In this document: positions 1 through 64,000 of the stretch, piece by piece
Layout of the letters: each line of letters starts with the position of its first letter
Position numbering within the stretch: the first letter of the stretch is position 1
NCBI GenBank assembly: GCA_030765065.1
Contig: CM060990.1
Coordinates: 277,105,341-277,169,340, forward strand
From: Deroplatys truncata
Taxonomy: Eukaryota > Arthropoda > Insecta > Mantodea > Mantidae
Length of the DNA stretch: 64,000 nucleotides
Reading direction: 5' to 3'
Program-made: the position numbers and the translations under genes
Notes under the pieces: generated by a model
Database searches by the model: none
Told to the model about the DNA's origin: nothing
Seen by the model: the letters and a program-made list of their open reading frames with translations, nothing else

Positions 1-899
1 ATTCCAAGAACATATCACCTTTTGCTTTTAAGCTGACCAAACATGTTAGTATATAAATATCACTGCCATCTGACAGCTGCATTTTCATCAACTCATAGAG
101 TGACATATAGCCAAGCAAAGCATCTCCTTCAAATCCTATGAAGAATGGGATCTGGCCTAAATGCATTTTAACTTTTTCAGGATTCTGAGCGGTTATCAAG
201 GCCATACTTGAATTGAATATATTTGAGAGAGCCTTCAGCAGTTTTGATTCCTTAGTTTGGTGCATTACATTTATTTTAGAAAATGCATGCTGCCCATGTG
301 CTTTAATTTCACTTGATATTTCTGCCCTTGGTTTTAAAGGCAAGCTTTGTGAGTCAGCTTCTTCTGCAAAATTACCATCCATTATCAGCTTGCACTTATT
401 CTTCAATACTTCTAGCCATTCATTAATCAGGTGTACAGGAAACTCCTTTGATTGTAGTTTTAAAATGGGTTGTGAAATAAGAACACAGTTGTTCTTTATG
501 AATTTCGTTTCAATGGCAATTTTGGGTTGCATATTAGGAATTAGCTTCAAGAGGAAATTCTGAACTGGGGGTGACAGTTTATCCTGGTTTTGAAGGAATG
601 CAATCAAAGCATCCAAGTATCTGATATATAGCACACTAATTGAAACCAGCTTGACCATTGGGTTAGATTTTGGTATTAGAAACAACTTAAGTGAAAGTTC
701 AAGATGTTTTCATCTCAGAAAGCTGAGATGGGCATTCCTCAACTTTCTAGTATACCTAAATTTTAAGCTTTGGCACAATATCATTTAAATTTGTGAATCT
801 CTCCCTCCACAACTCACCAACTAAATTGAATTCTGTGCCCAACAAGTGAAGGGAAGTAAATGTTCTCCAGTCATAACACCTAGACAGTCTACACACTTT

Positions 900-1313
900 T
901 CATATAGGGGCACTGTCTGTATACACACTTTTAACCTTATTATAATTTATACCAAAATCTTTCAAAGTGTTCAAAGTTGCCTGAGAACATGTGCTTGCAT
1001 TAGCAGCTGGCAAAAATGAGCAAGAAGCAAGGAAGAGCTTCTGACTAGAGTCCTCATCCAAAGTATGGAATAATTCAGTAAAAACACACCGTGCTTTTTG
1101 GTCTGTAATTTCACCACAGGATATCACCAAAGGTTCATCTTGCAGTTCTTCCCTGATGAATGCTTTCACCTCTTCTGCATACCTGGGTGCATGCTGATAC
1201 CTCAATTGCGATGCTGTTGGTAAATCACCACTACTTGTCATGTATTTCTCTAGCCATGCACGAACTGGTTCCTGGTCAATTTTTACTACCAGAATATTAG
1301 CCTGAAATAACAT
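900..1313 (-). pseudogene. hAT transposase core fragment
   Basis: A 137-codon frame matches the central region of CGBP1-like hAT transposases: a helical block around WLEKYMTSSGDLPTA and the first acidic catalytic neighbourhood expected near CGEITD. The resemblance was judged against the second hAT in this window, which has LEKYTGKPLPDSSTL at the same place. The frame ends at a TGA after VYTDSAPI, and coding similarity continues downstream in other frames. Confidence 0.5.
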
Positions 1314-2351
1314 TTAAAAAAATTGTTGTTTTTCTAGTTATAAGCAAAGCAAAGTGTCTATAGAAAACTAAAAGCTTCTTTCAGATTTTTAAATACCAGA
1401 TGATCCCATACAATAGAACAGTACATGTATGCTACAAATTTTATACTGAAATGTTTCTGCAAGATTTCTTTGTGGTTAATTTTTTGGAATGCTACATATC
1501 TCTGATCATTCCCTGCCATCTCTGAGATAGAAATCACAGATGCTGCAAAATTTTGCCCCCTTGAACAAAAATCCCTTACTGCTGATGCTTGTGAAACATG
1601 TTGGAAAAATGAAAAGACCAATAAATGGTAAATATTTATGAAACATGGTATCATTACAGCTTAACTTCATAAATTACTGTGGTTCAGGTTATTATCCACT
1701 CTACTTGTATATGGATAAACTTTGCACTTTGCGATCAGCTAAAACACCAGTAAATGGATTTAATTGATGGCAACTTGCATTATGAAAATATGAAGCTATT
1801 TAGTGTTGGCCAAGTAAGACTACCATTTCTACATACCTAACTCTATTCATGCCACAGCCCACCTTATTTCATTAGCCACACATTTGGTGCTTGTGTCACC
1901 ATCTTTTTTCTCTCTCCTTTTTTAAAACATTTACTCACATTTATTCACTATGTAGTGTTTGGATTAAAGACAGAACCACTTTATTTGCACAAAACTAAAA
2001 TCAAATGCAATTTCTGTTACAAAATATGGTATTTCATATAAACAGTTTTTTTCTGTAAATTACGTGGAACAGAAAAAAAATTGTATGTATTAGAACTTTA
2101 TAGCTAAGTACATGAGCCAAAAGCAAGCAAAAGAAACTGTAGTTGGAGATAAACACTCCCTCTCCTTTTCTTTTTTGTTTTACTTCTTTACAGTGGATAG
2201 TTATAATACCATACAATTAAAAGCATCTCCTTACTTGTAGTAACATCCATGTAGTATCCATGATAAATTCCTCTTTGCTATGCTCTACTCTTTAAGCAAA
2301 CAACAGTATTTCTTTAAACAATGCTTGTTCCATACATTCCTGCTGTTCTCT

Positions 2352-2534
2352 TTACTTCTTCACCATGTGGCCTTGCAATTTCACATGTTTTTCACACATA
2401 TCATTTCTCCTATGGTCTATATGCACATTGCAGAATTTGCAAATCAGTATGCTTTCATCGTTCATGTAAAACCGTTCATCTCTGTGCTGCTCAGCCTGAG
2501 TTTTCACTGTTACAGAAATTTGCATATGGCCCAT
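2352..2534 (-). pseudogene. BED-type zinc-finger fragment of the hAT transposase
   Basis: A 60-codon frame carries CKFCNVHIDHRR, then ClKH- and H-type ligands spaced as in the DNA-binding BED finger of CGBP1-like hAT transposases. The family uses this finger to bind transposon ends. Start codon choice is uncertain: MGH at 2534 is simply the first Met of the frame. The frame ends in a stop just after LQGHMVKK, where a GTGAAG donor-like sequence also occurs, so an exon end is possible. Confidence 0.5.
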
Positions 2535-3246
2535 TTTTTAATAGAACTTTACTTTCACTTCCATCATCCTACACCTGCAGCAGGTAATGAAAAGACCCTT
2601 CTGACCTAAGTGCAGCACATTAATAGATGAGATGACCTTGGCATGCTGGGAGTGAAGGGATGTCACATTTCATTACAACCCAGTCCCACTATCCAACAGC
2701 TGCTGCCCAAGATAAATTGGATTCTTCATTTGTATTTTTAAAATGTAAAGAAAAGGGAAAATAGATGCTTTTCTTCCAATCTCACAAATATATTGTGATT
2801 TTACGATATTTTGCATCTAATTCTTCATTTTGCGATTTATTACAATTATTTTATGCATCAAATCATGCGTATAATATCATGTTTCATCAATATTTTGACA
2901 AAAAGGGGCTTAACAACTTTATGGTGACTTTTGCGATTTCCAGAAAATCCTGTCTCTGCTTAAGGGTTAACTTTATTAAACCTGAATGAAAGCAGAGCCT
3001 CTGTATAATATGGTAATTGCTTACTAAGAATAACTAAAGAATGTAAAATGTTCACTACTTGCTGAATCACAAAACCTTTCTTGATTTCTGAGAAACCCAT
3101 GCTCTTCAGGCATGATAATTTCAGCCCCAAAAGTGAAAGAATTTGGTCCTTTAATTTGAAAGAACTTGGTCCTTTAATTTGAAAAGCCATGAAGGCATGT
3201 TCAATTATAAAGCCATCACTATGAGTTCGAAAGTAAAAGTTTGCTA

Positions 3247-3279
<33 letters not shown>

Positions 3280-3280
3280 T
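3247..3280. repeat. (CAT)n microsatellite
   Basis: About eleven perfect CAT trinucleotides followed by an ATT variant, seen directly. The minus strand reads as poly-Asp or poly-Met depending on frame, an artefact and not a protein domain. Confidence 0.95.
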
Positions 3281-3357
3281 ATCCAAAAATTTTCTTTCCA
3301 TTCTCTTCTGTTGAAAACACAAGACAGAATCATGTTTATATAATACAGAAATAAGAG

Positions 3358-3376
3358 TAATAATAATAATAATAAT
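3358..3376. repeat. (AAT)n microsatellite
   Basis: About six AAT units seen directly, within an AT-rich stretch. Confidence 0.9.
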
Positions 3377-4019
3377 ATATCTGGGTTCCTGTCTCTAGCA
3401 CACAATGCCTGTTCATAAATTATAGAGTGAAAGGAAAACAGGTTGTGATATTGCTTGAGTGAAGAAATACATGCTTCTTTGTTATCATGGCTGAAGCAGC
3501 ATATCTGCAAATGCCCTGGACTTTACCCCAGCCAAGTTTGCTTAGGATTGCCATATGCTGAAATCCCAAATTGAGTTAAAGGAAAATGGGAAGTGCACTA
3601 AATAAGAATGTTGGATTTTGAATATTGGAAAAAGTACCAATTGTGATATTGGGGGAAACCTAAAATATTCATGTAGGTACTGATATTTCTACTGTGCCTA
3701 ATTTCAGATTTACTCCTATCATATCGTTTCAGCAGAAAGACATTTTTCTGCTTTCAGAATGATTCACAGTTGCAGAAATCAAAGAATTTAGAGAATTAGA
3801 TGGAGAATGTAGAACGAATTCTGGTGATGTACTGTGCACCTTATTGTGAAAAAGAATGAACATAGAACTTAATTTCAATAACTTAAAAGAAAGTATAATA
3901 ATTGCTTAATTTTATTTCTTTTTAAGTATAGGTTAGATTAGATTAAAAACAATAGGTCATAAAGGTTATCCATAACCTTCAAATACTGCAATCTAAGTAG
4001 ATCCATTATGAAACCCTTG

Positions 4020-5570
4020 TTAATATATTATTATGTATCTGTGTCCCATTTCAGTGTAGTACTTCTGATAAAGTTTATTATTGTCCTGGGTGATAATAAG
4101 ACAATTTCGTGGGGTTGGAAAAAGTACTCCAAAGTGCTTTAATCTAACATGTGCAAAATGTACACAATCACAAAGAACAGTACCTATGTTTTTCTGTTTC
4201 TTTCTTTTCATTACAGAAGTATTTGCATTAGCTTTACCCATTTTACAAAGATGATCTTGTAGAGCAAAACATCCAGTTAAGAGACCAGTAACTAGTCTCA
4301 GTTCCTGTTTGTTTAGTGTAAAATGCCCTTTAGCTCTTTTAACCAAGATGGCTATGAGCTCTGAAATGGTTGAGCCCTGGAGGTAACTTCAGAGATACTT
4401 TTGGTTTCATGTTCCCATTGCCTTACTGCATCCTTTAAATAGGAGTCTGAGACTCTGCAAAACATTTTGGACTGATAAAGTGAGATGAGGCTCCCTGTTT
4501 TGCAGGCAATTTGCAACTTCATTAGTTTCCATTCCCTCCTGGAACACAAATCAGCTATAGTCTCTTGTATTTGGTCAGTTGAATGAGGATTTATAGACAT
4601 TCCAAAACCAGTTTTGACTCAACAGTAAAAGAATTAAATGCCTTTAAAGCTGCTTGGCTGTGTAACAACATATACAGGTGTTACAGAATTCAACCAAAAA
4701 ACTTTCAGTTACAGAGGAGTGTTACACAAGCACTTTGATGTAAGACATTTATGGTTCATGGTTGTTTGCAATAGATCAAAATCAATAATGACCCAGTATG
4801 CTTCTTTTTTTTTTTAACTTACATTACCCTTTCAAAACCTGATGCATTACCCCTCTCAAAACCTGATCCATCTTAGGGTAATCCATTGCTTCTCTCAAAA
4901 AACTTATTCATATTAAATGTTTATTTATTTGCACTTATCAGTGCAAATATTCAAATGAAAAATCATTACAAAGCTTCAAAGTTTGTCATCACAGACCATA
5001 GGTGTCCTATATCAAAATGTTCCTATACAATCCCTCCACAAGACCTGAAAGTTTTTGACTTGAATTTTGTAACAATCTATAGATCCTTTTGCCTTTAATG
5101 CCTTTCTTGATATTTTCATCGGCACAAAGTTCTGTTGCATAGATTTCAGCTTGAAAAATGGATAGATTTAAGCCTAGGGCTTTCAAAGGATAACTTTAGA
5201 CCCAAATGTACCCACAACAGCCTTCCCATTCATTTTTTAGCCATTTGTGCGTAAGATGAGTGCTCCATCTTCAAAATGGGCTTTTCGATGCTCCAATACA
5301 TTCAGGTAGAACCAGCTCTAAGGAATAGTCAAAGTTAATTTTATTTAGCAGCATAAAATCAAATAGTTTTACAATATTGTTATTTTGAAATTTATTAAAA
5401 ATTTCAATATGACCCTTTAGGCCACCAGGTTTAAATATTTTATACTGCAGCAATCTTAAGACACCAGCCAGAGCCTCCTTCATCACCTGCAGGTGTAGTG
5501 GAGTGAGTTCTAGTATTGCCTCAGTAGCAGCAGTTGGGCAAGTGCTAATGGCACCAGTGGTACACATGCA
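4020..5570 (-). mobile_element. LINE fragment: end of RT, RNase H and C-terminal domain
   Basis: Three blocks occur in the order expected for RNase H-bearing LINEs of the I/R1/Jockey group. At 5567-5271 is the post-RT segment with CTTGAISTCPTAATEAILEL and TPLHLQV, diagnostic for this group. At about 5180-5050 is the start of RNase H, with IFQAEIYATELCADE, where the Glu of AEIYA is a catalytic-type acid. At 4346-4020 is the C-terminal tail with LVTGLLTGCFALQDHL and a Cys-poor CECPA-like block ending RLKHFG. Frames are interrupted between blocks, so it is inactive. The EN and catalytic RT core are absent, so the copy is 5'-truncated. It could be the same family as LINE-D at 41.6-45.5 kb, whose sequence stops about where this begins. 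Confidence 0.75.
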
Positions 5571-5929
5571 AGCAAGCTTTTGTATTTTAGTCAGTGAGGC
5601 TTGAAAAAAGTAATAACAAGATTACGATGAGGAATAATTTTATTTATTATTTCAGAAATCTTTTTTTTGGTAACATTTTTTGAATTTTCTATGCTGCCTT
5701 TTGTTCTACCTTAGGTCACCATGCTAGTGAAGTATAAGTGACCATAGGTGTTATTATAGTCACATATATTCATAAAGTCATATGGGATTTTAAACGCTGT
5801 CATTTTCCTAAAGCCTACAGTAGATTCTCATGGTGTTAAGGCTCTATTATGTGTGTTTTAGTTGCAATTTCTGAGTAAGGGTCTGATCCAACAGAATTCC
5901 TAGATATTTTACTTGGTCTGTCTTCTTGT

Positions 5930-6653
5930 TATTATTATTCTTCCTCCCTTACAAACATTAGGCCCTTATGACTTATTACAAGGCTCTTGGAACTGTTCTA
6001 TCCATCTTCTTTGTGGTCGTATCCTATGTCTCTCTATCCATGTGGTTTATATACTAATGCTTCCCTAGGAAATCTTAAAAGTAGCATCCTTTGCACATGG
6101 TCCTTCCACTGCCACTGATATTGCTGTATTTTCTCTATCACATATTCATCCAATTGTTCCCTTTATCAACATTTCTAAGTCAATCTGCTTTTGTTACTCC
6201 CAATATTGATCTTAGAAATCTCATCTGTGCTGCCTCTGGCCTTGACTTCTCACAGTTTCCAAAGCACCCATGTTTCACAACCATATTTCCCTTCTCATAT
6301 TTCTTCCAAAATTCCTTTTCATGCATCCATTAAGTTTATTATATTTCTCAATATTTTCTTCAATATCTGCTTTCCTTTCACTGAAAGATATTTTAGATGC
6401 TTAGCTAATGTCCTATGGATCTTAGTTTTATTTCCCTTCTCATATTTTTTCCAAAATTCCTTTTCACGCATCCATTAAGTTTATTATATTTCTCAATATT
6501 TTCTTCAATATCTGCTTTCCTTTCACTGAAAGATATTTTAGATGCTAAATATTTGAATTGCCACTTGTTCAATCAACTTTCCCTCCATTACTATTTTCAC
6601 TCTCATTTGTTCTTTCCGCCTCATGGCCATAACTTTAATTTTCTCACTTGATA
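5930..6653 (-). mobile_element. LINE-A, 3' segment (outermost host of the nest)
   Basis: The minus strand resumes an RT reading that starts at 18.4 kb: a SSEKIKVMAMRRKEQ block, a KLIEQV block and a KYL-type block, the order seen after the catalytic RT core of insect LINEs carrying KTKVMAF and IIEQVNSFNYLG motifs. Near 6060-5950 an RPQRRWIEQF-like end block marks the C-terminus. The segment contains a 145-bp-period tandem duplication. Tigger (6654-16527) interrupts it; the missing amino acids between RT and this segment lie in 16528-16553 and beyond mariner-1. Several stops and frame changes show it is old. Confidence 0.7.
6286..6546. repeat. Partial tandem duplication, 145-bp period, within LINE-A
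   Basis: The about 116 bp at 6286-6401 recur at 6431-6546 with few differences, beginning TTTCCCTTCTCATATTT. Twenty-nine bases separate the copies. It is a local duplication of LINE-A coding sequence that breaks the frame. Confidence 0.9.
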
Positions 6654-6983
6654 TAGTAAAACCTTGTTAATCCAGACCCATTTAAACCGAATTTCACTTA
6701 ATCTGGACAAGCATCCTTAAAACAAATCTGTCAATTGTTAACTTAAATTATAGTACTACACTAAGACAAGCTTAAGGAAATTGTCCATTTTATTTTTAGA
6801 CAAACCGTACAATAGGCATATCTTGGGAATACCAGGAATACATTAGTGACAATGGTACATTAGGCTGCCTCCCTTTCCACACCCTTGCTATACCTGTGAT
6901 AGGGCTTGCAACTATTGTCAGAAGGGTTAGTTTAACACTTGCCTTTCTCAATCATTAAGCTAAAGAAACAAATCGAGTGCATA

Positions 6984-7330
6984 ATGTCGTTTCGTAAACC
7001 TACATTATCAGCGGGGAAACATGAGCATAAATTGCTTACAGTATACGAGAAACTGAAAATTATCAAAAAGCTTGAAAATGCTGCCATTGTAGCGTGTGTA
7101 TATGCAGAATATGGAATTGCAAAACAAATAGTTTTGGACATAAAAAAGAAAAAGGGTGAAATCTTATCATTTTTTATTAAATGTGATGTAAATGAGGAAA
7201 ATTGTCAGGTCAAACGAATGCAGCAGCCGGCTGAACAAAAGACGTGACATATAAGTGGTACGAATAATTTCGTGCGAGCGGAATTGCAGTGAGAGGTGTT
7301 GAAATTCAAGCTGCTGCCGACCATCTTTTC
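6984..7330 (+). pseudogene. Tigger transposase, N-terminal DNA-binding part
   Basis: This part starts at ATG 6984 (MSFRKPTLSAG). It encodes the paired helix-turn-helix of pogo/Tigger/Jerky proteins: LTVYEKLKIIKKLEN, then YGIAKQIVLDIKKKK. A stop at about 7245 is followed in another frame by KWYE-type and GIAVRGVEIQAAADH sequence, so at least one frameshift lies here. The remaining reading is cut at about 7330 by the LINE-B 3' tail. Confidence 0.85.
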
Positions 7331-7345
7331 ATTTCAATTCAATTC

Positions 7346-7781
7346 TTTATTACTCATATAACTTGTGTTACAAGCCTAGAACATAGTCAAAAGCTAATAC
7401 ATGTATAATACAAGATATTAAAAAACATACAAATAAAATTAAAAAGGTAGTATTTCTAGTCTATATACAATTTATTTTAATTTAATAGCTCTTCTAGTCT
7501 GTATGGGCACATTTAAATTAGATACCTTTTTAGCTGTTTATCAAAAGAGTTTTTTCCTGAATCATTATTGCTCATATAACTTGTGTTACAAGCCTAGAAT
7601 GTAGTCAAAAGCTAATACATGTATAATACAAGATATTAAAAAACATACAAATAAAATTAAAAAGATAGTATTTCTAGTCTATATACAATTTATTTTAATT
7701 TAATAGCTCTTTTAGTCTGTATGGGCACATTTCAATTAGATACCTTTTTAGCTGTTTATCAAAAGAGTTTTTTCCTGAATG
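7346..7781. repeat. 218-bp tandem duplication at the 3' end of LINE-B
   Basis: The unit starting TTATTACTCATATAACTTGT recurs 218 bases later as TTATTGCTCATATAACTTGT, with very few differences across the whole unit. It duplicates the last RT codons (CPYRLKELLN-type end) and the 3' untranslated region. The high identity suggests that the duplication is younger than the decay elsewhere in LINE-B, or was part of the source copy. Confidence 0.95.
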
Positions 7782-7978
7782 ATCTTTTATACTTTTTGGT
7801 ATGGCATTATATAGTATCATTCCTATTATAATTGGATCCTTTGTTGAAGCCTTGTTTATGTGTAATCTATGATAATTTATGCTTCCCCTGGTGTTATATG
7901 AGTAAATGTTTGTATTTTTAATAAGTAGTTTGTTTTGAGCCAAAATAATTACTTTATATACATAAATAGCAACAACTG

Positions 7979-9625
7979 TTAGTATTTTATTCTTTTTAAA
8001 GGTTGGTTTCTATGTATGTGTAGTTTTAGCTGATAAATACAATGTATGCATCTTTTCTGTAATAATAATAATAACCTATTTAATTTTGTAACCCTACACC
8101 CTCCCCAAATATCAATGCCATATTCCATATATGCATATATTAATCCATAGTACATGGCACTAAGTTGTTGTACATTAAGGTAATGTGAAAAGTATTTTAA
8201 TAAATATATGTTTCTTGTGAATTTTTTACCCACTTCATTTACATGAGTTTCATATGTTAGGTGTTCATCAAGGTATATCCCTAAGAAATTATGGATAGAC
8301 ACCTGTTCTACTTTAGCATTATCTAGTTTTACATTTATGTATTTTAGTTCTTCACTTCTGTTTCGCTGGTGCCGAAAATGAATCAATTTGGTTTTTTTAA
8401 AATTTAATTTGAGAGAATTAGCAATAAGATAATTTGAAATTTGTGCTAAATCTTGAGTAATTTTATTTTCTAGTTGCAGCAAGTTTTTTCCTTTGCAAAT
8501 GAGTGAAGTGTCATCTGCATATGATGTAAGTTTACTCTCAGTTGAATCCACCAAATCATCTATATATATATAATGAAAAGCAATGGTTCTAAAACGGATG
8601 CTTGCGGAACCCCAATTTTTACATTTTGAGTGTCTGATTGAACTAATTTTATATAGTTTCCATACTGCCAATATAGTTCACAACATTGTTTACGATTTAC
8701 TAAATAAGAGTGTAGCATCTTATTTATTTTTCCTCTTAGTCCATAAGTTGCTAATTTTGTTAATAACATTTCATGTGACACATAGTCAAAGGCCTTAGAT
8801 AAGTCTAAAAACAGCCCTATAGTATTTTCACCCTTATCAATATTTGTCAGAACTTTATGAATGAATTCTACAGAAGTACTAATAGTTGAATATCCCTTTC
8901 GAAATCCATGTTGGGAATTTACTATAATGCTATTAGCATTTAAGTAACTTATAGTTTGTCTTTCTAATACTTTTTCATGTAATTTAGCAAAAACCGATGT
9001 CAAGGTAATAGGCCTGTAGTTTGTCTTGTCCATTGTATTGTCAGTTTTGTATATAGGGCACACCGTACTGATCTTAAGTTTTTCAGGGAAGGTATCTTCA
9101 TTAATCGAATAATTTACCAAATACACCAATATATCTATTAGGGCATGTTTGCATTGTTTAAGCATAACAGGTGAAAAACCATTCCATCCACAAGATCTCT
9201 TGCTCTTAAAGACATTTATTAATGTGTTTAATTCACTAGTATTTGTTTGATTTACATACATAGATTTGGATATATTTCTATTGCCATCTTCCATTTTATT
9301 TTTGGCAGTAGTATTTCCAATATTTACAAAATAATTGTTGAACATATTGCTAATGTTGACAGGGTTTGTTATTATGTCTCCACCTCTGTCTAGGCAAATA
9401 TGTTTTTGCTGTATTAGTTCTAAATTTTTTTTGTTTATTTATAATTTTCCATATTGCTTTAGTTTGGTTTTCTGAATTAGCAATTATGTCCAAATAGAAG
9501 TTGGCTTTATTTGCTTTCAGTGCTGATCTATAGTATCTCTTATACTCTCTATATAATTTTTTATATATATCTAACTTAGTAACCTTATAATAATCATTAG
9601 GGCTAGGATTTTTATTATAGGGCAT
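7979..9625 (-). pseudogene. LINE-B reverse transcriptase and C-terminal thumb
   Basis: Three overlapping frames cover RT. Frame 9625-9350 holds the linker (LYREYKRYYRSALKANKANF). Frame 9345-8560 has fingers and palm, with KTNYRPITLTSVFAK, SQHGFRKGYST, FLDLSKAFDYVSH and GVPQASVLEPLLF. Frame 8671-7979 has the second palm Asp pair (YADDTSLI), the LNFKKTKLIHF block, FLGIYLDEHLTYETH and YGIDIWGG. The expected GS of GVPQGSVLGPLLF is AS-E here. Two frameshifts separate the blocks. Confidence 0.85.
9590..9597. repeat. Left 8-bp hAT target-site duplication
   Basis: ATAATCAT abuts the left inverted repeat of the hAT and matches the eight bases at 11883-11890 exactly. Eight-base duplications are the hAT hallmark. 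Confidence 0.95.
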
Positions 9626-11882
9626 ATATTTTTTGGTAGCACTGACATGCTCCTTAAATACATATAAATGCTTCTTATGAAACAGCGAAATGAATTAACC
9701 TAATTTGTTAAGTCATATTTTTGCATATATGGCCATTTCTCTCTGATAGAGCATATTTTAGTAAGTAAATGGTCATATTCATCATATTTTCACACTTTCA
9801 AGAAGAAAAGAACTTTCTCATGCAATTTATTTATTCCGTGTTACATTTCCCAGAATTGCGCACCTCATTTCGTTTCCTGGAAAATGGCAAGTATCTACCT
9901 TCCTTCCCTGTTTCCTTTGAATTCACAATATGGACTTCACCCTTACACATCAGTGAGTTTGTGTAAGCTTGTTACTCTATGAACAGGTAGCTGATTAAGT
10001 CATTCTGGACTCTGGACTGCAGACAAGTGTCTAATTCACTCATTGTGTTATTCAGTCTTATTGAAGTCGTAAGCGTGTGCAGTACAGTTCAGAAATAATG
10101 CATAAAGTGAAGCAAAATATTCAAGTAAAACTAAAAAACTTTGTGTCTCAATATGGTGAGAAAGTATTTTCAAGTAATGGTAAAATACTGTATTGTAAAC
10201 TGTACAACATAAGAGTAACTGCAGAGAAGTCATTTAATGTTCAGCAGCATGTGGCAACAGATAAACACAAACGTGGAGTACAGTGGATTGAAAATGAAAA
10301 AACCTACAGCAAATGCTCCTAGTGGAATCCCACCAGTCTTATTCACCATTCTGCGAAGAACTTTGTACAGCTTTCCTTTGTGCTGATATTCCCTTAAATA
10401 AACTAAGCCATCCAAAATTTCATGAATTCTTAGAAAAATACACAGGCAAACCTCTTCCTGATTCTTCCACATTAAGAAAGAACTTTGACAGCCGAAGCTA
10501 TGAAAAAACAATACAACAAATAAGACAACAGCTCGTAAATAAAAAAATTGGGTATCAATTGATGAAACTACAGACTCTATGGGAAGATATATTGCAAATG
10601 TCATTGTGGGAACTTTGAAAGAGGATGGTCCAGGCGAAAAGTTTCTAATAAACTGTGAACATTTAGAAAAAGTAAATTTTTCCACCATTTCTAAGTTGTT
10701 CGACAGATCTATGGGTGCCATATGGCCCGAAGGTGTTAAGAATGGCAATGTACTTCTCTTTGTAACGGATGCTGCACCTTATATGGTGAAAGCTGCCGAT
10801 TCTCTAAAAGCATTGTACAGTAAAATGGTGCATGTAACTTGTTTAGCTCATGCCTTGCACCGAGTTGCAGAGGAGATTCATAGTAAATTCAGTGATGTTG
10901 ACAGATTTATTGGATGTGTCAAAAATATATTTTTGAAAGCCCCTTCACGTGTTGCAGCACTTAAGTTGTTAGCTCCAGACATTCCCTTGCCACCATCTCC
11001 CATTTTGACAAGATGGGGGTCCTGGGGTTGGTGCCTGCAACTATTATTCCCAGAACTTCAACCTTATGAAAAGCATCATTGATTCATTCGATAGCAGTGA
11101 AGCTACTTCAATTGGACTAGCTCAAGAATTAATGTCTATGGTGAAATTTCAGGCAAACTTTCATACATAAAATCAAATTTGGATTTATTCCAGCTGTCAT
11201 AACTGCTTTGGAGGAATCAGAAGTGCCACTGGTGAAGCAGATAGAACAAGTGAAAAAATTTGTGAATAAATTAGAGGGTGTTTGTGGTAAAGTGAGAAAA
11301 GAAGTGTCAACGAAAATGGAAAAGGTGTTAGAAAAAAACAAAGGGTATCATACACTGTGTTCCATTTCAATGATTTTGTTGGGTAAAAAGTTCTCTCTTA
11401 ATCATTCAGATTTAGATTCAAATGATATTGTTCATTTTAAATATGCTCCTCTGGTGTCAGCTGAAGTAGAAAGGAGCTTTTCGAAGTACAAGGCTTTGTT
11501 GGCTGAAAATAGGAAATCTTTCTCATTTGAAAATTTGCACAAGGTCTTCATTGTGTATTGCAACTCAGAGCTTATATGAAGTAGAATGGGGATGTAAAAA
11601 GTACATAGGTTAACTATGTTCCTATAATGTTAATAAAAATCATACTGGAATGTCAAATTGCATAGTTTAGCTTGCTTCTCATGTGCATTTTATTCTCAAA
11701 TAAAGAGTTCATTATCAAAACTGACGTACTAATTTATTTTACAATAGAAATTTTACCTGATTTTAATATTGTTAGGTCATATTTATTATGTTATTGTGCA
11801 TATTTTGGTAAATGTTTGGTCATAACAGCATATTTTTTATGCATATTATGGTGATTTTTAGGTCATAAATATCCTAGCCCTA
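9598..11882 (+). mobile_element. hAT transposon (CGBP1-like) inserted in LINE-B
   Basis: The ends are perfect 12-bp inverted repeats: TAGGGCTAGGAT at 9598-9609 and ATCCTAGCCCTA at 11871-11882. The 8-bp duplication ATAATCAT flanks both. The element is 2285 bp. The coding strand is plus, with transposase pieces from 10098 to 11579. Removing the element and one duplication copy restores a sensible LINE-B reading (KEMYDYYKVTKLDIYKK), which proves the insertion. The element also has subterminal GGTCAT-like repeats (for example 9710-9780 and 11775-11865). The transposase has about three frameshifts, so it is non-autonomous now. Confidence 0.95.
10077..11579 (+). pseudogene. CGBP1-like hAT transposase, frameshifted
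   Basis: The order matches CGBP1-type hAT transposases. A BED-like finger lies at 10098-10290 (LYCKLYNIRVTAEKSF then H-x4-H); the expected second Cys is Tyr, so the finger is damaged. FHEFLEKYTGKPLPDSS follows, then NVLLFVTDAAPYMVKAADSL with the catalytic-type TDAAP Asp at about 10768, then VTCLAHALHRVAEEI. After SPILTRWGSWGW comes a frame break. The C-terminal dimerisation region (APLVSAEVERSFSKYKALL) lies at 11446-11510, the hAT signature near the third acid. It ends at TGA 11577-11579. The four segments lie in three frames. Confidence 0.85.
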
Positions 11883-11890
11883 ATAATCAT
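11883..11890. repeat. Right 8-bp hAT target-site duplication
   Basis: ATAATCAT directly follows the right inverted repeat and equals the left copy at 9590-9597. Confidence 0.95.
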
Positions 11891-11909
11891 ACATTTCTTT
11901 AACTTTATT

Positions 11910-13231
11910 TCACAGTAAGCTCACCTCATAGCTAAGTGTTTGTTTAGGGTTTAGTTTACTACTATGTTCCATAGATTTTTTAGTTATGGGGCATAAAATA
12001 TTTAGGTAATAGCTGAGAGTATTAAAGAACTGGTTCCATTTTTCCTCAATATTATCTGCACTATATACATTATTCCAATCCTCTTGTAGCATCATCTTAT
12101 TCAGTTCATTAATTTTATTCTCACTTGTGCCCCTTGTAAAAGTATAATATTGCCCATAAGTTTTAGGTTGACAATTAAAAATATCTATTATTTGTGAGAT
12201 ATGATCTGAAATATGAAGCTCATTATTAATAGTTGTATATTTACTTTCTTTTAGATTAGTTATAATGTAGTCCAACATGGTACTCGATTGGCTTGTAGTT
12301 CTAGTTGGACCCAGAAATGAAGTAGCATCGTGTAGATTAAAGCTTTTTAATAGATCAGGAAATACACAATTACCTACATCTATGTTAAAATCCTCTACAA
12401 GAATAATATTTTGTTTATGAGCAGATAGTTTATTTAGTAATAATTCTAGCTGTTTTACAAATGTTTCTACTTTTGATTTGGGTGATCTATAAATTCCCAT
12501 TATAATTATAATCCCAATTCAGTAATTAATTTCACACCTGCTATTTCAAAATCCATTTCTATGCAGAATTTTGATAGATTATTCATGGGACCGCATTATA
12601 TCTCCCTACCAGCATAAATTGCAATGCCTCAACTTTTATGTAGATTTCTACAATAAGAAGCAATTGGTTTATAGTTACTAAATGTATGTATTTTTAGTTC
12701 ATCTATCTTTAAACCATGTTCTGAGAGTACCATAATATGAGGATTAAGTTGCTGCAGTATGCTTTCTATTATATCTATTTTATTACTGATATATTGTATA
12801 TTTTGATGTAGTATTCTAAGCACTGAAGAATTAATTTTATTGCTACTATGGGAGAAGTTAAGTATATCTTGTGGGGAGACAGTTACATCCCCAGAAATTC
12901 TACCCATACAGTCTAGAATTACAGGATTATTTATCCTAACTTTTAATAGTTCCATATCTTTTATTAATTTGATTACTAAATACTTTTTACCTTTTTCATT
13001 CAATTGTGATCCATGTTTTGTATAAAATTCCCTGTTTAAATTACTTATATCTATTAAGACTACATTCTGATTTTCTGAGCATAAAAGTTTCATTTTCCTG
13101 TTTGTTTTCCTAATTTCTCTATTTATGAGAGAGTTATACTCTAAATCATGTCTATGTGGAATGTTTGCAATGATTAACTGCTTATTACTAAATGTAATAA
13201 TTGTTTCACTGAGCACATTTAAAAGTTTCAC
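11910..13231 (-). pseudogene. LINE-B endonuclease domain
   Basis: Two frames make an apurinic-type endonuclease. The 13231-12629 frame ends with the N-terminal strand (HQNIQYISNKIDIIESIL, LNPHIMVLSEHGLK, the last being the usual S/TE motif). The 12500-11910 frame holds MGIYRSPKS, ILVEDFNIDVGN (Gly of GDFN replaced by Glu) and SSTMLDYIITN then HISDHISQII, the SDH catalytic motif. The segment around 12510-12620 is frame-broken. In the family this domain nicks target DNA for primed reverse transcription. Confidence 0.8.
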
Positions 13232-13282
13232 TGCTTCATTGCAACATATATCATTTGTACTAGTTATTATAACCTTAAATTT

Positions 13283-14459
13283 TTAATTTATGTTTATATT
13301 TGCTATAACATCCCTAATCTTGGCATTTGGTTTAACATATCCAACAACATCAAAATCACTCATATCACAGATTTTCACTGCTAACCCCCTGGCGCAACTA
13401 TTACCATGAATGCTTACTTTCAATTTTTGTTTACCTGTTGAGATGTTTTCCCTTTTAACACTTCCCGGTGTGGTGTTTGCATTCACATCTTCTTTCAGGC
13501 AAAGGAACAGTTCATATTGATTTCCATTTGATGTATCATTACATGTGGTGATACATTAATTACTTATATGGCTCCCAGTATCTGAGTTTACACCGCTATT
13601 TTGCAATAATCATTTTTTGCTACTAGATAAGATATCACTCTGTACATCAAGCTACCAAGGTTTCCAGATCCCTTTCTATTCATATGAAGACCATCTCTCC
13701 CTAAGTCCCATTTATTTAACCATAATTTTCCCATCTAAAAAATACAATCGTTTTGTTTCCAAACCCAGTCGAGTGTAGAGTTTACAGCACTTATATATTT
13801 AGAGTCCTCATCCCTACAATACAAAATTCCACTAACACACAATTCTGCCCTTAGAATTGTACTTTTACCTTTTTCACTAAACTTTCCATTTTGTTTATGA
13901 TTTCTTCTGGAGAAGTTGACAAATAAAGATTATTAGTACCTACATGTAGTATTATGGCATCTGGATCACCTTCATTTTCCACCAACTTTCTCTCTAATCT
14001 TGATCCCTGGGTAGCAATATTCCTGGGTGTCTTTGTTCAAGTATTCCCCTACATGACGAATCATTGAATCCCCTAGCACTATAGCAGGTCTCTTCACATA
14101 CCATTTACTTTTTTCACTTGTTGATTTTTCCGAGCAGCTGCTGTAACTTCTTTCTTCTCCTTCCGTTGTAGATTCTTTTGTATTTCTTCGCAAAAGGTTA
14201 GAGTGTGTATTTAAAGTGAAGTTAGGTTGGCTGTTTGGAGTCGAGTTGATTGATTCTTGTTCCAGTACTTGGAACTTATTCTGGAGAGGGATACGCTATT
14301 TTCTAGAACTTGAGTCTTCTCTTTGTTTATGCGTCGATCACTGTTTTTTTTTCGTACAGTAGTCCAACAGTCATCTGTATTTACGCTTTGATTCTGTTCC
14401 CGATACTTGACTTCATCGCTTTGGTTAATCTTGTTGAGTAGTACGTAATTTTCCGACAA
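13283..14459 (-). pseudogene. LINE-B ORF1-like region with SGNH-esterase-like motifs
   Basis: Frame 14459-14211 contains DDCWTTVRKK, a linker often found in CR1/L2-like ORF1 proteins. Frame 14193-13972 contains RPAIVLGDSMIRHVGEYL; the GDS triplet is the nucleophile-Ser block of SGNH hydrolases. Frame 13486-13283 has a related VSIHGNSCARGLA block. Esterase domains of this type are known in ORF1 of several LINE clades. The frames are separated by stops. Assignment rests on motif recognition only. Confidence 0.5.
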
Positions 14460-14494
14460 TCTTCTCTACTTGTGGCCCGCACATCTACTCCAGT

Positions 14495-14660
14495 ATCAGC
14501 CTCAAGGCGTAGCCGAGAGATTGAGGGCCCTCAGCCTCAAAGCGTAGCCGAGGGATGTTTTTTAGAAGGAGAGGAGTGTAGCAAGTTGCGGCCGATAGGC
14601 CGCAACTGCGAAGCGACGACAGGGCGTAGCCGAGGGATCTGCGCGTCTAAAACTCCAATC
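14495..14660. repeat. GC-rich minisatellite and perfect hairpin near the LINE-B 5' region
   Basis: GCGTAGCCGAG(A/G)GAT occurs three times, at about 14506, 14541 and 14624. AGTTGCGGCC at 14584-14593 and its exact complement GGCCGCAACT at 14598-14607 form a 10-bp hairpin with a GATA loop. The stretch is far richer in G and C than the rest of the window. Confidence 0.85.
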
Positions 14661-15077
14661 ATTCACGTTCAGCTACTTCGACGGGCCACAACTAAAACAA
14701 CTTTGCCTAATTTTCTTCCCTTAATCGTTGTATCTCTCCACGCATGTTGAATCAGCCAAAGCTTCATCCAAATCCTTGTTTAGAATTTCAATGACCATAC
14801 GAAGCGAAGCAACGCTCTGATCAGTACCTCGTAGGTTGTCATTAGATATATTTCCCAAGTGTTTAGCATTACTAAGGATTTCTACACTGTCCATATTTCC
14901 ACTATTTTCTGCACTCAATATTTCACTATTGCACTCATTGAATATGGTATTTTCACATGTATTCTTTTCATTTTCACTGTTTTTTGTATCGGCGGCCACT
15001 TCACCGGCTTCTTGACCTGGCACCATCTTGATCTTCTCTCTTTCCCTTGTGAAACAACTTGGTATCAATGGATTTTC

Positions 15078-16315
15078 GGCTAGTTTAGGCTGGTTATACA
15101 TACAGATTCCGCAAGCGTCATAACGTAGTGAACAAAAAAATGTGTGGAGAGAGCTTAAGTGCTGATACATCAGCTGTTGACCCATTTAGAAAAAAAACTA
15201 AAATCTATTATTCAAGAAGAAAAGTTAGATTTGTCTCAAGTGTATAATGCCGACGAGACAGGTCTATTTTGGCGCGCCTTGCCCGAGAGCACGCAAGCCT
15301 CCAAATCCTTTAAAATACGCCTGGACGAAAAATTTGCAAAGAAGGCGTTTCTGCGTTATTGTGTGCTAATGCAGATGAAAGCTATATTTAAAGCCATTTG
15401 TCGTAGGTAAAATTAAACAACCAAACGCTATTAAGAATGTAATGTCCATTGCCTGTGCATTACTACGATTCAAAAAATGCGTGGTTTAGGCAGACATTGC
15501 CCATGATTGGTTTTACAACCATGCTGTACCTGCAATAAGAAGGCACCAAGTAAATAAAAACCAAAATGTTGTGAGAGCCACAATCCTATTAGATAATGCA
15601 CCTGCGCATCCAGATGCAAAGAAACTGTGTAGTGCCGATGTTAAGATAAAATGTGTGTTCTTGCCACCTAACACAACTTCCCTGATACAGCCGATGGACC
15701 AAGGCGTTATCTACACTGCAAAGCGGTTGTACAGAAAGAAATTTCTGTCTGAAGTTTTCGAAGTTGAAGAGCCTCTAGACGGTGAAGATAAACGGACAGA
15801 AAAACACTCCAGAATATAAAATCGTATGATTTCAGATCCATGATTTTCAATTTTGCAAGTGCAGTAAACAGCATTTCGAACACTACAGTGACTAATGCGT
15901 GGAAGAAACTTTTGTATGATGACAGTGTTGAATTAGACACCAATGCAATTTAATTAAATGACTTTCACCAAACACTGGTTGCGGGTGGCGGAAAGCTGTC
16001 ACAGTAGATGAGATCGAAGACTGGCTTGATAGAGATGAAGATCACATCATGACTGACGAAGAAATTGTGGAAAGTGTAAGCAATACAAGGGACACTAGTA
16101 GCAAATCTGAGGCTGAGGATGTGGATTTCGGAAAGTCGAAAGTGAAATTAAGTGAGGTTAAACAGGATCTGAATTGTGTAATAGACTTTGTCGAGAAAAT
16201 GAACTGTGTAATAGACTTTGTCGAGAAAACTGGCAATAAACAAATTTCCGCTTACTACCATCATATGAGGAGTCTTTGTGATCTCATTGTGAAAAATATG
16301 TGTGACAGACCATAA
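15078..16315 (+). pseudogene. Tigger transposase, DDE part
   Basis: After the LINE, GWLY then RFRKRHNVVNKKMCGESL follows with a 4-base insertion (ATAC) near 15098. The pogo-type catalytic motifs YNADETGLFWRALPEST and LLDNAPAHP are intact, as is PNTTSLIQPMDQGV downstream. A stop at 15487-15489 interrupts the block between them. A 30-bp tandem duplication at about 16171-16230 doubles the CVIDFVEKMN segment near the C-terminus. The frame ends CDRP then TAA at 16315. Functionally this would be the strand-transferase domain; it is now inactive. Confidence 0.85.
16171..16230. repeat. 30-bp tandem duplication in the Tigger transposase
   Basis: The run AACTGTGTAATAGACTTTGT and its continuation occurs twice in direct succession with two or three differences, giving a doubled CVIDFVEKMN. 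The duplication keeps the frame. Confidence 0.85.
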
Positions 16316-16553
16316 AAGAAAATTGATAGTTTCTTCAAACCAAACAAATAAAGAATATGTAATTAAAATCAGGCGAGCCTATTCCTATCTTACGTTCCAA
16401 TAAAATTATACAGTACTCTAATTTCATTCACAATTTTTCTCTGAGGTGTTTATTACACTTAATCCGGACTTTTGATAATACGGACAACATTGAGCCCCAA
16501 TTGGTCCGGATTAACGAGGTTTTACTGCATTTGCGTATTATATCCTTTTATTG

Positions 16554-17876
16554 CGAGGGCAAATCAAAAGTCTTTGCCCCCATTTTTTTCTGGTAACATA
16601 AGATACATACAGCCAACTAAACATGCAGATATTATTCCTTGTACCTTTCACTATTTTTCCACATAGTCCCCGTGTCGGTTCAGGCATTTGTCCCATCGCA
16701 GCACTAATTTTGCGATGCCGCTGCGGTAGAAGTTGGGCGTCTGACTACGAAACCACTGTCGCACTGTTGACTTGACTTAGTCGTCGCAAGTGATTCGCTG
16801 TCCTGCCAGGAACTTCTTCAGCGGACTGAAAAGATGAAAATCACTAGGGGCAAGATCCGGGCTGTATGGTGGATGCTCTAGAAACTCCCAGTGAATGTTC
16901 CTTATCTTGCCGACGCTCTTGTTTGCCACATGTGGTCTCGCATTGTCGTGGAGGATAATCACGTTGTCAACATCGAGAATCCCGCGACACTTCTTTCTGA
17001 TCGCAGCCCGCAGAAGTGACAGTGTGGAACAATATCTGTCGGCATTGACGGTGGCACCTCGCAGCATGAAACCCAGCACTAGCAATCCTAGAATGCCGTT
17101 AACATCACTTTGTGAACAGATGGCGTAGTACGGAATTTCTTTTTCACAGGAGACTGCGAATGTTTCCACACCATACTCTGCTATTTTGATTCCGGCGTGT
17201 AATGCAGTACCCACGTTTCATCGCCAGTAACAATGCGATCCAGGAAATTGTCACCCCCCTCGGCATATCGTTGCAGATGATTCAAAGAAGCAATCATTCA
17301 CTTGCATTTCATCACGTCATCCAGCTGCTTAGGAACCCATCGACATGAAACCTTCCTGTACCCTAAGCACTCGTGAATGATGTCGAAAGCACTCCCAAAA
17401 GAAATGTCGAGCTCCTGAGCAATGTCTTTGATGCGCACGCGCCGCTCTGCTTTCACCATCGCATCCACGTGGGCAATATTGTCATCAGTCACCGATACAC
17501 GCGGTCTCCTCGCACGCTCGTTGTCATGCAGATTTACACGGTCATTTTCGAACTCAGAACACCACCATCTCACACTTCTCAAAGCAAGACACCTTTCCCC
17601 ATATAATGGCTGCATTTCGCTGTGGATCTCGATGGTCGTTCGTCCATTACTCCATAGAAAATGGATCACACTTCGTTGCTCGTAAGTCGTGGACGTGTTA
17701 AACACACCTGCCATTTTGAATGCACTGACAGCAGCACTGCCGCCAGCAGCAGCTGGAAACCCTATGATGACCGGCCCATGAAAAGTCCACTACGTCGAAT
17801 GTATATGTTGGTTTTTGTTTTACCTTTCGTAATTTAGCCGAAAAAAATAGCGGCAAAGACTTTTGATTTGCCCTCG
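16554..17876 (-). mobile_element. Mariner-1, inserted in LINE-A
   Basis: Inverted repeats CGAGGGCAAATCAAAAGTCT (left, from 16554) and the exact complement ending at 17876 bound a 1323-bp element, the usual mariner length. The right flank is TA; the left is TG, so one copy of the TA duplication has mutated. The minus-strand transposase runs from 17714 to about 16651. The flanks read as LINE-A sequence on both sides (LNKI before, K-GYNTQM after). Confidence 0.95.
16651..17714 (-). pseudogene. Mariner-1 transposase (DD34D type), frameshifted
   Basis: This part starts MAGVFNTSTTYEQRSVIHFL. It has the first helix-turn-helix (WSNGRTTIEIHSEMQ), the linker (DNERARRPRVSV), the second HTH (RIKDIAQELDISFGSAFDII), the KVSCRWVPKQL motif, IVTGDETWVLHY (first Asp, about 17232), ILHDNARPHVA (second Asp, about 16925) and YSPDLAPSDFHLF (third Asp, about 16836). 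A frameshift lies near 17214-17298 and an in-frame stop follows TCDD at 16775-16777. The end GDYVEK and stop lie near 16651. All three catalytic acids remain. Confidence 0.9.
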
Positions 17877-18420
17877 TATTTTATTCAATTTAAGTATTGA
17901 ATTTTGCAACTCCTCTTCATTTTCCATTAGCAATATCTGAACATTTGCAAACAAAATGCTTTCTATTTTACTCTCATTTATTCTTAGTTCCTTGGGTTTA
18001 CTAGTGCTTCTCCATTCTTCTATTATTCTGTTCATATACAAGTCAAATAGTATGAGTGACAACCTGCGCCCTTGTCTCAATCCTGTATTAACTTCTAAAA
18101 TGTTCTTATGTTTATCCAGTTTTAGTTTTGCATTACTATATAATGCCTTGATTGAGTTTATCAAATTAAAAGGTATCTTATATTCTTCCAATATGTGCCA
18201 TAATTTCATGTGATTGGCTCTATCATATGCTTTTTTATAATGCAAAAATAATAGACAAGTTTATAAATTGTATTTACTGCTTTTCTCTAAAATTTCTTTT
18301 GCTGTAAAGATTGCAGCTATACATGATCTCCATTTTCTAAAACCATTTTTTTACTTAATCTGTTAATTGCAAAGTTGTTTCATCAAGAGTTGGAGCCTTT
18401 AACTTAAGCCTTTTCATCCT
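17877..18420 (-). mobile_element. LINE-A, RT core segment
   Basis: The minus strand carries RT palm blocks: NGFRKWRSCIAAIFTAKE at about 18345-18290, then KKAYDRANHMKLWHILEEY, LINSIKALYSNAKLK and NTGLRQGRRLSLILFDLYMN. ESILFANVQILLMENEEEL at about 17970-17910 is where the catalytic ADD is replaced by AN-V. It stops at mariner-1 (17876), and LNKI at the border continues beyond it in 16528-16553. Stops upstream near 18235-18360 confirm decay. This is the oldest layer of the nest. Confidence 0.75.
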
Positions 18421-19260
18421 TGTGAATAGTACTGTAATGGATTTATTTGAGCTCACACTCAAAATCTTCTTTATACATACTTTATGCATACTTTGACCTG
18501 AAGTATAGATGGCAACCCTATTAGTAATTATTAATGTTATTTGCCAAAAGTCTATTCTGGTTTTAACAGCAATGCCATTGATGCTTACTGAAAATTAGAA
18601 AATAAAAAATTTAAAAGAAAAACAACACACTTTACTGCTGTCTTGTCTTTATAATATGACTAATAAACTTCAGTATTATGTATACGATAGAACTAAATAG
18701 CATTAAAAGAAAGGGATGTTGAAAAAAAGAAAATACATATGAAGAGTGGAAATGCCAAATGTTATAAGTGACAAAAATAATTTTGTACATAAGAAACTAA
18801 AAACTGTCTATCTCAGGAAATGTTATACCAATATGAAGCAACTTTTATTATACCATATCTGACTTTAGGATAGTCAACCAACATTCATTCCAAAGTTTCT
18901 ACAGAGTCATTTTGCTGTTTAAAAACTATTCTAATGTAGGAATGTACTCAACAAAACATAGTACTGTAAGAACGTTCTTAAGTAACATAGTATAACCTTG
19001 AAATGGTCTAAGAAGCAAACTTGTACTATCACAATAATTATTTACTGTAAAATTGCAATTGAATATTTCAAACAAAACTTTTAAGTATTGCCACTGCACA
19101 GTTGAGTGTTAATAGTTTGAGCATATTCTGGAAGGCAACCTATCATTGCCAGCAAATTATCATTCTTATCAGCAGACAAAATAGATGTTTGTTTCAGATT
19201 AAGCTCTATTTTCTTTATGTACTGTACTGTAACATTATTTTTGAAAACACTGTAGTATGT
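18421..19260. other. Unassigned AT-rich intronic sequence
   Basis: About 840 bases with no recognisable coding, repeat boundary or RNA gene. Bases nearest 19260 may be the 3' trailer of the minus-strand DUF7869-like remnant. Confidence 0.5.
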
Positions 19261-20246
19261 TCAACTTTCTAGTTCACTGAATGTAATTTTGTAGGCAACT
19301 TTTGATGGGTCTGCTACATTCACTTTTAAAACAGACACTTTGGACAAAGGAATTTTTCTGGTTATAAGGAGAGCGTCACTGGCTTTCATTAAGTCAAAAA
19401 GGTTGTCTTCCATCATCTCAATGGGTAACAGGGGGTATGCATATTTGGCCTCACTAATCCCTTTGTATAGGTCTTTTGGGACAAGAGCCTTGCAAACGCT
19501 CTTTTGCTTCTCAGTCATAGCAAAATCATTGTCACAGGGTAGAAAAGAGGACATTTTAGAGCAATTTGTGGCAGACTTTAGTAAAACGTCTCAACTTAAC
19601 AAGACACACCATGACGCAGTAATTTGTATCACAAAAATGTAAATGTCAGAGTGATTGTAGGGTGAATATGCATTGTTGTGTGACATTGATTTGAGATGTT
19701 TGTTGATTGTAACTCCTTTCCGTTTACACACCTGTACAAGATAAGTGCTTGACCGAGAAATCATAGCTAGCCGGAGGACAGTGAACCCAAAATTAAATAC
19801 AATAACAGGCGCTCAGCAAAAGATAACACGAAGTGACGGCGATAAATTGTCTTTTATACGTGCGGCAAATAAACAGTAGCATTTTCAATTACAAACATTA
19901 ATACTGCCACAACCATTAAGAATATAATTGTACAATTTTTATTTTGACCGCAACTATCTGACCAAATCAAGAGTTTTTTGCCATGTCAATAGTTATTATT
20001 AACAAGCTTATGTACACAAGATGCTGTTTCACTGCTCCCATGAGATGCTGTTGCTTCATGCCATACACAAACAAATGCAGACTCCTTATCAGCCAAATGA
20101 ATCCCAAAATTGTAGCAGCTGAGTTCTCTGCTATAATATGTGTTTGAGAGAGTAAGGGTTGGTACAGCAATGACCTGCTGGAGATCAATGGTGACCACAT
20201 TATAGTTACAGTTTGAGAATGTAACTTCAAGTTTCATTTTACCCAT
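19261..20246 (-). pseudogene. DUF7869-like protein remnant, probably transposon-derived
   Basis: Two minus-strand blocks fit one family. The 20246-19967 block has TIDLQQVIAVPTLTLSNTYY, then SRELSCYNFGIHLADKE and WHEATASHGSSETASC, followed past a stop by LLIWSDSCG-QNKN. The 19554-19261 block has SFLPCDNDFAMTEKQK, KDLYKGISEAKYAYPLL and a final KITFSELES. Insect proteins of the DUF7869 class carry the same succession (DLQQV, FY-RQ-YNFG, E-ASRGS-E-SC, WSD-CGGQN, then HSFLPND-DFG). Their role is unknown; the fold is thought to be RNase H-like and they are usually repetitive. About 300 bases between the blocks have no coding match and the first block is stop-broken. Confidence 0.5.
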
Positions 20247-20680
20247 TGCTTTCTTATACAGTCTATGGTGAAACTGTTGTTAAACTAGTGCCTTTCTAGA
20301 ATCTGGTTTGGAAGCTAAAATTCAGTGATTTAGTTGATTGCATAATGCTATCAAGTGACAATAATTGTGAAGAACATTTCACACACAGGTGTTTCACATA
20401 GAACATTTCTAAGGTTACTGCAGCTACATATTATAGACCATGTGCCATCTGTTGGTGGCCATGTAACCACTACTCTGATGCTTTGACACTTGGAACATTT
20501 CAGAGGGATGGATTTAATACTTAGAACGATATTACAGTAAAAACTGAAAAAGTACAAAAATGTCACTTAGAATGTTTGACATTTCCACCCTTCATATTAT
20601 AATCTCAAAAGAAATTATTCCATTACTAGGGAATGAGCTCAAGTAGAATTTAATGCGCCTCTTAAAATTATATGTTACAG

Positions 20681-20808
20681 TTGATGTTGCAACAGCATGC
20701 ACAAGCATGCAGCATGATCCAATGTGTGACACAGATGACCAGGAGCACCCAAACATATGCTATTTATCCCGTTATCGGAAGATGCTTGCATACAGAGGAC
20801 CTTGCCTG
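20681..20808 (+). CDS. RECK: RECK internal exon, Kazal-like domain 2
   Basis: The exon codes for the central part of RECK Kazal-like domain 2, with HDPMCDTDDQEHPNICYL and YRKMLAYRGPCL. Vertebrate RECK has DPVCDTDN-EH, LC-LYQRGK and YRGPC at this place. The acceptor TATGTTACAG ends at 20680, and the donor GTATGT starts at 20809. The exon begins with the last two bases of a codon and ends on a complete codon (phase 0). RECK is a GPI-anchored extracellular glycoprotein that restrains matrix metalloproteases and, in vertebrates, acts in Wnt7 signalling. Five Cys are visible, fitting a short non-inhibitory Kazal-like fold. The preceding exon was not found in the 20.7 kb to the left. Confidence 0.92.
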
Positions 20809-21605
20809 GTATGTTTCTTCCTTTCTATGGAATTAGTAAGTGAAATTTGAATAGTACAGTGCCATTTTAACTTAGGACTTTAAGTCTATCTCTAGCTATG
20901 TTCAATCCCTCAACATCTGTAAGATTTTGGAATAAGTCTGTAACATTATTCATACCTAGAACTTTGTTGGTATTGTGGTCATAATTATTTTTGGGAGGGA
21001 GAAACATGGACAAATATTGTTGTTAATTTAGCAATTATTGGGGAGGCGGTACCTGCAGCTTAAAGCATACTGCAGATATAAAGAATATCATCCTCTTTAA
21101 CAACATTTGTTGGATAGTAGGAAACTAAGAAACAATCTAAAAAGCATTGAGGATTACACTGCCACATAAATTAGGATGGAAGCTATCAAATAAATTGAAT
21201 ACTCTGGTTGAAATGGAGAACAGCAGAGGTGGGATATTTTTGGAAGTTTTTTTGTAGGCATAACTTACATGAGAAGATCAAAATGTTTAAATATTTTTAA
21301 TTAATCAAGCAAGTGAAGTGTACAAGAGAGGAAGAAGGGAATGTGAAATTGAAATAATCACACTATCTGTTAGCTCATATAATCAGCTTTCAAAAGTGCT
21401 ATTCAAAAAGGCAGTAATTGAATGCAGTCTGAAGAAATCAGCATTCTTAATTTTGCTTTACAAGCTATGTGGATGAAGTACTCAAACTTTTACTTGTTGG
21501 AAATACAAGGGCGGATCAAAAAGTAACACACAAATGTTTTTTTACAAAAAAAGTTTAATAGTTAAAACAACATAAACAAAACACAAATTAACTTACACCT
21601 TTTAC

Positions 21606-22405
21606 CTACTTTTCGACATAGTCACCAAGTTTCTCAACACATTTCTCTCGTCGTGATACCAGTTTCAATATGCCCTGTTCATAGAAGTCCGTTTCGTTGG
21701 AGTATAGCCATCTGCAGACTGCTGATTTCACTTCTGCATCTGTCACAAAGCATTGGGCGGCCAGGAATTTTGATGAAAGTCTGACGGTGCACGGTCCGGA
21801 CTGTATGGTGTATGCTGGAGCATCTCCCAACTAAATTTGGTGATTTTCTGATGAACAGCAGCAACATGGGGGCGAGCATTGTCATGAAGAATTTTGACAT
21901 CATCAGCATTCATGTTGTGGCATTTGTCACGAAGGGCATGGCGCAACTTCACCAAAGTTTTCATGTAGGTTGCAGCATTTACAGTGGTCCCGTGTTCAGT
22001 AAAGTCCACCAATACAACACCATGCATATTCCAGAACACCGTCACAAGCACTTTCCTAGCAGATTGAGTCACTTTGAATTTTTTCTTTACTGGGGAACCA
22101 GCATATTTCCACTCCATACTTGCCTGATTGGTTTCAGGCATGTAGTGGTATGCACACAACCCATCACCAGTGACGATTCCTTTCATAAAGTAATGCCCTT
22201 CTGCGGTGTACCGCGTTAGGTGATCTAAGCTCGTCATCATTCGCTGGCCCTTGTGGTTATCTGTCAGGTTTTTAGGCACCCAGTGAGCACCAACTTTACG
22301 AAATTTCAATGTATCATGAACAATATCGCACACTGCACCATAGGAAATATTGAACTGTTGTGATAAGGTTCGCATTTGCACACGCTGGTCGTTCAAAATT
22401 GCCAC
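21606..22405 (-). pseudogene. Mariner-2 transposase, second HTH and catalytic domain
   Basis: Contains RTLSQQFNISYGAVCDIVH (second HTH), VGAHWVPKNLTDNHKGQR, IVTGDGLCAYHY (the usual IVTGDETW is IVTGDGLC, with the catalytic Asp kept), VLVTVFWNMHGVVLVDF, ILHDNARPHVAAVHQKI (second Asp) and YSPDRAPSDFH (third Asp). A frameshift lies between about 21743 and 21830. The C-terminal piece EKLGDYVEK ends at 21606. It is close to the mariner-1 type but a different subfamily by terminal repeat. Confidence 0.88.
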
Positions 22406-22406
22406 C

Positions 22407-23547
22407 TGTAGCGTTTTGCCGCTACTTTGTTGTGTTACTCTTACCTCTGCGTCATTGTAGGGTGAAGTCTTCAGGACTCGAGGTCGCCGATATCAGTCAG
22501 GAAGCACTTATGGACGTCGCATCTCAGGGTCAACTGTCGGCGAGTCGGTCTGAAATTCCCTACTGTTATTGTCAGGGTAGGATTGAAGGGAGGGTGACGC
22601 TAGGATATTATTCTTGAATAAAACGTTTTCACTTCCTCACTAAACGCATATTCCTGCCAGAAAACCTGCAAGATTCTTGTTCTTTTTCTACCCGTGCGGT
22701 TCTTATATAAGAATATTTTCACCCTTTGGTCCACAAACATTTTGCTCCGGCTAATTATTTATTATTCAAGGTGCTCTATCACCATTCTTTTGATTCCCAC
22801 GAACTTGAATTCATTACTTGCGGCGTGTTAAGATATTTATTATCTTGGATAAAATAATTTCAACGACAATCTAACACGCTTTATAATTATTCCACACGCA
22901 TTAGTTTATGATTGCACTGTGGTGTGGCACTTCATAAATTTTGGAGCTTTTATCCCTTTCTTTCTTCTTTCACTCAACGTGATGCGTGTTTCCTTACCGG
23001 AGAATCATGGCAGACTGTCCCAAAACCACGCTCGCATTCACATATCTCAAAGACTGCTCTCCTCCAAATTTTATATATGTCACTGCGTATTCCTATGTTT
23101 CTATTGGTTCTCTCACTTATTCTCTGTGTTTATTGGTTCCCTGGTTGAAAATTTAAAGCTTAACTGTAGGAAATGTCCATTGCCTCATAGCGTCTGTTTG
23201 CTTGAAAACTTGTCTCGCACCAATGAAGTACAAAGGAAGGTTTCGATTTTTATGGCCCCACTCTCGGAAAACATAATGAACAGTCTAAAACAAGCTACTC
23301 TTATTCTGGCCTAAATCTTGCAGTTTTTCTCATGCAATTACGGCTTTATTTATTTTACAATATTATGGAAACTTAAAACATATTTACAGCTTATAAAGGG
23401 ATTTCGATTGATACCATTTTAATCCTATGGCTTTAAAATTATGGAAATTTATTAAATTGAATCTTAATTAATTATTAATAATTCCTAAAATATAATTATT
23501 ATAGAGTTACTTTTTATGGGTTCTTAATGGGCGGAAAAATCGCTACA
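22407..23547. mobile_element. Probable solo LTR (fossil) inside mariner-2
   Basis: The 1141-bp insert begins TGTAGCG and ends CGCTACA, the TG...CA form of a long terminal repeat, with the 7-base terminal inversion extendable to TGTAGCG-TTTT-CCGC. A 4-bp duplication CACC flanks it (22403-22406 and 23548-23551). No internal coding region was recognised, so it looks like a single LTR left after recombination. A TATATAAGAA promoter-like stretch lies near 22717. Family is uncertain: Ty3/gypsy and BEL/Pao LTRs both can start TGTAGC with 4-5 bp duplications. It is younger than mariner-2. A MITE with TG-CA ends is the alternative. Confidence 0.6.
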
Positions 23548-23963
23548 CACCTCAATGTCTCTGACATTCTGTGGGGTTACAACTGTTACCAGCCCCGGAG
23601 CGTGGCGAATTACTAAGGTTCACACGGCCCTCTAGGAAGAATGCACACCACCTGGAGACATTGTTACAGTCCATACAATCATCCTCATACACGCCATGCA
23701 TGTCCTGTGAATATCACTCGGTTTATGCCCTTTGGCTAACAAATATCGAACTACACCTCTCTGCTCTTCACAATGGAGGACAGTAACATGCGTGCCATCT
23801 TTGTTGCATAGTTCATGTTTCTCTCGCTAGAGCTGCACATGAAACAAAAAATACCCTCTGTAGTGAAAATTTCAAACTATATCTGTGTGAAATTGCAACA
23901 TTCCAGCTGTAATACCAAGGCAGAAAAAAATTATTATGTGTTACTTTTTGATCCACCCTAGTA

Positions 23964-24789
23964 TATCTTTTTCTTAAAATTCCACCTTTCCCCCCTGTAC
24001 CCTGCAAGTCATAGTATATTTTATTATGCAGAATAAAATTAAAGAAAATATATTACTTTTGATATGGAAACAGTTCACCTGTACAAATGATGTCTATAAA
24101 CGTTTTCAATTTGGTTTCATTTCTGGAGCTGCAGTATGTATGCTTTTTCATTTCATACTTCTGTTGTTATATGCATTCTGGTGAATTTGAATTACGCATA
24201 ACACAGTTCTGTGGGAGATGCTAGCATTTTCAAGAACAGTAAGATGCTTAATGTTAAAGCTTTATTTTTGTAAGTATCAGAAGAGGGTACAGTTCACTAA
24301 ATGCTCTCTCACGTTCCACTGTTGAATATTATAATTTTCTTGAAATCTTCTGGAAGTGGTTTCAGGCCTTTTGTAATTGAAGAACTTTTGGTGGAACATC
24401 CTCCATAATCTGTATATCTAGTGACAGCCTCTTTAGCATGAATTTCATTTAATGTCATTTTATATAGAAAACAACTATCATCATTGACATTGTGGCCAGG
24501 TTACTTGATAAAAAATGCCTAAATTAGGTATCAGCTATTTATAAAGTTCAGATGATTTATCAAATACTTAGAGGAAAACCCCATAACCCTGTATCATCTA
24601 TGTATACAATAGTAGCCCTAAGTACTTTCATTTTCTACAAAAACCTGATTGTTTTTAAAACCACATCTCATCTTTTCATTAAATATTTGTTACTTTGATA
24701 GTTTTTAAAATTTTTATTTTTTTAAGAATTATTCATAAGGATCATACCTTCAAGAGTTATTTCTCAGCCTTTAATGCACTATATACATC
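23964..24789. other. Unassigned intron sequence
   Basis: No element ends recognised. A minus-strand open stretch near 24490-24300 (reading NEIHAKEAVTRYTDYGG and EDFKKIIIFNSG) looks protein-like but I cannot assign it to a family. Confidence 0.4.
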
Positions 24790-24799
24790 CTGCAAACTA

Positions 24800-25170
24800 G
24801 TCTGAAATTCTATTTGATAAAAACAATGATACTTCACCTCATAGCAGTGGCAGTGAATGAATCAGTTTCAGTGGTTCTAGGTTTCCCGTTTGGGCACTTC
24901 TTAACTGGAGTTTGCAAACCACTTACAGTTGCTTCAGATTTGCTTTACTCTTTTACCACTTGTAAGACAGTACAAGAAGACTCACATATAGTTGCAGCAG
25001 CTCTTTCAACTATATTGGTCACTGAGATATTCAGCTTCCTACATTTCAAAGCTTCACATTCATCACTAAAAAAACCTGTGAGCTTTCACAATCATGTCCC
25101 TGCCATCAGATTTGATGGTTTCTCCAAGCTTTTCAATCTGAATAACAATGAACATGAGCATAATGAAAAT
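24800..25170 (-). pseudogene. N-terminal fragment of an IS630/Tc1-like transposase
   Basis: The minus strand reads IKSDGRDMIVKAHRFFSDEC, then KLNISVTNIVERAAATICES, VLQVVKE, and PVKKCPNGKPRTTETDSFTA before MR and a stop at 24832-24834. This succession (variable HTH, then GKPR linker, then D-F-ATAMRR) is typical of the N-terminus of a widespread insect IS630/Tc1-like transposase class. One stop after VVKE and another after TAMR break it, and no DDE domain follows on the left. It is a truncated copy. Confidence 0.55.
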
Positions 25171-25717
25171 GAGACAATTAAAATTCATTGGAAGAGGCTG
25201 TAATTTATCTCAAACATTTTCATTGTGCAATATCACTCACAATCTCAAACTCAAAATACAGAGGCTAACTTTAACTTGACCACTACTGATATCTTTACAA
25301 AACACAGTCAGTTACAAAGGGTAGGAGTAGGGAGGGTACTTGAAGTGACTGTAATTAAGAAATTTCCAGATAATGAAAATATGGACAGTTGCTCATTGCT
25401 GGAAACAGACAGTAGAAAAAGTGACAACTTAAACCTCACAAAGTATAAGTGACAATGTGCCTTAGGTCCGTCTTCATTTCCCATTAACGGATTATTTATA
25501 TGTTTAGATAAGTGAAGACCTTACACACATGAAAAAGTGTTTTAGGATATGATGCAAGTTAAACTTTCTACCAGAGGTACACCGGCTTTCCAGCCAAATT
25601 TATAACCTTTTTCTCTGTAAAATACTTTGCAATCAAACTCCAAAAATTTGCAGTGAATGAACCAGTTAACGTATGGAACCGATGTCAAAATCACTGAAAA
25701 AGAAACTAGTATATCTA

Positions 25718-27326
25718 CAGGTTGTAACAAAAATGTATGGCACAAATTGCAGGACACATTCCTCATACATAGACGAAGAAATTATGTGATATGAACATGG
25801 GTCTGGAAATGCTTTGTTACCATGTTACAACTCATTTTCTCCAACTCATTAATCATGGGAAACACACAAGAATAGAATGTATCAGCATACCACATGCAAC
25901 TCTTTCTCACAGGAGATGTTCAATATGCCCTCCATGAGCATTGATACATGCATCAACCCACCCTCGTAGTGAATCCTGGATGCACTGATGTATCCCTGGA
26001 GTATTGCATATGGTTTCATAGCCTTCCATAACATCTGGTACTGGGGTTCGATACACAAGTGCTTTCAAATGTCCCCACAAATAAATGTTCAGTGGGTTTA
26101 GCTACGGGGAGCATGGAGGCCAAGCAATAGGTCCACCTCTACCTATCCATATGTCACCAAATCTGTTATTTAGAAGCTGACAGACATTAACACTAAAATG
26201 AGGAGGTGCTCCATCATGCATAAAGAACATGTTTTGTTGCACAGCTAAGGGCAAAACTGCTAACATGTCAGAATACAACATTCTCTACGAAATTATTGTA
26301 ACCTTGTCCGTTGAGCCTGGGTGGAAGAATGTGAAGCCCTACCAAACAGTCACCAACAATGCTGGCCCAAACATTGACATAAAATCTTTGTTGATGACTT
26401 GCTTCAACAGTTGTGTGAGGATTGACATCAGCCCATACATGCCGATTGTGATAATTTACAATCTGATCTCATTGAAATGACGCCTAATCTGTGAACAGCA
26501 CTGTTGCACTAAAATTAAGGTTGACACTTTGTTGCATAAATCATTCACAGAATGCAGGAAAATCAGCTGCTGATAGTGACTCCACACGCTGTAAATCATA
26601 TGGATACAGCCAGACCTCATGTAACACTTGCCAGACAATCACGTGGTCAACATTCATTGTTGCAGCTGCTTATCTTGAACTGACACTAGAGTCATCGTCA
26701 ACTGCCTGAAGAATTGCTGTCTCCCGTTGTGGTGTCCTCGTCCTTCTAGGCCTCCCCTGGTCACAAGTATCAGGCTGAAATGCCCCATGTTCCCTAAGAT
26801 GACGATCAATGGCTTCTAATGTTTTCCTGTCGGGGCACCTTCATCCTGGAAATCCCTCCTGGTACAAACATTGAGCAAAAGCACCATTGCTGTCTGCTAA
26901 TCCATACATCAAATGGGCATCTGCCATCTCTGCATTTGTGTATACTGCCATTGCACAAGCCAAGTCTGCGATCAACTCTACTAGTATGTAGTAACCCGTG
27001 TACTTACCAAGGTCATACTGCTCACTGGAACAGTTGATGTTACCTGTAAACAAGCAATGACGTAAGTCACATGGCAACAGGGACATGTAAAACAAAACAT
27101 TGGCGGTGCACCTACAATAATGACAACGTAACCAGATGTAACCAAAAGTGCATGTTCCCCATGATTCTAACATTTTGCTCGTGTGTGTTTCTCATTATTA
27201 ATGAGTTGGAGAAAATGAGTTGTAAGATGAAAACAAAGTGTTTCCATGTTAGTATAACATAACTTCTTCATCTATGTGTGAGACATGTGTCCTGTAATTT
27301 GTGATGTACATTTTTGTTACACCATG
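25718..27326 (-). mobile_element. Tc1/mariner-superfamily element with DUF4817-type N-terminus
   Basis: TA copies at 25716-25717 and 27327-27328 flank a 1609-bp element whose ends are long imperfect inverted repeats of about 190 bp. They start CAGGTTGTAACAAAAATGTA on the left and CATGGTGTAACAAAAATGTA on the right (complement). The minus-strand transposase begins near 26950 with YTNAEMADAHLMYGLADSNG, the DUF4817 DNA-binding block. It ends near 25917 with a DDE block: FMHDGAPPHFSVNVCQLLNN and IWIGRGGPIAWPP, then LWGHLKALVYRTP. One stop falls in the SPDLNPLD-like motif. It belongs to the same family as the elements at 37440-38211 and 42680-44109. Confidence 0.9.
25917..26960 (-). pseudogene. DUF4817-type transposase
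   Basis: Reading from about 26960: NAEMADAHLMYGLADSNGAF and QCLYQEGFPG form the N-terminal helix-turn-helix. RRTRTPQRETAILQAVDDD follows near 26770-26690, then the DDE region. The second Asp is in FMHDGAPPH (about 26228); the third-acid motif is SP-LNPLNIYLWGHLKA near 26100, with a stop replacing the usual Asp. The end is HGGHIEHLL then TGA near 25917. Frames change at least twice. Confidence 0.75.
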
Positions 27327-27328
27327 TA

Positions 27329-28594
27329 TACAATCAGAGAAGTCATACGGAAATTATTAGAGAAATGGCTGTAACAAAAATGGATATAGTAACTCATGTT
27401 ATAAAGTAACTTGGGTACAGAAAAGGGACCCATAATGAACCACAGTGGTTTATATTGATACTAAAATTTTACCTTTGTCCTGTACTAGCTTGAACTTCTC
27501 CTCTTTTTAGCCATTTGTTTGGCAAGTTACTTACCTTTCCCAAAAGATGGCTGAAGGGTGACATCACGAGCCTATGTCTATGTTCTCACTAGCTGAGTAC
27601 TGCTAAGGTGCTTCAGTAAACGTTGGTGTAAAAATAGAAAAAATATCACAATAAAAATACAGATGAAAATTAAGATTTTCTTCTATTTTCTTATTATGTT
27701 TATACCGTGTGTGTTTGTGCTACACTACCATTTTCTTAATGTTGGCCATTTTTAAAGCACCAAATGAACTTTTTAATAGCCCTGTGCCATTGAGATAAAG
27801 GTGAGTGTTAAACTTCAGACCAGTGTTTCAATTGAGGATGCTCTGTGTACCATAATTTTCAGACTACTTGTTTGAAATGTTTAAAAGAGCTTCAGATATT
27901 AATGTGTTACAAATTGTTGTGGAATTGTTAACCAGTATTAATTAAATTAAATTCAGTTTACTTCATCCATTTTGCCATGTTGTCGGATAAGTCAAAAATG
28001 TTACAATAGAGAAAAGATGACACTAATGAATTTCCTACAACTTATGTACAATTATTTACATGCCCTAATCAAAGCTTTAACAGTAAAGAAGACATCTCAT
28101 TTAGCCTATAAATGCGAAAACTCATCAAATGAATAACAGCAATTTGTTATTGTTCATTTGCAATGAAATACTTTTTGTAAAATTTTTTTGTGCCTTACAT
28201 TCATAAAATAAAAAACATTAATAATACATTGATATTTGAAAAGAAGCTAGAAACAGTGATGTGTATTGAATTTATTTAAAGGTGACTCGGAGTTGTTACA
28301 CTAACATCACTTAAGTTCAGACTCACCTTTAAATAAATTAATAATACACATATAAAATAACTGTAATCTAATCGCTAATTAAAACCAATACTTTCACAAC
28401 AATTTCTTTATATTTATTTTTTATTTAATTCAAAATAAACATGCAGGACACACAAAACCATTTGGTATGAGCATATCAAAGTTTTTGATTACTAATATCA
28501 ACAATTAACATATCAAATAAATTTTTATATAGTTTATTAAAATGTTGTGTATTCAACTTGTTTTATGTTCTGCATGTATAATCAGACTTTCAAC
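27329..28594. other. Unassigned AT-rich intron with one long hairpin
   Basis: No coding similarity or element ends seen apart from the inverted repeat at 28271-28337. Text-book poly-A or promoter signals here would be chance in such AT-rich DNA. Confidence 0.5.
28271..28337. repeat. 15-bp perfect inverted repeat (hairpin)
   Basis: TTTATTTAAAGGTGA at 28271-28285 and its exact complement TCACCTTTAAATAAA at 28323-28337 are separated by 37 bases. With gaps, the pairing extends outward through TATTGAA and TTAATAATA. It could be a tiny MITE or a solitary hairpin. Confidence 0.85.
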
Positions 28595-28869
28595 TTAACC
28601 TTCTGGCACTCACACTGTTGTAAAAAGTACAAAAGTGTATAATTTTTTAAAGTAAATTAAAAGGTTGGTCCCCAACAATGGATCCTGCCAAAGTATTCAT
28701 TTATTGGACCTTCTGCATTGTTACTGCTAAATATGTGGTTTTATTGCTCACTCATTTACTTGCAACAGAACAATGAAGCAGTGAATGTGTTCTGTAGTAC
28801 TTTTTAAAGCATGTGAGTACTATTTTGTTCTGTTTTCAATTCTATCCCCAACAGTAAATTGCTTGAGAC

Positions 28870-29811
28870 ACAATGTCTAAACAATTCATAAAAGAGGAGG
28901 AATTATGTGTGCTTCAGAAAGTATTATTGAAGAGGATGATGACAGTGACCTTGACTTTGGTGAAAGTGACAGTGAACAAAGTGATGAAAGTGTGGAAAAC
29001 AATGACTCTTGCAGTGACACAGATTAGATTTGTGAGAGAGAGGAAAGTACAGAGAAAATATGTTTTTCACAGGAAAAAACAACACTGTGAAATGGAAAAA
29101 ATTTGAAATTTTGAAATTCTCAAAAACTAAGAAAAAACACAGTGAAAGTCTCCCCTGGGCCAAAACCATGCGCCAAGAATTTGCTGCAGAAATTCAGGGA
29201 TCCATGAAAGTCATTGGTATCAACATGGTGGATAATATTGTAAAATGAACTAATAAATATATTCAGAGTGTTCAAGGTGCATTTTCTAGAGAAAGAGATT
29301 GTAAGGAAACATCAAGAAGTGAGCTTATGGCCTTGATAGGAACAGTATTTAATTGGCACAAAGAGAGCACATCATACTAATGTAAGGGAACCATGGACAT
29401 CTGATGGTACTGGAGTAGAAATTATGCAGGCTATAATGAGTCATTCTAGATTTGCTACAAGTTCCACTTTGATGACTTGGAAACAAGATGAGAGAGAAGA
29501 ACTACTGATAAGCTGGTTGCTGTTCTCTCAATTTTCAATGGTTTTGTATAGAACTGCTAAGACTGCTACAGTTTTGATGAATTTTTTTACAATAAACAAG
29601 ATGCTGCATCCTTTCTGAGGATGTTGTTCCTGGATTCAACACATACCAAACAAACCAGCAAAGTACAGATTCAAGTTGTTTGCATTGTGTGATGCCAAAA
29701 TCTTATACTGCAGTAATCTCGGAAGCTACTGTGGACAGAAACCTCAAGGACCATATCAAGCATCAAATACTCCTATGGAAGTAGCACAAAGGTTTGTTAA
29801 ACCTTTCACTG
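28870..29811 (+). pseudogene. piggyBac A transposase, N-terminal and first catalytic part
   Basis: A frameshifted coding stretch starts with an acidic, Ser-rich leader. The DDE domain starts with EPWTSDGTGVEI and continues to the block RGCCSWIQHIPNKPAKYRFK, where the family normally has the first catalytic Asp shortly upstream in the DE-L-F-GR segment (VNCQK-DEM). LCDAKILYCSNLGSYCGQKP follows. The reading ends at RFVKPFT next to a TTAA where piggyBac B begins. Confidence 0.75.
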
Positions 29812-30129
29812 TTAAGCTCAAGTTAACTCGATCATCTGTCTTGTAATCAAGTATACCAATTGCACATCACTGCATTCTTCTAATGCGCATAACTTCTGAA
29901 CCACTTGCATTAAAGTGAAGCAACAAGCACTGTCTTCTTCTGCCATCTCTGGCAGCATGCTGAGACCAATTTCAATGTGGCTTTTGGTGTTATACATCTG
30001 CAGGCTTTTATAGTAAAGTCTGCACCAAGTCACAAGTTAGCTGTAGGGAATTACAGCATGCCACTGCCAGTGGAGCTATGATGGTGTCAATTATGCCTGA
30101 CATGTGCATTCCAACCAGGAACTTTTAGA

Positions 30130-31436
30130 TATTTTTATGACTTTGGAATCAGAAGAGGAGCTTAGTTTCTCTTCTAATGAATTCAAAAGTGAAAGTTAAA
30201 GTAAAAGTGAACAAGAAATAGCAATATTACAGATTCATCACATTTGTTAAAAGGTCACGAGAGGAAGTTCCTTTGTTTCACTGGAAAGACAACGTGTTTG
30301 TGCTGAAAATCCATCCATTTTATGATAGTGTTGTGGGAATTACAGCTGGAACTTTCAGTAGTGCTTTGCAGGCAGCAGACTATTTCTGTCATTGTTTTAG
30401 TGTGGATATAATGCACAAAATGCTGGAACAGACAAAGAACTTTTATTCATTTATGACCAACATTGTTCCACTCTCCCCTTCCTCTTGACTTCAAAAATGG
30501 CATGACACTAACATGGATGAAATGTATGTGTTTTTAGCACTTAACATGCTCATGCCAAGAGTCAAAGAGCTTTCAAAGGAAGAATACCAGTCCACTGACC
30601 CTCTTATTGAAACACCCCAGTTCTGGAATTACAAGTCATGGGACAGGTATTTGTTGTTACTTTGCACCCTTCATTTCTAGCAATAACAATACACAATCAG
30701 CAGGTTACTGGATTATGCAAACTAAAAATGATTATAAAACAAAGTTCAGTTCAACATTCAGCCAATTTTCAAATATTTGCATTGATGAAAGTATGGTGCT
30801 ATTCAAGGGTAGGCTCATCTTCCAACAGTTTACTCCTTCTAAAAGAACCAGATTTAGCATCAAATTATTCATAATTTGTTATTGTAAGACAGGGTACATT
30901 TTAGATTTCATAGTGTATCCTGGCAAGCAAACAGAAATTGTTCCTATTCAGGATTTTGGTATGTATGGAGCTGTAGTTCAGACAGTTCCCAAGGTCGCAG
31001 GTTTAAACCTGGCAGAGTATGATGGATTTTTTGGATGTAAAAATCCTTAGCATGGCTTCCTTCAGAAGAGGAAGTAAACCTGGTTGTCCCTTGTCATAGA
31101 TTTATGGCACATAAAAGAACCTCAAGTCTGATAGGGGTCCCTGAGCAAAATTTCCAGCAACATAGAATTGGATGCTAAGGACCATAGTAGTTTAAGAGAG
31201 TCTATAACTAAAACTCATTGTTTTTAAGACCCTGATAGACAAATATTCTGGGAAGGGGCACAGTTTATGGCTTGATGACTGATATTCCAGTCCCTTACTG
31301 TTTGATAGTCTTCACAAACAAAATTTCAATATTTGTGGAACTGTCAGGAAGAACCACAAAGGAATGCCTTTTCGCACAAAAAAAAACTAAAAAAGGGTGA
31401 AACTGAAGCCAAATTCACAGATAATATTGCAATGGC
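30130..31436 (+). pseudogene. piggyBac B transposase, first part
   Basis: PGBD4-like organisation: an acidic leader, then HWKDNVFVLKIHPFYDSVVG and VDIMHKMLEQTKNFYSFM, then the catalytic entry NICIDESMVLFKGRLIFQQF (first Asp in CIDES) at about 30775-30830. GYILDFIVYPGKQTE follows, then FWEGAQFMA and SLHKQNFNICGT-type pieces and TEAKFTDNIAMA up to 31436. Frames shift several times. The reading resumes at 33230. Confidence 0.75.
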
Positions 31437-33230
31437 TCGACTGGCCTCACCCAAAAACGAATAAGAGTGAGGAGGCCACCGAAGCCAAAAAGCCACTTAT
31501 GCAGACTTGTCTGTAGCAGTGAACCCCAGCCAGATGAAAAGGGAAGCCCTTATGAATGCCGTAGGGGACAGGAATGCTAAGATTCAAACCAAAACTCCGA
31601 AACGAAGATAGGAATGGAATGGCCCAGGAAATATGTCCCAATATAAACAGTGATATAATTCAAAAGATAACTTTCACTGGCGTTATTCCATGAAATCCAT
31701 AACTATTCAACATCAGTTTTCACCAAATAATGAACATGATAAAAAAAAACACTAAAGTATTTTCTCATTATACAATTCTTATCAACTAGCAACACAAAAT
31801 ATCTCGAAAAGTTTCAAAGTGAAAAAAACGAAAAATTAATCAAAAATTAATTCAAATCATAAATACTAACCTCAAATCCTCATAAATATACTACTAAGAG
31901 AAACTTTTCAAAAGATACCTTTAATGATCACAGTAAAGGAAACTTTAACTGATCAAAACGGAAAAGAAAGACTAATGTTAAAAACTCGAAAACAAAGACG
32001 GCTTATTTAATAATTCCTGTTAAGGAGTTCTTAAATTTTGTTTTAAATCTGTTCTTTATCAATTTATCTCAGTTGGACTTTGGGATTTCAGTTGCTCTTT
32101 TGTTATGTTGCATTAAACCAGTGAATCTGTCTTTACCTTGGACGATTCATTCTTACTGTTATGTTTAGCTGCAATAATCACTTGAAAAGTGACATTTTTA
32201 TAAAAACTAGCATCACACAATAATGGAACTTGCAAGCTCAGAACAATAGTAATAGAAAAAGAAATATTTAATCTACCAACGTTAAATACCATTTAATAAT
32301 TTTTTTTGGACTATAAAAACAAGCATTGGTGCTATCATTTGAAATAGAATTCTACATTTTCCTATACCTTTTTCAGTTCCATACAGTTACAAAACTGGTA
32401 TTCCAGGAAAGCATTATTTTGCATATTAAAATGTCTTTCATAGAAGCAACAATTTTATAACAATTTACAAGTGTTATAATAATATGATGCCCAATTCTTC
32501 CATGTACAATGGATGCATCTATATCAACTATGACTCAAAAATAAACATAGCAAATGTGATATGTTCACAAGTTATCATCTTACTTTTCTGACACAGAAAA
32601 ATTTTGGGAGGAGTGTTAAAATACAAGGTACTTAAATGCACCTGCATTTATCATGAAGAATCTGTGCCTTCAACTACCATGTACAACATTTAAGAAAAAC
32701 AAAATGCACAAGCACACACTTAAAACCACGTATAATGATAGCCTGTCACTTGTGAGTTACCTGAAAAACGATATTTTTCAGTTTCTGCCCTAAACTGCAT
32801 CCACCCTAACCAAAATACAAAAACACTGAGGACAAAGCCTACCTTAGCTTATGGAGAAATCCCAGGCATCCATCAAATGATGCTCAGCAATAATAATGCC
32901 GGCAGGAAAATTTGGAAAAAGAACGCTCCTTTTAATTAATAAACTCTTGTTGATAAAACAAATCAAAACTGCTAAACATTAGCAAAACTGGCAAACACCA
33001 AAATTCAAGAAATGCTTCCACTCTGGGACTAACATCTGTCTGGTAACCACACCATATCTGCAATGCGGTAAAAACCCCTTCCACCACTTGCATAAGGCAA
33101 AGCACTGACCACGCCCTCAATACAAAGAGGAAAAAAAACAACAACAAAAAGTTAAATAAGCAGATAAACAAAACAGGTTACACAAGGGACTGGCTGTACA
33201 ATAACAAGTAATACATCCAACATAACAGCA
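31437..33230. mobile_element. Unidentified 1.8-kb insertion in piggyBac B
   Basis: PiggyBac B reads through TDNIAMA at 31430 and resumes with MMALKWLERCGVCMLSILHS at 33234, so the bases between are foreign. The left border has AATATTGCAATGGC and the right border ACAATATGATGGCAC, which could be a degraded target duplication. There is no long coding frame. The first 200 bases are richer in G and C (GGCCTCACCC, GGAGGCCACCGAAGCC). No terminal inverted repeat or poly-A was found. It could be a non-autonomous transposon or a retroposed non-coding RNA. Confidence 0.5.
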
Positions 33231-33860
33231 CAATATGATGGCACTAAAATGGTTGGAAAGATGTGGAGTGTGCATGCTTTCAATCCTCCATAGCAATCAG
33301 AAAAAGCCAACTAACAGTTAGAGAAATAAAAGAATCCTATTCACCAGCCCGAGTATATCATTGACTACAACCAAAGCATGGGAGCAGTTGACAAATCTGA
33401 TATGTTGCTTTCTTCTGTTCATTCTTCTGGTGTAAAAAGTTCTTTTTGCAATTCTTTGGATTTATCCATTTAAAATTCTCACATCTTATGTTATGTAAAA
33501 ACTGGTGGAAACATTACTCTCGCAGATTTCCATTTAGAAGTATTTCAAGAGCTGCTCAGAAAGCATGCCACTCCAAAACAATCAAGTGAAACAGGCACCC
33601 TTCCACGTAGCTGATTGTCCATTCATTTGAAAGAAAGGCATTTTCTATCCCTTGTGACCCCGTAGAAAAGAAAAAGAACCCAACAAGACACTGTACAATC
33701 TGTTCTAATACGAAAACAACTGAGAGAAAGAGGAGGGAATCCAGGTATATATATGCTCCCAGTATAATGTGACATATTCATTGCGTCTTGTTTTGAGAGA
33801 TACCATACCCTCCTTCAGTGTTAGAATTTAGGGTGAAAATGTAAACATAGCTTTTGTATG
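33231..33860 (+). pseudogene. piggyBac B transposase, C-terminal part
   Basis: In order: MALKWLERCGVCMLSILHSN, then IIDYNQSMGAVDKSDMLLSS (the family's YN-x-x-M-G-x-V-D-x-x-D block with a catalytic Asp), then SLDLSI-NSHIL and TLADFHLEVFQELLRKHATP. The rest is Arg- and Lys-rich and stop-broken. Similar to PGBD4. Confidence 0.75.
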
Positions 33861-35120
33861 TTTTGTCAAATATTTCTGCAAGAAACTGTGGTAGTTCATT
33901 TGAAGTTTACTTAAAAGAAAGATTAATAAAGGAAGTCTACTATATTCATATTAATGCATTATAAATTGTAACACAAGGCATGCAACAAATAATTTCAGAA
34001 GAAAGGATAAATTATTCATTACGTTTTCTGCAGAAAGGTGTGGATATAAAACTAAAAAAGGTAAGATTATAGCATGAAGTGTTATTATCTTCCTCTTAAA
34101 TATAGAAGCTACTTAGAAATATGACATTTAAAATGTTGGCAAAAAAAACCAGCACAGGAAGTATGCATACACCAGTAATGCAGTAGCAGCAAAAGCGTTA
34201 AGTCTATAGAGAAGTAAAAATAGGAATTTAACAGCCAATAATGGGTATACCAGCATTCCCCTTGCAGACATGTTACTTCAGAATGGGCTCACATATATTG
34301 TGAAGAAAAACAAAAGGAATAAATTTTTACCATGTAAATGCAGAAAGTTGATAGCTCTCTGTTTGGATTTCAAGAGAAGACACTAGTGCCTTATGTTCCA
34401 AAAATAAATAAAGCAGTACAACTGATATCAAGTATGTATGACTTGGCAATGACTGATGACACTACAAAACAGCCTAAAATTATTTTAGACTATAACTTCA
34501 CAAAAGGAGGTATTGATACTGCTGGCAAGTTATGTGCCACTTACTCAGTATCCCAAGTCACTAGAAGGTGGCCCACAGGCTACATTTGATATTCATCTGA
34601 AAATAGCAGCTGTAAACTCAAGGATTTTATATTGATGAATAATCCAAGTAATACACCAAAATGCAAAATCTATCTAAAAAACATCTTTCTTGGCCCTTAT
34701 GAAAGAACATCATTTCACGTTCTCAAATACTGTCTCTAACAACAGCTGTCTGTATATCTTTGGAAATATTGTCCCAACACCTTATGTCTGAAGATAAAGC
34801 AGAAAGTTACTCAGCAGAATCCAACAGAAAGTGTGGAACCTGTTTCTTGTGTGGACAGAAAAAGAATTCCTCATCCACTATGAATGTGATAAAAGTGGAC
34901 AATTTACATATAAATCTCATGCTAAAAGACAAGTAAAATGTGTGTGTTGTGCTGAAGAAAACCTTGAGTGATCAGAAACAGTTCATTTCAGTTTTCTATA
35001 TGTTTAATATATTACAAGATAAAATAATCTGTGTCATATTTGATTACTGATGTGCAGTAAAGATTATAAATATGTGGCCTAAAAATTTGCCTGAAACTTA
35101 CAATAAGTTTTTAATTTGTT

Positions 35121-35640
35121 TATTTTGTTTATTTATTGTGCTAAGAGATTTACAATTTGATTGTGTACTGAACTTTGACCCTGGCCACTCATTCTGCAAA
35201 CAATCAATACAGTTTATTTACATGCTATAATTTCCCGTCAACTCATTTGGTAGACAATCACTGCAGTTTGTTTACATTTTACAATTTCTGGTCAATAAAT
35301 TATCTTGTTTCAGTTTTTCATGTCCCATTTCCACTTATTTTTAACTTTTCACTTATTGATTACTTTACCATCACACATTCACCATAGTTTTCCATTCAAA
35401 GTAAGATACACTACCTCTTACTTTTCTCTATCCACTGTCCAAAGCCATTTATTTTTGACTTTACATAAAAACTGTCCAATGCTCCTGGCGTCCTTGCACA
35501 TCATTTCACTTATAAGCGTATTTCTATCCCCTTTCAACCACTTCTTTTTAAAAAATTCTCTTCTCCAATTTTCTGTTCCTTGGCACTTAAATACTATGTG
35601 TTCAATGTCTTCACTACCACTACTTATTATGGGTATAATA
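35121..35640 (-). mobile_element. LINE-C fragment 1 (3' end only)
   Basis: The minus strand reads EDIEHIVFKCQGTENWRREF, KKWLKGDRNTLISEMMCKDA and KVKNKWLWTVDREK then stop, followed by the 3' untranslated region and the tail AGCACAATAAATAAAT. It matches the 3' end of the long copy at 49-54 kb closely. The copy has lost everything 5' of the zinc-knuckle-like block, as in 5' truncation during target-primed reverse transcription. A poly-A/AATA-rich tail is seen at 35110-35135 on the complementary strand. Confidence 0.92.
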
Positions 35641-35959
35641 ATTATTGTAAGCCCGGAAATTATGACAAAGTACATCATTTTGAAGGCAAGAAGACCTCAC
35701 TTCTTGTTTTATAAGCAAAAATATAATGATGAAAAGTTATATGTATACTTATATATGAACTATTAAATACGTGGTGACATTAAGTAACATGTTACTTGTT
35801 TTATAAATGAATTACTACATAAAATTACATGCAATACTAATGTATACAACCATTGAAATGAAAACCAGATAGATACTTTCAGTAGCATGTTTATCTCAGT
35901 TTTGGTTTCATAAACACTTATAATAGCAGAAAATGCAACTACTAAATATTTTTAGGAAT

Positions 35960-38560
35960 TAAACTGTAAACATTTTTTAGAGAAGTGTAGTATGGTAATG
36001 CTGGAAACAATGGTCATATAGAGCAACTTTACATCTTTTACAACCTTTAACAGTTTTGTTTTTACAAAGAACACCTTGACATCCAGGTTGACCCGTAATT
36101 TTCAGATGTCCACCATGATGCAGTCACACATCACTAAATAAAGCAGCATGACTGCCAGTGAAATACTGGGCAGTGCCATGCTTCTCTAAGATACTTTTGA
36201 CCACCTATTGTTGAAAAGCAAGAGAATCTACAAAGCACTCATACTGCCGAGCAAGAATGGCAGGCATTACTCATTGCAATATCAAAAGGCCAGAAAACAA
36301 CAGGAATATACCACTTCTTTCCTCTTACTCCTATTCAATAGTTAAATATGAAGTAATCCATCAGGTCCATACCTCCCATATTCTTATCATATAGGGTGCT
36401 AATGACCTTGCAGTTGAACGCCCTTAACCCCAACTCATCATCATTCTTATTATATTTTGCTATGATGTTTGTCTGTGAAATAGAAATCTTATCTTCTCAG
36501 TAGAGGAATATCGCTTTGCTTCTTGTAGAGGAATGACACCATGCTCATTTGAGAGGAGATTTACAATACTGTTGTCTTTCCATGGGACAAATATGAGAAT
36601 ATTGGGCAATTCTAGGGTCAAAGAATCCTCTTTCTTTTTTCATAACTTCTTTTTTACTAGGAATAGGACATTTTTCTGTATGGTTCTCATGAACCATTCC
36701 TGTAGCATTCATTCCAGTTTGTGATAATGCTTCTATCGATTTCTCACTTAAAAATTTTCAAAATAGAAAGAAAATTTGAAATTCTGATGACTATTTTTAT
36801 TTGTGTCACAAAATTTCAGAAGTACTGACCTCCAAGTCCCATTTCATTAGGCCTATCTACTCCTTGACACCCTTGATAAATGTCTATATGTAGACATTAT
36901 TCCTGCTTCTGTACAAGGATCCAGCCTTTAAAAACAAAATGTATTGATTTATTTTTGTTGCACTATTTGTATATGTGACACCCAAAAATCGCATGGATTC
37001 GTGTCAACAGAACTGTTTGTTTCATTTAGTGCATACTGAATGAAAATTTTGTTTAAATAATCTAGAAGAGATAGAATTTTTCTCATTCTAGCATATGGTG
37101 GTAAATCTTCATTGTCACATACATGTAAATATTTCTGAATTTTTTCAAAACTGTTTCTCCTCATTTATCTAGATACCTGATTGTTATGTACATCATCTTT
37201 ATTCTCCTAATATGTACATCTATAAGGCAGTATGATATATCCAGATAAATATAAAATACCTATGAAGATATGCATCTCTTCAAGGTTTAGCTGAAAAGAA
37301 GGATTATTAGATTGCACTGCATACATAACAGTGTATCTTACAATTTGTTCCATCAATTCATCTGTAATAAAAAGTTTCCAAATAGCATATGGAGGCATTT
37401 CTTTTGTTATATATGCAGCATGATTCTGTGACTATATTACAGACTTTTAGAGATAATAGAGGGGACAATTATGAACAACTTTCATAGAGGAACTTAAGTC
37501 CAGAAATGCTTCGTAATGATAATAATTAACCTAAACCTTTGAATTTTTATTACAAACTTTTATTTATTGAATATACTTGAAGGTCATGGCACTCATAACA
37601 ATACAATTCAAATACCAACACACATTACAAGAAGTATTGAAATTGCCTTCCACCACCCTCAACACAAACATTGCAGCACTACACCATCAACTATCACATT
37701 TGTGCAAAGATTCCTGGCATGTTCCTAACTGTGTCACAGGCAATTAGTAACCTTGCTAACAGGTCCTCTTCCAATTCAGCTGGTGTGTCATAAACAATGG
37801 CTTTAGGATGACCCCACAAGGAAAAATAATCATATCAAGTAAGTCGTAGTAAATTTGTTCATTTAAATGAGCTGGCAGTGGATATGACCCTATCAATTTG
37901 TGATCATGCACTATACCAGCTTGCATGTAGACTGTAAATGCATATCAAAAGTTCTCTTAATGTGAATATTTCCATGATTACAACAATGTTAACATATCAA
38001 TATGTAAATATCACTTGACATTAAAGAAGACACTGTGATTTACCAGCCCCCTAATCACTTTAGAATGAAAAGTTTCACTCTGCCAATCTGTTATACATAG
38101 CATTCTGACAATACACACTAATACTTGTACCTATTAAATGAGACATTTCCAGGCATGGGTTCCTATATGAAAGTTGTTCATAATTGTTTCCTCTATCATC
38201 CCTAAAATTTGTAACTTAGTCACAGAACCATTCTGTATATGTTATTCTACCTAAGGCATCCTTGGAAGATTGCATAAGTTACTTATAGGAAATTAGTGGC
38301 ATTTAAATCTCCTTAAATCTAGTTTCTGATGGTAGCAACTACTTTTCTTCTACATTTATTTCCTTTTGTGATTGTGTTTTCCTCCTGAGAGTTTTGGCTA
38401 GGTGCTTTGGATGCAATGTAATTGATATTATCTATTTCTGATCCATCTGGAGTATCAGTCTAGAGTCATGAGTAGCATGTTTTGAGGTGCCATAGCAAAC
38501 AAATTCTGCTTCAAATTGGAGAAGTTGATAGCTTAGACAATTTGTATTGATGCAGTTCTC
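35960..38560 (-). mobile_element. piggyBac C, split by a short DUF4817-type element
   Basis: Minus-strand coding. A Ser- and Asp-rich leader is recognisable at about 38500-38340. MPPYAIWKLFITDELMEQIV is at 37398, NNPSFQLNLEEMHIFIGILY follows, then MRRNSFEKIQKYLHVCDNED, PYARMRKILSLLDYLNKIFI and NSSVD at 37164-36990. The Cys-rich C-terminus (GHLKITGQPGCQGVLCKNKT, KGCKRCKVALYDHCF, YH) is at about 36110-35990. This is a standard piggyBac layout of about 1.8 kb plus the insert. The TTAA ends were not defined. Stops and frameshifts lie between 36950 and 36100. Confidence 0.75.
37440..38211 (-). mobile_element. Internally deleted DUF4817-type element in piggyBac C
   Basis: TA copies at 37438-37439 and 38212-38213 flank a 772-bp element with inverted repeats of roughly 80 bp: CAGACTTTTAGAGATAATAG on the left and CAAATTTTAGGGATGATAG on the right (complement). 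Only the C-terminal end of the transposase remains, on the minus strand near 37830-37660: WGHPKAIVYDTPAELEED then LLIACDTVRNMPGIFAQ, with other frames broken. It is half the length of its relatives at 25718-27326 and 42680-44109, so it is a deletion derivative able to move only with help. Confidence 0.85.
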
Positions 38561-38680
38561 TTCACCTGAATCTCCTGGAGTTTAATTAACCTGACATCAA
38601 GAAAGCAGATAAAGATATCTGCACTTGATTGGTTACAATAGAGAAATAATGTTCAAGAGTTTCATCTACTGTGATAGATA

Positions 38681-39928
38681 CACTATGTGATCAAAAGTAT
38701 CCGGACACCCCCCACAAACATACATTTTTCATCTTAGGTGCATTGTGCTGCCACCTACTGTCTGGTACTCATTATCCGCGACCTCAGTAGTCATTAGACA
38801 TCGTGAAACAGCAGAATGGGATGCTCCGTGGAACTTACAGTCTTCAAATGTGGTCAGGTGATTGGGCGTCACTTGTGTCAGAAGTCTGTATGTGAGATTT
38901 CCACACTCCTAAACATCCCTAGGTTTACTGTTTCTGATGTGATAGTGAAGTGGAAACGTGAAGGGACATGTACAGCACAAAAGCGTACAGGCCAACCTCA
39001 TCTGTTGACTGACAGAGACCGCCGACATTTGAAAAGGGTCATAAAGAGTAATAGGCAGACATCTATCATGACCATCACACAGGAATTCCAAACTGCATCA
39101 GAATCCACTCCAAGTACTATGACAGTTAGGTGTGAGGTGAGAAACCTTGGATTCCATGGTCGAGCGGCTGCTCATAAGCCACACATCATGCAGGAAAATG
39201 CCAAACGACGCCTCACTTGGTGTAAGGAGCGGCAACATTACACAATTGAACAGTGGCAAAATGTTGTGTGGAGTGACGAATCATGGTACACAGTGTGGCA
39301 ATCTGATGACAGGGTGTGGGTATGGTGAATGCCCGGTGAACGTCATCTGCCAGCATGTGTAGTGCCAACAATGAAATTCGGAGCTGGTGGTGTTATGGTG
39401 TGGTCATGTTTTTCCTGGAGGGGGCTTGCACTCCTTGTTGTTTTGCATGGCATGATCACAGCGGAGACCTACATTGATATTTTAAGCACCTTCTTGGTTC
39501 CAACTGTTGAAGAGCAATTCAGGGATGGTGATTGCATTTTTCAACATGATTGAGCACCTGTTCATACTGCATGGGCTGTGGCGGAGTGGTTACATGACAA
39601 TAACATCCCTGTAATGTACTGGCCTGCACAGAGTCCTGACTTGAATCCTATAGAACACCTTTGGGATGTTTTGGAATGCTGACTTCGTGCCAGGCCTCAC
39701 CGACTTACATCGATACCTCTCCTCAGTTTCGCACTCCATGAAGAATGGGCTGCCATTCCCCAAGAAACCTTCCAGCACCTGATTGAAAGTATACCTGCGA
39801 GAATGAATGCTGTCATCAAGGCTAAGGTGGGCCAACACCATATTGACTTCCAGCATTACCGATGGAGGGCGCCATGAACTTGTACGTCATTTTCAGCCAG
39901 GTGTCCGGATACTTTTGATCATGTAGTG
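38681..39928 (+). mobile_element. Tc1-like element, nearly whole
   Basis: Inverted repeats CACTATGTGATCAAAAGTAT (left) and the complement of CACTACATGATCAAAAGTAT (right) with TA duplications at 38679-38680 and 39929-39930. The length of 1248 bp is normal for Tc1. The repeat continues as CCGGACACC on both sides. One transposase frame fills it (38816-39877). Confidence 0.97.
38816..39877 (+). pseudogene. Tc1 transposase, 353 codons with three in-frame TGA codons
   Basis: Starts MGCSVELTVFKCGQVIGRHL. First HTH and second HTH run to about residue 110, including QKSVCEISTLLNIPRFTVSD and GRPR-like TGQPHLL. The catalytic acids are visible in VVWSDESWYTVW (first Asp, about 39275), CIFQHD-APVHTA (second Asp, about 39548) and [16 protein letters not shown] (third acid Glu, about 39655), a DD34E arrangement. 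The whole stretch stays in one frame to TGA 39875-39877. Internal TGA codons are at 39326-39328, 39551-39553 and 39680-39682; each is one C-to-T change from Arg CGA. Tc1 transposases are about 340 residues, so the length is full. Confidence 0.95.
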
Positions 39929-40319
39929 TATGTATAAAGAATATATATATAAGGAACAGTTACCAGAATACATGCATTTATTATTCCTAAATAAGTATTA
40001 GTGACTTCACTAAATCTGTAATGTCCCAGAAAGTGCTTCCTAATAGTTCACAAACAACAGATATAATGGGTGAAAACTATGCAAGAAAAATTATATTCAC
40101 ATTAGGGTTATATCCAGCAGGTTGTTAGTGTCCCACATAAAAGATTTCTTTCATCCTGAGGTAATGCCCACTGGGTTGTTAACGAACCAGAAGAAAAAAT
40201 ATGCTTTTAACGATCACCATAAAAATTATTTTAAATAGATATCTAATGTAATACTTTCAGCAATGTTTGCTTTAGTATACAACCCATTATAACTACAAAA
40301 ACTCTTTATAAGCCTTCTA

Positions 40320-41240
40320 GAAGATATATTTAGGAAGATCACAGCAAACTACGGTATATGCATAAATGAGACAAAACTATCCCACCTGAGGTTTGCTGAC
40401 AACATAGTACTCATAGCCACAACATCAGACAAACTTAAGGCACATATTACGTAGCTAAGGAATCTGAGTTCAGTGGTAGGCCTAAAAATGAAACACATGA
40501 AGACTAAGTTGATGACAAACAACAAGGAGATAGACATCATATTAGCAGGCAATGAACCTCTGGAATATGTATAAGAAACTGCATACTTGGGTGAAACCAT
40601 TTCCGTTAAGAACACAATGGTCAAAGTAATAGTATGATGCATTACAGCAGTATGGTGTAAATTCTGGTCCTTAAAATTTATGCTTCTGGACAAATTCTAA
40701 AATATAAAATAATGAACATATATATTTTACCAGCTCAATTATATGGCTCACAAACATGGAGTTTAACAAAAACAACAAGGCAAGAGATAGATATCTGGCA
40801 AAGGAAATCTGAAAGGAAAATCTTGAGTATAACAATGAGAGATAGAATACAGAACTAAGAAATAAGCAAGAAGATATGATAAAAGGATGCCGCGACCATA
40901 GGAAGCTAACCAAAATGGAGATGGGCAGGACACTTTATGAGACAGCACCCTAATAGATGGACACACAGAGTGACTTCTTGGTACCCTAGGATTGATTGGA
41001 GGAACATCAGCAGGCAGAGAATCTGCTGAGTAGATGAACTGAGAAGGACCTTCAGCAACAGGTGGACCACAATGGCCAAAGAGAGAGAAACTTCAAAAAA
41101 ACTAATGGACAAAGCAGCAGAACAAAATACTACGTTGATCTTTCTCAGAATGGCTAACTGGGACTGCAAAAATCCAGCTCCCTTTCACTTGGAAGAGGCC
41201 CTAGCCCAAAAGGCATGCATGTGGGCTAGTTGTGAATTGT
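40320..41240 (+). mobile_element. RTE-like LINE fragment (RT end and C-terminal domain)
   Basis: The plus strand reads LSHLRFADNIVLIATTSDKL (RT palm, ADD degraded to ADN), then VGLKMKHMKTKLMTNN, YLGETISVKN, KFWSLKF and, after frame changes, Trp- and Arg-rich GRPR-like pieces ending with a DCKNPAPFHLEEALAQKACM-like block. This order is typical of the RTE/BovB-type endonuclease-reverse transcriptase of arthropods. It is 5'-truncated, with many stops. The end near 41240 is followed by GAATAACT-type sequence and A-rich DNA. Confidence 0.7.
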
Positions 41241-42679
41241 GAATAACTACAAAAAAAAGCATAAAGTTATATACAAGATATTTACCATTTCTTGCAAGAC
41301 TGTGAGGCACCTTGTGTTACTCTGTATTCATGCAATTCTAACAGAGCAACAAGCATTGATAATGCTGACTTGTGGGCGGTAGCAGAAGAATACTCATTAT
41401 TGCACATGTTGAATGTAAATAAAATGTTAAACTATTCACAGTCATGCAACAATAATTTTTATATCATGCGGATCATTAAGAACGATTGTGCATAAATGGG
41501 TTAATTGACAAAAATCATTGGCCAGATTCCTGTAGTGACTAAATGGTTATTGTTAAAGTTGTTTTTACTGCTCTGGTAAATATATTAATATTTTTCTTTG
41601 GGTTCATCTTAAAAAACTCCTTATTTGCATGTTCTGCATTAGTGTGGCCCAAACACATGCACCATAAGTTATAATGGATGTAAAGATGCTGTTGTGATAA
41701 ATTGAAATTGTTGTTAATGGTATTCTGAAATGTTATTTTATAATTCTAGCCAACTTCATCATTATGGTTTCTGACTTATTTTTTATATACTTAGTAAGTT
41801 TTCTAAAGTTTAGTTTCTCATCTAAATAAATTCCAAGGTATTTAGATTCTCTTTATCTTTTTGTAATTTTATTGTTAAGTTTTATGCTTGAGTTTTCTTT
41901 TAATATTGTATAGCTTCATTTGTGTGATGCTACTTTTAGTTGTGAATTTCTACACCAGTTATTTAATTTTAGTGCAAGATTGTTGGCTCTTCATTCTAGA
42001 TCATTCCTGTTTTCACCCTCTATAATAGATAATTTCTTTGTGTACAATGTCATTGACACTTTTAATGTAAACTTTCCCTTTAGTACAATAATCCCTTAAG
42101 ATTTTATAAAAGCATTTTGGATAATGTTTTTGTCATAATCTCAACAACAACAAAATGCAGCCACCGCAAGTTGTCAAAAGTGCCAGATATGTCAATTAAG
42201 ATTCCAATTACATATCTTGCATGTGTATTTTTTAAGATTGTTATTGTTGCATTTATTGCATCTCCTATGAATAAGCCTTTTCTAAAGCCAAACTGATTAT
42301 TACTCATTCTAATCATTAGTCAAAATTTCTTAATTCTTCTGAAAAAAAATTTGTTCAGAAATGTTTCCAACTCTATTCAGTGGGCAAATTGGTTGATATG
42401 AATTTGGAGCCTTTGGATCCTTATCAATGCTCTTTTTCAAGATGGTCACTTTGGTCTTTTTCCAACAGTTTGGGAAGTGACCTTTTGAAATGCAATCATT
42501 AAATAATTTATGTGAAAATGGTGTTATTAGATATTCTAAATTAAGCAACACTTCATTCATAATTCCATTTGATCCACAAACTTTTTTCTTCTTTAGCCTT
42601 TTTAATAATTAGCCTAATATTGGATATATCTAAAGGATATGTTACTCTTGGATTTTGATATACATGTCTTTCAAAAATA

Positions 42680-44109
42680 GAGGGCATACGTTCAGGTATG
42701 CATTCCCCATATATAGATAATAAAAAAAGTCCAATACAACATGCATCCAGAAATGCTTGGTTTCTGATTTATGGCCTTCAAAATGGTGATATTCACCAGA
42801 GTGTTTTTCTTCCCACAGGTAGTTGCCATTACAGAAGATATTAACAGGGCACTTTGACAGTTTGCTCTGAGGCAAAGGGTACATTGAGTGTTGTATTTGG
42901 CATTCAACTGAGCGACATGTACTTAAATCAGGAGCTGGCAGAAATGCACTTCAAGTATGGTAAGGCAGATGGCATTGCTGTGCTAGCTCATCGTTTGTAC
43001 CAAGAGAGGTATCCACAGCAAAGATATCCAGATCGGAAGACATTTAAACATCTCCATCACCATCTGTGCACTCATGGGAAGTTTACATTTCCTGGTTTGG
43101 GAAGGGGATGACCAAGATCTACAACTCCAGATGTAGAAGAGGAGATTCTGGATTCTGAGTGCACAACTCCTTCTATCAGTAATGAAGGTTAGCAAGTGAA
43201 TGCTCCTCATACTACTGTCTGGAGACTGTTGCAAGAGCAACAGTTGTATCCTTATCATTTGCAACATGTACAGGCCCTGTCACCACCAGATTATTGATTC
43301 TCTATTGATGCTCTGCCAGTGGTTTGTGCAGCAGTGTGCTACAAATCCGAACTTTCCTGCCTCAGTATTATTTACAGATGAAGCATTGTTCACACAAGAT
43401 GGCATTACAAATTTCCACAATCAGCATGTATGGGCATATGTAAACCCACATGTAATAGTTCCATCTCATCACAAGCGCAGTTCACTCTCAACATGTGGAC
43501 CAGTATTGTTGGTGATCGGTTAGTTGGACCCCATGTACTTCTAAACAGATTTACAGGGCAAACTTCCTGGAAAACACCATACCTCATGTTTATGAAGACA
43601 CGCCACTGAGCATTCATCAGCAAGCTCAATTCTTGCATGATGGCACTCCTGCACACTTCAATCGTACCATTTGCCATTACTTGGATCGAAGGTTTCCTGA
43701 TCGATGGATAGGTAGAGGTGGCCCAATTGCTTTGCCACCACGCTTTGAACTCTGTTGATTTCTACTTGTGGAACCATTTAAAAGCATTGGTGTATTCATC
43801 TCCAGTGCCTGACATGGAATCCCCCCCAAATTGAATTGTGGCAGATTGTGAGGAAATACACAATACTCCTAGAATTCGAGGTCGTGTTTGCATGGCCATG
43901 AGATGTCGATGTGAGGTCTGTATTCAAGTAGGAGGTGGACACTTTTAACATCTTCTGTAAAGAAAAATACCTCTGGTAAGAAATACATTCTGGTGAATAT
44001 CACCATTTTGAAGGCCATAACTCAGAAACCAAGAATTTTCGGACACATGTTGTAATGGACTTTTTTTATTGTCTACATATGTGGAATGCATACCTGAAAT
44101 TATGCCCTC
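42680..44109 (+). mobile_element. DUF4817-type Tc1/mariner element in LINE-D
   Basis: TA at 42678-42679 and 44110-44111 flank a 1430-bp element. Its ends are inverted repeats of about 140 bp starting GAGGGCATACGTTCAGGTAT (left) and GAGGGCATAATTTCAGGTAT (complement of right). Plus-strand coding: MYLNQELAEMHFKYGKADGI and RYPDRKTFKHLHHHL (42918-43060), a linker with DVEEEILDSE, LFTDEALFTQDGITNFHNQH near 43372 (first Asp), FLHDGTPAHFNRTICHYLDR near 43632 (second Asp) and RWIGRGGPIALPP. The third-acid region is broken. Confidence 0.92.
42918..43740 (+). pseudogene. DUF4817-type transposase in LINE-D insert
   Basis: Frames in order: DUF4817 HTH (YGKADGIAVLAHRLYQERYP), an interrupted middle, a DDE start SVLFTDEALFTQDGITN, a VWAYVNPHVIVPSHHKRSS stretch, and HDGTPAHFNRTICHYLDRR. 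At least four frame changes or stops. Family members normally have about 400 residues; only the order, not the frame, is preserved. Confidence 0.7.
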
Positions 44110-45531
44110 TATTTTTGAAATATTCTGTAAAATGTTCATATTTATTGATTTATTTGTATATATCCATTATCTGATGTATGGTCATCATCTGGTAGTAGTT
44201 TCTTTAGTAAGACATTTACAGACTCTTTCCAAACTATAGCCATATCATTATCTCTTTGTTTAATATTATCAATATTTCAGGTCTTCTAACTTTATCCATA
44301 ATAATTTTGTATGGCATCCCCCAAATATTTGTATATAATTTACTCTCAATAAAATTTTTTGGGGAATTTAGTCTAGTTTCATCTAAAGGAGTTTTGTACC
44401 TTCATTTAGCTTTACAATAATTCCTTAGCTGTAATTCTCTCTCTGCAACTATGATGGATTTTTGATAAATTCTTCTTAATTTCCGCATTTGTCATTGAGC
44501 CTTTTGTAAGGTATCGATCCAAGCTTTATCAAACTGCTTTTTTTGGTTTTGTTATTAGTACCATTTTAGAAATTACTATTTTATGGCTTTCTCTAAGTTA
44601 AATGCTTCTTGATCCACAGATGTTCCACTATACTTAAGTTGTACGAGTATATTTTCAAATTCATTTCTCATATCATGCCAATTAGCTTGGGCATAATTAT
44701 AGAATAAAATGCCTCTTCTGTTTTCTTGTCTCAGTTTGTTCTGTATACAATAACTAAAATAAATTAATCTATGGTCACTGGAGTTGAAATGCTAACCTAC
44801 CTTCCAATTCATCAATTTAGTTTAAGCTTAATACTTCAAATAGTGATGTCAATGTTAAAATTTACGCCAACTCTATTTTCAGAGGTTGGAGGTTATTAGG
44901 CTAATTTTCTACAACTAAATTTAAGCTCTGCACTGGCCTCTTCTAATTTTTCACCTCTCTCATCTTTATACTTACTATACCACCAACCTGGTTTTGCATT
45001 TGCATCACAGGTGTATATAACTTCGAAGTCTGAATATATTCTGGTTATGTTTTTAATTTTTCTATATAAGATTGAATAGGAAAGTTAAATTTAAAATAAT
45101 AATTTGCCAAAATAAATTTACCATCTTCATGGGTAATTTATACACAATTCTTATGTGTATCACTAAATTGTGCAGTGTTGACAACTTGCAAATTGGAATT
45201 TAGAATAATAATTCCAGCCATTGGGTTTTCCCTGTACTAATCTTAAATGATGTATATGCCAATTTTCCTTTTATCGAGTAAGGTTCCTGGATACATAAAA
45301 TGTCCAGGTTGAATTCTTATGAAACCTTTTTAAGTTCTTGCTCAAGCAATCTGCTTCTTTTTGCATTCATTTGTTCTATTTTAATAATGTTATAATCTTT
45401 GCAGTCTTCCATAATGCCTTCTATATAGGACCTAGCCCACATTCTCAAGGGAATGATGCTTACTACCTATTTTGTATTCCTGTTCAGTAACTTCTCTTGA
45501 CTGTAGTAGTTTCAAATCGGTGAAAGTGAAT

Positions 45532-45908
45532 TTACTTTGCAGCAGGAAATTGATGGATTAAACCTGTAAGAAAACTAACTAAACTGGAATTTGGAGCAAC
45601 TTTCTCTGCGGCTTGGTCCAAACCATTGACAATAGGAATAGCTAAAAGTAGTTTTAGGACTTGCAGGATAATGCCATTCAATCCAAATAAACCTTCCCAC
45701 ATGTTTGAACCCTCCTTGGCATTTGAAGCACAAGTGGTGGCATTGTTATCCATGAATCCACCAGCTACAGATAATTGGATAATGTGAGAAATGATGACTC
45801 TCCAAAACCTACACTGCGTCCAAGCAAGCCCATGATTACGCCTACACAAGTTAGAGCTATGCATGAAAGACCATGTCACAATCCACAGAAATCCCCTATG
45901 ACGAGATA
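45532..45908 (-). other. Unassigned open stretch with hydrophobic C-terminus
   Basis: About 125 codons are open on the minus strand up to the mariner-3 boundary, ending ...VSFLTGLIHQFPAAK and stop at 45532. It has hydrophobic runs (IILQVLKLLLAIPIV). A second frame of the same strand (GVIMGLLGRSVGFGESSFLT) also looks membrane-protein-like. No start codon is evident and mariner-3 cuts the upstream end. It may be a retrocopy or a transposon piece; I do not recognise the family. Confidence 0.3.
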
Positions 45909-47206
45909 TGAGGGCTATCCCAGAAGTACCCAACCTAACAAAGAAAACACAACAATTTTGGGAAAAAAACATCTTTATTTCTCTACATAGTTTTCTTTCA
46001 GCTTGATACACTTTTTCCAGCAATGTTCAATAGCTTCGATACCCTATTTATAGTAAGAATCATCAAGTTCTGCAAAATAGCCATCAACTGCAAACTCCAC
46101 CTCTTCATTGTTGGCAAATCTTTTAAAATCAAGCCATTTCTTCAACTTTGGAAATAGAAAATAATCAGAGGGGGCTAAGTCTGGCAAATAGGGTGCATGA
46201 GGAAGCAATTCAAAATTTAACCTATTGATTTTGGCAATGGCAATAATGGATGTGTGAACTGGTGCATTATCTTGATGAGACAGAATTTTCTTTTTTGCTA
46301 AATGTGGCCGTTTTTGCTTGATTTCATCATTCAAATGCTGCGATAAGTTTGCATAATACTCGTCATTGATTGCTTTTCCTTCTTTAATATAATCAATTAA
46401 AATTATCCCACGCGCATCCCAAAAAACTGACGCCATGACCTTGCCTGCAGATGGAACTGTCTTTGCCTTCTTTGGAGCCAATTCTTCCCTTTCAATCCAC
46501 TGTTTTGACTGTTCCTTCATCTCAGGTGTGAAGTGATGGACCCATGTTTCATCCATGGTTATGAATCGATGCAAAAACTTGGTTTTATTGCAGCAAAACA
46601 TCGCCAAACACTCGACCGATACATCCCCATAATGCTGCTTTTGTTTCATTGTGAGTAAATGTGGCACCCATCTTGCGCACAGCTTTCTCATGTCTAAATT
46701 TTTGGATAGTATGCAATGTACAGCACTTTTTGAAATGTCTATGATGTCTGCTAGCTCGTGTACTTTCAGTCGATGGTCATCCAATAATACCATTTTGTGG
46801 ATTTTCTGCACAATTTTCAGCATGGTCACCTCATTTAGTCAACCACTGCAATGTTCGTCTTGGCAGCTCATACAGCCTTGCTTAAACTCTGCCACCCAAC
46901 ATTTTACTGTTGTAAACGAAGGAGCAGACTGCCCCAGAGTAGAATCTAGCTCAGCTTTAATATTAATTGGACTAAGACCTTTCAAATGAAAGTATTGTAT
47001 CACATAATGATGGCCAGTTTTATCTATGTTTACAAATTCACTGAGAGAGTTCACTATTAATGGTTGCCAAACAAATATTAATTAATGTAGCATCATCAAA
47101 CTTCAAACTTAAGCTTTATAAGGGTGGTACTTTCTACTATAGTCATTTGTTTGAAACAACAACCACTATATATACATCAGGTCGGGTACTTCTGGGACTG
47201 CCCTCA
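45909..47206 (-). mobile_element. Mariner-3, nearly whole
   Basis: Inverted repeats TGAGGGCTATCCCAGAAGTA (left) and TGAGGGCAGTCCCAGAAGTA (complement of right) with TA at 45907-45908 and 47207-47208. Length 1298 bp, standard. A single-frame transposase reads on the minus strand from 47054 to 45975. Confidence 0.96.
45975..47054 (-). pseudogene. Mariner-3 transposase, 359 codons with two in-frame stops
   Basis: Starts MNSLSEFVNIDKTGHHYVIQ; first HTH ends near VAEFKQGCMSCQDEHCSG. The second HTH has KVHELADIIDISKSAVHCIL; WVPHLLTMKQKQ is the WVPH-type motif. Catalytic triad: ITMDETWVHHF (first Asp, about 46555), LSHQDNAPVHTS (second Asp, about 46270) and LPDLAPSDYFLFPKLKKWL (third Asp, about 46160), the DD34D layout. 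Internal stops are TGA at 46839-46841 and TAG at 46044-46046; there is no frameshift over 1080 bases. It ends ENYVEK then TAA. Confidence 0.95.
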
Positions 47207-47208
47207 TA

Positions 47209-48960
47209 ATTCAGAAGTGTCTTTCCAATTCAACATACTTCTTAAAAAACTATGAGTAGTTCAAAAGGCAAAAGTGCTGACAATGCCTGAATATGAGGAA
47301 ACATTGCACTCCAAATCTTCAAACAAACAAGTGCTTGGATTCAATAATTCCAAGTAGGAAAGGATTCTTCAACTAAGAATCAAACTTCATGAATGACTCA
47401 AGAAATTCCAAAGTGTAGGCCTTCCAATGTACCCAATAAGGATTCCTACCTATGGAGCTTTTGTGGTGTTGATTATAATCAATAATTGTTATAATATTAT
47501 TATAGTGAAAAGGGAAAGAAAATGGGTGATCCAATGTGAAATATGGCACCATGGGAACTGTGTGTGAATATGTAATAAGAACAACATTACATTTATTTGT
47601 AGAAAGTGTATTGCACTGAAGAACTAGGAGATGTTCATGTCCAAATGTTGTACAATGATGTTGAGTTTTTACAGTACACTTTCAGAGATGTATTAAGTGT
47701 CAGTTGAGTTAAGTTTCTTATAATAAAGCCATCATTTTGCTATCAGGAAATAGATACATAAAAAAAGGCACCGTCCAAAATTAGATGCAAAGTGTTGCTT
47801 TCCTAGACAGTATACACCTCCATGAGTTTAGATATATTTATAAATGTAAATTTCCACTTTTTAAAATTTTCTAGGGGATTATTAAGGATTCTCCTAAATA
47901 ATATCTTGCTGTGCATTGAAATATTGTTATCAATATGGACCCTATAAAAAATTTTAGCTGAAATCTCCGACAATAGCACATTCTACCCTATACAGATGAC
48001 CTCCAATCCTCCATATCATCTCCCTGTGCAGAAATCCAACACCAAACTGGGATGGAAATGTGGCTCTATGCAGCCACAATGCCACATACTCAGGGTCAAA
48101 TCAGGAAGAGTTCCTAGGCCCATGTACATAAACTGGCCCTAAGTTGCTGTTAGCAAACACTTTCTCATTTGAGAAAATTGCATAATGCTATGGATAGTTG
48201 AGATATTCTGTGCAAAATGCAACTCTATCTTCTTATCTTCTATCAGGTTTTCTTGAATAGCTGCTTTCCTCCTGACAATGTTTCTAGCAGTTTTTAACTC
48301 TGCCCTGCAGTCCATTTAAATCCAGAAAAGTTGTTCTCTGCCACAAACATTCCCACTATATCATTTGTGGTCTTCTGGCAGCATCATGCATCAAGTAGAG
48401 CCTAATTTTGCTTTACCCGTATATCATTATTATCACCATCACTTATATGATTGGTATCTAAATGCCTATAGGACTAGGTCATTTATGAAACCCAAGTACA
48501 TCAAATTTCTTAACAGGTTTTAGTGTGAAACATCCCCATATTTTGATAATTTTTGTACCAATGGGATACAGTTCTAAAAGGTGTGTTACAGAGTTCGACA
48601 ACTCTTATTGCACTCCATCCCTTTTCTATGGCAGCAATAAAAGTCTTAGTCTCCATAGCTACCTCAAAAGAAGGCTTTGATACAAAATAGATATGTTTTA
48701 GCAGTCATGTATTTTAAGGACACAGGTAAGTTATTTCTTAACCCTATCTCTACAAGATTAAGTCTATAAGCATATTACATCAGACTGACCTCTCTGTTTT
48801 GTTTTGTTGTTTTATACCAATCATAGTTAATTTTATAAAGGGAGGCTGTTTCTCACCTCCCTCTTCATTCCATGCCAAATATAACATAGTTCATTGGTTT
48901 GCTTGTTCCTGTTCCTGGAATTTGCTTCAAGCTAGTCATAGTGAGGTGATAAGGCTGGAT
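47209..48960. other. Unassigned intron sequence
   Basis: About 1.75 kb between mariner-3 and LINE-C. I saw no element ends and no protein similarity I trust. The part near 48000-48420 has moderately higher G and C and short open pieces on the minus strand (KTTNDIVGMFVAENNF), not assignable. Confidence 0.4.
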
Positions 48961-49088
48961 GGAGTGAAAGGTTAGTTACATAAACATGGAAACCTTACTG
49001 AGGAAAAGAGTGCTAGGCCAGCAGCAAGAGAGGACGGTTGTGTTGGGAAGGAGCTCGTGATTTTGAAGCAAGAAGGAGCTAAGTAACA

Positions 49089-50393
49089 ATGGGTGTGGAT
49101 ATAGCTGTGTATAGAGCAAGAATTGGACAATTTTTGAGAATGAAATTTGCGGGAACAAGAGGAATACATTTTGGCAAGGAAATAGCTAATGTTTTGATTA
49201 TTGGGAGTGTATTAACTATTCTACTAGTGATTGGAGGAGTGCAAGTAAATCCAGGCCCTACGGATATTCAAGAATTGTTGTGGAACCTTAATGATAAAAT
49301 GGATAAAATGGAAGCTATGGAACAACGATTGAGTGATAAATTGTGCTTTGTGATTAGGGATACTAAGGAGGACATTATAGATGAAGTGTGTGAAGCAAAA
49401 CAGGAAGTAAATGCAATTAAGGAAAGAATGGAAAGAATGGAGGATAGGGAAAGAAGATTTAATCTGGTGTTTCTAGGAGTAAGTGAGAGATGAGGGATAT
49501 GGCCAGCTGAAGAAATAGCACAGATAATGAAGGAGAAGCTTGAATTAGAGATGTACGGATGGGAAATTGTTGAGGCTTTTAGATTTGGGAGACAAGTTGG
49601 AAAGAGGGCAATAATGGTGAAGCTAGCAACAATACAGTTAGTGCATGAAGTGCTTAGGAGAGCCAAAAAATTGAAAGGTACAAATATCTTTATTAACAAA
49701 GACCTTTCACCAAATAAGAGAGCATTACAACGAAATTTAATTCAGAAAATGAAAGAAGCAAGAGCTTTGGGAAAAATGGCGTATATTACAAACTTTCAGC
49801 TGTGAATTGACAATGAAAGGGTACGTGATACAGACAATATAGATTCAAGAGAAGAGCAACATGAAAGAGCGGAAGTGAATCAACAGGTGTCAGCAATAGC
49901 TTTAAGAAATGAAACAGGAAGATCAAAGTTCACAACTCGGCAACTTGCAGCCTACATGGAGAAAGAATTACGTAATGGGGAGGCTAGCCCAAACAGCGTA
50001 GCTAACAGAGAGGAGAAAATTGATGACCCTGTGATGATGTCAAGTGGAAGGAGGGCCCAAACAGTTGAATCAGCTGAGTGAGGTAGGACTGCAATGGTGG
50101 CGACAACAGTGGTGGAGGGAGGAGCCAGAGGAGTGATGTCACCCAAGAGAATTGTTTCACCAAGGAGGGGAGAGGCAGAAGTTGTGCATGTATTGATGGA
50201 GGGGAGAAAGAAGATATGGTATCAAGGAAGTGAGGAGAATATGGAAGAGGGGGAAGAAGGTAGTATTGTTTCATCCAAACATGGGAGCATTGTGGTATCA
50301 GATAAAAATAAAATGTTAATGCCGAAAGAAGGAATTGAATTAAGAAGTAGGAAAAGATTAGATGGATTTAGATACAGAGCAGGCTCACAATAG
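49089..50393 (+). pseudogene. LINE-C N-terminal region with 2A-like motif and coiled coil
   Basis: MGVDIAVYRARIGQFLRMKF is followed by a hydrophobic stretch (VLIIGSVLTILLVIGG) and VQVNPGP at 49239-49259, a 2A-like (StopGo) end. A heptad-like segment with LSDKLCFVIRDTKEDIIDEV and KQEVNAIKERMERMEDRE follows, then an ORF1-type block (FNLVFLGVSER, GWEIVEAFRFGRQVGKRAIM, NIFINKDLSPNKRALQR). All this stays in a single frame with internal stops at 49491-49493, 49803-49805, 50079-50081 and 50391-50393. The frame continues into the endonuclease at 50415. Confidence 0.7.
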
Positions 50394-50414
50394 GAAAAAG
50401 GGACAACAAGGAGA

Positions 50415-53400
50415 ATGGGCTCCTGGAACTGTGAGGGTTTAAAAAACAAGTTATATGTGGGAGTTTTGAAACAGCTGTTGTCTAAAGTGGATTATTTAGC
50501 GGTAGTAGAAACATGGTTAAAAGAGGAACAGATAAATATAAAGGACTTTGAATACATTGGTAGGAAAGGAGAGGTGATAGCTAGAAAGGGAAGGGTATCT
50601 GGAGATATAGGTTTCTTTATAAGGAACAGCTTAAATAAGGAAATTAAAGAAACATGGTCTAGTAGTAAAGAATTACTGTGGGTTATAATGGATGTTAAGT
50701 ACATAGATGGGAATATACTCTGTGTGGAATAATATATAACCCTCTCACATCCTTGCGGTTTCATAATCCTGATCTCCTTAATCAAATAAAAAAAGATATA
50801 GATAGGCTGAAGGAGAAATTTGTAACTGCAGAGGTAATACTAATGGGAGACTTTAATATCAGGATTGGGAAAATGTGATACATATGTTGGAAATGATTGG
50901 ATGAGTGTTGAAATTGTGTTTAAAAGTGAGAAATTTAGGCAAAGCAAGGAGAAAAATTTGTTGATAAAGAGTGTGAAAAATTTATTGATTTTTGTGAGAT
51001 GAATGCTTTGGAAATTTTGAATGGAAAATATGGGGAAGATGACCAAGGAGAACTTACCTTTGTTAGCAATAATGGGCAGAGTGTAATAGATTTTGTGTTG
51101 TGGCCTCCAAATTTAGGGCATATTTTAAGGAGTTTTAAGGTATTAAATTTAAGCTCAACTAGCAGGCATTATATACTTATTGTGGATTTCATGATGCACA
51201 CAGCACAAGTAAAACACAATATAAGAGTGGAAAGCTATTGTAAAAAAGAGTATATTAGCTATAAATGGAAAGAAGAATTTTGTGACACATTTAAACAGAC
51301 TCTAGATTCAAATTATGGAAAAGATATGTCTATGTGGAGTAACATTCATGGTTAAGAATAATGAGAATGCAATAGATATCCTTAATACAGTTAAGCAAAG
51401 GACGGGAGAGGAAATGAAAACAAAAAAGAGGTTTACATATATGATAAGGACTGGTTTGATGAAGAATGTAGGATATCAAAAAGACAAGTAAAACAACTGT
51501 TGGTTAGGTAGAGGGAATTAGGTGATAGAAAATCTAGGGATGATTATATGCAAGGGAGGAACTCACATAATTTATTGTTAGAGCAAAAGAAAAGGGACTG
51601 GAGAGAAAGTAATGAAAGGAATTTGATAAAGTGTGTAAATGAAAATAATGTTAATAAGGTATGGCAGGTTCTTAAGTCGACCTATAATAAATGTGTAACT
51701 AAACCCAATATTGAGCCAGGACAATGGATGGAGTATTTTAAAACATTATATGGGGAAGACAGAAGTATAGGAATTATGGGATTTCTGGAAATAGGGAATG
51801 TTTTTGTAGAGATATTGGATGGTGAAATTAGGAGTGAGGAAATAATAAAACAAGTTAAGTTACTAAAGAAAAATAAAGCTACTGGAATTGATGGCATCCC
51901 AACAGAGTTTCTTAAGGAGTGGTGTACTGAAACAGGAAGAGTGAAAACTTTATTAGATTTATTTAATGTAATTATTAGAAAGGATTATGTACCTAAACGA
52001 TGGAGGGAAGCTATCATCCATCCTATATATAAAGGCAAGGGTAATGTCGATAAACCTAATAACTACAGAGGTATTGCATTATTATCTAATATAGGAAAAC
52101 TTTTTTGCGGGCATTTTGGCAGCTAGACTACAATTTAGGGTTGAAGAATATAATATCCTTTCGGAATTCCAGATGGGCTTTCGCAAGGGAAGAAGAACAA
52201 TTGATAATTTATTTATTATAAAGACATTAGCAGACAAATATTTAAAAGTAAAAAGGGGTAAATTGCATATGGCTTTTGTAGACTTAGAAAGCTTATGACC
52301 GAATTGAGCTAAAACTTCTGTGGCATAAATTAGTGTGTAAGGGAGTAAGTCAGCAATTGGTGAATATTCTTAAAGCACTGTATTTTGAGAACGCCTTCTG
52401 TGTAAGGATGGAGACAGACTGTGTAAAAAGAGAAATTCAACAAAAGAAAGGCCTCGGGCAAAGATGTAAGTTAAGCCCAGTTTTATTTAATTTATACATA
52501 GATGATGTTTTACTAGAAATTGGAAGGAGTAATAACTGTGCACCAGTAATTAACAACATCCAAATCCCAGGACTTCTTTTTGCAGATGACCTAGTGGTAG
52601 GATCTATTACAGTAAGTGGTTTAAAACAATCATTACAAGCAATTGATGTATATTGTAAAGAATGGAGGTTAAAAGTGAATCAAGAGAAAACACAGATTGT
52701 GGTATTCAAAAAGGGGGGAAAATTAATCAAATATGAAAAGTGGAAGGGAGAGAATAAAGATTACAGGGTGGTGCGTGACTGTATTTATTTAGGAATAAAA
52801 ATAGATGGAGGTAATAAATGGGAGAAATAAAAGAAGCTTGCATTGGCAAAAGGTAAAGGGGCAATGGCAGCAATTAGAAGCTGCAAATATAGAGTACCTA
52901 ATATAAATGTTAAATGGCTGGAAAAAGTTTATGAGATGGTTGTGGAGGCAAAATGATGTATGGTATAGAAATATGGGGATTAGATAGAGGATGGGAAAGT
53001 ATAGATGAGGTGCACAGGATGTTTTGTAGAGAAATACTAGGGTTACCAAAGGCAATTGTAAGACAGGTAGCACAATTAGAGATGCACAGGGTGGCAACTA
53101 AGGGGAAGATAATGGAAAGAGCTTTGAAATTTTGGTTCAGAACTTTAAATCTAGGAAAAAGTAATGTGTTAAGACAATGTACAGAATACCAAGAGAATAG
53201 TTTAATGAATGATGGATGGGTAAGTAATTTACAGAACATTTTGGAGAAAAATGGGTTAGGAGACATGTGGAGAAGGAGAGAAAATAACATGAAAAATTTT
53301 TGGAAAAAGGCGAGGAAAAGACTGGAAGATATAGAAATACAAATCATGTTCAGTGAGATTGCCGAAAAGAGCTCATTAGTTTGTTATAGGCCAATGAAAA

Positions 53401-53738
53401 ATACATGGGGTAGGGAAAAATATATAGACATAGTAAATAAAGAAGAGAGAGAATCTATTGCATGGGTAAGAACCAGAGCATGGAGGCTAAGAGGGTTAAG
53501 ACAGGATATTCCTCAGAACCAATGTCCGATATGTGGTGGTAATGAAGACATTGAACACATAGTATTTAAGTGCCAAGGAACAGAAAACTGGAGAAAAGAA
53601 TTTTTTAATAAGAAGTGGTTGAAGGGGGATAGAAATACGCTTATGATCGAAATGATGTGCAAGGATGCTAAAAGCATTGGACAGTTTTTGAGTAAAGTAA
53701 AAAATAAATGGCTTTGGACAGTGGATAGAGAAAAGTAA
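50415..53738 (+). pseudogene. LINE-C endonuclease and reverse transcriptase
   Basis: Endonuclease: MGSWNCEGLKNKLYVGVLKQ, KVDYLAVVETWLKEEQ, ILMGDFNIRIGKM (about 50844) and STSRHYILIVD (about 51157, SDH-like). RT: KKNKATGIDGIPTEFLKEW, NNYRGIALLSNIGKL, LSEFQMGFRKGRRTIDNLFI, HMAFVDLES, LSPVLFNLYIDDVLLEI, then QIPGLLFADDLVVGSITVSG (about 52563, catalytic ADD intact) and WRLKVNQEKTQIVVFKKGG. C-terminus: YGIEIWGLDRGWE, then CPICGGNEDIEHIVFKC zinc-knuckle-like near 53525, ending NKWLWTVDREK at 53738. Several frame breaks. Confidence 0.88.
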
Positions 53739-54040
53739 GAGGTAGCGTATCTTACTTTGAGTGGAAAACTATAGTGAATGTGTGATGGCTAAGTAATCAA
53801 TAAGTGAAAAGTGAAAAACAAGTGGAAATGGGACATGAAAAAACTGAAAAAAACAAGACAATTTTTTGAAGAGAAATTGTAAAATGTAAATAATCTGTAG
53901 TGATTGTCTACAGAATGCGTTGATGGAAAATTGTAAACTGTAAATAAACTGTAGCAATTGTCTACTGAATGAGTGGCTAGGGTCAAAGTGCAGTAGACAA
54001 TCAAATTGTAAAACTCTTAGCACAATAAATACTATACATA
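53739..54040 (+). repeat. LINE-C 3' UTR with two repeat units
   Basis: A unit of about 60 bases, starting near AAATTGTAAAATGTAAATAA and ending around TTGTCTACAGAATGCG, occurs twice in the 3' UTR at about 53873-53925 and 53931-53980. A further CAGTAGACAATCAAATTGTA follows. The truncated copy at 60223-61540 has one unit, so the number varies among copies. Function unknown; such repeats may be bound by the element's own protein. Confidence 0.8.
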
Positions 54041-54212
54041 AATGCTGAAGAAAAAGTAGCATTGCAACGTGGGGAATGAGACACTTTTTCTACTCCCAAG
54101 TATACATGTTAGTTATATTTCACTGCTTGTGTGAATCAATAAAGCATATAATATAGTAGTTTGTGCCATTTCATTTAAAACATAAAATAGATAAAAAGAT
54201 AAAATAGATGTA

Positions 54213-55538
54213 TGAGGTGTGATCAAAAAGTTTCCAGAATGAGGTCATAAACTCAACATAACACTTTGATCCGTCTATTCTGCACTGTCACCCTCAAAGT
54301 AGTCTCCTTGGGAGTTGATATACTTGTCCCAACAGTTTTTCCACTGCTGGAAGCACCTCTGGAAATCACCTTCTTTAAACACATTCAGAGCCTTCTGTGG
54401 TTCACAATGGATAACAGCAATGTTCTCAAAACAGTGTCTTCGAAGTTGCATTTTAAGTTGCAGGAAAGGAAAAACGACTGCTGGAGCCAAATCTGGAGAA
54501 TAGGTGGGACAGGGAACAGTATTCATCCTATTTTGATGCAAAAATTGGCAGACAGATAGGGCTTTGTGTGCTGGCATATTGTTGTGATGCAGGAACTAGT
54601 CACTAGTCCTCCATTTCTCCGGCCGTTTGCTTTGCACACTCTCCCTTAATCTTTGCAACACTTGTTTGTAAAACACTTGATTTACTGTTTGACCCTGCGG
54701 TACAAATTCCTTTAATGTCAAAAGAACAATCATCGTTGACTTCACAATGGATCGAACTTGTTTGGCCTTAATAGGGCGTGGAGATGTAGGACTATTCTGT
54801 TGTGAAGACTACTGCTTCATTTCTGGATCATACCCATAAATCCATGATTTATCAGCATTAATAACTTTCTCCATAAACTGTAGGTCATTTTGAAGCTGTT
54901 CTTTAAGATCTGTGCAGGCAATCACATGGCTTTGCTTTTGGTCATTTGAAAGCAGGCAAGGCATGAACTTTGCGGCAATTCTTCTCGTGTACAAATCGTC
55001 TTTTAAAATGCTTTGAACACTTCCAAAAGAGAGTTTTAATGAATCAGAAATTTCTTTTATTGTAATACATCTATCATTTAATAACATTTCTCTCACTTGA
55101 TTGATATTTTTGTTAGTTTTGCTGGAAGAATGTAGCCCCAAATGGTCTGCATCCTTAACTGATGTCACACCACCTTTAAATTTTGAAATCTGCTAAAATG
55201 CTTGAGTTTTGCCCATTACTTCCTCAGCATAAGCTGTCCTTAACATTTCATAGGCTTCTGTTGCAGTTTTACTGAGTTTGAAGCAAAATTTGATGTTTGA
55301 TGTTTGTTCTTTGTTCTTCGTAATCTAGCATTTTTGCTAGACAGAAAAATTGTAGCAGGTGCAAAACACATGTTCACTTCAGAGTTTCTACCTCTCCACT
55401 GCAAGGTCGCAGAAGATCACGTGACCTCTCATCGTTATTAGGAGGGAGCACTGAATGTACAGGCTGTATAAGAATTAAAGACAGCTCAGTAGCAAAATTG
55501 TTGTGAAGCCATGCCGGAAACTTTTTGATCACACCTCA
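54213..55538 (-). mobile_element. Mariner-4 (GVQW3/FLJ37770-like type)
   Basis: Inverted repeats TGAGGTGTGATCAAAAAGTT at 54213 and the exact complement ending 55538, with TA at 54211-54212 and 55539-55540. Length 1326 bp. The minus-strand transposase begins near 55260 and ends near 54275: MLLNDRCITIKEISDSLKLS and FGSVQSILKDDLYTRRIAAK, INADKSWIYGYDPEMK (first Asp), LHHNNMPAHKAL (second Asp replaced by Asn) and YSPDLAPAVVFPF (third Asp replaced). Stops and frameshifts are present. It is the most degraded of the four mariners in its catalytic residues. Confidence 0.95.
54275..55168 (-). pseudogene. Mariner-4 transposase fragments
   Basis: Two frames: 55168-54809 with the second HTH region (TIKEISDSLKLSFGSVQSIL) and ADKSWIYGYDPEMK, and 54577-54275 with MPAHKALSVCQFLHQNRMNT, PTYSPDLAPAVVFPFLQLKM and FQQWKNCWDKYINSQGDYFE. 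Segment 54800-54580 is broken by stops. The final FQ-W-C--KYI-S-GDYFEGD block is typical of this mariner group's C-terminus. Confidence 0.85.
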
Positions 55539-58381
55539 TACTATACAAACAAGTTTAGAGGTGAGAATCCAATTTCTGTAATGTAAAGCTAAGTTAGAAT
55601 TTAAGGGGAGACTAAATGGCAAAAATTGCCAAAATATGATGTTTTGAGGGGTTTTTTTTTTTTTTTTTTTTTGCAGTCTTATTAATTGGAATTTCCTCTT
55701 TATTTATATATATATAAAACGAACAATACTTATATTTTAAATAAATTTTTAAAAATTATACTGCATTTGCCATTTTGTACTGTGAATTCCGCACCACTTC
55801 ACATAAAGAAACTCCTATACACCTCGTAGTAGAGAGGTAAGCTTTATTCAATTTTAGGGGAAGTTTCACTCTACAAATGGGTACTATTGTTAAAATATAG
55901 CAGCTTTTGTGTGCTCAAGCCATGTGGTTTCTTTCTTTGCAAATATATGTAAGTATGTTTTCTCCATTTTTGCTTTGAGCAACTTTTTCTGTGAATGACA
56001 TCTTTTGGTATAAATGACCCATTTTCTCAGAAACTATTAAAAATAGCTAAATTAAACTTTGGGATGATACCAACAACCTTTTAAACCTGTTGTGGATCTA
56101 CTTTGCTGTTACTCAGATTGATGGTTATTATTTAAAAGATTATTGCTGATAAGTTTTAATTAAAAGATGGTATAATTGAGAAAAAAATCCTATTTTCTTT
56201 AATAAGTAATTTCATTCAATAAGAGTAGATCAGTGAACTTAGAAGGTATTCATCTAAAGCTGTAAAAATTTCAGCCTGGTATCTTAAATAGTTCTGAGAT
56301 AATAGGTCATGCAGATTGGTGGGATTGGGCTTTTAATCCTTCCTTAAAGGCAGTTGAATTTGAAGGTTCAAGGTAAATCTCCATTAACTCCATTTTGCAA
56401 AATGATAGCATGGGTTTTAATTTTCCAAGGAAACCTAACTATTTTTCACTTTTCTTTATTGCTTTGGGCTAATGCTTAGATGTTGCTGAATAAAATATTT
56501 ATGAAAATTATAAATAAATTATTCTGGCTAAAATATTTAAGAATGGCCATAAAGAATAACACCTAATATTTGTTGTATTCTCCTCTGATCTCTTGAGAAA
56601 GAACTAATGCTAAATGAATAGAAATTATATTACATCTATAAATACAGCAGAATAAATTAATAATTACATGATCATAATATTAGTATTTGTGTTAGCCTCC
56701 TTGGTTCAGGTAATAAAGTATTAAAACTAATAAATGAGAAGGGTGTTTCATCACATGAGGCTTAAACCATCAATCAAGTTCACCTGACTCTTCTTGAGCA
56801 TAAAGTCACATTGCACCTTTGCTGATAAGCTCTATGAGATGTTTCTGTATCATCCCACTTTCACATAATACCAAACAATTGCTTTTTAAGCTTTATGTGG
56901 CTATTTTACATTTATAAAAGATTATTAATGGTGGTTAGTGACAGGAAGGTATAAATGTGTTACAAGAAACATCAAAGCAGAGGAACACATTTTTGGGAAA
57001 AGAGTCTATGTATTCATGAAAGACTATCATCTTCAGATTGTATAGTTACCAAAAACCTAAGAATAGCTGATGCACTTAGTATATCTATGGTAGCAGCCCT
57101 TGGTGGTGTCGTATATTAGCATTCCTCTATGATATAATGCCACTCACTATTAAGATTCAGTCAATGAGTAATTTTTCATGAGGGTATCAGGAAAGAGGGA
57201 CTTGTTTAACAAAAGAAACAGAATAGATTTATGAACCTGGAATCATATGTAGGAAGAATTAATATTTTAATAGCAGCATAGAAGAAAAGGAAAGCAAAGA
57301 CATCTTGAACAAGTAGTGCTTTTAGCTGTTTTACAAACTTAGGGTCAGTTTTAAAAACTACTAATAAGTTGCCAATAGACTTATTACCTGGATTTCTTAC
57401 TATCAGCATTCTACAATCTGCAGAGAACATCATCTACAAGACATGTTTGTTGATAAGTTAGGTATTCCGTATTTGCTGCTGGCAATAAGTCTGTTCTGCT
57501 GTAAATCTAGCTTTCTGTTCACATATAATTTTGCAGTGTGTTGTGTGCTTTCCATTAACTACTGAAATAATATAGTTGTAATGAAAAACAATGTATGACG
57601 TAGTTCTGGTGAATTCATGGATTCATGATATCAATGGTCAATTAATAGTAGGCTTGATAGTCATAGAGTTATTATCCTTCACCTGTATAATTAGAGCCAA
57701 TACAAACTTCAGAATTGCACAAAAATATTAAATGACATAATACCCTTGCGTTGGCTTCAAAGTAATGTATACAATGGAAGATCAATAAAAGTCCCACAGT
57801 TGTATGTTAAACCAACCAGAGTCCACCAGTTATAAACAATAAATTTTGGAATGTAACTGGTATTCTGTTTTTGATGTTTATAAACCTGAATTTTAATCAA
57901 AAGGGTATGACAATGTGTTAATTTGCAAGGCAATGGAATATTGTGTTGCAGTGTGAAGTCTGACGTTGTAAAACAATAACAGTGACAGTAGTGCAAAAAT
58001 GCAAATGTGGTGAACAATAAAATACCAAAAAACAAGGCACAAACATGGAAGAATGAAAATGTTGAACTTTAAGAAAATTATGTGAACTTTGTTCTTTCAT
58101 ACAGAAATGTGCAGATAGTGTTTCCATTGTTAAGTACTTTTCACAGGATGACACAATTAACAATGCTATTACAATAACTTTTTATACAAACAGTGATTGT
58201 TAAAATGTCATATTCATAACACTTTCTTTGCAAGGGAATTTTTCATTTTTGTTTTAAATTTACTCGTTACTCTCATTTACTGAATGGGAAATATGTGACT
58301 GATTGCTTTTCCCTTGTAGTCCTCAAATGCACATTATCATCTTTGGACTGCAAACTTCAAAATAAATTGATGGTCTTTATG

Positions 58382-58414
58382 AAAAAAAAAAAAATAATAA
58401 TAATAATAATAATA
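58382..58414. repeat. A-run followed by (AAT)n
   Basis: About 13 adenines followed by seven or eight AAT units, seen directly. It may be the A-rich tail of an old retroposed sequence on the plus strand; no body was recognised upstream. Confidence 0.85.
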
Positions 58415-60205
58415 CCCTTGCAGAGGTGCAGGTTGTCATTACAGGTTAGTACTAGCTGGTTCATTGCTACCATAATCACTGTTCCTCAATGGCTAAAATA
58501 TCACAGATATCTTCTTCATTATAATTATATAAGGCTACTAACAAGAGCATACCAGAAAGTGTAACTATTCAATTAGATTCAAAATTTGCACATATCATGC
58601 AGCATCACTTCTAATTACATTGGCAAAATATTAGGTGCAGTCAATTATCATCTCCTGTATGGGGCAGTTTTTATTCCGCAAGTATGTATAACATCAGTGT
58701 ATTACAAATGAATTGCCATAGCATAGTGTATATCATGACAGCCTACCAATTGGTCCTCTCCTTTCACTCATGGTTTAAGTTGTGTTGAAGTCATACTTCC
58801 TTTAAATGTTGCATTATATTTTCATATGGTTTATTGTGTTTAATTTTCTTTTCCTTTTTTTTTTTTTAATTTTTGTATACAAACTCATTTCCAAAATATC
58901 CCAATCTCAAAATTAAATGCTGCTTTACTTGTAACACAAACAACTGTTTGCTGTAAATAGCATTTCACTTTCAGTTTTTGGTTTTATTTCCTTTCATTTT
59001 TTCAAATGTTAAAAAAAAGAGGAACAAATTCATCACATTTTCAAAGAAAGAAAAAGAGAAAGGAAATAAAATGCTAAACAGATCCATAAAATAGGGATAC
59101 TTGGACCAATTTTTAAAGAACATTTTAAGTTTCCAAATTTTGTAGATTTCAGCCCCAGGTTTAGATTTATATTCTCTGCCTATAGTAATATACAGTATGA
59201 ATCTAAAACAACCAGAAACAATACTGCTACAACAACTCACTTCCTGAACAGGAAACAATAATTTCCAAATCTAATATTGTGACAGTGTAATTAGAAGGGA
59301 TTCTGCAGAATTAAATACCTTCCATTTTGTCACTCAGAAAATGTTAAATGAAAATTTAAAAGTGCTTATGAAGTACAGAAGTTGGAACCAAGAAGTATGG
59401 AAATTTTCATATAGGCTTTTATGACAATTATAATGAAATTAATTATATCAGAAAGGTTGAATACCTCTTTTATTTTTAAATGTTTAATGGTTTGGATAAC
59501 TATTTCTCTTGTAAGGGGTTTTTCATCTTTATTGTTTCAAGCATCAATATGAAAATAATTTATTTGATAGGCTATATTTAAAGCTAAATGTTATTTAACA
59601 ACTTGGATAAATAATTTAATTATAAACAGGGGTAATTAATGGATCTTTACTTTCTATGCTAATCATTCTTTTTTATTCCAATTTTGTCCATAAAGCATAT
59701 GTATGCTTGAACACAGTGGTGTCTCTCATAAAGAGTGAAAAGTAAAGGTAGCCAGGCTGAAAATAAATAAATTTAAAAAATGTAAATTTTGGCAAGGGAT
59801 TCTCATTTGTTGTGCAGTTTATGAAGTACACAGTGGTGACACTAGTCAAATTCAAAATGGTATTTTTGAAGAAATTACATTTATTGGCAGGTTTACTATA
59901 CAGAAGAAAACATGATTTATAGAATGACAACATGACTTCCACTGGATAAGTTTATCTGTAGTAAATCTATCAGTAAGCTTATTGGGTTATTATGGAACAA
60001 CAAAGGCGTGTTTATATGAATTGAAGGAAAAGGTTGGATATACAGTTCCAAATGAACTTCATTTCAGGTTATAATAAATTTAATATTGATAATCCAAATG
60101 ACACTGTGTAGTATTTAATTTGTAGTTTTGGTTTCATTATTTTTTTTGCTTTACTTTGTATTATTTATTCTATTATTATGATTATGATTGTTATTGTTAT
60201 TAATA

Positions 60206-60222
60206 TATATATATATATATAT
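60206..60222. repeat. (AT)n microsatellite at the truncation point of LINE-C copy 3
   Basis: A run of AT dinucleotides abuts the first base of LINE-C homology (AACAACATCC). Such AT-rich stretches are common at 5' junctions of truncated LINE insertions. Confidence 0.9.
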
Positions 60223-61540
60223 AACAACATCCAAATTCCAGGACTTCTTTTTGCAGATGACCTAGTGGTAGGATCTATTACAGTAAGTGGTTTAAAACAA
60301 TCATTACAAGCAATTGATGTATATTGTAAAGAATGGAGGTTAAAAGTGAATCAAGAGAAAACACAGATTGTGGTTTTCAAAAAGGGGGAAAATTAGGCAA
60401 ATATGAAAAGTGGAAGGGAGAGAATAAAGATTACAGGGTAGTGCGTGACTGTATCTATTTAGGAGTAAAAATAGATGGAGGTAATAAATGGGAGAAACAA
60501 AAGAAGTTTGCATTGGCAAAAGGTAAAGGGGCGATGGCAGCAATTAGAAGCTGCAAATATAAAGTACCTAATATAAATGTTAAATGGCTGGAAAAAGTTT
60601 ATGAGATGGTTGCGGAGGCAAAAATGATGTATGGTATAGAAATATGGGGATTAGATAGAGGATGGGAATGTATAGATGTGGTGCACAGGATGTTCTATAG
60701 AGAAATACTAGGGCTACCGAAGTCAATTGTAAGACAGGTAGCACAATTAGAGATGGGCAGGGTGCCAACTAAGGGGAAGATAATGGAAAGAGCTTTGAAA
60801 TTTTGGTTCAAAAGTTTAAATCTAGAAAAAAGTAATGTGTTAAGACAATGTATTGAATACCAAGCTTAATGAATGATGGATGGGTAAGTAAATTACGGAA
60901 TATTTTGGAAAAAAATGGGTTAGAAGATATATGAAGAAGGAGAGAAAATAACGTAAAACATTTTTGGAAAAAGGCAAGAAAAAGACTGGAAGATATAGAA
61001 ATACAAATCATGTTCAGTGAGATTGCCAAAAAGAGCTCATTAGTTTATTATAGGCCAATGAAAAATACATGGGGTAGGGAAAAATATATAGACATAGTAA
61101 ATAAAGAAGAGAGAGAATCTATTTCATGGTTAAGAACCGGAGCATGGAGGCTAAAAGGGCTAAGACAGGGTGTTCCTCAGAACCAATGTGCGATAAGTGG
61201 TGGTAATGAAGACATTGAACACATAGTATTTAAGTGCCAAGGAACAGAAAATTGGAGAAAAGAATTTTTTAATAAGAAGTGGTTGAAGGGGGATAGAAAT
61301 ACACTTATAATTGAAATGATATGCAAGGACGCTAGAAGCATTGGACAGTTTTTGTGTAAAGTAAAAAATAAATGGCTTTGGACAGTGGAAAGAGAACAGT
61401 AAGAGGTAGTGCATCTTACTTTGAATGGAAAACTATGAAATTGTAAAATGTAAATAAACTATAGTGATTGTCTACTGAATAAGTGACCAGGGTCAAAATG
61501 CAGTAGACAATCAAATTTGTAAAACTCTCTTAGTAAACTC
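60223..61540 (+). mobile_element. LINE-C copy 3, 5'-truncated
   Basis: Homology begins at the palm-ADD block (QIPGLLFADDLVVGSITVSG), corresponding to about 52553 in the long copy, and runs to the stop after NKWLWTVEREQ. The 3' UTR lacks roughly 110 bases, including one repeat unit, compared with the long copy, and ends near AGTAAACTC. It has its own frame breaks (for example GGGGGAAAATTAGG, one base shorter than in the long copy). Identity to the long copy looks high across about 1.3 kb, so both may derive from the same subfamily. Confidence 0.95.
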
Positions 61541-62129
61541 TATATATGTTTTTTGTTTTAATTTGTTTTACAACTCTGCACATCTGATACAGAGCACTTT
61601 AGTAGCTTAAAGACTAATCATAATGCAATTTAAATTACAATATATATGGTATATAATATTATAGTGATTGATTTACAATATAAAATAACAACCATAAAAA
61701 GCTTTTGTTCTCTCTTAAAAGTATTGAACTTCTTTTCTGATATTATATTGCTGGGAAAAGTATTACATTCTTTATTGCTGTAAAATAAAAGGTAGGTTCT
61801 CCATTTTTCATTAATGTTGTGTTGGCTATATAGTAATGTTATGCATACATTCTTTTAACCTTTTTTAAACATGTATATAGATTTGCATGAATATGTATGA
61901 ATTTCTTGACAGTTGAAAGAAGAGCTGTTTTATTTGAAAATAGAACTATCTCTAATATACCTAGGTACCAGATATGGAATGCCCAGTTCTTTAAATAATT
62001 GTCTATAAGGTAACTGTTATGTGTTCATTTTATTAGGATCAATTAAGCATGTTGTTTAGATTCATTACAATAAATTTAATACTTATTTACAACAGTGTAA
62101 AAAAGAGGTAATCCAATATATAGATATTT
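61541..62129. other. Unassigned 590-bp spacer between inverted LINE-C copies
   Basis: AT-rich. The minus strand has a stop-interrupted reading with NWAFHIWYLGILEIVLFSNK and FIHIHANLYTCLKKVKRMYA, which looks protein-like (perhaps the end of a LINE ORF2) but not assignable. There is no clear terminus. Confidence 0.4.
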
Positions 62130-62465
62130 ATTTTTATTTATTGTGCTAAGAGATTTACAATTTGATTGTCTACTGAACTTTGACCCTGACCACTCATTCT
62201 GTAGACAATCACTACAGTTTATTTACATTTTACTATTTCTCGTCAATAAATTATCTTGTTTCAGTTTTTCATGTTCCCATTTCCATTTGTTTTTCACTTT
62301 TCACTTATTTGATTACTTTACCATCACACATTCACCATAGTTTTCCATTCAAAGTAAGATACACTACCTCTTACGTTTCTCTATCCACTGTCCAAAGCCA
62401 TTTATTTTTTACTTTACATAAAAACTGTCCAATGCTCCTAGCGTCCTTGCACATCATTTTGATTA
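62130..62465 (-). mobile_element. LINE-C copy 4, 3' end in reverse orientation
   Basis: Minus-strand sequence matches the 3' end of LINE-C: the complement of CACAATAAATA tail at the left, repeat unit, and then coding for KNKWLWTVDRET-like end up to DARSIGQFL at the right. It lies about 590 bases from copy 3 in opposite orientation and 363 bases upstream of the last RECK exon. Confidence 0.92.
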
Positions 62466-62828
62466 TAAGTATAGTAATCTACTGTGTACTACAGTATACT
62501 ATTTGGTATATTATGTAGTAGTGAAAATATAATGAAGCAAAACCACCTTAGTATTTCATTATGTTTACAGAATAGAAACCTTTCATTTCTCAGTAATTCA
62601 AGAGCCCTACAGACTCTCTGCCTTATTTTGAACTTTTTTCTATAGTATTTCTGAGGTTTATACTCAGACATATCATCACCAAATCATACCTTCAGCATAC
62701 ATTCTGGCATGCTGATTAGATATTATTAAAGTTCAAGGACATGACATACCATCCATTATTAATAAAATATTGACTCTTATGATTCCTACTAAGACCACTA
62801 AATACATTAGTTTTATATCTGTTTTCAG

Positions 62829-63488
62829 GTCAACTGTGCTAATACAGGTCTAGTGTGCGGAATAGATGGAGAAACATACACTTCAGAATGTGCTGCACAT
62901 GCCAATAGAGTGAGTGTAGACTACCAAGGTCCTTGTATGGTTGTAGGACTGATTGGAGATCAAGCCAATCCAAAATGCAGTAATGATGCTGTTAAATGCT
63001 CACGTCTGGCAAACTCAAACTGTTTAGGTGTCACTCCACCAGGAGCTTGCTGTCCAGTATGTGGGGGAGCATTCAGACTGCTCTACAGTCATAAACAAGT
63101 AGACAGAGCTCTGTTCACTCTGCGTGGAAATGCTATCAGTGCTCTGACTGTAGGAGCCATTTTAGAAGCCTTGGAACGTCAAGTGCAGGTTGCAGAATGT
63201 GCAGTGCGAGGCTATCTCACCATAGAATTAGACCTCTTTGTACTTGTTGAAGCCATTGGTGGAAATCCTCCATCAGAACTACAACTTGAGGCTTGTGTAA
63301 GGGAAGCAGAGAAATTAGCTAGTTTAGTGCAGAGGTCTAGTCCACGAGTTCTAAGTGAGCTTAGTCTTAGTTCACTTACCACTGCAACAGTAATACATGC
63401 ACCAATGAAAGGCACTGCAGTCTCATCAAGTTCAATAAAATGGCTTGTTGTTATTTTTCTACTAGGACATGGATATTTTTATACATAA
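62829..63488 (+). CDS. RECK: RECK terminal exon: Kazal-like domain 3, C-terminal domain, GPI signal
   Basis: The acceptor TCTGTTTTCAG ends at 62828, and the exon starts in phase 0 (VNCANTGLVCGIDGETYTSE). Kazal-like 3 spans residues 3-36 of the exon (C-x6-C-x10-C, GPC end), matching vertebrate RECK CGHNGETYSSVCAAYSDRV. Then come CLGVTPPGACCPVCGGAFRL (family PPGACCPLC), a helical VLEILQK-like stretch (ALTVGAILEALERQVQVAEC) and ELQLEACVREAEKLASLVQR, matching vertebrate LQIEACNKEAEKIESL. The last 17 or so residues are hydrophobic (IKWLVVIFLLGHGYFYT) after a small-residue run AVSSSS, as for GPI attachment. Stop TAA 63486-63488. 219 codons; no breaks. Confidence 0.97.
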   Translation, partial: VNCANTGLVCGIDGETYTSECAAHANRVSVDYQGPCMVVGLIGDQANPKCSNDAVKCSRLANSNCLGVTPPGACCPVCGGAFRLLYSHKQVDRALFTLRGNAISALTVGAILEALERQVQVAECAVRGYLTIELDLFVLVEAIGGNPPSELQLEACVREAEKLASLVQRSSPRVLSELSLSSLTTATVIHAPMKGTAVSSSSIKWLVVIFLLGHGYFYT

Positions 63489-64000
63489 TTGTTTTCATCT
63501 CCAAGAGCTCCCTTTTCTACAAAGTAATAAAATTGGAAAAATTAAAGGCACAAATGAATGCACTGATCATTCCACTGCTGCTGAAAATGCCTGACCACCA
63601 CATAAATGTTTTAAGTTTAAGGTTGCTTATACTGAGCTCAAAGTAATTGTTTTATTTGTCATCTGTAGTGCTCATAGTGCATGCTGAACTAGTCTATTAT
63701 TTGCATGATGCAAGATTTACAATTCATATACTGTCAAAGCACCTGTGTTGAGTCTCTAATCACCAAAAACATATAAGTTGGCTGCTTTGCAACAAAAATG
63801 CATGATGATTTGTAAATTTAGGTAATGGAAAACTTTGGCATAATGGTGTATTACCCATTATTTAACATTATTTTAGGCAAGAATATCTGCTAAAAGTCAT
63901 GAATATTTCAGTTTTTTTATGTGACTCATTTAAATAAATATGAAGTTTAACATCTGTGATTATGAAAATATCATATTTACTGAACAGCAAAGCTTTTGGA
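63489..64000 (+). other. RECK: RECK 3' UTR candidate and downstream flank
   Basis: AATAAA is at 63526-63531, 38 bases after the stop, and a second AATAAA is at 63933-63938. Either could direct cleavage; the second leaves a 450-base UTR. No further gene was recognised to the window end. Confidence 0.55.

Follow-up and report, generated by a model that had tools for sequence, protein, structure and literature searches.

A four-level nest of six transposons at a single genomic locus

In what order did the transposons at this locus arrive, and can ordinary insertions account for their arrangement? We examined a window of 64,000 nt, the whole stretch of DNA analysed here (C16:277105341-277169340 of a 4.29-Gb, probably insect, genome in 818 contigs), by direct reading and by repeat and frame scans; frames were compared with Pfam, and the same genome was searched for relatives of every element. 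As about 40 of the best candidates were scored per search, all copy numbers given here are minimum values, and the fetched subsets are best matches, a sample biased to well-preserved copies. A preliminary description had reported a four-level nest of five elements (LINE-A, Tigger, LINE-B, hAT and mariner). All five are present with the containment that it gave and the depth of four stands, but the count does not: a sixth element, here called E, lies in LINE-B and had been overlooked. The locus almost certainly arose by the serial accumulation of ordinary insertions, which stacked six transposons to a depth of four (Table 1). It displays containment, target duplications, empty sites in other host copies, reading frames that rejoin once the inserts are taken out, and a divergence gradient that nowhere runs against the nesting.

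Table 1. Components of the nest, in window positions
Feature	Position	Strand	Evidence and remarks
LINE-A 3' piece	5930..6653	-	matches other genome copies; frame continues in the LINE-A pieces past Tigger and mariner
Tigger left piece, CENP-B_N domain	6654..7327	+	left target TA 6652-6653
LINE-B 3' piece	7328..9597	-	has tandem duplication 7344-7779; final 8 bases are the hAT target copy
hAT	9598..11882	+	inverted ends, DUF659; duplication ATAATCAT at 9590-9597 and 11883-11890
LINE-B middle piece	11883..14453	-	first 8 bases are the hAT target copy, last 8 the E target copy
Element E, 254 bp	14454..14707	.	duplication TAATTTTC at 14446-14453 and 14708-14715; central palindrome 14585-14606
LINE-B 5' piece	14708..15031	-	ends where matches of 4/5 other copies stop (15030-15031)
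14 bases between LINE-B and Tigger	15032..15045	.	absent from Tigger and from all five LINE-B 5' ends compared
Tigger right piece, DDE_1 domain	15046..16527	+	right target CA 16528-16529, one base mutated
LINE-A middle piece, 22 unique bases	16530..16551	-	alignment with 9 LINE-A copies
mariner	16554..17876	-	target TG (mutated) 16552-16553, TA 17877-17878
LINE-A 5' piece, reverse transcriptase	17877..18355	-	RVT_1 E 3.3e-11; edge from copy comparison

In the Pfam comparison, both LINE-A and LINE-B (E 1.8e-14) contain RVT_1, which marks them as non-LTR retrotransposons. Tigger carries DDE_1 (E 4.4e-17) and CENP-B_N (E 3.9e-6), both over the curated cut-off, and is therefore grouped with pogo-type Tigger elements. 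The mariner matches, HTH_48 (E 3.4e-4) and Transposase_1 (E 0.0019), fall under that cut-off and are weak alone; its inverted ends form 63-nt arms that are 79% complementary, and TA adjoins the left end of 18 and the right end of 17 of the 19 fetched copies. Tigger and mariner have TA targets, inverted ends and transposase domains in common with the Tc1/mariner superfamily (Tigger/pogo-type, mariner), whereas, compared with such elements generally, the window copies are interrupted. In the hAT element, the inverted ends and the 8-bp duplication are those of the hAT superfamily; its putative transposase gives a DUF659 match (E 1.9e-13), as in that superfamily, and differs in a C-terminal frame that has no Pfam match.

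Comparison with other LINE-A copies shows how the outermost host looked when uninterrupted. All nine fetched copies are continuous across the Tigger site (seven gap-free nearby, two with small gaps near the junction) and across the mariner site (eight gap-free, one with small gaps). The limits previously given for both inserts withstood comparison: the two ends of Tigger (6654-16527) agree with the ends of other genome copies, 26 of 29 of which have TA on the right flank, and those of mariner are exact. With one target copy kept per site, LINE-A reads unbroken as LNKIIKGYNTQISSEKIKVMAMRR; with both kept, the frame shifts. The 26 bp between the two inserts (16528-16553) had been read as LINE-A codons, KGYNTQM; this is right for the 22 unique LINE-A bases, part of which two of the nine aligned copies (L064, L065) lack, but not for the other four, which are target-site copies. 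The M derives from a mutated target-site copy, and counting each site once gives KGYNTQISSEK. The right edge of LINE-A, formerly placed at 18420, holds as an outer limit only: of six copies compared at the DNA level, five lose similarity at 18349-18360 and one at 18417, which brackets the true edge at 18349 to 18417.

The second host, Tigger, was compared with 29 fetched copies (40 candidates scored, window copy included). Every one crosses the LINE-B insertion point, 25 without gaps and four with one gap position nearby, which bears out the containment of LINE-B in Tigger. The limits first proposed for LINE-B (about 7331-15077) require revision to 7328 and about 15045. Tigger copies show Tigger resuming at 15046, not 15078, so that some 32 bp assigned to LINE-B belong to Tigger. 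Among the five LINE-B 5' ends examined, the one that falls short of the common stop matches only to 15013; two of the five (L089, L090) have their outer flank in common, so either these copies are not independent or LINE-B extends further there. Removal of LINE-B within the corrected limits leaves the 14 bp listed in Table 1. CTT stands at both LINE-B/Tigger junctions, as a short duplication or as shared letters. Separately, two of the 29 Tigger copies (L029, L040) contain other long insertions.

Within LINE-B, the limits of hAT proved exact, as fixed by its inverted ends and 8-bp duplication. Ten hAT copies were fetched (40 candidates scored, window copy included): the ends are identical in all ten, and the duplication is exact in nine, with one mismatch in L077. 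The hAT site is crossed by 11 of 11 fetched LINE-B copies, eight of them gap-free nearby (gaps there total 7, 3 and 1 positions in the others), and the LINE-B frame joins when hAT is removed with one duplication copy. Stepwise removal, the check proposed at the outset, restores a contiguous host where Tigger, mariner and hAT are taken out, with nothing missing or overlapping; for LINE-B it does so only with the corrected limits.

Both LINEs also contain a tandem duplication that the preliminary description did not mention. The one in the LINE-A 3' piece spans 6284-6546 (118-bp repeat, 145-bp spacing), with units differing at 2/118 positions; that in LINE-B has a 218-bp repeat, with units differing at 7/218. 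Both look young, and the matches of other copies suggest that they are private to this locus.

Element E interrupts LINE-B a second time. LINE-B copies match as far as 14453 and resume at 14708, and the stretch between matches many other places at 97-100% identity. Its position in the 5' reading-frame region of LINE-B, together with three copies of a 19-bp motif within it, could recall a variable segment or minisatellite of LINE-B itself. This reading has next to no chance of being correct and is effectively refuted by empty sites and duplications: E is missing from all five LINE-B copies examined, two of which have small gaps near the junction, and it occupies many other sites: of 27 two-ended copies, 21 are flanked by an exact 8-bp duplication.

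The nest is known from assembled sequence alone, and one might ask whether part of it is a mis-join or chimera. Mis-joins would not give target duplications at the junctions together with host copies that run continuously through each site; these argue for genuine insertions and make an assembly artefact very improbable.

The order LINE-A, then Tigger, then LINE-B, then hAT is supported by other host copies, which are unbroken wherever an insert lies, by the rejoined frames and by divergence from consensus. We measured this divergence between each window copy and the consensus of the fetched copies, leaving out CpG sites and taking 95% bootstrap ranges; LINE-B was measured over 1.3 kb only, and for LINE-A one duplicated unit was dropped. 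The values are.083 (.065-.102) for LINE-A,.0415 (.033-.052) for Tigger,.0385 (.028-.049) for LINE-B,.0344 (.024-.046) for mariner and.022 (.016-.029) for hAT. Divergence falls with depth, from LINE-A through Tigger and LINE-B to hAT, without contradicting the nesting, and would, if it measures time, give the same relative ages. Among 2000 bootstraps, LINE-A lay above Tigger in 2000, LINE-B above hAT in 1996 and Tigger above LINE-B in 1312; since the Tigger/LINE-B step is within error, the precedence of Tigger over LINE-B rests on containment. None of the ten sampled hAT copies (0.7-2.1%, leave-one-out consensus) is as diverged as the one in the window (2.2%), which therefore does not belong to the latest wave of its family.

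The place of mariner in this sequence is looser. As previously described, it is younger than LINE-A, which lay above it in 2000/2000 bootstraps, and containment does not fix its order against Tigger. Mariner lay above LINE-B in 603 bootstraps and above hAT in 1948. Mariner may have entered LINE-A before Tigger, as neither insert contains the other and mariner divergence equalled or exceeded that of Tigger in 327 of 2000 bootstraps; the point estimates, however, make Tigger the older (.0415 vs.0344), as do the other 1673 bootstraps, and we regard mariner-first as the less probable order, though one with an appreciable chance.

On these grounds, LINE-A was the first arrival. Tigger and mariner, which from their family membership we take to be TA-targeting cut-and-paste elements, landed in it later, 22 unique bases apart. 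LINE-B entered Tigger next, presumably via target-primed reverse transcription. Finally, hAT and E entered LINE-B separately, each with an 8-bp duplication, E apparently being the last. A few observations fit this account less neatly: the divergences of Tigger and LINE-B overlap, two target copies (CA, TG) are mutated, the 14 bases at 15032-15045 match neither neighbour, several host copies have small gaps beside the empty site, and the window hAT is more diverged than its sampled relatives.

E is the most interesting part of the nest. In eight of nine copies fetched from the best matches it is identical to the window copy, and the ninth differs at 2/254 positions; with 0/254 differences from the commonest form, the window copy looks like the youngest element here. 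Such identity between copies spread over many chromosomes indicates very recent, perhaps ongoing, transposition. The first 61 bases have 134 exact genome matches and the last 61 have 107, against 0 for the reversed control. Among the 100 listed of the 134 five-prime ends, 75 have an exact 3' partner that is also listed; of these pairs, 45 span 254 bp and 30 have other lengths, from 172 to 578 bp. We further inspected 32 fetched loci with 33 five-prime ends, 27 of them with a recognisable 3' end; 18 loci had been picked for a missing exact 3' partner and two for odd length, so that shares in this set are not genome-wide rates. It is in this set that the 21 exact 8-bp duplications occur. Indels are present in 13 of its 27 two-ended copies, and 12 of the 13 lie within 3 bases of the central palindrome; the recurrent deletions there could serve as a natural assay of transposon gap repair. 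The target duplications lean to GAAATTTC. By eye, the inverted ends are imperfect, with 12 of the inner 13 bases alike and the outer 13 mostly unlike.

E is most likely a non-coding, non-autonomous DNA transposon. It is short (254 bp), non-coding and present in many copies, with a duplication of fixed length, as MITEs are. Insect MITE bursts, such as those in the silkworm, likewise involve many near-identical copies of short, non-coding elements with fixed-length duplications, as far as PMC2997013 sets them out; E differs from such elements in its imperfect inverted ends and in length variants that cluster at the central palindrome. A retrotransposed short element (SINE) would also be short, non-coding and abundant, and the T-rich targets and the imperfection of the inverted ends would suit it. 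Against it stand a duplication fixed at 8 bp (exact in 21 of 27 copies), the constancy of both ends and the lack of an A-rich or simple-repeat tail, and we consider a SINE quite unlikely. Known RNA genes offered no match: the best Rfam hit, U6atac, is sub-threshold (E 0.16), which also speaks against a SINE. On C2 (L103), two E copies separated by about 3 kb might suggest a single long element with E at either end; we reject this, as the first has its own exact duplication and the longest frame between them is 116 aa.

A bolder and unlikely proposal is that E is still mobile in this species. Its transposase would then come from a superfamily not yet described or assigned, which prefers palindromic 8-bp targets near GAAATTTC, and its central palindrome would repeatedly break, yielding shortened daughters in gap repair. 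One pattern scan for an autonomous partner returned two matches, L124 (truncated after 43 bp) and L125 (a related end), in which no transposase was seen.

Several loci add detail on E. Its core, about positions 43-217, also occurs outside E, at 83-89% identity in L101 and 71% in L102, as if it had been taken from an older, longer family, to judge from these resemblances. This GC-rich core appears in other sequence around E copies (L101, L102; by eye also L108, L116 and L120). In one copy, L122 (approximately 211-535), some 324 bp of foreign sequence interrupt the palindrome; L109 holds a copy that ends at the palindrome, and L123 two copies head to tail. By eye, the copies or fragments in L096, L103, L104, L117 and L124 lie at different points of one apparent host repeat.

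Transposon nests are ordinary, and nesting as a clock is already established. The TinT (Transposition in Transposition) method, as outlined in PMC3014933, orders insertions from nested transposons by containment, as was done here; it is statistical over many nests, whereas ours is a single nest resolved to the nucleotide. In plants, nested LTR retrotransposons, as presented in PMC6911290, are likewise transposons within transposons in large genomes, whereas the present nest, in a probable insect, is built of DNA transposons and LINEs and has no LTR elements. Our literature search on nested transposons, insertion order and insect genomes returned no paper, and we claim no novelty from that result. 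As a clear case in which divergence agrees with what containment and empty sites show, the locus can help to calibrate transposon ages in this genome.

Other parts of the window contain further features. Additional mariner-type (Transposase_1) and Tc-type (HTH_Tnp_Tc3_2) transposase frames lie at 21743-22492, 46044-46838 and 38807-39328. The segments 52551-53772 and 60222-61436 are 94% identical, and the first overlaps a reverse-transcriptase frame (52288-52830). A host-gene-like frame at 62811-63488, with weak, below-cut-off matches to Kazal_2 and Amnionless, is reminiscent of the end of RECK.
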